Positions 1-64,000 of a DNA stretch of 64,000 nucleotides are shown here, one piece after another. The translations under genes and the position numbers were made by a program. The notes under the pieces are model-generated. The model saw nothing but the letters and a program-made list of their open reading frames with translations, had not been told where the DNA came from and did not search any database. Where the stretch lies: NCBI RefSeq assembly GCF_963675165.1, contig NC_087384.1:3122501-3186500 (forward strand), in the 5' to 3' direction. The stretch comes from Halichondria panicea (lineage: Eukaryota > Porifera > Demospongiae > Suberitida > Halichondriidae). Each line of letters opens with the position of its first letter. Positions within the stretch are counted from its first letter, which is position 1.

Positions 1-11
1 TCACTAAAGAG

Positions 12-1854
12 TTAGGGCCTTTTCTCTGCATGCTTCAGAGTATGATCTTGAGCTTTCTTGCAGAAGGCAGCCTTATCTCTAGTGTACTCTTCAGCTAGGT
101 CCCCCCTCAGTGGATGCTCGGGCTCGGGGTCATGAACCAGTGCGACTAGCGCCTGAATGACTGTGTGTAGATAGATAGAAAAGTGATCGTGTATTACGTT
201 GCCCTTTAGCCTCCTTCACAAGGCCTAATTATTAGGCCTGCTACTGACTGCTTGCGCATGCGCAAAATTATTGGATAATATTCCCGTAATGTTTTCCATT
301 AAACTGAATTTTTACCCGAATTATATCCTGAATAACATAATTACTATATAGACGAAGAATACTCTTCATATTAAAAGTCAGACACAGAGCTATATAGCTA
401 GCTAGCTAGAGACAGAGCTGTATTGGTTACAGCAGCAATTTCTTTCTGATAGAGTCGACTTTCACCAAGGTTAGTGTCAGATGGGCGTGGCCTATCCATA
501 TAGGCTATTGTCAGCCTTCCCCTCCGTTTAGAGGAATGTTATCCACACTGTTGCAGGCTGTGAGTCTTTTGTTAACATAGTAGGCTAAGGGTAGCTATTA
601 GAATGCTATCACACGGGCTAGAAACCTTCTTCTATCCACTTTCTTCAATCCACTTCCGTTCGTTGTGACGTCATTGTTTTACTGAGCATTATACGATGAT
701 ATCCGGAGTCCCCAGTTTCTGGGGATTATGTGGCGCATGCGCAAACAGTCGATACCAGGCCCTCTCTTCGAGGAAGAGCGGCCTGGGATCGAGGCTAGTT
801 GCCCTTATGAATGTACACGAAAGTCTGTCTGCTTAGTGTGGGGATATCTATTCAACAGGTGAGTGTGACAGCAAACCTTTATCTGTCTTTGTGGCAGGCT
901 TCCAGTTCTCAGGACTAATGATGGGCAAACACACTTGGCCCTTCTCATCGACGTTGGGATGGTATATTTGGGTCTTGAATGTGATCTGTAGGATAATGAG
1001 AGACTGATAATTATTACTCAATCATGTGTGGCATTTCTGTGTTTGTGTAACAGTACATACATACTGTTAATTACAGGTATACACACACAATGCCGTACAC
1101 AATGCTATTGCACCCCATCGTGTGCTCACACACATACGGTCAGTCACCTTGGGTGGCTTAAATGGATACTCGGCTGGAAAAATGATCTCTATCTTGAATG
1201 CTCCCTTGTTGAATGGAGGGTTGTCCTAAGGGAGGAAAAAGACAATCCAAAATCAGCAACGCATCCATATTAACTGCCCCAACTTGGACGCACTCTGATA
1301 GTTTATGATAAGTACTATCCACGGCCTTGTGTGTAATCTATTAAAAGTGTTACATGGCACTCTCTTCTCAGAGGATTGACCTACTGTACACAAGGGGAAA
1401 TAGCTGTCGAGTGTACACACATATCCTGTCGGTAACATCAACAGAAAACAAGCCCAAGCCACACCTTTTCTATACAAATACCTGCTTTCCATACGAGGAG
1501 AGAAACTTTTATGCTTATCGAGAATAGGATGATTACAAAAGGGCCAAACCAACCACACAGCTTATGAGATTCTTGTACACTTTTTATTGACTCACAGGAA
1601 CAATCAATCCCTTCCAATTGAGTATATTGGAGTCATCCACCTCGATATTCTTAAACACTTGCTGTGAACTCTTCCGGATATCATCCAGTTCCTGAACACA
1701 CAAAACCAAAATAATGAATTCACAGCTTCAAGAGCACAAAACAACTACCTACAAATACTGTGTAATAGTGTACATATTAGAGAACATTTTGGCGGTCCTT
1801 TTTTACACTCAAAGTAGATTTACATACCTTTCCCAGTCTTCTTGTGGCAGCCAT
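12..1854 (-). CDS. UBE2L3: UBE2L3 (UbcH7)-type ubiquitin-conjugating enzyme E2
   Basis: Five exons on the minus strand, 1854-1828, 1691-1596, 1225-1148, 985-877 and 160-12 (stop 14-12), join in frame to 152 residues; human UBE2L3 has 154. The E2 fold is recognisable throughout: the [10 protein letters not shown] segment carries the Phe used for HECT/RBR E3 contact, followed by [14 protein letters not shown] with the HPN motif and the catalytic Cys, then [10 protein letters not shown] and a C-terminal [12 protein letters not shown] helix. The family passes ubiquitin by Cys transthiolation to HECT and RBR ligases such as Parkin and HOIP in the cytosol. The first exon encodes only MAATRRLGK. The start codon lies 275 bp from that of the S6 kinase on the other strand, so the two probably share a promoter. 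The family call is firm; the exact paralogue (UBE2L3 versus UBE2L6) is inferred from the closer match. Confidence 0.95.
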
Positions 1855-2129
1855 GCTGTTCTTCCCCTTTCGCCTTCTTGATGAGATCGCTGACTAAGCC
1901 AGCCTTACTGTGCATGCGCAAGATCAATCATGCATTATGTAACCACCGGAGGTCAATTGCATGTGTAGACGACCCTTGACCTCACAAAACGAGGCGTGTC
2001 TCCTTGAGTTTGGCATGTGGCGCTTCATTGCTGTCTCAAGCAAGTTAAGATTTTGCATAGCTACTAGCGTACAGTTCTACCTTCCAAACTTAAGGAAAGC
2101 ATAGCTAATAATTAAGCTAAATTATTGAA
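1855..2129. promoter_or_regulatory. Shared intergenic region of UBE2L3 and S6 kinase
   Basis: The 275 bp between two divergent start codons hold a TGCATGCGCA element at 1911-1920, close to the NRF1 consensus (YGCGCAYGCGCR). No TATA box is obvious. A bidirectional promoter is inferred from the geometry and the motif. Confidence 0.5.
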
Positions 2130-9822
<7,693 letters not shown>

Positions 9823-12321
9823 CCTAGCTGTCTAATGTTAATTTATATGCCAGTGTATAATTGGTGCGTGTGTGTGCACTTAATATCCAGAACGATGTGA
9901 TTTATTTTGTGAATTATTTATTTCATCACTTTTTACTCAATAATAATAATTATTCTGTGTTACGGACTTCAAACTGATAATTATGATTATTATAAATGTA
10001 TAGGCCATCACCTATCACATGCAGCATTTAACAGAGCTATAATTATGATTGCATGTAGTGTTTAATTATAATAATTATAGGTGTCGACATTATTTATTGT
10101 AATTCATAACCACGTGCACTTGATCGTGCAATTTAACCTGCTCCGTTGAATTCCTCTTTAATTGTTCTTAACATAATTATAATTCTTTCTATTTTCTTTT
10201 TCTTTCACTTCTTCGATCTAGCTACGTATGGTACTTAATTCCCACTTCGAGAGTCAATTTCCAAGCAGGTAGCAGGATAAAATAATAAGCATTCGCCACT
10301 GAGCAACTAGCACAAGATTGTACAATGTCAATTACAACAATGTGATTATCTAGTGGCCGGTAGACTGGTATACATAGATCTAGTTTTGACTTTTTTCCGA
10401 TTGCCTTCATACATCACTATAATCATGCTGGCCAGTATAGTACCCATGGAATGACATTTTGCTATTTACTATTATACTAAGGATAATTATCACTTCATTT
10501 ATTCATTTTCTTCCATTCTCAACACTATATGGCACATGCATGTCACTTTCAAAAGTGAGAAAATGTACCGAGCTATAATTATATATACACGCTTACAGGG
10601 AGGAACATAGAAGAGAATGGCTAAAGAGAAGGAGGCTAGAGATAATAACGGTGGGGTGCATGATTTTTTTTTATTAGCAACTGTACACTCTGAATATAAG
10701 CATTTTAGATCACTTCGTCTTGGGTACTGCACCTGCAGAATTAGTTGATTATTTTTACACGGATGTATATCCCATACAAACCTAAATAGATGCTCATAGA
10801 GCATTCACCCTGTGCGTTGAGCTTCATTGCACATGCAGCAGCAAAATGGATGCAATAATTTTTTACCATAATGACTAATATCATTATGAGGAATAATCGT
10901 GAATCTAAAAAGCGACGATTAGTTCGGTTAGAAATAGTGTTTTCGAAGATCGCCTACAAGTTTCAAGCAGTCCATGAATTTCAAAGTGTCTAGTTCGCTC
11001 AAACAGTGCATTTTTGTGTCCACACACACATACACACACACGCAACAGATGAATAGGGAGTGTTGGTGCACCATGAAAGACTCTTTAACTCATATCATTC
11101 TCGGCTCTCAAGGCCAGGCTCTGTTTGCTTTTTCTTTTCTGTTCGTGGTCTGTGTCTGTTTTTCTGTGTTGTCTAAATATAAAAGAGTAGAGTTATTCCT
11201 GCAACTATCATTTTGTCAATTTTTTATAAGCAATATTTAATGAAAATAGGAGAGGTGGTTACCCAATTCTACGATCAGAATGATAAGGCAGTTTCTCGAT
11301 CACAATTTCTTTTTTGTTTCAACCCCTCCAACACACACACACACCCAAACCGACACACCAATCAATCTACCCCTGCTAAGCACTGCACACGCACAGGGTA
11401 ACTACATAAGAGGGCTAATGATTATCACGACAGTGTACATGTATGTACCTGCTGGGTATAATCACCGACCTACGTGTTTTAGAGATTGCAATTTACACTA
11501 GGCTATAATTATAGCTGTAGCACATAAGCTCCACCGTAATTTAAACACCAGCTCGGACTGAATGCAATTTTTTGTGGTCTAAAATATGTGCCACTTTATT
11601 TTAGCAATTTTTTGGGCACTCTAATTACACCAAATACGGTAAATCTACTTGCATAGCGGTTATCACTCGATCCTCCTATTGGTGATCAAGGTCAAGGAAT
11701 CATCAGAAACGTCTTACTTTGACAGTGTAGCTACAGGCCTAAGCTTCCAGAGCTCAACGTCGTCATGCAAAGAACAAGTTAGTTGAGCTACCATCACGAT
11801 CGATCACTAGTAGGACGAAATGCTAAGCTCCACCCAATAAAAGCTACACTCAGCCTATAGTGGACCGTGGGACCACATGTTCCACCTTGGAAAGGAAGGT
11901 GGGGCTCATTTTGTTCCAGTCCGAGTGTGATTGCAATGGTAGCTCAGCTAACGTGTTGCTTGCTACATTTTGGTAAAATGGTATGGGTTCGAACTTGAGT
12001 GTAACTAGACTCGTGCATTTTATCTTCCTAACTAAGGCTGCAGTTGGAGGACCCCCTTAAATTCACTGGGCTAGAGTGGGATACACTGTAGAATACAATA
12101 ACTGTGTATCTAGTATCTGTAATCTGATCCTCAAATTATATACTGTAGATCTAAGCTAAGGTTAAAGGTACCTGCTCTCCATTCTAGTCTCCTCCAATCT
12201 AGCTCGATCCTCAAAGTCTTCTGCATCTCTCTAGTCTCGCAAGCCAGACGTTCCAGAATCCTCCTAAGGAACTACAGTAACAGCCTGGAAAAGAGGTGGA
12301 TCTGCAAAGTCTCAAGTACAG
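9823..12321. other. Gene-poor AT-rich intergenic region
   Basis: No conserved coding signal was found. CA microsatellites lie at 11021-11042 and 11331-11347. A repeat at about 11510-11640 is related to the one at 29600-29720 (shared CATAAG..CCACC.TAATTTA..CACCAGCT blocks). The short ORFs here are AT-rich chance frames. Confidence 0.5.
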
Positions 12322-12330
12322 CTAGAAACA
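12322..12330. repeat. Left 9-bp target-site duplication of the MULE
   Basis: CTAGAAACA lies immediately outside the left terminal inverted repeat and is identical to 21369-21377, immediately outside the right one. A 9-bp duplication is typical of Mutator-like elements. Confidence 0.9.
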
Positions 12331-12448
12331 ACAAGTGGCTAAATGCAGTACGTTAGCCTGTGTAGAAAGGGTTAAAATGACCATGAATCTCATTATAATT
12401 GCACTGTAGCTAGCCTAGGGGGCGGCTAATAATAATTATAATGTGTCG
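12331..12448 (+). repeat. Left terminal inverted repeat of the MULE
   Basis: It pairs with 21250-21368. The outer ~110 bp are nearly identical (differences are A/G near 12383 and T/C near 12405). Both repeats contain TAGCCTAGGGGGCGGCTAAT, then a short divergent stretch before GTGTCGC.CAGTCCAGCGAGTC, where the arrays begin. Confidence 0.9.
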
Positions 12449-13632
12449 CGCAGTCCAGCGAGTCTGGAGAGTCTGGAGAGTCTTAAGAGACTTGCGAGTC
12501 TGGCGAGTCCTGAGAGTCTGGAGAGTCTGGAGAGTCTAGCGAGCCCTGAGAGTCTTGAGAGTCTGGATGGAGTCTGGAGAGCCCTGAGAGCCCTGAGAGT
12601 CTAGCGAGTCCTGAGAGACTGGAGAGTCTGGAGAGTCTAGCGAGCCCTGAGAGTCTGGAGAGTCCTGCGAGTCTGGCGAGTCCTGAGAGTCTGGAGAGTC
12701 TGGAGAGTCTAGCGAGCCCTGAGAGTCTTGAGAGTCCTGAGAGTCTGGATGGAGTCTGGAGAGCCCTGAGAGTCTTGAGAGTCCTGAGAGTCTAGCGAGT
12801 CCTGAGAGACTGGAGAGTCTTGAGAGTCCTGAGAGTCTAGCGAGTCCTGAGAGACTGGAGAGTCTGGAGAGTCCTGAGAGTCTGGAGAGTCTAGCGAGCC
12901 CTGAGAGTCTTGAGAGTCCTGAGAGTCTGGAGAGTCTGGAGAGTCTGGAGTCTAGCGAGCCCTGAGAGTCTGGAGAGTCTTGAGAGTCCTGAGAGTCTAG
13001 AGAGTCTGGAGAGTGTAGCGAGCCCTGAGAGTCTGGAGAGTCTTGAGAGTCCTGAGAGTCTAGCGAGTCCTGAGAGACTGGAGAGTCTTGAGAGTCCTGA
13101 AAGTCTAGCGAGTCACGAGAGTCTGGAGAGTCTGGAGAGTCTAGCGAGTCCGGAGAGTCTGACAAGTCCTGAGAGTCTGGCGAGTCCTAAGAGTCCTGAG
13201 AGTCTGGCGAGTCCTGAGAGTCTAGCGAGTCCTGAGAGTCTGGCGAGTCCGGAGAGTCCTGAGAGTCTGGCGAGTCCTGAGAGTCTGGAGTCTAGCGAGC
13301 CCTGAGAGTCTGGAGAGTCTTGAGAGTCCTGAGAGTCTAGCGAGTCCTGAGAGACTGGAGAGTCTGGAGAGTCCTTGAGAGTTTGGGAGTCTGGAGAGTC
13401 GGAGAGTCCAGGGAGTCCTGAGAGTCCTGAGAGTCTGGAGAGTCTGGAGAGTCTAGCGAGTCCGGAGAGTCTGGCGAGTCCTGAGAGTCTGGCGAGTCCT
13501 AAGAGTCTGGCGAGTCCGGAGAGTCTGGAGAGTCTAGCGAGTCTGGAGAGTCTAGCGAGTCCGGAGAGTCCTGAGAGTCCGGAGAGTCTAGCGAGTCCTG
13601 AGAGTCCTGAGAGTCTGGTAAGTCCTAGATAA
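12449..13632 (+). repeat. Left subterminal array of 9-bp units
   Basis: About 1.2 kb of degenerate 9-mers in uninterrupted register. Common units are GAGAGTCTG, GAGAGTCCT, GAGAGTCTA, GCGAGTCCT, GCGAGTCTG and GCGAGCCCT. Because the unit is three codons long, every frame stays open and gives artefactual low-complexity ORFs (SPESLE or DSPDSQ types) on both strands. I treat these as non-coding. The right array holds the same units in reverse complement. Confidence 0.9.
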
Positions 13633-13802
13633 TGATGAGAGTCCAGAGAGTTTAGCGTGTTCTGAAAGTCTAGAGCCTGCTATAGTGTTCTCTATAGAGT
13701 AGAGTACTATGAATTCTAATCATCACAAGCACATAATAATTTCATAATAAATGGTTTTGATCAGAAAAGATATATTATTATTTTTTTTCAGACATGTATT
13801 TA

Positions 13803-16486
13803 CTATGTACAAAGGTTACAGAGAAAAGAGTTTTCGTTTACAGGTCTCCCACACAAAGTGTGGAGCCACAGATTGCACTTCGAACATTGAGCCCAATGAA
13901 CTCGATCAGATGTACCATATTGCCTGTCATCTTCTTTGTAGCAAACAACACATACATTAATGTCCACTTTAGACAGATTTTCTTTACAGTTAGCCATAGC
14001 AGCAACTGACGGTTTAGCAATCCCTGTATGTCGCGGCCTCTTGTTCTTTATTGACTGGAATCTGATTTGAGTTTCATTAAGCGCATTAGGTGAAGAACGG
14101 CTTTTGATTGGTAAGGTGGGATGCTCTTTCCTTGTTTCATATGCCTTAAGAACATTAATACCGCTTTTGATATGCTCAGTGACACTTCGAACTGCATCAT
14201 TACTGTCAGAAGATGTGAGTAGAGTGTGCAACTGGTGCAAATGATCAAATGCACTTTTCTTCAGCATATCAATTTGACCTCCAGCATTGGAGAGGATGGT
14301 ACTTAAGTGTGTAGGATCATTAATGAGGGAAATAGCTTTTTGTCTCGATTCCTCAGTGCTTATTTCAGGAGAAATGTCTGAGCCTGATGAATCATCTATA
14401 GAATTAGAAATCTCTGACCTATCCGTTTTGTCTGAAGCTGTAGTTAAAGAATGACTTTCAGTGGCTGAGTCTGCACTTGTTGCATTGTTCGTGGATTTGG
14501 CCAGAAAGCATGTAGCATGGATGTGTTTACATATTGTAGTATGTACAACCGAGTCAACACATGAACAATTGTACATGTGGATGCATACATCACATGCTGC
14601 GCACCTCAGTTTGCAAGAGAAAGGACAGGACTGATTCTCCAAATGAACAGTGTACATTCTTCCGGAGGTTGTCTGAGAACTTATCTTCCATTCTTTGTTT
14701 GAAATCGATTGGAGATGACAGCCTTCAGAAATCATCTTAGAACTTTCTTTGTGCCTTCGATTTATTTCATTAATACGATAAGTTGTTTTCCCTTTATGAA
14801 CTTTTTGTACTTGTTCAAAGGCCTTATTACGAGCAAGCTTCAAAAGAATATGTATAAGTTGATCAAGTCGTCGATTCTTCTTTCCTTCTAGATACACAAT
14901 TTTCAGTACTCGATGAAAAGATTCCAAATACATGTTTGTGTTCACAAACTTGCCTATTCTGTAACAGGTTGCCCACTCTTCCACCCTTGGCGTGTAATTT
15001 CTTTGAAAGTAAGAGCAAAATTGTGGGTGACAATTTGATAGAAAAGATACAAATTTTTGCAACAAACTTCGGAATTTGTCAGGTTGCAGTTCTGTCAGTA
15101 AAGTTCTCAAATGGTGATATACGTCAATTCGATTTTCATTGAGGGGAATACGCTCCTTAAGAGCTTTTCTCCAAGCACGATCTACGTGCCAGGCACACAG
15201 CAGTTTTGTGGTGTTGATACTGCTGTACGCAGCTGTCCAAGCACTCCAGTACTGCGTCGCATCATCTGACATGAACACTTGTGTGGAAAGGGGACCAGTT
15301 CTTTTCCTCAATTCTAGGAAAAAATAGGCCAGCATACAAGTGTCTTCTCGTGTAGTTATAGCCCACGCAACTGGAATTCCTTCCCCAAAATCGTCAACTA
15401 CCATAACAGTTACCAGCAGGTATTCGTAATAATTAGTTGAATGGGTGGCATCTACACAAATTACATTTCCTCCAAAAGCTTTCATCATCTCGAGCTGAAA
15501 CTGGGTTTGAAGTGCCAACAAAAAATCGTTGTCTTTCACTCCTTCTCTTTCACTAGACACCCCTTGCGGTTTGAAAGCAATAACTGGACAAAATTCCATG
15601 CTTTTCAGCTCTTCGACCCATGCAGCAACACTTGTGTAGTCGTTTGAGTGCTTTTGTACTCCATCCACATTGCACACTCTTTTGATATTCTGGATATCTT
15701 TTTTTGTGCTATGATGACACCGTTTCAGGCCACCTTCATCGACACTGTCTCTAATGTCATCTAGAATTCGATCTATCGTCACCCCTTGCAACAGTTTGTT
15801 GGATACAGCTAGCTTGAAGTCCTTAGGGAGTCGTAAATGCATTACATCTTCTTCTGGAGTGTGGCCATAATGCGTGGAACAAAAGTTAACCAGCACATTT
15901 CCTCCTGTGTGCTGACTTACAATTAGGTGAGCTGTACAGTAGACACCTAATTTTTCCGAGCCCTGCAACTTCGAATTTCTGAGGCCTTTTGTGGTTGATC
16001 TAGATTTTCCTGATCTGTTACAATAGTAGTACCAAGTACGTACTCCACAGCGGACACGGGATCCACACGGCTGCACATACTGTGTGTAGGTTCGAGTTTC
16101 TTCACCCTCCTTCCATCTTAAAAACTCTGAAAAGCCAGAAAACTCGTGTTTCTCTGTACAAACAGTTGTTTCGTGAGCTTGTGTTAGATGTTGGATCAAC
16201 TCTTGCACGGAACGAAATCTGTAAGAAAGAAACTAATAATAATGTGGAAGTTGCAGTTGCATGATCTGGTAATCATGTGCCATTAAGTATTCAATCGATC
16301 TAACCTGGAGTCACAAGTAATACAGCAGATATATCCAATTTCTGATGTTTCTTGTGAAGAGATTTCTTGGGTCAGATCTAGACTCTTCCCTAGAGCCTTT
16401 TCTCTGTGTTGCTTCCTTACATGTCGAGCTAGACTACTGCTGTGTGCATAACTGCTTGAGCAAGACTTGCAAATATAGAGCGACAT
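13803..16486 (-). CDS. MULE-family transposase with C2H2, SWIM and PHD fingers
   Basis: Two exons (16486-16305 and 16218-13803, an 86-bp GT-AG intron) encode 865 residues. The splice is supported because it rebuilds a C2H2 finger across the junction (C55, C58, H71, H76); the first finger is C6, C9, H22, H27. The central MULE/DDE core has D317 in ICVDATHS, D379/D380 in FMSDDATQY, then CAWHVDRAW with the usual C/H pair, and E493 in NMYLESFHR as the likely third acid. A SWIM finger follows (C612, C614, C624, H626), then an acidic Ser/Thr-rich linker and a C-terminal PHD finger (about 813-865, CVVC..CSKC..HTLC..CNLC). The role is cut-and-paste transposition of this element. The start codon lies 202 bp from that of the ATPase on the other strand. 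The frame is intact. The SWIM finger is usual in MULEs; the paired C2H2 and PHD modules are less so. Confidence 0.93.
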
Positions 16487-16688
16487 TGAGCCAAATCCAG
16501 AATATTATACACAGAGCAAACTATGATTTTGTTGAGACTTCTCCCGCTTGTTCAGGCTATTATAGACTGTAATTATGTACAGCGCATGCGCGTAACCAAG
16601 TATTAATTTCGCTGCGGCCTAATTGTTGTTCCAAAGAAGAACCAGTTCGAAGAACAAGCTCATCATTGTATCATTGTGCCATATAACC
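16487..16688. promoter_or_regulatory. Internal bidirectional promoter of the MULE
   Basis: The 202 bp between the divergent start codons contain GCGCATGCGC at 16582-16591, a perfect palindrome matching the NRF1 core that also occurs near host promoters in this window. Promoter function is inferred from position. Confidence 0.55.
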
Positions 16689-19600
16689 ATGTGTGCATCA
16701 CGAGAGACTGATGGAGACAGCAGTAGTATTTTCGGGGATTCTAATTCCACAAGCTCACAGGTGAGCATGCAGAGCTCACATTTCATTGCACATATTAATT
16801 GTTGAAGCCACATGCAGTTTGAGAAAATTCAGTTTAATTATTGTGCTGCATGTATATTCTTTCAGGATTCTGGAAAGGGAGAATTTTTTATTAATTGGGA
16901 ACTCGGAACTGCTGGGAAATCAGCAAAAGGAGAAGATAAGGCCATGTGTGATTTTGCAGTCAGGCTGAAGACACTAGTGGAAGCGAGAGAATTGACTGGG
17001 TTTTACTGTGAAGTGAAACGCGAAATGGATGGTGTTAGCAGGTACATCTAACCCTCCCTCTAACTATATACAGTTAATTACAGCACATGTGACACACCTT
17101 GTAGCTTGTTAAGTGCATGGGTGTGCAATACCTCAATCTGTATAATATACTGCATACATCTTGTATGTATACATACTTTATCTTTGAGGGATTTGTATAA
17201 TTATAGCTGGTATACTGCATGGGTATTTCCATTTTCCATTATAGTGCAATAAAAATTATTAAAACATACTTTCCACTGACTTATAGCTCATGTGCCTATA
17301 AATGATATTAAAAATGTAGAGTTTGGAACCCACAAATAAGTATAGTTGTGGTTCCAACAATAGGCTGAAGTTGTGACTGTGGGATATCTGATATCACTAG
17401 AGCATAGTTTTCTCACATCATATTTCTACTGTCATGTGTGCAGAAAAATATTATTGTTTTAGAGCACATGCAGGACGTGCTACCAATGCAATATGCTACT
17501 AAACTGATCATTTGTTTCAAACATGCAGGAGATGTTTCTTCACAAGTGACTCTGCAAACCAGAAAGTAAAGTTCATCAGCCAGCTGAACAAGTCTTTTGG
17601 GAGCGGTGGTGGATTCACTTGTGCTTTTTCAGACTCCGAACTCACCAGATTTCTCCAGTTTCTCAAACGAGAGCATGCTTCGGATATTAAGATCTCCAAG
17701 GGAACCACCGTTATAGGATGCCAGCCTGGTAGCGATGTATGGGTGTTTGGTGATGACATCCATATCAAGTCTAACGGAGAGTGCATATCTGCAACGGAAA
17801 GTCCCTATGTGTGGTCACCCAATTGCATAATGGCACAGTGTGACAAAGTCAGCTTCAATGAGCTTGTGCCGAAACTTTCCATCCAAAGCAGCTCAATGGA
17901 ACCTTTGAAGGATCTCCTCGACGGCCTACAGATAGCCACCAAGCACAATTATCCGCGTGCTCTCCTTGTTCTTGGTGGAACCATAATGTCTTGTCACTAC
18001 ACCCACATTGCTGCGAAGTATGGAGGATTTCCAATTGTGCTTGCTGTCGGACCAACTGAGACTGGCAAGTCAACTGCTCTAAAGGCTGCCCTGAGTATTT
18101 TTGGGATGGCCAAAGATGCCTTTTACGTTGAAGGTTCCAATGCTTATTTTATGGAAAGAAGTGCCCTCTCGTGTATGCCATATGGTATTGATGAGGCCAC
18201 TGCACACAGCAAGCAGTTGGATGTTGTCAAGCTCATTGTTGACCTTCATGGAGCGGCTAAAACAGCCAATTTGCGTCGTGGTGCGTTTCTTCCACTGTCT
18301 GTACCTGTCATAGCAACCAATGACAAATTGAAGGATGATCCAAGGTGTGTACATAATTAGAATGTTATACACCACAATTTTCATATAATTATATACAGCT
18401 ATATATACCTGCACTTTAAACTTTAATCACAGAGTGAAGAGCAGATGTGTGGAAATTTCCTTCCGAAGGCCAAAAGTTGGTCCCTCTACCGTTGAGGAAA
18501 GAAAGTCGAGACGTGACTTAGAGAGTTCAATCATTAATGGAACGCCTTCTGGCATTCTTCACTGGGTGATTTCTCTAAGACAAGACCTCGAAAGAGATGG
18601 AGAGGCAGAGGTGGAGAGGATTTTGCAGCAGATCCTTCAGCTGCCTCAGTTTAGTGAACAACCCAGACTAGCGCAAAGCTGGGCTCTTATTCTTTACTTT
18701 ACATTCAAGGTAAGTTTATTAATTAGTGCGCATTTGTTGATTGTTATTGAACCATACATGAAATCAAGATGGTACGTGCCTGTGGGAAGGATGAGCTGGA
18801 GAATGAAATAATGGCGTGTGTAACTCTAAATAGCACTGCAACTGAGGAAGGTACTGACAAAACTAGTTCTCTTGAAAGTGTTGTGACTGACACAGTCAGG
18901 GAAGTGCTTGAGTACTGCAATGGAAAAGTCATAAGACAGGTAATAATACTGTTAGTAATTGAGTGTGCTGTGGTGATACCTAATTCCACTTGCATGGTTT
19001 CTGTTTACTTAATTAAAGGTGTTTCTAACCACTCATAGTGGTGCTCTGAATGGCTTGCACTCTTACATAATAATATGCATACACTGTAACATACATATAT
19101 ATATACAGGTACTCACCTTTGTCAGAACAAGGTTGATGGTAAGCAACCAAGAAGTTGTGGCAATCCATCTTTCTCACAACGGGCTGAAATTTACTCATTC
19201 CCTTGATGAAATTAGAAATGCTGTCGACCAACTGGAGTGGGGGAAAGGCACGGACAGCAAAGATTTCCTGAATCCTACCAAACATAGTGGGACGTTAATA
19301 AATAGGAAAACAAGTGATCGCGTAAGAGCTGCCAACATCTTTCTTAACAAACTTCCTAAAAATCTTCACGATGTACTTAGAAGGGGTAAGTTTGTCTTTA
19401 CCTATTTTGTTTATAGTATCAGTGTCACAGAATAAACATTGTGTACACATGCAGTGACCGACCCTGAGACTCCATTGGCTGAAGTAATTAAGTGTGGGCT
19501 GGAAGTGGCTGAAAAAACTCCATGCAGTGAGGAAGAGGAAAACAGTGGGTCAGGCTTAACTACTGAAACAGAAGCTGTCGATGGGGACAAGAAACATGCT

Positions 19601-19744
19601 ACTGTAACAACATCACTGACTGAAACAGACGGTACATCTACTGATGGATCTGTCGATGATGGGGACAAGAAACGTGCTACAAGATCCTCGACTATTGTGC
19701 CTCCTTTTTCCAAAAGACTTTGCAAGGGGAACAATATTTACTAA
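16689..19744 (+). CDS. Transposon-borne P-loop ATPase, DUF927/AAA+-like
   Basis: Seven exons (16689-16760, 16866-17041, 17529-18344, 18433-18709, 18769-18939, 19109-19385, 19455-19744) join in frame to 692 residues. Walker A is GPTETGKST at 257-265, preceded by the hydrophobic strand FPIVLAV. A Walker B-like acidic pair is D304/E305 in MPYGIDEAT, and VPVIATND supplies a sensor-1-type Asn at 347. An Arg-rich segment (RVKSRCVEISFRRP) follows in the position where arginine fingers occur. The layout resembles DUF927/SF3-type helicase ATPases, but family membership is an inference. The N-terminal 24 residues are Ser-rich, and the C-terminal ~100 residues are acidic with two DGDKK motifs and a final KRATRS...KRLCK that could be a nuclear signal. 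The exon 5 acceptor (AAATCAAG) is weak. It is probably a second transposition protein; cargo is the alternative. Confidence 0.8.
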
Positions 19745-19872
19745 CAATACTGGTTGAATATTATTCAGTGCGCTAAATTATATATAAGTGCACAAAATGT
19801 GTTGTTTTGTTATAATCAATCTGTTGTCGTTACGTTCTACCATGCATGCATTGAATTGACAAATTTAATTAT

Positions 19873-21249
19873 AAGACTAACTCGACTCAGCAGACTCGCT
19901 AGACTCTCCAGACTCTCCAGACTCTCCGGACTCTCCAGACTCTCCAGACTCTCAGGACTCTCCAGACTCTCCGGACTCACTAGACTCTCCAGACTCTCGG
20001 GACTCTCGGGACTCTCAGGACTCGCTAGACTCGCAGGACTATAGCTAGACTCGCAGGACTCTCAAGACTCTCCAGACTCGCAGGACTCTCCAGACTCTCT
20101 AGACTCGCAGGACTCTCAGGACACTCAGGGCTCTCCGGACTCTCAGGACTCCCAGACTCTCAGGACTCTCAGGACTTGCCAGACTCTCAGGACTCTCCAG
20201 ACTCGCAGGACTCTCAGGACTCGCCAGACTCGCCAGACTCTCAGGGCTCTCCAGACTCGCCAGACTCTCAGGACTTGCCAGACTCGCAGGACTCTCCAGA
20301 CTCTCAGGACTCTCAGGGCTCTCCAGACTCTCCGGACTCTCCGGACTCGCTAGCCTCGATCCCAGGCCGAGTTTTCGCTTTTATAACGGTTAGGCAAACA
20401 ACTGGTTGTTCGCCTAACCGTTATAAAAGCGAAAACTCGGCCTGGGATCGAGGCTACGGACTCGCCAGACTCTCCAGACTCCCAGGGCTCTCCAGACTCT
20501 CAGGACTCTCAAGACTCTCCAGACTCTCAGGACTCGCTAGACTCTCCAGACTCTCGGGACTCTCAGGACTCTCAGGACTCGCTAGACTCTCTGGACTATA
20601 GCTAGACTCGCAGGACTCTCCAGACTCGCAGGACTCTCAGGACACTCAGGGCTCTCCGGACTCTCAGGACTCCCAGACTCTCAGGACTCTCAGGACTCGC
20701 TAGACTCTCCGGACTATAGCTAGACTCGCAGGACTCTCCAGACTCGCAGGACTCTCAGGACACTCAGGGCTCTCCGGACTCTCAGGACTCCCAGACTCTC
20801 AGGACTCTCAGGACTTGCCAGACTCTCAGGACTCTCCAGACTCGCAGGACTCTCAGGACTCGCCAGACTCTCCAGACTCCCAGGGCTCTCCAGACTCGCC
20901 AGACTCTCAGGACTTGCCAGACTCGCAGGACTCTCCAGACTCTCAGGACTCTCAGGGCTCTCCAGACTCTCCGGACTCTCCGGACTCGCCAGACTCTCCA
21001 GACTCCCAGGGCTCTCCAGACTCTCAGGAATCTCCAGACTCTCCAGACTCTCAGGACTCGCTAGACTCTCCAGACTCTCAGGACTCGCCAGACTCTCAGG
21101 ACTCTCCGGACTCTCCAGACTCCCAGGACTCTCAGGGCTCTCCGGACTCTCCAGATTCTCCAGACTCGCAGGACTCGCAGGACTTGCAGGACTCTCCAGA
21201 CTCCCAGGACTCCTCAGGGCTCCTCAGGGCCAGGACTCGCTGGACTGTG
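19873..21249 (-). repeat. Right subterminal array of 9-bp units
   Basis: About 1.37 kb of GACTCTCCA, GACTCTCAG, GACTCGCCA and GACTCGCAG units, the reverse complement of the left array. Higher-order duplication is visible: a ~90-bp block containing ACACTCAGGGCTCTCCGGAC recurs near 20,115, 20,640 and 20,760. One MITE (20351-20456) is inserted without breaking the 9-bp register outside its duplication. Long open frames here are artefacts of the 9-bp period. Confidence 0.9.
20351..20456. mobile_element. 106-bp near-perfect palindromic MITE in the right array
   Basis: The two arms (TAGCCTCGATCCCAGGCC... and its complement) pair almost completely around a short loop of AACTGGTT type. It is flanked by CGGACTCGC at 20342-20350 and again at 20457-20465, a 9-bp target duplication. 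Related copies are at 31908-31965 and, degraded, at about 745-797. Confidence 0.88.
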
Positions 21250-21368
21250 CGACACAGCGTATTCGTTTATTAGCCGCCCCCTAGGCTAGCTACGGTGCAA
21301 TTATAATGAGATTCACGGTCATTTTAACCCTTTCTACACAGGCTAACGTACTGCATTTAGCCACTTGT
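21250..21368 (-). repeat. Right terminal inverted repeat of the MULE
   Basis: It is the reverse complement of 12331-12448 and ends GCATTTAGCCACTTGT directly before the duplication. The innermost ~20 bp differ from the left copy. Confidence 0.9.
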
Positions 21369-21377
21369 CTAGAAACA
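21369..21377. repeat. Right 9-bp target-site duplication of the MULE
   Basis: CTAGAAACA, identical to 12322-12330. Confidence 0.9.
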
Positions 21378-21558
21378 GAGGTCTAGTCTCTCGACATTTA
21401 GTAGATCAGATGCTCTGCATGTCTCTCTGGTGCCTTCCTCATGCACATGCAGACTGGTGAGTGAGACTATGGTGGTAGCTACTGCGTGTACGTATGGGAT
21501 GCATGGGACGTCCACCAGACTGCCTTGAATTGGGTGGGAGGACAACAGTGTCTCCCTC

Positions 21559-22321
21559 TAGACTCGCAAGCCACTCCCTTTTCTCTGATTGGACGGGGGC
21601 GGGAGAAAAGGGACTGGTGACTCTGGGCTACAGCTTGTGTAAATCAGGAATGCTATTAAATATTAATGTCACGTGCAGATTATCCAATTTATTCTGATGC
21701 GTCAAAAGCTAAAGACACACAGAAGACAAGTATACAGATCTATCTAGCCAGCCTTTTGATTTTATAGATCCTTGTACCAGTGTCTGTTGTGCCACAACTT
21801 GTGGATTAGCATGGAACAGCTGATGAACGTAGAAATCTTGGCAGTCCTTCTTTGAACCGAGGAGTGGCAGGGATTTAAGACAGCTTGTACAAGTCTGACT
21901 ACTCTCAATTCAACTGCTGCCGTCTGCCATTATCTGTCTTGTATTGTACAGGTTATTAAAAGCTTTAGGCAACCAATGACTTTCGGCTGCCAGTTCTCAT
22001 CACGTAAAACTAAAACAAGCTAATCTCTGCTGGTGTCTTAGATGACTATATCCTAGCTGAATGCCTGATGATGTTATTACTCCATCATCTTCTCTTTTCT
22101 AGCACTAGCATCCATTCTTAAACTGTTGCTAAGAAGCCCGCGATCACTTTTGCAGGCTACGCAATTCTACTTAACCTCACGCAATTTTTGGATCACGTGG
22201 AAAAATCAATGAATAATCTCTACCCAAATTCTGGTAGAGACACAAAATGTGTCCCAGAGTCACCAGTCCCTTTTCTCCCGCCCCCGTCCAATCAGAGAAA
22301 AGGGAGTGGCTTGCGAGTCTA
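21559..22321. mobile_element. 763-bp non-autonomous MITE with 9-bp TSD
   Basis: A perfect terminal inverted repeat of about 69 bp starts TAGACTCGCAAGCCACTCCC on both strands. GTCTCCCTC occurs at 21550-21558 and again at 22322-22330. There is no coding potential. The 9-bp duplication places it with MULE-type elements. The ends differ from the large MULE, so a different or relaxed-specificity transposase is likely. Confidence 0.9.
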
Positions 22322-22330
22322 GTCTCCCTC

Positions 22331-24619
22331 CGCCCCTCTGGGTCATTTAAGGAGACGCCTCTAAATAGCGCGAAATTTTTGCTTTTTGAGCACTGGAGTT
22401 AGCAATCCGAATAATTATTGTTATGAACACCGTATAGCCTGTTATTTTCGTATGGTATGGTGGAAATTTCGTATTTTTCGGATCAGAGTTGTACATTGGA
22501 ACTTGACCAGGCATTCTTTCAGACACGAACAGCCTTGTCTCGAGGCTATACTGTACCTCCAAAATAGCAACCTCTGGCTTTTAAATGTGTTGTCTTAACA
22601 AATAAATAATTATGATTACTGTACTACTTTAAAAGTTCGGTTTAGCATTGTTGGCATATAGACTATACAAGAATGGCTCCTTGCTTGTAGATCTATTCGC
22701 GCACATATAATTTATGACGTCTAGGTAATCCAGTCATGGCTGGTTAGTATTTCGCATGTGGCACACTTTGCAGTAATAATTATACTACGTTCAAATTGAC
22801 TACCTAATACCACCACAGTCTATTCACTGCCCCTCACATGTTATATCATCCATCCCCAGTTTTGCAATACATTTCAACCTGTATGTCCTCATCTAGGGAG
22901 CTGGTAAACAAATAATTATATGGCCATGAGAATATATTTGAGTCCACCCATTCTCCACAACGTGCATTCACACATGTTAATTGCCAGCTGGATTTGAAAA
23001 ATAATTAATAATTATACGTATGATGCTACAGCTTGAAATTATAAGCGTAGTTTGTTCTAGCTAACACATTTTCTTAATGTTGAACCGATCGATACTATTT
23101 AGTCGTTATTACTGGGAAGGGCCACTAAGTCTTGAAGCTTCTAATGAACTGATACGACCACTGAGCTCGTCAAACATGCTACGAATACTACTCACGGTTA
23201 GTTCAAAATGATCGAGCATTATTGTCTTCTTCATGCTCGTGTAGCTCTACTGCTGCTCCTTCGAATGTACATCCTAGCCAGCTGTACTGGCACACTAGTC
23301 GTCTTCTTGGGCATGCATCACTGAGGTGCTTTTCAAGAGCTGCGAGTTTCAGCTTTGTACCACATCCCACTGGTGCAAAACACTAATAGCTTACGGACAT
23401 TTTTGTCTGCAGTCGTATTGCGCTCATATTGATTAGTATTCGATCATGTATGACAAGCTTCTCCTATGCACTCACCGCAGGAAAACTCCTTAGTAGAGCA
23501 CGTACATTGGTAGAACTTTTTCGGTGTTCTGTTGCAATAAATGCACCTATCCTAGGAGGGTTCTATTCTCAACGATATATGCTACGAATAGCTTTTCAGT
23601 TCTATTATTATTTCCATATCCTATTGCAGCATGCGATGGCCTGTTCCAAAGAACAAGTTCACCCAGTCACTACCTAACCTCGACATGCACATATGCATCT
23701 ACATAATGTGGGTTATACTTTATGATGTAAATTTTTAAGCGTTGTCCCTACAAGATAATTCGAATCAATCCCTTTTTGCATCAGCATGGGTATAGACTAA
23801 ATATGTGACCTACATGTAAGAGTAGGTACTTAGTAAACGTATAATATAATACGCACCGTATAATTATTGTTTATACGTAATACGTACATGTACGTACGTA
23901 CTAGAATAATTATTATCGGCTCACATATACGTTCGTATTTCACCTTTTATTCGAAGCCTGTACAATCGTGGAGGAATTAAGTTAATCGCATAAATGTTTT
24001 CGGAGCCTTAAATTGGCGTAATTTTATGCTCGCATAATATAGCACTATACGTTACCAAATTTATCTTATAATTACAGCACTACCCTATAATAGAAGCAAA
24101 ACAATGCTATTTGTGCGAGTGACTACCATGTTCATCAATTTGTATTGCTCAATATTAATTGGCTTTTATTCGACACCTGTACAAATCGTGGAGTTTTAAT
24201 CTTAATTAATCTATATTGGCATAATGTTTTTAGAGCCTTGAAATGCACTACGCTACAATCTCTATCTTCTAATTATAGCACCACTCTAATAGAAGCACCA
24301 TAAATTATTAAGCCCCAAAAGCTTTTATTTTACTTGAATTGAGCGCCAAGTAAGTCTGAAATTTTGTTTCCAGCGTTTAATTAAAAAAATGCAGCCTGAA
24401 ATCTAATGTTGCATGGCCATAATTATGTCACACTGTCAGTTTCTTTTTAAGAGTTCATTGATGCGCCACAGGAGCCTGGAAACGCAAATAAGATCATCCA
24501 AATTAGGCAGGAGCGAACAATGCATGCATATACAGAAGCAACAAGAGCAAAGGGGGCCACAATGACAGCTAGTGGAATCCCTATCAAGTGTGTTTAAAGT
24601 TACTTTCTAAAAACTTTGC
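22331..24619. other. AT-rich region without recognised genes
   Basis: No protein similarity was recognised. A tandem segmental duplication of about 170 bp is visible: 23941-24110 and 24164-24310 share TTTTATTCGA..CCTGTACAA.TCGTGGAG, then GTTTT.GGAGCCTT and a CTATAATAGAAGCA-type end. Confidence 0.45.
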
Positions 24620-24659
24620 TCATGCAATTCGAAAAGGTTTGGAATGATCAATATTCACC

Positions 24660-25172
24660 TCAAAATGTATTCCAGCCACCATCACTGCAGGAAGGTTTCT
24701 TTGATAATGTGATTCCTGTGCAACGCCAAGCCCCCCAACTGCTTGTTGTGTCTCTTGTACTGGCCGCATAAACCGAGCTCTTGAATGCTCCACACCAGCT
24801 GTAAGAGGTAGTGGCATCAGGTGAGGCTCTACTTCTGGCTGTACAGTAGCATTCCAAGCTGCAAGGAGTCTCAGCTGAACAGCAGTCACGTGTACTAAAC
24901 CAACCACCAGCAGACAGCACTGGAGAGTTGTGGTGAGTAGAAGTAGTAGAGTTAGAGTTGATTTTAGTAGTGGATGCATTATGCTCCTGTAAGCTTGAAA
25001 AACTGCTCTTATCGAACTGTGCTTGTTTGCATGTATATACTGGTAGTTGAGGTGGCGTATAAATTGTGAACTCAGGACTAGGACTCATTTTTGGGCAAAT
25101 ACTCCATATAATTATACCAGTTTTGACATAATTATGCCCCAGGGATTGGCCCTCCGTTGTAAAAGTTGCCAT
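24660..25172 (-). CDS. Uncertain 170-aa ORF, possible first exon of an unknown gene
   Basis: A minus-strand frame opens with ATG at 25172 and has a Pro/Ser/Thr/Asn-rich N-terminal half (PSPEFTIYTPPQLPVY). A second frame, 24979-24620, overlaps it and also stays open. A candidate ~48-bp intron with GT..AG ends near 24905-24855 would join the first frame to the second. Below it, 24590-24450 contains a hydrophobic stretch (GIPLAVIVAPFALVASVYA) that could be a membrane segment, but I could not join it in phase. I recognise no family. It may be a chance ORF. Confidence 0.22.
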   Translation of the reverse strand: MATFTTEGQSLGHNYVKTGIIIWSICPKMSPSPEFTIYTPPQLPVYTCKQAQFDKSSFSSLQEHNASTTKINSNSTTSTHHNSPVLSAGGWFSTRDCCSAETPCSLECYCTARSRASPDATTSYSWCGAFKSSVYAASTRDTTSSWGAWRCTGITLSKKPSCSDGGWNTF

Positions 25173-26196
25173 TGTATCATAAACTCACTGGATGATGACA
25201 AAACACTATGCTGCCATTAAATTTTAGTGAGACTCATTATACGTCATGCAGTTCCAACTGATTGTGGAAGGTTCTTGATACATGCATTAACATTTGTTGT
25301 AGTGCTGTAGTTTGGAGCGCTTATTCGCTTATTCGTCCGAGGAATTGCTTAGCTTCTTTGGCCACCAATTATAAGTTGACTCCAGAATAGGAAGAGCATG
25401 TAACTTTCACATGAAATAAATGTACCTTTAACTGCTAGCTGTCTATAAAAGCCTCAGGTTTTGATATTTGGTATAGGTTAACAACCTAACTGAGGTATTT
25501 CCGTAGTTTTAGTACCGGTATGACACACGATCCTTGCCAGAACGCAATAGTTGGATCGTAAAGGGTAAAATTTTCTGCTGATTTGTCTCATTCGCAAAGG
25601 TTTATTTTCACCAGCAACAAAATATTGTAGTAATTAATACAGTATATGCACACGGACACACTGAAACGCTAAAAAGGATCGCGATCTGCGTGGTATATGG
25701 TACTCGTGATCAAAATTGGATGGCTTCAGTCAGCTCTGTATGAAAATAACTATAATTATGCCGTGGAACTCACTTAGCGAGTACCTCTGAAAAGCAATTA
25801 CCCTAAACAGTTCAGTTCTGGATTGCAACCTTTCTGTTTTGTATGATGAGCATGTCTCAACATAATAACTTCCCTGAACAGAGTGAGACAGTGATAATAG
25901 TAGCACAGTTCCACGATTTACATGTAGCAGGAATTGACAAGTTGGCTAACTGCATCACAAATAACTCGTGCTATAATAGCACGAGTCGTTTGCAATGTAG
26001 TTATAGCCATTAATTTTTATTAGCCCCAAGTCTATACTGTACATGTAGTCTATACGATTACCAAAAATAATAATGCCCATGTATATGATTAATTGTAGGT
26101 ATAGGAGAGAATAAATGGCTTGAATTTATTGTACGACAGCTTTTTACTTAGACAGTAAGATCGATCTATTTTAGTAAGTGTTCATATTAATATATA

Positions 26197-28029
26197 CTAC
26201 ACTAGTGTATAGGTGATTAGGTGTGTTGGGTAAGCCATGTCTAGCTTGTATACAACGAATATGTCACTACCACCGCTATGATGAGCACTGACAGAATCGT
26301 AGCGTTTGTGTGAGCCTGGTTTAAGTGGTGGCATCGTAAGTGATTTGTCCTCTTTGTCCATCAAGCAGGTTTCACCAGTTAGAACAGAAGCGAGAAAAAT
26401 TTGTTTGTGACCATTCTGGTCTTTGTAACTGAAATGATTTGAAAAACTAGCTTTTACAGCAAAATACGCTCCCTTTCCCCACAGTCCACCATCAGAGAAC
26501 CGAAAGTCAAACCCTTCATCCGATTCATAGATCTTCACTGGTGGTGTTTTAAGACTACCATGGAACAACTTTTTTTCATTTAAAGGTTTGCCCTTCTCTT
26601 GCATTTTTTGCATTCTATGAGCATATTCGTCGTAGATATTCTTATTTTCAATCCTGTCGATGGAGATAAGAGTTGCCTGTGGCATTGTGGCATGAAATAA
26701 ACAATCAATGTCATTCCATTCTTCACTTGATCGATATACTTCTGATTTAAAAACGTTAGGGGTCAAAGCCCATGTAGGGGGATATTGAATGCATTTGGCA
26801 TTGGTTTGCACACTGACAGGGATTTGAGTGCTGGTTATTGGCCTAGTCGCCGTAGTGGCTTGGCTGTCCTTAGGTGGCATCAGCCGTGTCAGCAGTGACA
26901 CTCTTTTACATGATTTTTTATGAAAGTTTATGCTAGCTCTCTTGGCAGCTTCTGGATCACTGAAGTTGATGTATGCGTGAGGTGGGTCACCATTAGTAAC
27001 AACATGCAGAGATGTAATTTCACCATATGGACAAAACAAAAGGCATAACTTTTCCTTGTTTAGCTGCCCATTCAACATGCTAACCTTAACGGTTTTAGGT
27101 TCTGGGGAGGTTTGCACACTGACAGGGATTTGAGTGCTGGTTATTGGCCTAGTCATCCTAGTGGCTTGGCTGTCCTTAGGTGGCATCAGTCGTGTTAGGA
27201 GTGACATTCCGTTACTACACGATTGCTTATGAACTTTTATGCTAGCTCTCTTGGCAGCGTCTGGGTCATTGAAATCGACGTATGCGTGAGGTGGGTCACC
27301 ACCAGTAACAATATGCAGAGATGTAATTTCACCATATGGACAAAACAAAAGGCGTAACTCTTCCTTGTTTAGCTGTCCATTGATCATACTAACTTTAACG
27401 GTTTTAGGGTCTGGAGAGGTTTGCACAGGGATTTGAGTGGTTATTGGCCTATTTATCCTAGTGGCTTGGCTGTCTTTAGGTGGCATCAGCCGTGTCAGGA
27501 GTGACACTCCATTATGAACTTGACACGATTCTTTGTGAAAGTTTATACTAGCTCTCTTGGCAGCGTCTGGATCATTGAAGTTGATGTATGCGTGAGGTGG
27601 GTCACCATCAGTAGCAACATACAGATATATAATATCACCGTATTGACAAAACAAAAGGCGTAACTCTTCCTTGTTTAGTTGTCCATTGATCATGCTAACT
27701 TTAACTGTGTTAGGTTCTGGGGTGATGAGAGAGGTTTGCACAGGGATTTGAGTGCTGTCTATTGGCCCTGAGTGCCTATACACCTGAATACGAAATCCTT
27801 CAACTTTCTGATTTCTATCCCTGTATGCAGCAGAAGCTGCTTCACTTGTTTTGAAGGTGACATAGGTACCATGACTGAGAGTTGTTTGATGAGGATTGAA
27901 ATACGGTTGTGAAATGCGAAATACATCACCAAATCGAGAAAAGTGTTGTCGCAAGTCGTCTGACTTTATATTTTCGAACATCAAAACCTTGATAGATCTA
28001 CAGTTAGAATAGTGAGGCGGAGTCGCCAT
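26197..28029 (-). CDS. RRM-repeat mono-ADP-ribosyltransferase, PARP10/14-like (copy A)
   Basis: A single-exon frame of 610 residues. Four RRM-like domains (roughly 11-85, 105-185, 205-285, 305-390) precede an ART/PARP catalytic domain (about 415-610). Repeats 2-4 are nearly identical (KTVKVSM.NGQLNKE.L.LLF.YGEI), joined by a Thr/Pro linker containing PPKDSQAT, so they arose by recent internal duplication. The ART domain shows the triad His in KLFHGS, Tyr in GKGAYFAVKAS, and Leu in YPTHLITY where poly-ADP-ribosylating PARPs carry Glu. This H-Y-L signature is the one described for mono-ADP-ribosylating PARP14-type enzymes. No macrodomain or WWE domain is present. It is a sister copy of the gene at 32455-33660. 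A role in stress or antiviral mono-ADP-ribosylation is inferred from family knowledge. Confidence 0.9.
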   Translation of the reverse strand: MATPPHYSNCRSIKVLMFENIKSDDLRQHFSRFGDVFRISQPYFNPHQTTLSHGTYVTFKTSEAASAAYRDRNQKVEGFRIQVYRHSGPIDSTQIPVQTSLITPEPNTVKVSMINGQLNKEELRLLFCQYGDIIYLYVATDGDPPHAYINFNDPDAAKRASINFHKESCQVHNGVSLLTRLMPPKDSQATRINRPITTQIPVQTSPDPKTVKVSMINGQLNKEELRLLFCPYGEITSLHIVTGGDPPHAYVDFNDPDAAKRASIKVHKQSCSNGMSLLTRLMPPKDSQATRMTRPITSTQIPVSVQTSPEPKTVKVSMLNGQLNKEKLCLLFCPYGEITSLHVVTNGDPPHAYINFSDPEAAKRASINFHKKSCKRVSLLTRLMPPKDSQATTATRPITSTQIPVSVQTNAKCIQYPPTWALTPNVFKSEVYRSSEEWNDIDCLFHATMPQATLISIDRIENKNIYDEYAHRMQKMQEKGKPLNEKKLFHGSLKTPPVKIYESDEGFDFRFSDGGLWGKGAYFAVKASFSNHFSYKDQNGHKQIFLASVLTGETCLMDKEDKSLTMPPLKPGSHKRYDSVSAHHSGGSDIFVVYKLDMAYPTHLITYTLV

Positions 28030-28393
28030 AATCTTAAAATCAGGAACACTCTGAACTAGATGTGCTGAACTTCTTAGGCATGATTCAGCAAAAAATACGA
28101 ATTGTATTCACGTCCCATCGTCCCATGACCATAATACATAGGAGGGCGGAACCAACTGACTGTATAGTTAATTCATAATGGTATTATAATTAAGGTCACG
28201 CAGTAGGCTGTGAAATAAAGCAACTCCAGAATGTCTATTTTAAGTATAAAGGTCATCTTTAAATCGGACAAGATTATAGGATTATAGACTCGCTAGACAG
28301 CCATTATAATAACAGGGCATGCATAATTATTGGTTACCGGAAAAGACAAACTGTTCAAGACAGAGAAATATTAGACTAAGACAATCACCACTT

Positions 28394-28915
28394 TTAATAA
28401 TGAAAGCACCGCGGGTGCTGATGCCTCGGTGGAGATGCCAAAACTACATAACAAAAAGCTGCTTTTATACACATGACATGATGAACAATTAATTTTGCTG
28501 CATGCAAACTCAAGGAGTTAAAAACGATCGATGCCAAAAGTTCAAGTCTAAAATTAATGGCATTAGCAGAGCCTTGCAGCACTCTTCTCACTCTTGCAGC
28601 TACCAATAGCTAGCGTTCTAGTGCAGGGCTAACTACTAAGTAGAGTAGCAACACTCGGTAAACAAGTTTGGCTACGTGCTCTTCTGAAAAGGCTGCAATG
28701 GCGTTCCAAGTAAGCAAAACTAGGCATAACTCGAGAACGAAGCATTATTTTGCAAATCCACGAATTAAAATCCAAGTAAACATGACTAGAAGCCTATAGA
28801 AACTCTTACTTGCACTTGATTCATCCTTGCGCAGCTGTAGCAGTCTACACACACACACAAACACACTACCGTATACCTCGCTTGCGCATGCGCACCGAGG
28901 CATAATAACATAATT
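28394..28915 (+). repeat. Dispersed ~500-bp repeat, copy 2
   Basis: It runs from AATGAAAGCACCGCGGGTGC to GCGCATGCGCACCGAGGCAT. The same ordered blocks recur at 30095-30520 and, on the opposite strand, at 45560-46150 and 46340-46935. It contains a CA-rich segment just before the GCGCATGCGC box. It has no transposase or convincing inverted ends; I class it as a non-autonomous interspersed repeat. Confidence 0.7.
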
Positions 28916-29303
28916 TCCTAAGTAAGTCATTTTTAAAAGCTTCTAGGAGCAGACATGCACAGAGTCAATGCTTGGTTGTATAGTTGGTTCTATAGTTGAG
29001 CTGTGCTTTCATACTACATCAACCATTATTAATTTTATCATACTAATTAAGCTACCAATACGTACCTATATGATTAGTCTCGCGAGCAGACATTGGGGGA
29101 GAGTCCCTCTAGGAAAAGTCATGCTCATGAGACTAACTTATGATGTATAAATATCTGACGACGCATATTTAACCATTATTTTGTGAGTGGATAGAGGTTA
29201 ATTAATGTGAGTGAATTGACCCTGCCTGTAATCTGTTTTTATCCATACCATGCAACGTACAATATAATTATTATTTTCTTTTTCTTAATATTATTATAGT
29301 GGC

Positions 29304-29613
29304 GCTTATGTTCTACAGCTATAGTATAGAATTTGCAGATAAAATGGGCGTGGTCTAGCTCAGTTTCACTAGCTAGCTTACACTGTTGAGAGCTGACTGA
29401 CTCGTGAACAACGTTCGTTGACTGTAGCTATGTTATTTTTTCTGACGCTTAAAAAAAGGCTTGTTTGAGACATCAAAACAATCATCCTGCATCTTTGACC
29501 TACAGCTACAGTCAATAAATGTTATTTATGAGTCACTCATGCTTTCAACGGTGCAGCTAGACCACGCCCATTTTCTCTACAAATTCTATACTATATAGCT
29601 GTAGAACATAAGC
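29304..29613. mobile_element. Foldback MITE with GCTTATGTTCTACAGCTAT ends
   Basis: The outer ~60 bp are inverted repeats, including AAAATGGGCGTGGTCTAGCT and its complement. The interior has no ORF. The right end is followed by a repeat shared with about 11510-11640. Confidence 0.6.
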
Positions 29614-30094
29614 ACCACCACAATTTAGGCACCAGCTAGTCTGAACGCATTTTTTTGTGTTCTAAAGATGCGCCACTCAGAAGTGAAATCAATTTTTTCT
29701 GGCACTGTAATTACATCAATTATGGTACTGTATACCTCGCTTGCACATTTGCACCGATGCAGACCGATGTAAGTAAATAATCAAGGACAGTTAAAGGATT
29801 AAAAGATTAAAAAAATGGGCAAAGGAATACACAAAACCAGGGTCTACAAAATTAATGGTTTATGATGTTATGTGTAACTTGTGTTGGCCCTTACTCTGCT
29901 TGTAAATTTTACCATGCTTGCCCATGAACAGTCATGGATTTAGGATAATAATAGATGCTTAAGTAGTTACGCCTCGGGACATAGCCGCAGGAGGTAATGT
30001 ATGGTAAAACAGACCGGGTGTGTATTCCAGCTGTAACTGTTCAACGGATACAATAATTATAGCTTTTATACACAAATTATATCCTGATGAACAT

Positions 30095-30520
30095 TTTTGT
30101 TTTGCTGCATGCAAACTCAAAGAGTGGGTAAATTAATGATCGACCATGATTGTGTTAAAACGATAGATGCCCAAAGTACAAGTCTAAATTAATGGCGCAG
30201 CAGAGCCTTGCAGCTACCAATAGCTAGCGTTCTAGTGCAGAGCGAACTACTAAGTAGTAGCAACACTCAGTGAACAAGTGTTACTACACACTCTTCTGAA
30301 AAGGCTGCAATGTAAGCAAAACTAGGCATAACTCGAGAACGAAGCATTATTTTACAAATCCACGAATCAATATCCAAGAAAACATTACTAGAAGCCTATA
30401 AAAACTCTTACTTGCACTTGATTCATCCTTGCGCAGCTGTAGCAGTCTACACACACACGCAGACACACAAACACACTACCGTATACCTCACTTGCGCATG
30501 CGCACTGAAGCTTAAGACAT
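30095..30520 (+). repeat. Dispersed ~500-bp repeat, copy 3
   Basis: Same order of blocks as 28394-28915, with small deletions in the centre and the CA-rich segment plus GCGCATGCGCACTGA at the right end. Confidence 0.65.
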
Positions 30521-30637
30521 GACTCTGTAACATAAACACACAGTATAGGGACTGTATGACATCAAGGGCATATAAATAGAAGTGGGCATGCAACTCACTA
30601 TCTATCCTAGGTACTCGGTAAAATTCATATCAGAGAC

Positions 30638-30981
30638 TAGATGGGTGTGGCCCGCCTCCAAAAAGGGAGACGGGTTGCAGCCCTATCTAGCATTCGTTCT
30701 TACTGCAGAAAAACATGCAGCACCAATCAGATTGCAGACTGCCTACATTACATAAGCAGTTTGCATTCAGGAATGCATATGCACCAATCAGATTGTATAA
30801 CCCTTACGTAATGCATTTTTGTTAGCTTCCCAGCCCCTCCCCTCTCTGCAGCAAGCTGAGCTTTGTGGTTAGAGGCGCGGCTAATATTAATGATTTCATA
30901 GTTAGTACGCGATGCAGCAGAACGAATGCTAGATAGGGCTGCAACCCGTCTCCCTTTTTGGAGGCGGGCCACGCCCATCTA
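30638..30981. mobile_element. 344-bp MITE with 9-bp TSD
   Basis: A ~63-bp inverted repeat starts TAGATGGGTGTGGCCCGCC (left) and TAGATGGGCGTGGCCCGCC (right, reverse strand). It is flanked by ATCAGAGAC at 30629-30637 and 30982-30990. Non-coding. It is the second MITE in this window with TAG..CTA ends and a 9-bp duplication. Confidence 0.88.
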
Positions 30982-31228
30982 ATCAGAGACAGGATACAAT
31001 AACTAGAATCCAGACATGTACTGGCAAAAGTTAATGGTTCGCTCTGCACCTAAAAATAGTAACCACAAGAATTTTGCTGAGTCTGAGAATATCGTGTAGA
31101 GGGTATAAACTTTCGCGTTGACCATTAGAAAGGTTTTCGCGGAATAGCAGCCTGTGACCTTCAGGGCCACCGTACTTTATGCAGCATGCAACATGGTATC
31201 ATGATAATTAATTATGCACCTGTAATTA

Positions 31229-31454
31229 TAACGTATGGAGGGAAATTTTCGCTATTTGGCTCCACAGCCCTCAGCAGAAATGTTCGTGGGTTCTGATATT
31301 CGCGGTTCAATGCCAGGAAACCACACCCACCAATAACTTTGCATATGGAAATACTCTGCGTGGGAGTTTATCCAGTTTTTAATTTTTGCGTTACTACTCT
31401 GCCCTCGAAAAACGCGAAATTTTGCACCCCACGAAAATGTCCCGCTATACGGTA
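31229..31454. mobile_element. TACCGTATAGC-family MITE
   Basis: The right end CCCGCTATACGGTA is clear; the left end (TAACGTATGGAGGGAAATTT) is diverged. It shares TTTGGCTCCA.AGCCCTCAGC with the copy at 63340-63549. Confidence 0.6.
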
Positions 31455-31639
31455 ACTGATATTTCATTTTGGGAAGATCACCTGACATATTGAGCCATGC
31501 CAACTTAGTAATAGCACCATCAGCAATAAAGTGAAGGCAATCAGGAGACGTACTGCATGGTAACTACATTTCATTTGTTAACAGGTATTATGCTAACTCT
31601 GTTGTGGGTCCACCAACCTACACCCTCAACACCAATCAC

Positions 31640-32070
31640 CACTCCCCCTCACTGATGTCCACCATAAAATCTACCTCTACTGCACTGCACGAATACACAT
31701 GCACCCTTGCAGGCCAGGTCCTCTGTAACCACTCCCTAAACCCTCACTGATGTCCACCATAAAATCTACCTCTACTGCACTGCACAAATACACACCCTTG
31801 CAGGCCAGGTCCTCTGTAACCACTCCCTAAACCCTCACTGATGTCCACCATAAAATCTACCTCTACTGCACTGCACGAATACACACCCTTGCAGGCCAGG
31901 TCCTCTGTAGCCTCGAGACCACGCCGATTAAAATACGAATTTTAATCGGCCTGGTCTCGAGGCTAGGAGGTCCTCTGTAACCACTCCCTAAACCCTCACT
32001 GATGTCCACCATAAAATCTACCTCTACTGCACGAATACACACCCTTGCAGGCCAGGTCCTCTGTAACCTT
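31640..32070 (+). repeat. ~93-bp minisatellite, about four units
   Basis: Units begin CTCACTGATGTCCACCATAA and end GGCCAGGTCCTCTGTAACC. The third unit is interrupted by the palindromic MITE at 31908-31965. Confidence 0.8.
31908..31965. mobile_element. 58-bp palindromic MITE in the minisatellite
   Basis: TAGCCTCGAGACC at the left and GGTCTCGAGGCTA at the right pair around an AATACGAATTTTA core. AGGTCCTCTG lies directly left and recurs on the right after two extra bases, so the duplication is imperfect. It belongs to the family at 20351-20456. Confidence 0.7.
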
Positions 32071-32454
32071 ATTATAGACAAGATCAACCAACTAACTCTG
32101 CAGCTTGACACCTTAGACGTAGGTCACGCTCATGTCATGCAGAAGCTATAATTAAGCTATGACTTTAAGGTATAATTATAAACATGCACATAGAAGACAA
32201 GAGTACTTTAATTACCAAATGCTGTCTACATCAGCCATGTACCATGCATGCATGGCATGACGCCCAACAGGGTACGATTGCATTTAGGTCTTGTAACTCT
32301 TTTGTCTTGAACATGAATAATTATAATCTATCTCTAAGTAATATATAGCTATAATGATAAAAAATGTTATGTTATCTGTTACTATAGTTCGATTTACTTT
32401 CGAAGATGTATGACAGGTGTTTACTCAGACAGTATGATTACAAGTGTTCCTATA

Positions 32455-33660
32455 CTACGGCAGTGTATAGGTGATTAGGTGTGTTGGGTAAGCCATGTCT
32501 AGCTTGTATATAACGAATATGTCACTACCACCGCTATGATGAGCACTGACAGAATCGTAGCGTTTGTTTGAGCCTGGTTTAAGTGGTGGCATCGTAAGTG
32601 ATTTGTCCTCCTTGTCTATCCAGCATGTCTCACCAGTTAGAACAGAAGCGAGAAAAATTTGTTTGTGACCATTCTGGTCTTTGTAACTGAAATGATTTGA
32701 AAAACTAGCTTTTACAGCAAAATACGCTCCCTTTCCCCACAGTCCACCATCAGAGAACCGAAAGTCAAACCCTTCATCCGATTCATAGATCTTCACTGGT
32801 GGTGTTTTAAGACTACCATGGAACAGCTTCTTTTCGTTTAAAGGTTTGCCTTTCTTTTGCATTTTTTTCATTGTATGTGCATATTCGTCATACATAGTCT
32901 TATTTTCAATCCTGTCGATGGAAATAAGAGCTGCTTGTGGCATTGTGGCATGAAATAAATAATCAATGTCATTCCATTCTTCACTTGATCGATATACTTC
33001 TGATTTAAAAACGTTAGGGGTCAAAGCCCATGTAGGGGGATATTGAATGCATTTGGCATCTGGTAATGTTCGAAGAGCAGCTGCAGGTACTATTCGTGGA
33101 GCAGCCATTCTAGTGGCCTGGCTGTGTAGGCGTGCCAAGAGTAACACTCCACTATGTATTTTATTATGAAGTTTTATGCTAGCTCTCTTGGCAGCGTCTG
33201 GATCAATGAAGTTGATGTATGCGTAAGGTGGGTTACCATCAGTAACAACACGCAGAGACATAATTTCACCATATGGATGAAACAAAAGGCGTAACTCTTC
33301 CTTGTTTAGCTGTCCACTCATCATGCTAACTTTAACGGTGTTAGGTTCTGGGGTGATGAGAGAGGTTTGCACAGGGATTTGAGTGCTGTCTATTGGCCCT
33401 GAGTGCCTATACACATGAATAAGAAATCCTTCAACTTTCTGATTTCTATCCCTGTATGCAGCAGAAGCTGCTTCACTTGTTTTGAAGGTGACATAGGTGC
33501 CATGACTGAGAGTTGTTTGCTGAGGATTGAAATACGGTTGTGAAATGCAAAATACCTCACCAAATCGAGAAAAGTGTTGTCGCAAGTAGTCTGATTTTAT
33601 ATTTCCAAACATCAAAACCTTGATAGATCTACAGTCAGAATAGTGAGGCAGAGTTGCCAT
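32455..33660 (-). CDS. RRM mono-ADP-ribosyltransferase, PARP10/14-like (copy B)
   Basis: A single-exon frame of 401 residues, near-identical to copy A at both ends, with only two RRM-like domains (about 11-85 and 105-185) before the ART domain (about 205-401). The same H (KLFHGS), Y (GAYFAVKAS) and Leu (YPTHLITY) signature is present. The 3' flank (GTGTATAGGTGATTAGGTGT) also matches copy A, so this is a segmental duplication. Either B lost two RRM units or A gained them; the high similarity among A's repeats favours gain in A. Several substitutions (DCLFHAT to DYLFHAT, CLMDKED to CWIDKED) show the copies are diverging but both remain open. Confidence 0.9.
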   Translation of the reverse strand: MATLPHYSDCRSIKVLMFGNIKSDYLRQHFSRFGEVFCISQPYFNPQQTTLSHGTYVTFKTSEAASAAYRDRNQKVEGFLIHVYRHSGPIDSTQIPVQTSLITPEPNTVKVSMMSGQLNKEELRLLFHPYGEIMSLRVVTDGNPPYAYINFIDPDAAKRASIKLHNKIHSGVLLLARLHSQATRMAAPRIVPAAALRTLPDAKCIQYPPTWALTPNVFKSEVYRSSEEWNDIDYLFHATMPQAALISIDRIENKTMYDEYAHTMKKMQKKGKPLNEKKLFHGSLKTPPVKIYESDEGFDFRFSDGGLWGKGAYFAVKASFSNHFSYKDQNGHKQIFLASVLTGETCWIDKEDKSLTMPPLKPGSNKRYDSVSAHHSGGSDIFVIYKLDMAYPTHLITYTLP

Positions 33661-35425
33661 AATCCTGATTCAGAACTCTATAATAATGTATAATTATACT
33701 GTACTGTGTAGCTGGCTTGGAATAACTTCTTTGGTATGATTCAGCAAATTCTCGAAATATGAATACTTCAGAATAGTATTCATATCTATCTATCTGTCCC
33801 ATGGCCATATATAGATCTAGACGTGACATTGTCATATCAGGAGTACATGAATATTCATGTACTCCTGGTAATACTGCTACACTTACCATTTGAATGGCTG
33901 CCCTATTGGCAGTAAAGTGCATGAAATACGTAGCGAAATTCACAAAGTTAATCCCTCGAAAATGACCAGCTAGGTGAGTATCACCGTGTGGTACTAAGTA
34001 AATAGTCAGTAAGTCACATACATACATACTGTACATACATGTTAGAACACCTAATGTGGTCCACGAGTAGAGGAGGTTTGCCACGCGTCATCATACACGT
34101 GACATTCCTAACGTTTTCTGCTCACGTTATCGTAGATACTGAACAACTGTAAAAGTTATGGCTATCTTGCTTTACTGAGTGTCAGAATGGAGGGAATCTC
34201 TGGAGATCGGGTTGGTTAATGAAAGCTCTATATTCGAAGTAGCCAAATTAAGAGTCATGCACATAATGCTAGGCATACCTTATAATTGTTATGTAAGCTA
34301 CTACAGAGATATATATGAGCATGTACTCCTCGTGTTACTGATAATGTAATTATTACCGTGTACGTAGCACTTAATGTTCGAGGTGTTTAATTTTCGCTGT
34401 TTTCAAGGGTTATAGTAATCGGTCATGAAAATTGTTCCACAAACATATTATATACATGTACATGTAGTAACGGCGGATGCAATGTGCACTGACATACTGC
34501 ATAGCGCGAATTATTTAACGAAACAGCAATTCCACGAAATAACCGTGGCCCTTACCTTGAATCTAATGACTAATTTTGCGGGTTCTTGTCTCGAGGATAA
34601 TGATTGAAGGATAATGAATCATTCTGCTCTCTATTTAAGGATAATCCAACTACACGCAAAACGTCATATCCAGCCATAATAAACATTGAAAACCTAGTTT
34701 AGGGCAGCCAGCACTGGCCAGTATACGGAATAGCGAGTGGTCATGCAGTAAACATCTAGCTAGCAATCCGTGCCAAACCAAATGGCCGGTATATCGAGGT
34801 GGCCCTACTTCAGAGAGCAATAGCGAGAGTCTACTGTTATGATGAATCACTATACCACATACTTCTTCTAAATAAGGCGCCGCTTTTTTAATAATTACGC
34901 TTTCGAGGCAGTGTATGCAAAAGCAAGAAATAGCCAATGAATTTATATGGTGCCTTATGGGAGAAATATCCAGGTGGCGCCTTATTAGAAGGGGGCGTCT
35001 TCTCACTAATCCAGCTCTCTGATTTACGGTCACCTTGCTATTCCGACAATATTTTTTGAATGGCGCATAATACGGCCGGACCCGACATTATGGGCGTGGT
35101 TTTTGCAAATAAGAGAGCATGATGATTCATTATCCTCGAGACAGAATCGCTAAATGAGCTATTGGGTTGAGGCTACCTAGACTAACGAGAGTCCACTGCA
35201 TGTATACATGTACTTGTGAATATACAGGCATCCATCTAAAGAATGGTAAGACAGTATGACCACCTCAAGTCATACAATGGTTATCTTTTGTTGTACAATA
35301 TTGTCATGAATCAGCAAATGTCCTATCACAAAAGGATTCATAACTACAATTCCTAGAAAGAAAAATAAACCCTATCAAATACATGTATATCTCACGATTT
35401 TCCATAACAACCACACCAGTTCCAA
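33661..35425. other. Intergenic region with foldback elements
   Basis: It contains a ~30-bp perfect palindrome (CAGGAGTACATGAATATTCA and beyond) at about 33838-33867, and a foldback element at 34588-35142. I saw no convincing gene; the 149-aa and 127-aa frames look like chance. Confidence 0.45.
34588..35142. mobile_element. Foldback MITE with GTCTCGAGGATAATGA ends
   Basis: About 30 bp of imperfect inverted repeat at the two ends (GTCTCGAGGATAATG and its complement). An internal GGAATAGCGAG..CCTTGCTATTCCG pair resembles sequence near 63815. Non-coding. Confidence 0.5.
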
Positions 35426-37324
35426 TCACTGCTCCTTCTTGGACTTTTTCTTCTTGCCAGTTTGTCCAGCAGGTGATTTCTTTATGTTAGAATTTGTGCC
35501 AGCACTTGAGGTAGTTTTGCCGGGTGGGGAGCTCCACTTGATGGTGAATAGTATAAACAGGGCCAGATTAATGAAGTGCACTGGCATGCACACAAGGCAG
35601 ATCATCTCCAATATGTAAAAGAGAATGTAGACCAGATAGACTGAGGTGAGGCAGGCGAAGGAAGTGATCATGACCGCCAGGAAGGTTATCGTTCGTGACG
35701 GAATAAAACCTGTGGGGTACAGACATAACACAATTAATTATGTTTACCAGGGCCAGGCCGTAATAGATCATCGAAAAATGTGTGTAGAATATAGGGGGGA
35801 GGGGCATGTGGCCAAGGGACCAACCGCCAACCATGCAGTAAATTACTAGGGAGGTCTATCTGTAATCCTTTCACTGCCTCTTAGACATAATTTTCAATGC
35901 GGAGGTCCTTCATTTGTTTGCAACCTACCCAGTACGAGCATAACTGGAAAGAAGAGCAGTCCTCCATAAGAGTTGGGGATGTTGAGAGGGTGATCCTCCC
36001 CCAGCAAGTCGCCAACTATTCCCATACCCCTAGAGTATCTGAGGGAATGAAAAAGGGGCTTTCACCATTACACTGTATTAATTAAGCAATTGCAAAATAC
36101 CCCGCTCATTTGGACATTTTGCCGAATTTAATTATGGTACCGTGCACCGAGTATACAGGTTTTCGCTGATTAGGTATGCAGGGTGTCATACAGGATTTTG
36201 AAGTAGAGGGGGAAATGAGAAAAGTAACCAGAAAATGTTGCTAAAAAAAGGTCAACTGTTATTTCAATACCCAGCTATGGACACTCAGTCATGATTGAAA
36301 GGGGGGAGGGAAATTGGAGCTAGGGGGGATATCCCCCCTTTCCCCCCCCCGTATGACACCCTGGTATGTATATATACCACGAACATTTATACACACTGGA
36401 AAAAGGCTGCTATTCCACGACAATTAAATCCGTGAAAATCTTTCTAATGGTATATTTGTGAATTCAAAGTACACTTGCTATTCGGTACATTCTCTAATTA
36501 TAGTACACAAAAAATGAATTCAATATTACAATTGGTGCTAATAGAACATAATATTTAGTGTTTCAATTAAAGCGGGGGCATAAAAATTATGGTAAAAAGA
36601 GTGACTTTGGAGATTTCCTAAAATTGAGTGTGGTAGTTTAGCAACGACACAGAATTTGCTATACAATTAGAGTATCTCTCTGTAAATTATGCTCTTGACT
36701 GGCTAGTTAGCACTACCGTATAGCAGGTAATTTTCGGGGGATAAAATATTCGTGGTTGAGTAGTATTTAGTCATTTCGTGGATAATATTTTCGTGGTTGC
36801 TGCTTGCACTGCAGGTAAAGATCGATATTGCTGAACCACGATTGATGGTTCATTTGCAATCATTCGCTACCGTATAGCAGGTAATTTTTATACGAACAAC
36901 CATTTAAATATTTAATTTTCGTACACCTCGGGGATAGTGACGTTGAATCTGCGTTAAATCTATTGCAGTAGAATAATTTCAATTTTCATATGATGCTCTT
37001 CAATATGAAATATACGAACATTTCCACCATACGAAAATAACCCGCTATACGGTATTAAAGCATACAATTCCAATTTGTAGATGGTACTCAATTAGAACAG
37101 AAATTTCAAGGTTGGTGCTAATATTAAAGCGGTGCGGTAATTAGAAAGGATATTTACTTTGATGTGACAACCTTGCTACAGGAAATTTTCTCATCCAGGT
37201 CACAGGTTGCTTGGTAGTCGTTGTTTTCGGACTTCATGTGCTCGATGTGGATGGCATAGTAGGAGAGAGCTACTCCACCCACACAAAACAAGGCTATTGT
37301 CAACGACAACAATCCAGACCCCAT
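35426..37324 (-). CDS. VKORC1: Vitamin K epoxide reductase (VKORC1-type)
   Basis: Three exons (37324-37158, 36038-35929, 35709-35426) join in frame to 186 residues. Family landmarks are the loop cysteines C41 and C49 (CDLDEKISC, human 43 and 51), the LNIPNS loop Asn at the human N80 position, and the CxxC redox centre C130-L-V-C133 (human 132/135) in the last helices. Four hydrophobic membrane segments fit the ER-membrane fold. The tail is Lys-rich (KKKKSKKEQ), compatible with an ER-retention signal. The enzyme reduces vitamin K epoxide or quinone to the hydroquinone for gamma-carboxylation. The human TYA motif (Y139) after the CxxC reads VHF here, with His at the Tyr position. The start codon lies 449 bp from that of the RRM-WWE-ART gene on the other strand. 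Confidence 0.95.
36179..36363. mobile_element. CAGGGTGTCATAC-ended MITE in VKORC1 intron 1
   Basis: The ends CAGGGTGTCATAC and GTATGACACCCTG are inverted, and G/C homopolymer runs (GGGGGG, CCCCCC) flank the core. GTATG occurs outside both ends, a possible short target duplication. Confidence 0.65.
36714..37054. mobile_element. TACCGTATAGC-family MITEs in VKORC1 intron 1
   Basis: Two left ends (36714 and 36868) share TACCGTATAGCAGGTAATTT, and one right end reads CCCGCTATACGGTA. The inner unit 36868-37054 looks complete; the outer one is a partial copy. Confidence 0.6.
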
Positions 37325-37773
37325 GCTAGTGTGTGCATAAGTGTGGGTCCGGGTATATATGTCATATACGGTGTATCGACAGTTAAGTTGCCAACATTCA
37401 TAGATTATGCCAGCCTATGGAATAATAATGATACTGTGCAGTCTACCTTGATGGTTAAATGAGTCTTCAGCAAGACTTGATGGCTGTGACTATAAAACAA
37501 CTGCAACACTGGACTGGACAAACAACTTAACTCGCAAGAGCAGCATGGGTGCAAAAAGTACAAAGGGGTTTGACCCTGGATGACATAACATGATTTGATG
37601 TTAACTAAAGGGAATTCCCCTGGGAAATGCCAGATAGAGTATTAAGTAACACGAAGTAGTTACTATATCTATGCACGAATCCTCTCTTCTAGCTAGCTAC
37701 TGCGTACCGTACCGGTGGTGCTGTGTGCTCAAATCTACGATTTAAGGATCAGTCTTATAAATTGACTACATCT
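37325..37773. promoter_or_regulatory. Shared upstream region of VKORC1 and the RRM-WWE-ART gene
   Basis: 449 bp between divergent start codons. No TATA box or NRF1-like palindrome was found. Confidence 0.35.
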
Positions 37774-40697
37774 ATGGCCTCTAGAGCTAGAGGCAGACGT
37801 AGTGCTAGTGCAGGCTACAGGTAAAATAATAATTTATGTAGACTCTGTACCCCATGTAGAGATCTGTTTAATAGCTGTATAAAGCAAGCGTGTTAATTTT
37901 GGATAATCCTGATTTTATTCTATATAGGCATTCAGTCGAACAAGCCAGAACATATCGAAAACCAACATATGGAGTGAAAGTGAGTAACATTCCGTCAAAC
38001 TATCTGACAACATCACTCCAAGATCTGTTTTGCACGTGTGGGAGTTGCGATGTAGTACTTGGGGACAGCAGCATATCTGCAAAGTTTCAATCGCAGCACT
38101 ATTATGCATACGTCAATTTTGATTCTCTTGAGAATGCTAGGCTAGCTGTGTCGAAATTGAATGGCCATCTCGTCAATGGAAGTACTCTCAGCGTGAAAAT
38201 TCAGGGATCTGGATCTGCAGTCGTCAGTAATGGTCAACCCTCAAGCATTGCTACTACTATCTCAACGGTTTGTACTGTAAAGGTCACCAACATCTCAAAG
38301 ATCGTCACTGAGAGTAACCTTAGGGAGATATTCAGTTTTTCCAACAGTGTTCCATTAGCTAGTGTAAAGCTGAACCAAATATCATCAAATTCACACAATT
38401 TTGCCTACGTTAACTACCACAGCCATGTTGATGCTGACAGAGCAGTCATTGAGCTTAATGGGTGTTCTACGAAATGTGGTTCAAAGCTCCAGGTGAAGCA
38501 TCACAGACAATCTGCCATACAGCCTCCTGTGACCACTGAAGCTGCTGTAGGTGGTACTGTGAGTCAATGCACAGTCAAGGTGTTGATAACACAAGGATCA
38601 ACATCTTCGAGTGAGTTATACAGTTATTTCACCAACTTTGGTGAATTAAAGGATGAGCCAAAAATCAGACAAGGTGATCCAAACTTTGCCTATATTAACT
38701 TTAAGTCGGAAAACAGTGCAATGAATGTTGCTCAATATCCTAGTCATGAAATCGGACCTGGTGTTACAGTCAAAATCCGCCTATCGAAAACTTCTTCTAG
38801 TCAACCAGTGATGGCAGTCACAGTCCCACCACGTGTACATGCTCCATTGTTTGTACCAAAGCATATCCCTTGCAATGCAGTCATTTCCAGTATTTTGACA
38901 TCTTCTGTTGAGTATGCTCAGTACAGGAACTCTATAGCACCAGTTTCTTTGATCTGTGATAAAAATGGTGATGGTGTTGTGCTTTTTGGGGAAAGTGTGA
39001 ATCTACCTTCAGCCGAATCTGTCATCACGTCTCTTATTGAAAAACTACAACGTCAGCTTAATGATAAGGTGTTGGAGCTACCTTGCATGTATGTACCTGC
39101 CTTCTCAAACCCAGCATTAGTGAGCAGCCTTGCCGAAATTGAGCAAAATTGTATGGTACAGCTTCAGGTACAATATGGATCTACATGTACGAAGGATGTT
39201 AAGTCCTTTTCAACCATGGTTTCTAGCAAGTTAGTAAGTCACGCAGCAGCTGCTGAAGTATCTTCTTTCGGTATAGCACTTTATCAAAAAAAATCAACTA
39301 GTGGTGCGAGTAACCCGCCAGTCTCCTATGTTTGGTCTTGGAAAGATGATCACCATGTTTACACACAGTATGACTCAGTGTCTTCCACTAAGATTAGTGA
39401 GCATTATAATTCTTCACCACAAGGTTCACTACATCTGACCATAGTGACCAAACTCGGTTCCACCTCTTACGTAGTGGATTTTGCAACCATGAAGCAAACA
39501 AATCTAGAGACTGGTCACATTCGAAAGATCAAAAAATCATCTTTAGAGAATCCAGACTCTCTGACTTGGTTCTACGAAGATGATTCCAAAAAAATGGCTC
39601 CTTATTCAGCCTCAGAATGTGTGCAAATTGAAGAGATGTATCTTTCCAGCAAACCGTCTGACCTTGTGATCAATGGTAAAGTGTACACATTTGATTTTAC
39701 AACGCTGAAACAGATCAACAAAAACACCTTATATGAACGCAAGATCGAACGGAATGCTCCTCACCTTAAGCCCATGAAAGAATCGTTTTTCAATTTACAA
39801 ATCGAAGGCTTGCAACAAAATATCGTCATAGCAGAGAAAATGCTTAAAGAGGAATTAGACAAAGCTGTTGTCGAAAAAATTCATGTGTTACCAACAACCA
39901 CAGACAATGCTTTTCAAACCGAGGTAATGACCACTCTTCAGAAGTACTTTGTGTTAGCAAGCGTTGTTGGAGACACTGTTCAAGTACGAGGCGTACAAGG
40001 ATATGTAGAAAAAGTGATGCTGATAGTACGGGAGAAAACACTGGATTTCGAAAAGGAATGCTTAGCTCGAGCATCATCTACCCCACATAGTGCGTCTGTG
40101 CCAAGCAACTGGGAGGTACAGACAGACAAGTTTGCTCTGAAAGAAGTACTTCATTCCAGTTCAGAGTGGACTGAAATTGAAAACAGATTCCACAAAACCC
40201 TGCCAAGCACAGGTATTGTCTCGATTAAACGAATTCAAAACAAGTGGCTGTGGGATCGATACTCATTTGCTAAGCAACGCATGTCTGAAAGAAATGCTGG
40301 TATTGTCAACGAGCAAATGCTCTTCCATGGAACACGAGAAACTCCCCCAGAAAAAATCTACAATTCTGAGCAAGGGTTCGATTTTCGTTTTTCTACGAAA
40401 GGAATGTGGGGAACAGGAACGTATTTTGCTATCAATGCTAGCTATTCTCAAAGCTATTCCTATTCCACTATTCAAGGAAAACAGATGATACTAGCATCCG
40501 TTTTGACAGGTGAAACATATCGGTGCCCTCCAGATGGTTCTCTCAAGAAACCTCCAATTAAGCCACGCAAACATGGCAGTTTTGAGGATGAGCTTTTCGA
40601 CAGTGTCAGTGGACAAACGAAAGGGAGTGATGTGTTCATTATTTACGACCATGAAAAAGCATATCCGTACTACCTGATTACATTCAACAGATACTGA
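37774..40697 (+). CDS. RRM-WWE mono-ADP-ribosyltransferase, PARP14-like
   Basis: Two exons (37774-37820, 37928-40697) encode 938 residues. The first exon gives an Arg/Ser-rich MASRARGRRSASAGY start, and the AG|G junction restores the second frame. Three RRM-like domains (about 30-105, 130-205, 225-295) are followed by an unassigned region, two WWE-type segments (about 475-640, with VWSWKDDHHVY and LTWFYEDDSKK), a KH-like stretch (about 660-730) and an ART domain (about 745-938). Catalytic signature: His in MLFHGTRE, Tyr in GTGTYFAINAS, Leu in YPYYLITF (H-Y-L, mono-ADP-ribosylating type). WWE domains in PARP11/12/14 bind iso-ADP-ribose, so this protein may read and write ADP-ribose. It lacks the macrodomains of vertebrate PARP14. 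It is more divergent from copies A and B than they are from each other. Confidence 0.92.
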
Positions 40698-40938
40698 TAA
40701 TGCAAAAGACTTTTATTGACTATAGCTTATTTTGTGTGTGTTGTAATGTGCATTTAGAATCTGTTTTCCTGTACTGTCACCCTAGCTGCTGTGGGAGTGT
40801 TAATCTGGAATAGGCGATATACGCATTTAAGAATTATTTCACGGCTCCTCTCGGTTATTTCTGAAGAACTGCGACAGATTCTAATCTGCATTAATCTTTA
40901 ATTTAATGTATTCCTTACTCGGAGCACTTGTCAAGATA

Positions 40939-40994
40939 AAATAATAAACTCAATCATATTGCATTTATATGCAATATGATTGAGTTTATTATTT
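40939..40994. repeat. Perfect 26-bp-arm palindrome
   Basis: The left arm AAATAATAAACTCAATCATA... pairs base for base with 40969-40994 around a TTAT loop. It lies 240 bp past the stop of the ART gene. It could be a minimal MITE or a 3'-end structure. Confidence 0.75.
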
Positions 40995-41013
40995 ATGCTT
41001 ATAAGCAAGTATG

Positions 41014-41251
41014 TACCGTATAGCGTGAAATGTTCGAGGGGCTTAATTTTCGCGGATTTCGTGGGTTAGAATTCTATACGAAAATTAAGTCCACGAAAAT
41101 TGTTCTTTAATTAGAATTACCTGCTATCGTGCAAATATTTAAAGGCGTGGCTTCCGGTAAGCAGTCATTCCGCGAACATTGTGCAACGAAATGGTTTTTA
41201 GAGGCCAATCCACGAAATATAAGTGCCTCGAAAATTTCACGCTATACGGTA
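41014..41251. mobile_element. Complete TACCGTATAGC-family MITE, 238 bp
   Basis: The ends TACCGTATAGCGTGAAATGTT and its complement are bounded by TA at both sides. The interior repeats GAAAATT-rich blocks. Non-coding. Confidence 0.75.
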
Positions 41252-41732
41252 TATAGAGTTGCTTAACAATAAAGGTATACCGTGGGACATTTTCGAGGGG
41301 CTTCGCAATCCTACACGAAAATTAATTCTACGAAAATTGTTCTTATCTGCTATAACATGCAAAGATTAAAGACGTGGCTTCTGGTAAGCAGTCAACCCAC
41401 GAAATTTATTCAATAAAACTAAAATTTACACCAAAGAAAATTATACCCGCTACACACGGTACCACTTCTGACAGTATACATGTACTTGTATTATTATTTA
41501 GTATCAATAAAAATTGCCTGCTATACGGTTTAAATGTTTATATTAGTATTTGTATAATTATGAGAACAAATAAAGCGCTATAAATTAATTAAACCCCAGT
41601 GCTTGTCAATGAATGAAACTTAGAATGGCCAATAATAATAATTATTAACAATTCTACAATGTAATTGAAACACAAGCAACTAGCACTAGGCTTTAAAACA
41701 GGATAAAATGTAAACATGTCCGCACTATTGAA

Positions 41733-43445
41733 TTAGTCAGCTGCCATTCCACTGGTTGCCCCGCCACCCTCCTGTGCCTTCATCACATCCGGCAACTCAG
41801 GAGGGTTGGAGTATGGTGTGACTGCCCCCTCCTCAAATTCAGTTTCACCTGCAAAAAACGGGCATACACATGAAAGCCACATGTGCTATGAAACCTCTTA
41901 CAATGTTTGCAACTTTATTTGTAGTACATATATACCGTATAACTGGGAAATTTGGCGGGTATTATACTCGGCAAATGAACTATTTAAACTGACTTGGCGT
42001 TTCAGGCAGGGATACTACAGCAATGATGTTGTGTCCACCGGAAAATTAAATATGAATTTGGCGATCTTCGGTAAAATTCTCCAAATCAAAACACTCACCA
42101 AATTTTCCAATCACACAGTAACCATAAAAATATGCTCTGCCTACATTGCATGATTAGTACTGAACCACCATAGTATTGTCAATCATACGTGTAGGATGGA
42201 GCGAGAATTTATTGGTCAGATAGGGTACTACTGTACTAGGAGCACTACTGACATGCATTTCACAGGTGACACTTTTAAAATAATTACGATTGATTCTTTG
42301 GAGCAGGGTTTCATTTAGCATTAAAAGTTTTGGGGGGGAAGGTTTACCCACGCCACAAAATATTTGACCACTCCCACATGTGTTGACCACACCCCCTATT
42401 ACATGCTAGTGCTAAATCTAGTTACATATTGCACATCATAGACAGTACTATTGTGATGATGTCATTATTATACAAACATTTTGGGGGGGAAGGTTCATCT
42501 CAGCCCCCCCCCCACTAGATGAAACCCTGTTGAAAAAATTAAGCCCTGTGGTGTTGCGTATTTAGAGGGTCACATCTAATTGGAGATAGCTCTACTTGCC
42601 TTGATTTCAGGCCGCTTATTTTCTAATGAGCTATAATCGAGGGTAGGGTGTGGCTCTTATTTACCTCCGTTTAGGATGCGGCAGACAATAAAAAATGTAA
42701 TCGTAGCTACATGTAAGCTGTCGGCTACTTTTAGAGCCCAGGAAATTGCCTGAGTTCGAGAGTGTAGCATATTTGGAGGGTCGCCTTAAATCGAGGTGTT
42801 ATGGTATAATAACACTCCACTGTGTTATCAATGGTAGGGCTAAATGTGCCCTAATCACGAACAAAGCAAGAACAGAGAGGGGAGGTGGATTGTTATTCAG
42901 AATGGTAACCCCATTTACCACAGAGAGTGATGGTAATGTATTGTTTGGGGACTCCTTCTTTCACCATTAAAATAATTGTGAGTGGAAACTGAGGTGCATG
43001 TGCTACTTACTAATTCTGTAAGACAGGCCAATAATTGCAGGATCTTGAGCTTTAGCGCTTTGTGCCTTGTATCCACAGTCGCCTAGTGTCTTGTTATCGT
43101 CTAGTTCGTCCTTTGAATTCATATTATACAATTTTTGATCTTCTGGTGCCTTTTTAACAATTCCTTCCAACTTCTTTTTCAAATCAATAACCTTTGTTTC
43201 CTCAGTAGCATCGAGAAAGATTGTTGACTTCTCTCGACGAATCATAAGGAACACATCCTGTGGAATTGTAAATTTAATTATCAGAATGAGAACAGGTCAT
43301 CCCATATGACCATTGCTTCACTTCTACCCCAGGCTGTGATAATTATAAGACTTCCAAACAAAGCACACCCATGTTGTCTAGACGTATGTACGTATGTACT
43401 TAAAGTTTAGTTTATAGGTACTAAAATAAGCAGTTTTCTTACCAT
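41733..43445 (-). CDS. ELOB: Elongin B
   Basis: Three coding exons (43445-43443, 43257-43011, 41848-41733) give 121 residues; human ELOB has 118. The first coding exon contains only the ATG, followed directly by a GTAAG donor, and exon 2 opens with GAT GTG TTC (DVFLMIRR, as in human MDVFLMIRR). A ubiquitin-like domain spans about 1-85, with TIFLDA, DLKKKLEGI, APEDQKLY, LDDNKTLGDCG. The conserved C-terminal NPPELPDVMKAQ tail is encoded by the last exon. Elongin B pairs with Elongin C as the adaptor of CUL2/CUL5 ubiquitin ligases (VHL-box and SOCS-box receptors) and in the Elongin elongation complex. The start codon is 260 bp from that of Citron kinase on the other strand. Confidence 0.95.
42304..42531. 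mobile_element. CAGGGTTTCAT-ended MITE in ELOB intron 2
   Basis: The ends CAGGGTTTCATTTAG and CTAGATGAAACCCTG are inverted. Two internal TTTTGGGGGGGAAGGTT blocks are present. A close relative is at 56567-56761. Confidence 0.75.
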
Positions 43446-43705
43446 AGTGTCTCCTGTTGTACAAAGGGTACACAGCTAGGACCTTCACTGCGTCTTGTCC
43501 GCTCAGATTTCTTGACGATTGTTGAATTAGAGTGACTCAGTTAACATATAAGTTTCATTTTTCCATGCTGAACTAGTGCATCGAATAATTAGAACCGATA
43601 GAGTGTGCGCTTATTTGATTTTTTAAGCATTAATTTTGAAAAGCTTGCAACAGTCTCTTAGTCTACATTAACAGCGCTTGATGCTTGCTATCCAGTCTGA
43701 AAGAA
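43446..43705. promoter_or_regulatory. Shared upstream region of ELOB and Citron kinase
   Basis: 260 bp between divergent start codons. No strong core-promoter motif is visible; a bidirectional promoter is inferred from spacing alone. Confidence 0.4.
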
Positions 43706-46700
43706 ATGGAGGAAGACAGCAGCATTCACCAAAGAGTGCTTGTGCTAAGAGACGTGGCTCTGGGAGTCAATAAAAACTCAAAGCTGAACCCCAATCTTAC
43801 CCCTGCCTGTTTTGACAGTATAGTAGACTCACTATTGGCCCTGCATGAGGAGTGCAGCCAAGCTACAGGACTCAGCAAGAATACAAATGTTACAAATTTT
43901 CTAGGGAAATGTACGTGTAATTATAATTATATGGCTTCATTGTGTGGGGCCCTAGGGGGGTGTATACCTAGCTATAAACCTTTAAATACTCAGCAGGAAA
44001 ATAATGGTAGATTATTGAGCTTTAGCAAGCTGTTACACCTCTCAGGCTGTATACATAATACTGTAAGGTTTCTAAAGGATATGTACATGTACATGTAAGT
44101 ACCCTTATGATCTCTCTGGGACGCTGTATCTAGAATTCAGTCTACCAAGGGTCTTACATGTAATCAATGTAATGGGTAAGTGGACATCATTTTGAGGGAA
44201 TTGCTATAATTGCATCTGTTCTACTTTCTAATAAGCAATTGGAACATTGTTCAGACAAAGGAACTGTTGAGGCACTCAGGCAGCTGAGAATCATGGCAAG
44301 TGACTTTGAAGTCAGGGGGATCATTGGAAGGGGGCATTTTGGAGAGGTAAGCAAATACAATATGCTATTCTAAAAAATATTGCAATTGCGACTATCTAGG
44401 AATGCTTTACATAGGGTGAATATAGTGTAACGTAAAGTACCTTATAACATACATGTAATGTGTGCACTTCTAACTATTAGCATTACCACCCCTTGCGCTT
44501 ACATGTATAGTTGTATTATGCCTCGGTGTGCACATGCGCAAGCGGTACCGTATAGCTGATAATTTCCGGGGGGACAAAATATTCGTGGTTGGAGCTCTGA
44601 CCACGAATCTTTTACCCACGAATAAAGTGACCTTACCTACTGTGTTTTGCAAGTTGCTTGTCATTGTGCACAGTAAATGGGCGTTGTCTATAGTACTACT
44701 GTGGTTAACAATGAATGTGTCTATTCAACAAAAAAAAAAGTTCAAATCTGCTAGCTGAAGTTTACAGCTTGCAGTTATGCCTAGACAGTACTCAGTTGGT
44801 TTGCGCTGGAGAGCCGTATGGCTATAGTTGTTTTGAGAAAATATAGTTATAGAGGTATAGCTACAACTCTTTTTCTCTCCGAGAGATCTGTTAGACGTTA
44901 CTGTATAGTGTATATGATTCTCTTGACACAGCCTAGCCTATACAAGAATTGTAGTGCTATATCACAGCCTAGATAGCGCCTATCTTCTATACATGTACAG
45001 TACAATAAGAGCACACGGTAAATTAGAAGACACAAAAAAAGTTATAAGTCAGCACATTCCTGATTAGATTTAGTAACCACAGTAGTACACAGACAACGCC
45101 CATTTACTGTGCACAATGACAAGCAACTTGCAAAACAGAACCTCGATTATCCGGACACCTTGGTTCCAGAAGCAGGCCGGATAAGTGAATATGCCGGATA
45201 ATCGAATAGATAAACCACGCCTTGATCCACCCACTTTATTGATAAACAGCAGTGCTACATGGCTGTCTGCGCATGCGCAGAAGATAAGCAGGCATGTCTC
45301 CATGGTAACAGCTGCGACGCGCATGCGCATTTGAGGGACACGCCCATTTTCTAATCTGATAAAAAGAAAACTGCCAAGCCGGATAATCGAGGTTCCGGAT
45401 AATCGAGGGCCGGATAATCGAGGTTCTACTGTACCTTTACCTACAGTGCAAGCAGCAACCACGAAAATATTATCCATGAAGTGACTAAATATTGCTCAAC
45501 CACGAATGTTTTGCCCCCCCCCCCCCCCCTAAGATTACCGGCTATACTGTGTAAGGTAGCGTGTTTGTGTGTGTCTGTCTGTCTTTGTAGATTGCTACAG
45601 CTGCTCAAGGATGAATGAAGTGCAAGTTATGGGCTTCTAGTCATTATGCTTCGGTGCGCATGCGCAAGCGAGGTGTGTCTGTCTGTCTGTGTGTGTAGAC
45701 TGCTGCAGCTGCTCAAGGATCAATGAAGTGCAAGTTTTTATAGGCTTCTAGTCATGTTTTCTTGGATTTGGATTTGGATTTGCAAAATATGCTTCGTTCT
45801 CGAGTTATGCCTGGTTTTGCTTACTTGGAATGCCATTGCAGCCTTTTCAGAGGAGTGCATAGCAAAACTTGTTCACCGAGTGTTGCTACTGTACTTAGTA
45901 CGTAGTTAGCTCTGCACTAGAACACTAGCTATTGGTAGCTGCAAGAGTCAGAAAAGAGCTGCAAGACTCTGCTGATACAGCCATCAATTTTAGGCTTGAA
46001 ATTTTGGCTGCAAGAGTGAGAAAAGAGCTGCAAAACTGCACTGTTCGCAGTAGCCATTAACTTAATGCATAATGAATTTTGCCGACTCTGTTTTAGACAT
46101 TGAACTTTTGGCATCCTTTTTAGCAACAATCATGGTCGATCATTTCCACCCTTAGAGTTTTCTCGTGATTATGGCATGTGAAAATGTACATCATGATATC
46201 ATGTATGTGTCACTGTGTATTAAATAGCTTTAACACATACACTGAGGCATCAGTCAGTACCCGCAGTGCTTTCATTAGTATCTGTGGCTGCTTTTAATTA
46301 TTTGACTAGCGTCAGTGTGACCGCTTATTATAATTATGTGTATGTATAATTATGCCTCGGTGCGCATGCGCAAGCGAGGTACACGGTAGTGTGTTTGTGT
46401 GTCTGTGTGTCTGTGTGTGTGTGTAGACTGTTTCAGCTGCTCAAGGATCAATGAAGTGCAAGTAAGAGTTTCTATAGGCTTCTAGTCATGTTTTCTTGGC
46501 TTGGTATTTGTGGATTTGCAAAATAAAGCTTCGTTCTCGAGTTATGCCTAGTTTTGCTTACTTGGAATGCCATTGCAGCCTTTTCAGAAGAGTCTGTAGC
46601 AAAACTTGTTCACTGAGTGTTGCTACTCTACTTAGTAGTTAACTCTGCACTAGAATGCTAGCTATTGGTACCTGCAAGAGTGAGAAGAGAGCTGCAAGGC

Positions 46701-49700
46701 TCTGTTGACTTGCAGCCATTAATTTTAGACTTGAACTTTTGGCATCGATCGTTTTAACAACGATCATCGTCGATCACTACCCACTCTTTGAGTTTCCCTG
46801 TGATTCTGGATTCTGCATGCAGCAAAATTAATCATGATAATTATAATCAATGTGTGTATAAAAGCTAGCTATTAGTAGCTTTATGTTATGTAGCTTTGGC
46901 ACCTCCACCGAGGCATCAGCACCCGCGGTGCTTTCATTATATCTGGTGTGGGTTCTTTTCATATTCCCATAGCAATAATGCTGTACCATCTGCAGGTTCA
47001 GGTGGTGCAGGAGAAGAGCACAAAGGAGGTGTATGCTATGAAGATTATGAAGAAGGCACATATATTGCAACAAGCTGATGTGAGTATATGGAAAAAATTA
47101 ACCTTTGAAGATTGCTGCAATAATATTATACATGTACTACCTACCATTCACTTGCTCAGGCTAAAAAAGTGCAAACCATAGGCAATCTTGGTATCATTTT
47201 GAAGCATAAAACAACTCGATACTTTGCATGCTAATTAGGGACATTTTCTAGGCCCTGTCACTATTGTACGTATATCAGTTTTTGTTATTAATTGTCATCT
47301 AATCCCCCAGTCTGCGTGCTTTAGTGAGGAGCGTGACATCATGGCCTGGGCCACCTCTCCGTGGCTTACCCGTCTACACTATGCTTTCCAGGTACATAAT
47401 TATATCCCAAGTCTCAGTCACTCTAAGGCTAACAGTACAAAGGGTTGTATTATGTGATTGTGACCCCTTGAGAATTATTTTCTCCCCTTAAACGTCGTAA
47501 TGGTGTCATTACTGTGTATACATGTACATGTACTTGCAGGACGTGTCTTCTCTGTACCTGGTGATGGACTACCACCCAGGGGGAGACCTTCTCACTATCA
47601 TGGAGCGTATGGATGGGGGAATGAGTGAGAATGAGGCAAGGTGAGAAATGCTAAGGAGTGTGGGTGTGAGGTGGGTGGACACGGTTGGTGGAGAAGTAAT
47701 GTGGTAATGTTGTTTTTTAGAAGGGACATTCTACTCTCTTTAGCCTTGTATTGTACATATTAATACATGTACAGTTGTACAGTTGTACAGTACATGTATG
47801 TAGATTCATGTGCTTTTAGTATTTCACCCACCCAGGTTCTACTTGTCGGAGTTAGGGGCAGCACTAAACGACCTCCATCAGCTAGGCTTTGTTCACAGGG
47901 ATGTCAAGCCAGAGAATGTTCTCATCTCTCACTCAGGTCACATCAAGTTGGTGGACTTTGGCTCGGCAGCCAGACTCAAGGAGAATGGCAAAGTGGTGAG
48001 TATGCGTATTTGGTTCCTCTTGTTTCTATAAACTATAGTACATGTTGGTGGTTGCACATGTAGTAAGCTCTTCGCTTTAGAAATACCTGCAGGAGATGCA
48101 GCTGAGAATAAAGTTGTGTAAATGCACGATGTCTTTGCAAATCATATGCAACATATATGTAACTGGAGTTTTTTGACCCAAATTGGTAGGCAACCACAGT
48201 GTCATGGTAATAGGAATCTAAAGCTTTTTATTTTATAGACGTTGGTGAGTTTTAGCCTGATTCTTTGAAAAAAATGTGTTCCTCTTACACTGCAGATTGA
48301 CTCTCGCCTCCCTGTGGGCACTCCGGAGTACATAGCCCCTGAGGTACTGACCAGTCTGGACAAGACGGGAGACTATGGGGTGGCCTGTGACTGGTGGTCT
48401 TTGGGGATCATCGCCTACGAGCTGCTTTATGTCTCCACACCATTTGAGGGGGACTCCACCACTGTCACCTATGGCAACATCATGAATTATAAGGTGGTGT
48501 TATACTGTCCATGTCTGCATGTCTGAATTAACAAGTTTAAATACCTGCATGCAACATAAAAGTAAATAATCTTGTATGAGCTGCACTTGTACATGAAGAT
48601 GTTGTTTTACAATTAACATTGTAATGTACGTAACTACAAAATTATTCTCCCTGTTTCAGGACAGTTTGAGTTTCCCTGATGATGTGAGCACCAGTGGTGA
48701 GTTCCAGGCCCTAGTAAAGAGCCTTCTCATTGACCCTGACGAGAGGCTTTCCTACAGTCAGCTCAAAAAACACCAGTTCTTCAATTCTGTTGACTGGGAT
48801 CATCTACTAGCAGGTATACACACTTTTGTGTTGCAGGTACCTGTACATGTGCACCATCACCATTCAGAGGTACATGGTACATGTACATGTATGCTTTGGG
48901 TGCAATTTGTACTTATGTGTACCTGTCCGGTACGACCAGAATAAAAGGCTGTTCATATGATTTCTCTGCTTATTATTGTTGTACATGTACTGCTTGTCAG
49001 CAACATTATACCTGACACCCAGCTCTGCCTCCCTACGTCCCATCTATCACAAGCCCTGATGACATCTCAAACTTTGACACGTTTGAACCACAGAAAGAGA
49101 ATCTCTCCGCCACTTTTCAGTCTAAAACTCTACGAGAGTTCTCAGGAAAGAGTCTCCCATTTGTAGGGTTCACATTTACCAGAGTCAATCACACCCAACT
49201 CGACTTCACTGACAGGTACAGTGCATGTACGTGTATAATACACTACAGTAGAACCTCGATTATCCAGACACCTTTGTTCCAGAGGCAAGCTGGATAACTG
49301 AATATGCCGAATAATCGAATGGATAAACCACGCCTCCATCCACCCACTTAATTATTATTCAGCAGTGCAAATTAAAGGCATGTGGTCGCATGCGCAGAAG
49401 ATTAACAGGCCTGTCTTCATGGTATTATTTGCGCATTTACTGGACATACCTATTATCAGTTGAACTTTGACCTCTTTTAGTGACATTTCGCAGTTTTCGC
49501 TGATCAAACATGAACCGCAAAAATTTATACTCACAAACATTAATATCGCATGAAAGGTTTGCTGGTTCACAAAAATTAAATCTGCGAAATCCTTTCTAAC
49601 AGTACTTCTGCCCTTGAACGGTACCCTGTATACGGTACATGTACATGCCAAAAACAGCATCAAGTGATGTTTTGATCTGGCTAGTGTACGTGTACATACA

Positions 49701-52700
49701 TGTATGTACCTTTTGTAGCTAGAGAACATGTACATGTACAAGTATGCAGTACGTGTGGATAGCAGCTTCACATTGATCTAGTGAAGGATATTTGCCACTT
49801 CACTCCACTATACATGTAACTGTATCTCAATGTATATACATACACACATCACTGCATATTGCATTAATTTGTCTCTACTAATTTTACGCAGTCAGTCAGA
49901 GCCACCAGTATCCGTGAGTGAGGTGACTAACCAGCGGTTAGAGGGAACCCAGGGGGAGTTGATAGAGCTCAAGGAGAGGAACAGGAGCCTGGAGAAGGAG
50001 TGTGTCATCTATCAGAGTCAGCTCAAGGTCAGGACACTTGTTACATGTAGGTAGTCAAGGTATCGTTTTTAGGTAAGGCATAAAGAAATGTTGTTTTGTT
50101 AAAATTTTGGGAGCACTTTTAAGGTGGTCTGGGGTATGTCTAGTGACAGACTGTTGTCTCAAATTCTCGATCCAGATGAATTTTACTTAGCTGCAGCTCA
50201 CTTTGTGTTGACTATAAATATTATCCCGAGGCCTAGTCGGTTGGTTTATCTGTTCGTTTGTTTGTGATATCTGAGTCTACTCACCTATGCCATAGTGCTG
50301 CGTTTACAGCATGGATAGCCTCCACCCTAACAAGTTACTTTTTAAAAGTGGCAGATTTAATGTTAAAGTTTCGTTGTCAAATAAAAGCTAAGAAGCCTAA
50401 ACTTCACGTTGGCTGCATGGCTACATGTAGCTAACTACACCCGGCCTTTATTCAAGGTACTTATTTACAGCTGAAGTAATCCCGTACCAGGAACAATGGA
50501 AATGGGCCACTAGAAAGCTTTGCTTCTCAGCCCAGAACACACCAGGATTTGGATTGGAGCCATATTTTTAAGACTCCAGGCTTCTTTGCTGACTTTGATC
50601 CTAGTCCACAGTGCATGTCTCATGCACTACGAAAACTTCGTTATCAAAAGTTTCAGCATGCCTCTAGTATTGCTCCTGTTACTTGCTGCTTAGCCAGCTT
50701 CTGTGTAACACTTTTCTTATTATTCATGTCAACAGCCAAGGGTTTAGCACTTGCCATTCAGTTGTACATGCGGTATACGTGTACGTGTACGTGTACGTGT
50801 ACATGCACTCAGAGGAGGTACGACATGCAGGAGCAATTATTTAATTATAAGCTAATTATAAGACTTGATTAGCTAACGAAGCATTAACAAACCTAGGCTA
50901 CACGTGAACGGAATGTAATTACAGCTCTCTAATTGCTCCTGTCGTACCTCCTCTGACATGTACATGTACAGTACACTGTATCACATGAGCTGTTTTGCCA
51001 CCTGGGCTTTGCATACATGTATAAATTAGTGAGCGGTAATGAACTCTAACTCCCACCTCCAAAGTTTAGCTAAAGATAGGAATAATACATGTACCTTCTA
51101 TTGTGCTCTCCCCTCCCATAGGACTACCACCAGCAGCTAGAGCGGGAAAGAGTTGACAGGAGACTAAGTGACGCTAGAGCTATGAAGCTCTTAGAAGAGG
51201 TCAAAGTACATAGTGAGACCCTGAGGGAACTGAGGAAAGAAGAACTAAGGTGTGTTTATAGTCAGTAGAGTGAAATTCGTAGTAGTAATTAAAAGCAAAC
51301 ATTTCTATAGGGTTATAATAATTCTAGTACATGTGCATGTTTGTTATATAAGTGTGTTGTACCATAATGACATGCAGACTGATCTGCATTACAAAGATCT
51401 TTGTGTTCATAGAAGAATCATAGCGTCTGTTGCAAAATCCACTATCGCATTAATTGTGATGAAGCATTTGAAGAAGCATGTGCATTGAAGGGTGGGTGGC
51501 ATTGATACTCTTGTATATGTACGTGCGCGCCACTACCACATACACACTTCACAAAGATTCTGCAAAACCCTACGGAAACTTAAATACTCATCCCCATAAT
51601 CTTCTCCACCTCCGAAGATGCTTCCCTTTTAGGGGCCTCCTCTTGTTGACATTTGAACCCAATTTCAAAAGCCTTTTTCCAGTAAGACAGTACCTGCAGG
51701 TCTTCGTAAATAACGTACCATTTAATTTGTCTTACTGCATGTACAAACTCACCTGTGCTCTCTCTGCCCCTGCAGTGACAAGGAGGTGGAGCTAGGGCTT
51801 GTGGTGTCCCAGTTGGAGCAGGACAGACAGGTAGTCTCCAACAAAGTGAGGCGACTACAGTCTGAGCTGGAGAATTCGGGAACAGAGAGGGATGTGGCCG
51901 TGAAGGTGGCCGTGGAACTCAAGGCAAAGTTCAAAGCACTCAAGGAGAGCTCAAAGAAGGACATCTCAAAGTTGCAGTCAAGGCTTCATCAGGTGAGTCC
52001 AAGCTCTAATATGGTGAAGCTTTTGTACAGTATACATGTACATGTACCGTATTTACTTGATTAAACGCCCATGGTAAAAGCTCTGTCTTTGTCAATAAAC
52101 GCCCATGTATGGGGCGTGGCACTGTGGATGGAGCTGAAGTAGCATGTGGAACCAATTGCAAGCATGGCAGCATAGAATAATACATTACATGTAGATACTA
52201 TTTATGATGAAAAAGAGAGAGAAACGCTCCCTCTACAGTGTTGCTGGGAGATAAACGCCCTGGTGTTTAATACGTATGTACTTGATTTACACCAGCACCC
52301 TATTCACTTCATACTGTCCATGTACATGTACATGCGTACAATAGTGTCCATCCAACTTTGCCCACATACATGTACATGTACATGTAATGTTATGTTTCTG
52401 TTGCACATGTACATGTAGATGAACAAGGACTCATCGCAAGCAGTCAGTCTCCATGACAAACTAACTGATGCTGTCGAAAAGTATGTAACAGCCAACAAGA
52501 AACTGAAAGCAATGGAGGAAGTTGAGAAGAAACGAAGTATGAAGATGCTGAAGTTGGAGGTGACTTGCTACATAATTATATACTTGTACATGCATGTTGC
52601 CACTTAGACAGTGTACGTACATCAATTTACTAGTGACATCATGCAAAGTGACATATGCAGGGTCAATTTTTATACCGTCTGAGATTCACAATACACATAC

Positions 52701-55700
52701 ATGTAATACATAAAATGTACATTTGTGTAGTACACTTTGACTACAAACACGTATAAAGACAGTAAAACCATTGATTCTTGCTCAATCTCTATACATATAC
52801 GTGTGCCTCCAATGTTTGCTAGGCTTCTGTTTCCAGTCGTAGAGAAGAGGCTGAAAGGCTGAGAGCCCAATTGGAGACTTTGACTGTAAGTTGCACCACA
52901 ACTGTACTTGCATGCACGTACATGTACAGTAATTCTGTATAGCCAGATTATAGTATTGTATACAGTACAACCTCGATTATCCGGACACCTTGAGGCAGGC
53001 CGGATAACTGAATATGCCGAATAGATAAACCACGCCTTGATCCACCCACGTTATTGATAAACAGCAGTGCCACATGGTTGTCTGCGCATGCGCAGAAGAT
53101 AAACAGGCTTGTCTCCATAGTAACAGTTGCAACGAGCATGCACATTTAAGGGACACACCCATTTTCTGAGATCTGATTAAAAAAAAAAATTCCCAAGCTG
53201 GATAATCGAGGTTCCAGATAATGGAGGGCCGGATAATCGAGGTTCTACTGTACTCAGTGAAAATTCATACTGTACATGTAATGCAATATGGGTACCAAAG
53301 TATACATGTTTTTAAACATACAGTTGTATATAATTATGCTGTCAATAACTTATCCAGATATGATCTCTGTAACTCAGCCTGCTATTGTAGGCTAGCCCAT
53401 ATTCTGTTAGTGACCATGACATGATATGCTGACAAATTTAATTATCCTTTGTTGTACAGAGTGAGCACCTTGAGCATAGCAGGGCACTGGAGATTAGGGT
53501 AGAGGCTATGAGCAGTGAGAAGAGTGGAGCTCTGCAACGGGTCGACCAGCTCAAGCTCACCAACCAGGTCTTTTGTAATAGATAACATGTACGAATTTAT
53601 GTCTGTACAGTTGGTTGTTTTTTTTTTAGATAAGTTTGGCTTGCATATACCTGACTGTGATGTATGTGATCAATCTATGTTCAGTATGTTAGATGTATGT
53701 TTTCTAACTGGCTCAAACCACTATTTATCACAAGTTATATTATACATGTATTAATTGTAGGAGCTAACGGCTGAGCTGATGAAGGCCAATTCAAATGTAC
53801 ATACCGTGAAGGTGAAGTCTAAAACAGAGGTTGGTCATGTTAACACAAAGTTCGACTTACATGTAGTGGCGTTAAACGTAGATGTATTGGTGTGCTCCTT
53901 ATTGGAGAGTAGTCTTATGAAGCTGTGTTGAGTGCGGTATGCTGGACATGTGTGTCCCTGCCAATGTGTAAACATTGCTGCTATCCATCAGTTTATGTTC
54001 TTCTACGCAGGGGGGCAATAGTCTTGCTGGTGAAGTGAGAAGTTTGCAACATAAACTCAGTGACACAGGGGAGACGGCTATCAAGCAGAGTGAGCGACTA
54101 AGAGAGGTGAGAGCTGAGAAACGAACACTGGACCTGGAGTACTCGCAGCTCAAAATACGTCTGAACAAGGCTGAGGTACATGTACTGTACGTTATAAAGT
54201 GGGTCACAGTGCAGGGCCGCCTTTTCGTGTGTACAAAGCTGATCTATTGGGCTGCACATGTGTCATGTATGTAGTAGCAATCAAGATCTTAGACTAGAAG
54301 ACTATAGCCTTATACGTACACTGTATTCTCAGACATCAATTGATGGTGTGTGCGTTCCACTTGCTGTTTTAGGCTGACATGGACAAACTGAGAAAACAGG
54401 TAGAAGCCAAAAACAAGAGACTGAGCATCCTGAAACAGCTAGAGACAAAACTTGCTGAAACTGAAGCAGAGTTGTCCTCTCTACAAGAATCAGACAAGGT
54501 TTGCATGTGGCACTACATGTACATTGTGTTTGTAGGTAGAGGAGGGGGGGGGGAGGTCTAAAAGCCAGATAATTATTTCAATACCCTGTTAGTAGGCAAC
54601 ATCGCTGGCTATGGAAATCCAGGGACATGCCTGGAAAATTGTTGTTAGTTAGATGATCTAGGTGAATTCTGGTGGGTTTTGGTGTGCCTTTGCATATACT
54701 CAGTCATGCAACTAGTACCTGAATTTTAGGGAGGGGGATTTCAGCCAGATGGGATATCCCCCGTTCCTCCCCTCTCTGTGTGACACCCTGATGTACATAA
54801 TTATGCATAGACAGTGGAAAATCAATGGTGCATGTACACGAGTGTGCATGCTAAATTTCTTTTTTTTCGAAAGGCACTGGATGTGGAGTTGGAGGTTGTC
54901 AAGGGTGAGAGAGATCGTCTGATGACAGAGAGGGGCCAAATGAAGGTTGAGCTGCAGAGTGTCTCTGATAAGCTGGCCACAGAGGAACTGGTAATGATAA
55001 GCCACGTACATGTGTACTAGCTAGTACATGCATATACATGTACATATAGTTACGTGCATGTTATAATGGCAGTATTTTTGGCAGTGTATCTAAATTTATA
55101 CTAGCTTGTTCAACTGGAAATTTGTAGTACTACATGTAGCCCCGGCTAACAGTGTATACTGTGACTAATTCAACCCCCTGCAGACCCATGCCCTGCTCCA
55201 GAGGAAGGTGAAGCTACTGGAGGAAGAGGTGGCTGATAGTAAGACAACTGCAGAGGAGCTCACAGCTGCCCAGGATAAGTGGAAGACCCACAAGTGAGAA
55301 AAGCACAGCTACTGCACCTTACAATAAAAGTTTCCTGTCTCTATGCTGATTGTGTGGACTTATAGCTATAAAGAAATATGTACATGTAGAACAATAAGTA
55401 TTTGTGCTGCAACAATGACGTGTACATGTACATATACATGCTTGTTGTGAAACTCATTATGGTGATGTGTGTTTTGCTGCGCTTATGCAGGGCGACACTG
55501 ATCAGTGATTTAGAGACTGCTGAGGCCAGACTGGACAATCACCTTACCACCATGGACAGGGTCAAAAATGCGAAGTAAACAATTACATGTACACAACTAG
55601 CAGTCAGTATAGAGTCAAAGTTAATGTTGTGCCTGTACAGTAGCATGTATATATGTACATGTACAGTGTACTTATGTCCAAATAACGTAGTGTCACAAGG

Positions 55701-58700
55701 CTGTACATTACCCGATTGATTTTGGTTGTGTAAGTGCTGTACTAATGAATTTTATCTTTGTACGTATGTGATATGAAATACATGTACCTGTAGGATTGTT
55801 GCCGAGAAGAAGCAGGCAGAGTTGCTAGCCCAGCTGGAGGGGACTCAGACCTCACACAGTGAAGAGATAAGCGAGTATAAGGAGCAGCTTGACTCCCAAA
55901 AACAACTGGTTGCTACATTAGACCAAAAGGTACATGACATGCATGCACAGAATTGTGTATACAGTATACTGTCTGACCTACATGTAACTTGTGTGTGGTA
56001 TATGTACATACATGCATGTACATGTACATGTAAGAGTTGTGAGAACTAACCTAGCACAGTGCAGTCTTTTTTTGAAAAGCCATTCCTGGCCAAGTGACTT
56101 CTGCATACATGTACATTGTAGTTGAATCAAAATACAAGTTATGTACTGCACAGTACATGTGTGTACGCTGCACACTGTGAAAGTACGCTTCAGCTTTTAT
56201 ACACAATATACATACATGTACAGTACATGTATATGTAGCAAGTGTCCTGTCATCTGTTTCAGGTGTTGACGGTAGAGAAGGAGTTTCAGCTCACTGAGCT
56301 CACTCTGAGGGAGACCAAAAAAGACCTCGACACTGAGAAGGCTTGCTATTCGAAGACCTACGAAGACGTAAGCTAGTCCATTTTAGTTTAGTAAATCAGG
56401 CTGTGCACCTTATTGTACAATCATGTATACTGTAATGTTCTGAATACCATACATGTACGTGTACCAGGTCCCTAAGCCATACAGTATTACAGGTATGTGT
56501 TTATTTCAGTTGTTATTACCTTGTGCAATATAATTATTATATACATGTAGGTGTACTATCACTTCCCAGGGTTTCATCTAGGATAAAAAGTTTGGGGGGA
56601 AGGTTTGGGCGCGCATAAGCGTCTGATGTTGTATTAATTATGTCTGATGTTGTACTAATGTGATGATGGCATTATTCTTGTGGGGAAGCTGAGCATTTTG
56701 GGGGGGGAAGGTTCACCCCTGTCCTCCCCCCCCCCCCCCCCCCCCACTAGATGAAACCCTGTATCTGATTCAAATCATTATCAGATGGATTGTCAGCTTT
56801 CATAATTTGTAATCGTCCCTTGTGCATGCAGCTGTACACTCTACACCGTGACTATCGTGTGCTCAAGGCAGCCTACAACAAACTGTGTAGAGAGAGTGAA
56901 GAACAGAAAAGTGAGCTGACCCTCACCACAGAGGTGAGAGATCGCATGCTGAGTGAGCAAAGGTCGGCAGCTGACGCCCATCAGCTGCAGGAGACACGAA
57001 TGCAATCCACCATTGAGCAGCAGAGCAAGCTCATTGACTACCTGCAGGGGGTGGGAGTTTCTCCTCGATCCACCGGGCTCAGCAAACTAGCAAAGGTGTG
57101 GTTTAGCTGGGTTGGTTTCTTTTTATAGTGTGAATAGTAATTGTACTTAGCATTTCATAATCGTTAAGGAGTGGCGATTCAAATTGTCTAGGCTATTTTA
57201 TTATCCCCCATTGCCAATCCTAAACTAAACTTTTCAGGTTGTAGTTAACGTTCTCTAAGAGTGGTTATAGAGATAGTTTCATGTACACATGTAGTACCGA
57301 CATACATATGTTCTATGCATGTACATGTATCCATCCCTGGGACACATTGTACTTAAATAGATACCCACTAAAACTTTAATTAGTCACGTACTGCTTAAAC
57401 GTACGTGTGTCTTCTCACCAGAGCCTCAGGTTCGGCCGTAAAGGCAGAGACCCAGCGAAGGAGATAGCAGAGTGGAATAAACTCAAAAAGTTTATCGGCA
57501 AACCACAGAAAGGTAAATCAGTTTGATGTTCATTATAGTCTAGTCTAGTACTCTGTACACGAATATTCTTGCTAAACACAATCTTCCAAATCCTTTTATA
57601 ACTCATACATACATGTACATGTATGTTAGAGTTATTCAAGTTTTTACCCCAGGTATCAACATGTCTCAGAGCTCTGCCTCATCTCAAGAGCTCTCGCTGA
57701 GTGCCACCTCCTTCTCCCCTCCTGAAGTCATTACCTCACTAGATACTCCTCTCACTAGGTCCTCTAGGAAATCAAGACATCCAAAAAGTGCTGCATCGCC
57801 ACAATTTGCCAAACTTGATAAATCAACTGTTTTAAAGTTTCCTGTAACAAGTCTCGCTAAGGACAGTAAACAGGCAACGAATGAAGGTCTTGATTCTGGA
57901 GCAGACACTTCAGAAATGAATGTCTCCATGGAAGTGGCTAAAGAAAATGGTGGGCATAATTATATTTATGCTTCGTCTATCAAATGTCAGCACGGTCCCA
58001 CATTGTATACCTATATGTACGTACATGTATGGTCGTACATGTAGAATAATCCGTGTATTGATCTCCGTCTGCTTATAGTTTCAGGTGCTGTTAAATTCAC
58101 TGGAAAGAAACGTAAACGCCAAACGTCAGCAGGTATTATTAAAAGCCTTTTCTCCTTTGTTATTGGATTTTTAATTTCATTCTGCTTTAGGCGTTGAGAG
58201 TGATTGTAAAGAGCCCGCAGAGAAAATAAGGAGTATTCGTCACAACATCCCACACAAGTACGTACCTAGATAAAATGTCGTTTTAAACGTGCAAGTTCGA
58301 GCTTTTAGCTTCTTAGCTTTTTCGAGCTTTTATTCGACAACAAAACTTTAACATCAACGGTATGAAGAAGAGGGTACACAAGTAATTTCGACTTGGCCTA
58401 CATTGTATGTACGTATCCACACCATTGTAAAACTATGTTTACAGCTTCCAGCTCCGTAAGACTGGAATTCACAAGACATACAAATGTGTCGGATGCAAAG
58501 AGCCGATAAAAAAACTACAGCGTTATGCTAAGTGTTCATGTGAGTTGTTGTTAGGCACTCATATATGGCGTAGTTTTCACATTACCTGCTATGCAAAGCA
58601 TGCGACTAGTGTCACATATTAAACCTGTTACACATGCACACGCACACCAACAACATCCAGATTGTCACATTGTTTGTCACCCATCCTGTATGGAAGGCTT

Positions 58701-59625
58701 CCCTAATGACTGTGGGCTGCCTGCTGAGCTCGCTGCACACACCCTCCCTAAACATACCTCCTCTGATAAACCACCGACACAGGAAGACAGAGAAATTACG
58801 CAAAATGAACTTAATGAGTCAGAAATTTCTAGTACTAACCAACTTTTTACAGGACAAGACCAAGTGGTAGCTTCTACCCCCATCCTTGAGCCATTATCAT
58901 TTAGAGCGACGCCAACTGTGGTAAAATCTGAACGGCTAGCCTTACTAAGGTACATGTACATTGTAGGAGTTTGTGAAGACCGTTGGCAGGGTGTACGTGA
59001 CATCGAGTATCAATTAAGAGTATAAATATACATGAATTGTGCATGTGATTACTAATTTAAAAGCTTAATAATACTCGTTTCTTACAGGGGCAGCCTTAAA
59101 ACTCTTGGATGGCTTCTATTAAAGAAAGACTCTCTTCATTTTTATGATAGAAATCCTGATCACAGTGTCACTAGGAAACCTCTCTGCTCATTCGACTTCA
59201 CCTCCTCCGACAGTGTATATCACATCCTCACTGCAATCACTGAGAGAAACGAACTCTTTCGATACTCCGAGAAGCAGCTCACCTGTGCTTTCGGTCTAAG
59301 GAAGTACTCTAATAACAATCTAGATCAACAAAAAGTGATATTTCTGGCTCCTTCACTTCAGAATAAAATAGAGTGGGTAGAAGCAATTGGTGAAGTGTTG
59401 TCAGCCCTCACTTTGATACGGGAGCAGCTAGTGTACGGCGATGCTGACGATGGGAAAGTTGTGGTCACCAAGAGGAGGTCACTCAAGGCTGTCTCCATTG
59501 TCCCGTTTGTGAAGACTTCTCGTCGGAGTGGAGATGGAGTGTCAGTTGGTGGCAGTGAACTGGATATGTCCATTCGATCATCTATGTTGAACGATAGTGA
59601 ACCTAGTTTAGAAAGTGTTGTGTAA
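43706..59625 (+). CDS. CIT: Citron rho-interacting kinase, lacking the CNH domain
   Basis: Thirty-one exons, all in phase, encode 1,555 residues: 43706-43910, 44255-44346, 46996-47079, 47311-47391, 47540-47640, 47836-47995, 48296-48493, 48660-48813, 49023-49215, 49892-50027, 51122-51249, 51776-51992, 52419-52559, 52823-52885, 53460-53567, 53761-53829, 54011-54175, 54373-54498, 54874-54990, 55184-55293, 55491-55574, 55794-55929, 56263-56367, 56832-57095, 57422-57512, 57653-57949, 58079-58132, 58191-58257, 58445-58539, 58661-58949, 59088-59625. The kinase shows [39 protein letters not shown] and the extension [10 protein letters not shown] long heptad coiled coil (about 430-1075), a basic linker, a C1 zinc finger after HNIPH ([22 protein letters not shown]) and a PH domain follow. 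Human CRIK continues with a CNH domain; here the stop comes about 75 residues after the PH domain. The human protein is a RhoA effector in cytokinesis. Confidence 0.93.
44546..45550. mobile_element. Large foldback element with nested MITE, Citron intron 2
   Basis: The left end is TACCGTATAGCTGATAATTT and the right end ATTACCGGCTATACTGTG. The inner arms (TTGCAAGTTGCTTGTCATTG..., 44648-44710 and complement 45070-45135) pair over more than 60 bp. The pogo-like MITE 45136-45431 is inserted in the right arm. Confidence 0.65.
45136..45431. mobile_element. Pogo/Tigger-like MITE, copy 1
   Basis: The ends CAGAACCTCGATTATCCGG and GGATAATCGAGGTTCTACTG are inverted. The core contains GTCTGCGCATGCGCAGAAG. 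The left end lacks three bases relative to the copy at 52963. TA follows the right end. Confidence 0.75.
45560..46150 (-). repeat. Dispersed ~500-bp repeat, copy 4
   Basis: Reverse-strand copy of the 28.4 kb repeat. It includes an internal duplication of the TGCAAGAGTnAGAAAAGAGCTGCAA block around 45940-46035. Confidence 0.65.
46340..46940 (-). repeat. Dispersed ~500-bp repeat, copy 5
   Basis: Reverse-strand copy running from ATTATGCCTCGGTGCGCATG to GCACCCGCGGTGCTTTCATT, the same two ends as 28394-28915. It stops about 55 bp before exon 3 of Citron kinase. Confidence 0.7.
49246..49455. mobile_element. Pogo/Tigger-like MITE, truncated copy 2
   Basis: The left end CAGTAGAACCTCGATTATCC is intact. 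Similarity fades after TTTACTGGACATACC and no right end is seen. Confidence 0.6.
50810..50955. mobile_element. Short MITE in Citron intron 10
   Basis: CAGAGGAGGTACGACATGCA..GGAGCAATTA on the left and TAATTGCTCCTGTCGTACCT..CCTCTG on the right form ~30-bp inverted repeats around an AT-rich core. It lies next to a (GTACGT)n run. Confidence 0.7.
52963..53250. mobile_element. Pogo/Tigger-like MITE, copy 3
   Basis: The ends CAGTACAACCTCGATTATCC and GATAATCGAGGTTCTACTG are inverted and flanked by TA on both sides, the pogo/Tigger target preference. The core is shared with 45136-45431. Confidence 0.78.
56567..56761. mobile_element. CAGGGTTTCAT-ended MITE in Citron intron 23
   Basis: The ends CAGGGTTTCATCTAG and CTAGATGAAACCCTG form perfect 15-bp inverted repeats, with internal GGGGGGGAAGGTT blocks and an 18-C run. 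Confidence 0.78.
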
Positions 59626-59906
59626 CCATAATAATTATTATACTAGCTGGTAACACGCACGTGTTTATCCCTTCTCATAGTACTATACGACATTACGTGT
59701 GTGTTCAATCGATCTTGTCACTAGCATTTAATACCATGACTGTACTGTTACATGTACCTATATATTACAATGTAAAAACGAAAATACTAATTTTATGTTC
59801 TCCCTCAGGTTTACTGTCATAAACCACTGTACACTGTACATTAACTATTGCGATAATTATTATAATTCACGTACAAAAACATTCAGTTTAAGGTTTATCA
59901 TTGTTG
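59626..59906. other. Convergent 3' intergenic gap
   Basis: 281 bp between the Citron stop and the stop of the small membrane protein on the opposite strand. AT-rich. No feature was recognised. Confidence 0.4.
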
Positions 59907-62003
59907 TCATGTGACCTCGTATTTCCTTGGTCTAGGTAGAGGGGCATACACACACACCGCCAAAACCAGCATCACCACCACTGTTCCACCAACCACTCCA
60001 ACAGTCAGCCCTGATATCATGAAGAGAACAATTAACATTAATCCAAATGTTCACACACATGCAGGTGCATGCATGCACGTACATTTTGGCAAAATTGTTG
60101 TGCATCAATGCCTGGAAACCACACCCACCAATTAAGCTTTACATGCATGTGAAACAGTGCAAAATAGGAGTTTTCGCATTACTGCTCTACCAACATTTTG
60201 CACCTCACGAACATTTTCTGCTATATAATTATACGATACATAATTTATACGTTGTCAAGGTAACAAGGGTGTAATAAAAGTCATACAGTTCCTTCCGTAT
60301 TATATACATTATTATATCCATTAATGTTGACTCACCATGAGGGCGTGACCCCGTCAACAGATCTACTTATAATTAATACCATTTGGCCTGCCATGGCATC
60401 CAGGTTGCCCGCAATCACGGCATGATCGGGAGCTGGCCCTCGAGCAAGTGGTCACTAATAATTAACTCAGGGTAGACATTAATTATTAACGTGTGCTTCG
60501 GGCTCTAGCTATGGATCACGTGACTGTAATTACAGGGGGCAGTTGTATGATGTAGACCGTGATTAGCTGGGGGTCCCAACTGGTCCCTGTAAAGAGCAAC
60601 CCAAAACCTCACGTCCTCAGACGGAAATAATATTATGAAAGGGGAAGACTGGGGAAGGAGGGTGGGATCAGAGTACGGGGACAGCTTCTTGAGTTCTGGA
60701 AGAGCATGCGCCATGCAGACGTGATGCCAATTAAGTCCCCAACAAACTTGTTGCAGACCCTCGATCCAATGCATTTCTAAGCCCCCTCGATCCTATAGCT
60801 CGATCTTGTTATCTGCGATTAGCCTCATGCCAATCCTATAAACTGACCATGGGTTCTCGTTCCTTGATATAATTGCCAATGATCGACACATTAATTTTTA
60901 TTTATTATAATTATTATGTATAATTATAGAAATTATTTAGCTGTGCATAATACATGTATAACATGCCGATTAATGTACGGCTCTCGATCCCTCACTTGTT
61001 TCGATAGTTGTGGTTTCCCTGCCAATTATTACGTTAATGTTTTTGGTTGGACTTAATGTAGTTTAAGGGAAGGTTAAACGTAGTTAATGGTGACGGTAGT
61101 CCTAGCGGATACGCTATAAGCACATCCTGCCGTATCGCGGGGTGCACTTCTATTCTAGGTAGCACTATACATGTAATTATAATTATTATAATTAGTATTA
61201 TATATTAGTATTAGAAGAAAGGCGGTAGTAAGCTTTACGTAGCGTAGCCTTGAGGAATGGCTACTACGTTCTCTCACTAGCAAAGTGCCCTCCAATATAA
61301 GCGCCAAACTGTTTTTCTCTTGTTCTTTGGCGCTGTAATTGTATAGTACAAATTAGTATAGCGAAACAGTTACAGCCAAATAGTTTGTGAGCCCACTTTA
61401 GCAACTTGGACAGAAAATTATTTTAGAGGAGTCCTGTCTGTGCAGTGCATTTGAGTCACAATCATGATAGAGAATTATGGAGACAAATATAGCTAGCCAA
61501 GTTTTGTTGTAAACACTGTACTTGTGCCTATACAATGAAACCAAGCTGCTTACTAAAGCAGCATTAAAACACGTGATTTTAGGTGGAAGGATTTAGTGCT
61601 GTCATCCCCCAATTTAAAACCCCCGTGTTGACTGGGGCAACCAAACAATTGGACACATCACAGGTAGTAAAAGCAGTCTATATAAATACGCAAGGCCAGG
61701 TCAAATTCCCCAGTGCGAGGCCAACATTTCAAGTCAAATTAGAGTCAAATTCCCTGTATGTCATTGATAGGTGCATATAGCTATTGGCTTATTATAATAG
61801 ACTCTACAATGTACGCCCTTGATAATAATGGTCGATCTACAGAGTCTACCCATGAATATCTTACCTGGTTGTATTGGTCCCAGAAAATCTAGTGGTGAGA
61901 ATGCTTTTTCAGGGTTTGGTATCAAATCATCACCTTGAGCTGGCTGACATGACAGTAAGGTCAGGACAAGGACAACAGAGGAAAACAGGAGAGTTGTTGT
62001 CAT
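59907..62003 (-). CDS. 80-residue single-pass membrane protein with signal peptide
   Basis: Two exons (62003-61865 and 60010-59907) with an AG intron acceptor behind a pyrimidine tract; the G|GG junction keeps frame. The product starts with a classical signal peptide (MTTTLLFSSVVLVLTLLSCQPAQG). A short acidic and Pro-rich ectodomain of about 25 residues (DDLIPNPEKAFSPLDFLGPI) follows, then a Gly/Val-rich membrane helix (GVVGGTVVVMLVLAVCVY, with a GxxxG-like start) and a 10-residue tail (PLPRPRKYEVT). I recognise no family. The 1.85-kb intron is large for this window, so an extra exon could be missing. The start codon is 189 bp from that of the caspase-like gene on the other strand. The coding call rests on signal peptide plus membrane helix plus phase. 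Confidence 0.6.
60011..61864. other. Large intron of the small membrane protein gene
   Basis: 1,854 bp, AT-rich. It contains an open minus frame at 60774-60505 and an open plus frame at about 61583-61780; neither shows a recognised domain or an in-phase junction. Part of 60100-60215 resembles the TACCGTATAGC MITE core (ACCACACCCACCAAT, TTTTGCACCTCACGAA). Confidence 0.4.
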
Positions 62004-62192
62004 CTTGGTAGATTTTGCTGAGTTAGCTAGTTAAACCTGAGGGGAAGATCCCTATTTAAATTGCTACTCAATCGTGGTGATGTAATATTAAGATCTCAGA
62101 TCTATCTCCCTTTCTTGTCAGATCAGAGAAAAGTCTGGACAAAGCTTTAAATTCCTACAGTCGATCAGCAGTTGGTACCTTTGGATAGAAGT
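62004..62192. promoter_or_regulatory. Shared upstream region of the membrane protein and caspase-like genes
   Basis: 189 bp between divergent start codons, the shortest such gap in the window. A CCCTATTTAAATTG stretch at 62049-62062 is TATA-like. Confidence 0.45.
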
Positions 62193-63771
62193 ATGGCTTA
62201 TCGAGACAGTTTACCGACTCAGTATTCCCTGGCCGCTCAGGAACGCTCGATTTATGATAATATGAGCATTAGAGAACTTATCATTGCTAACAACACACCA
62301 TATCCCCAAGAGAGTGGCAGCTCTGTGCCCATGTATATTAATCCCACAAGTTCTCACCATCCTACTCAAGTAAGCTCGAGTGATGCCACTGTTATTGAGA
62401 GCCCACAAATTGCATTTGGTAGCGCAACACATTCTGTCTGGTATCAGAATATGACTGTCTACAACAACGAGGCAAATAGATATGACGAGTATAACATGCA
62501 TTATGACATCGGACGGCCGCCAGGTTATGCCATACTCTTGGGCAATGATCGCGAATACCCAGCAGATCCTGAATTGTTACCGGTCATGAAAGATCTCAGA
62601 CTTATGAATGACGTATTACATAGCTGTGGGTGGAAGGTTAGCCCGATTGCCGGCCACCCTGATATGACCTCAAAACAGTTTGATGCTATGTTCAATCCAA
62701 TCCTTTCTTCTGATTTTAATCAGTACTCTTGCTTCATGTTCTACTACACCGGCCATGGGAATTCCAAAGGCTTGCTACTGAGTGATGGCTGCTGTAAGCC
62801 GTATGTCGACATTGTACAGAGAGTCTCCTCGATTTATTCTCTAGTAGGAAAACCGAAGATTTTCATCTTTGACAGCTGCCGCTCTGGAAAAGAAAAATCT
62901 CATCATTGGAATTTCTTTAAGGGAATCCTCAGAGCTCATGTCGAAAATGTATCTGTAAACTATCCACCTTCCGACACACTCATTTGCTACTCAGCCAATG
63001 AAGGCATGCAAGGTTACTCCCATGATAATTATGGAAGCTGTTACACTTTTCACCTGGCGGCTAAGCTAAGGCAGTTCTGGAATACACTCACTTTCACTGA
63101 GATTGTCACGCTCGTGCATGGCTGGACTGTTCAACTAGCTCAACAGTGGGGGAAAGGCCAACAGCCTGTGGTGTACAATGCTCTCAACCGCCTACTGATG
63201 TTTGGTGGTAAGTGTGTTGTTTTGTCTTATGGACATGGCATGTCAATATTTCTTAATGTACCCAGGATGTGACGTGTCTCAGTACTCACAGAAAATGTTC
63301 CATGGTAAGTTTTTATAGGGCGTAGATGTACATAATAGGTACCGTATAGCGGGAAGTTTTTGCGGGTGCCGTTTGGCTCCAGAGCCCTCAGCAGAAATGT
63401 TTAATATTCGTGTTGTATTGTCAGGAAACCACATCCACCAATAGCTTTGCATGTGAACCGGTGCGTGGGAGTTTATCTCACTTTCACGATAACTGCTCTG
63501 CCCTCAAAAAACGTGAAATTTTGCACCTCACGAAAATTTCCCGCTATATGCAGGAATATATAACACACACTAAAATATTGGCCGTTACAGAGAGGTGTCT
63601 AATTATGCATCATCCACATGTATGCTTCGAGTTAATTCATCTTCTAGCGAAACTTGGACTGAACTGAATGCTTCTCTAGGTCTTGAAAATACTGCAGAGG
63701 CAAGCAGATCTTCACACCTACATGTATTTCACAATAATGTTCTGCTTGTCCAAAATGTGGCTGACGGTTAG
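62193..63771 (+). CDS. Caspase-fold (C14) cysteine protease
   Basis: Three exons (62193-63207, 63266-63304, 63680-63771) join in frame to 381 residues, using ATG 62193 (AGT ATG GCT). An N-terminal region of about 105 residues, rich in Ser/Tyr/Asn, has no recognised death-fold. The p20-like domain starts at GRPPGYAILLGNDREY. The catalytic His is H188 in FYYTGHGNSKG, and the Cys is C229 in IFIFDSCRSGK, where animal caspases usually have QACRG. A p10-like part follows (SANEGMQGY, GSCYTFHLAAKL, QQPVVYNALNRLLMF). The C-terminal exons add GCDVSQYSQKMFH and a tail ending NVADG. The sequence keeps the His/Cys dyad, so protease activity is plausible. Asp specificity cannot be asserted. A TACCGTATAGC MITE sits in intron 2. 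Confidence 0.85.
63340..63549. mobile_element. TACCGTATAGC-family MITE in caspase-like intron 2
   Basis: The left end is TACCGTATAGCGGGAAGTTT and the right end TTCCCGCTATA. It shares TTTGGCTCCAGAGCCCTCAG with 31229-31454. Confidence 0.7.
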
Positions 63772-64000
63772 GGAGTTAGTTAATTTCTATTGAAAAAGCT
63801 GATTAGAGCAGAAAGCTGGTCGTTATACGGAATAGCAAGGTGGTTCTTCCGTTTGTCAAGCATAGTTTTTACGGTATGGCTGAAATCGGAACCTTAGCTT
63901 TTTTGCCGTATTGGTCATTATTTAGGGGTGGGGTCGGCCGTTAAATGGGGTTCCACTGTATGTATGTGTGCGTGCATTCTATAACTGCATGCTCAACAGT

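Follow-up and report, generated by a model that had tools for sequence, protein, structure and literature searches.

A complete, recently mobile MULE-type transposon with mirrored 9-bp arrays and a P-loop ATPase gene in the sponge Halichondria panicea

Introduction

Foldback-type elements include FB of Drosophila, and MuB and TnsC are bacterial transposition ATPases that act on target DNA. Rehavkus is described as making 9-bp duplications and as having a minisatellite and a PHD finger, and Rehavkus-1_TC, 9.5 kb long, has satellite units of 164 bp in inverted termini (PMC6446971, PMC10218199); Table 1 of PMC6446971 lists one ORF and arthropod and annelid hosts. Tm1 of root-knot nematodes makes duplications of 8-10 bp, mostly of 9 bp, and has tandem repeats within its terminal repeats; its coding element has a 496-aa product and 13-15 bp units, and the word "ATPase" occurs 0 times in the main text (PMC3169594). 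Tetris makes 8-10 bp duplications, and its three complete copies are non-coding (PMC4079207). Galileo, of the P superfamily, has long, internally repetitive ends, and the THAP domain of its transposase binds several sites; the same paper calls a binding-site role of the end tandem repeats of Foldback and Phantom untested (PMC3688188). In VANDAL elements a second protein, VANC, recognises a short word that is repeated in tandem in a manner specific to each family (PMC5735166).

The window analysed here is a 64,000-nucleotide stretch of contig NC_087384.1 of Halichondria panicea. Its element shares with Rehavkus the 9-bp duplication, a minisatellite in the terminal regions and perhaps a PHD finger, but adds a second gene, encoding an ATPase, and uses 9-bp units, the two being compared by description only. 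Because of this second gene, as against a single ORF, we call the element "Rehavkus-like" and do not file it as a member, doubtful as a single ORF is as a defining trait of Rehavkus. Short tandem repeats in the ends and duplications of about 9 bp are common to it and to Foldback-type MULEs such as Tm1, which differs in its 13-15 bp units and 496-aa product from the 9-bp units and the transposase plus ATPase found here. Galileo has a transposase of another superfamily (THAP, not MULE), and to our knowledge no ATPase. VANDAL with VANC is likewise a MULE with a second protein, but it is a plant element and VANC is an anti-silencing protein; we know of no P-loop ATPase in it. A transposase plus an AAA+ ATPase within one element is the arrangement of MuB and TnsC elements, from which we know of no arrays of the present type.

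Results and discussion

Structure of the element

Positions 12331-21368 of the window are almost certainly a DNA transposon, of 9,038 bp. The element is complete, has moved recently and belongs to a MULE family of Rehavkus/Foldback-like type. It is flanked by a perfect 9-bp target-site duplication, its terminal repeats differ by 2 mismatches over 102 bp, and neither gene model, both predicted by eye from the genomic sequence, has an internal stop. The spacer between the two start codons is presumably a shared bidirectional promoter of the transposase and ATPase genes.

Table 1. Coordinates of the features of the element within the window.
Feature	Position	Strand	Remarks
Left target-site duplication	12322-12330		CTAGAAACA
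Left terminal inverted repeat	12331-12432	+	102 bp
Left array of 9-bp units	12460-13651	+	core GAGTC then mostly YKGM, reading inward
Transposase gene	13803-16486	-	865 aa
Transposase exons	16486-16305, 16218-13803	-	
Spacer between both start codons	16487-16688		202 bp
ATPase gene	16689-19744	+	692 aa
ATPase exons	16689-16760, 16866-17041, 17529-18344, 18433-18709, 18769-18939, 19109-19385, 19455-19744	+	GT-AG introns
Right array	19891-21212	-	9-bp unit of the left array in opposite orientation
Near-perfect palindrome	20353-20454		102 bp, nested inside the right array; probably a MITE-like insertion
Right terminal inverted repeat	21267-21368	-	
Right target-site duplication	21369-21377		CTAGAAACA

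The two inverted arrays, of about 1.2-1.3 kb each, form long inverted ends made of short tandem repeats, as in Foldback-type elements, and their best-ranked inverted block pair is 82% complementary over 343 bp. The palindrome within the right array is self-complementary at 98 of its 102 positions. Counted across the assembly, a pattern of three array units has 432 occurrences; 429 of them belong to the seven copies described below and 3 to a truncated copy, so that by count none lies outside the window family, and a host satellite was rejected on this ground. A coding role of the arrays was also rejected: 9-bp units keep frames open by arithmetic, and the units of family Q are a mixture of 8 and 9 bp. 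Since the ends recur in seven two-ended copies and the array pattern is confined to the family, the element is not a chance pattern.

Copies and empty sites

Searching the assembly with the end sequence recovered seven two-ended copies, all with the left terminal repeat, 98.7-99.84% identical where aligned. Arrays are present in every one of them, measure about 1.1-1.35 kb and begin about 130 bp from the left end; array copies could persist through recency alone. The target-site duplication is 9 bp long in five copies and 8 bp in one, and the remaining copy has none. Near-identical paralogous empty sites were found for four of the seven (E, F, C and G), whose joined flanks match the unbroken sites at best at 99-100% over 280-284 bp, while for the window copy none was seen among the 40 of 2,203 candidates that were scored, and likewise for A, B and D. 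Terminal inverted repeats with 8-9 bp duplications in 6/7 copies, together with the four empty sites, agree with membership of the MULEs. Both genes are open in two copies of the family (A and D), and one frameshifted transposase is common to copies at separate places, which we infer were moved in trans.

The first-pass annotation had described a complete two-gene MULE with an exact 9-bp duplication, near-identical terminal repeats and inverted kilobase arrays of 9-bp units inside the ends, and this description holds, with the transposase and ATPase genes open and divergent. Its proposal of recent activity is supported by the near-identical copies, their 8-9 bp duplications and the empty sites for four of them, and the absence of any other copy, which it had named as a refutation, is answered by the seven found.

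The transposase

The Pfam MULE profile matches the transposase at 3e-11 (44.1 bits, above the cut-off of 27.6). The pattern of the MULE superfamily is D-D-(C/D)xxH-E, and the MULE DDE domain of the protein contains D317, D379, C402xxH405 (CAWH at 402-405) and E493, a D-D-CxxH-E arrangement; the roles of its D/E residues and of a SWIM-like finger near residue 612 are assigned by motif. Two C2H2 fingers lie at the N-terminus and a PHD-like finger at the C-terminus (817-864), where the C4HC3 spacing fits by eye. PHD is absent from the Pfam matches of the whole transposase; the cut-out C-terminus matches it at 6.4e-4 (20.1 bits, under the cut-off of 24) and is outscored there by Znf_SCAND3 (7e-5).

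The ATPase

The second protein has a Walker A motif (GPTETGKST at 257), a Walker B-like IDE (303-305) and a sensor-type N347, and its C-terminal tail is, by eye, repetitive and basic. Profile matches are weak: DUF927 was matched in 3/7 rows (best 1.8e-4; 21.7 bits, below the cut-off of 22.6), a DUF927 search of the genome giving no match above the cut-off, and among phage DNA primase/helicase profiles PHROG 8841 was matched at 1.8e-4 and PHROG 1139 in 4/7 rows. Nothing in NCBIfam came close to the cut-offs, and MuB or TnsC profiles are absent among the profile matches. Among solved structures the exon has no match, and the ATPase alignment has one, Cubilin, at E 0.19 and outside the P-loop; a single-sequence model of exon 3 is poor (pLDDT 38.9).

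A viral or bacterial source of the ATPase exon was rejected: phages yielded four weak records (best E 0.09), and viral and genome contigs gave no relative in a search that reaches close relatives only. Of 72,556 plasmid records one matched, at E 2e-5. It is a hypothetical protein of 1,158 aa from a Nostoc plasmid, with 22% identity across 81% of the exon. This record and the weak PHROG 8841, PHROG 1139 and DUF927 matches, together with the GPxxTGKS motif and sensor-type N, which fit SF3 by eye, would suit an SF3-type replicative helicase acting on arrays that serve as origin-like repeats, the element multiplying as an extrachromosomal replicon and then inserting. We regard such a replicon as very improbable: the transposase and the ATPase are the only genes recognised in it, its family's short duplications and empty sites agree with cut-and-paste, and the Nostoc protein itself has no Pfam match at 0.01.

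Changes in the ATPase comprise 5 nonsynonymous and 6 synonymous ones (p 0.057), so that constraint is not significant, and since the frameshifted transposase subfamily is biased in the same way (6 and 8, p 0.020), the ATPase is not set apart by the substitution test. A pairing of transposase and ATPase was not found in the literature, judged on titles and abstract openings, and within the literature searched an ATPase in a MULE looks new. To this extent the novelty asserted in the first-pass annotation stands; it does not extend to the kilobase inverted minisatellites, since Rehavkus and Foldback/Tm1, as described in the papers cited above, are already known MULEs with mirrored tandem arrays at their termini, and the element's ends belong to a known type.

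ATPase and arrays in related lineages

In four other lineages (J, Q, T and U) the ATPase likewise accompanies arrays, built from different words of 8-10 bp. J has the divergent ATPase/transposase layout of the window family, with inverted arrays of another word, of 10/20 bp, its transposase being 36% and its ATPase core exon 39% identical to those of the window family. In Q and T the ATPase and paired inverted arrays adjoin a different, transposase-like protein, a second putative transposase with no Pfam transposase match at the curated cut-off; for homology of the two transposase types hhalign gave a probability of 1.9%. The left array of T extends past the stretch examined, and U has an array on one side only. 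Because their words are similar and their ATPases 61% identical, Q and U are not independent cases. Families differ in their array word and, judged by eye, in the repetitive tail of the ATPase.

Arrays of at least 450 bp were found in 5/10 ATPase lineages or loci (A, J, Q, T, U, N, O, R, S and Y); N and O have weak short periodic stretches only, and R (broken), S (a fragment) and Y have no arrays, with flanks partly covered. Six MULE loci in which no ATPase was detected (K, L, M, V, W and X; five lineages, K and L being one recent family, 99.8% identical) have no array of at least 450 bp, V, W and X being the three examined of 19 further MULE matches. Seven ATPase relatives searched against these six loci gave no match at E 0.01, and a very divergent ATPase could have been missed there. 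One ATPase-minus MULE lineage holds a deubiquitinase-like gene in the ATPase's place. The ends of M are unclear, and V shows a short patch of 8-bp periodicity at the edge of the stretch examined. ATPase-plus and ATPase-minus lineages are intermixed in the transposase tree; the conflict between the ATPase and transposase trees is not significant (p 0.057).

The arrays might be bound by the transposase's own fingers, of which the window transposase has two at its N-terminus, much as the THAP domain of Galileo binds repeated sites within long ends (PMC3688188), the ATPase having an unrelated part, for example in replication or as a selfish passenger. This seems rather unlikely, as K and L, whose transposases belong to the same lineage, lack both ATPase and arrays although K retains N-terminal finger-like motifs (by eye), and as arrays with the ATPase are also found beside the different transposase-like protein. 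Less likely again are passive arrays: any short word close to foldback ends would grow by slippage and unequal exchange, and the link of arrays with the ATPase would be a small-sample coincidence. The sample is indeed small, with three ATPase loci lacking arrays and two having weak ones, and Foldback ends are thought to arise independently across transposon lineages (PMC4079207); however, both ends of A, J, Q and T hold oppositely oriented arrays of one word, array length is similar across the seven copies, and arrays accompany the ATPase in five lineages while both are missing together in six loci.

Proposed mechanism

We propose a MULE family whose arrays are a landing platform on which an ATPase complex assembles, and give this account as a whole about an even chance (roughly 0.5). 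The transposase would cut at the 102-bp ends and then paste, while the kilobase arrays would offer a private, multivalent platform just inside each end, where the AAA+-type ATPase, probably with the transposase, would assemble in an ATP-dependent manner. This assembly might join both ends and limit the reaction to copies of its own family, or it might protect the ends from host silencing and so keep them open; in each lineage its own word and its own ATPase would evolve together. The arrays are probably functional protein-binding platforms. That the ATPase, and not just the transposase, is their partner is put forward tentatively, at slightly under even odds.

By analogy with VANC, the ATPase might instead bind the array words and keep the element open to transcription, with cutting and joining independent of it. 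The short motif bound by VANC proteins forms tandem repeats that change fast, and the proteins themselves have variable parts containing peptide repeats (PMC5735166); the variation of word and tail between the present families is of that kind. However, VANC motifs are found in non-coding parts of various kinds, introns among them (PMC5735166), whereas here long arrays occupy both ends, and we consider a purely anti-silencing ATPase improbable.

Under the landing-platform account, if the ATPase is the reader of the arrays, MULEs would own a dedicated AAA+ partner with a role comparable to that of MuB/TnsC or VANC, and the private array would account for a family recognising only its own copies. 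Recurrence of the ATPase with arrays in unlike relatives allows a test of array function, and since several families share one layout with different words, a specificity-swap could show which protein reads the arrays.

A wider reading, compatible with the sequences but held by us to be unlikely, is that the ATPase and the inverted arrays would be one exchangeable module for ATP-driven, word-specific end recognition. This module would have joined at least two transposase types in this genome, with a new word of 8-10 bp on each occasion, and the ATPase would be lost together with its arrays when a MULE gains another second gene, such as a deubiquitinase.

Structure of the element

The transposon proposed in the window by the first-pass annotation is real, its duplications, terminal repeats, inverted arrays and two genes all being recovered at the coordinates assigned to them, and it is a genuine Rehavkus/Foldback-like MULE that has been recently mobile. 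The terminal repeats are 102 bp long with 2 mismatches between the ends. The array unit is GAGTC, then mostly YKGM; exact GAGTC cores number 109 in one array and 112 in the other, with successive cores spaced by 9 bp in 85 and 87 cases, respectively. The start codons of both genes lie 202 bp apart. A near-perfect palindrome of 102 bp within the right array (window 20353-20454) is probably a nested MITE.

Features of the window element and of related elements in H. panicea
Feature	Position	Size	Strand or orientation	Remarks
Target-site duplication CTAGAAACA	window 12322-12330 and 21369-21377			flanks the element
Transposon, copy A	window 12331-21368			between the two CTAGAAACA copies
Inverted arrays	window 12460-13651 and 19891-21212		opposite	
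Transposase gene		865 aa	minus	two exons; own gene model, from DNA alone
ATPase gene		692 aa	plus	seven exons, six GT-AG introns; own gene model, from DNA alone
J	C12:1777432-1789279	11,848 bp		9-bp duplication
Q	C1	about 14 kb		8-bp duplication; has ATPase
T	C1			ATPase beside a relative of the Q 903-aa protein, 38% identity
U	C10			ATPase 61% identical to that of Q, 339 aligned positions
K/L MULE	L020 2663-8992, L021 2122-8463			99.8% identical copies; ubiquitin-hydrolase-like second gene, without arrays

Two related Pfam domains matched the transposase, that of MULE transposases at 3e-11 and the ZSWIM1-3 RNase-H domain at 1.1e-10; residues D317, D379, C402AWH405 and E493 agree with the pattern of MULEs. 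Two C2H2 fingers were found at the N-terminus (zf-C2H2_4, 4.3e-6) and a PHD-like C4HC3 pattern at the C-terminus, which when excised gave matches to Znf_SCAND3 (7e-5) and PHD (6.4e-4), both under cut-off.

A metazoan MULE with a transposase, a P-loop ATPase and kilobase inverted minisatellites was a layout that the first-pass annotation did not know from established families; the ends are of a known type, as Rehavkus, the closest known kind in the literature available to us, has terminal minisatellites together with 9-bp duplications and a PHD finger (accessible text of PMC6446971 and PMC10218199). The Foldback elements Tm1 and Tetris are assigned to Mutator in the accessible parts of PMC3169594 and PMC4079207.

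Copies of the family and their mobility

The first 120 bases of the element, searched against the 131-Mb assembly, matched 17 places: both ends of seven copies (A, the window copy, and B to G), a single truncated copy (C12) and the two tips of a miniature on C16. The seven copies range from 7,633 to 13,652 bp, since C and F have internal deletions and B and E carry insertions; over long aligned stretches the other six share 98.7-99.84% identity in their core DNA with the window copy. As in A, 9-bp duplications flank D, E, F and G; C has an 8-bp duplication and B has none.

Joined flanks with one duplication copy were then compared with the assembly, 40 of 2,203 candidates being scored. Among these, unbroken sites numbered at least 12 for E (99-100% identity), at least one for F (100%), at least six for G (94-99%), and for C at least one at 99% and at least four at 80-94%. 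These are paralogous empty sites, and therefore the boundaries and duplication lengths of the four copies hold. Empty sites, which the first-pass annotation had proposed as a check, were obtained for these four copies; none for A, B or D was among the matches listed from the 40 scored. Near-identical copies, duplications and these empty sites bear out the recent activity previously suggested; a cut-and-paste mechanism is well supported.

Arrays of about 1.1-1.35 kb are kept at both ends in all seven copies. A three-unit array pattern occurs 432 times in the assembly; the seven copies account for 429 of these and the truncated copy for the other 3, which makes the array a private mark of the family.

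The 67-bp miniature (G000 C16:1621032-1621098; L017) consists of two terminal-repeat tips alone with an 8-bp duplication, GAAAATGA, and may be a minimal derivative or an abortive-repair product. Copy E (G000 C9:2860408-2874059; L012, L013) holds a nested insertion of ~4.1 kb that includes an array of GTTGCATCT words with a 17-bp period. Over 1,098 bp and again over 617 bp this insertion shows 93% identity to L046, a locus that has an ATPase and a PHD-like finger, and the insertion therefore resembles an internally deleted relative of the L046 family. B and E have in common a ~440-bp insertion in the transposase gene (ends CAGGGGCGG/CCGCCCCTG), a MITE-like passenger.

Coding capacity of the copies

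Both genes are open in the window copy, as first described. Among the seven copies the transposase frame is open only in A and D; that of the ATPase is broken in C and F and intact in the other five. Two identical frame-breaking indels in transposase exon 2 (11 bases lost, 4 bases gained) are common to B, C, E and G, which occupy different places and, in three of four cases, have duplications; this subfamily therefore probably spread with a broken transposase, being moved in trans. Changes were low in nonsynonymous ones both in the ATPase (5 nonsynonymous vs 6 synonymous, p 0.057) and in the broken transposase subfamily (6 vs 8, p 0.020); since the deficit is the same in both genes, change counts do not single out the ATPase.

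The companion ATPase

The ATPase carries the motifs GPTETGKST (257) and IDE (303-305), with N347 as a sensor-like residue, and its predicted class is AAA+/SF3-like. DUF927 weakly matched three of seven aligned ATPase rows (best 1.8e-4), scoring 21.7 bits against the row of lineage T for a cut-off of 22.6; weak matches were also given by PHROG 8841 DNA primase/helicase (1.8e-4) and, in four of seven rows, by PHROG 1139 DNA primase. A single-sequence structure model was poor, with a pLDDT of 38.9. The only plasmid record matching the ATPase exon was a hypothetical Nostoc protein of 1,158 aa (L048, NZ_CP091920.1; E 2e-5, 23% identity, 231 aligned positions), which had no Pfam match at 0.01; this similarity hints at a prokaryotic source.

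This companion ATPase is recurrent in the genome and new to us. No MULE with it was among the matches listed in the literature searched, which covered titles and abstract beginnings, with few subscription papers and no Repbase Reports among them; the accessible part of PMC13359780 mentions neither tandem repeat, minisatellite nor ATPase, and the two ATPase mentions in that of PMC6431247 concern other element types.

The arrays are likely a binding platform, and our leading guess is that the ATPase would be their reader. According to the available text of PMC3688188, the THAP domain of the Galileo transposase binds several sites in the repetitive ends of Galileo, such binding being called untested there for Foldback and Phantom; VANC, a MULE-borne protein, is able to co-evolve with a tandem-repeated word (PMC5735166, accessible text).

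Related elements in the same genome

J, an ATPase-bearing lineage, has the divergent gene layout of the window element, with 36% identity in the transposase and 39% in the ATPase core exon; its inverted arrays repeat a 10/20-bp word. In Q the inverted arrays measure 2 and 3.4 kb (8/9-bp word), and there is a second protein of 903 aa, unlike the window transposase, with a CXC motif (by eye) and weak otubain (0.002) and OTU (0.11) matches under cut-offs. The inverted arrays of T (>6 kb and 1.8 kb) are built on a different 9-bp word, and U has a 0.6-kb array on one side, its word resembling that of Q; no transposase of either type beside U was among the matches listed.

The Q/T protein displays by eye a D-D-DxxH-E pattern. 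Profile comparison with the window transposase gave no significant relation (hhalign probability 1.9%, E 0.026), although the register of the alignment agrees; an ISL3 transposase HTH model matched one of two rows (0.0029). The OTU domain listed for MuDR-6_HM (PMC6446971 Table 1, from its accessible text) is a parallel we offer as a lead only. In T (L038/L036) an extra transposon-like stretch, bounded by 33-bp inverted repeats and P-element-like by eye, separates the ATPase gene from the transposase gene.

Two pieces of K, a MULE locus with ATPase undetected, matched ubiquitin hydrolase (2.2e-6 and 1.5e-6) and are 100% identical in L.

Possible association of arrays with the ATPase

Arrays of at least 450 bp were found in five of the ten ATPase lineages or loci surveyed (A, J, Q, T, U, N, O, R, S, Y; further ATPase matches left out) and in none of six MULE loci (K, L, M, V, W, X), where seven ATPase relatives gave no match at E 0.01; V, W and X are three of 19 further MULE matches. 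Periodic stretches in N and O are short and weak, arrays are absent from the fetched DNA of R, S and Y (the transposase-like gene of R carries stops and S is a fragment), and at the edge of V there is a short patch of 8-bp periodicity. A tree built from seven transposases intermingles lineages with and without the ATPase, J grouping with M (support 91/91, below the starred level) and A lying near K/L and N/O. The association is suggestive.

Other genes in the window

Three PARP genes with RRM domains, one also with WWE, occupy window 26197-40697, the first containing a 306-bp repeat in 3 copies; a caspase-domain gene (Peptidase_C14, 1.5e-21) lies at 62172-63272.
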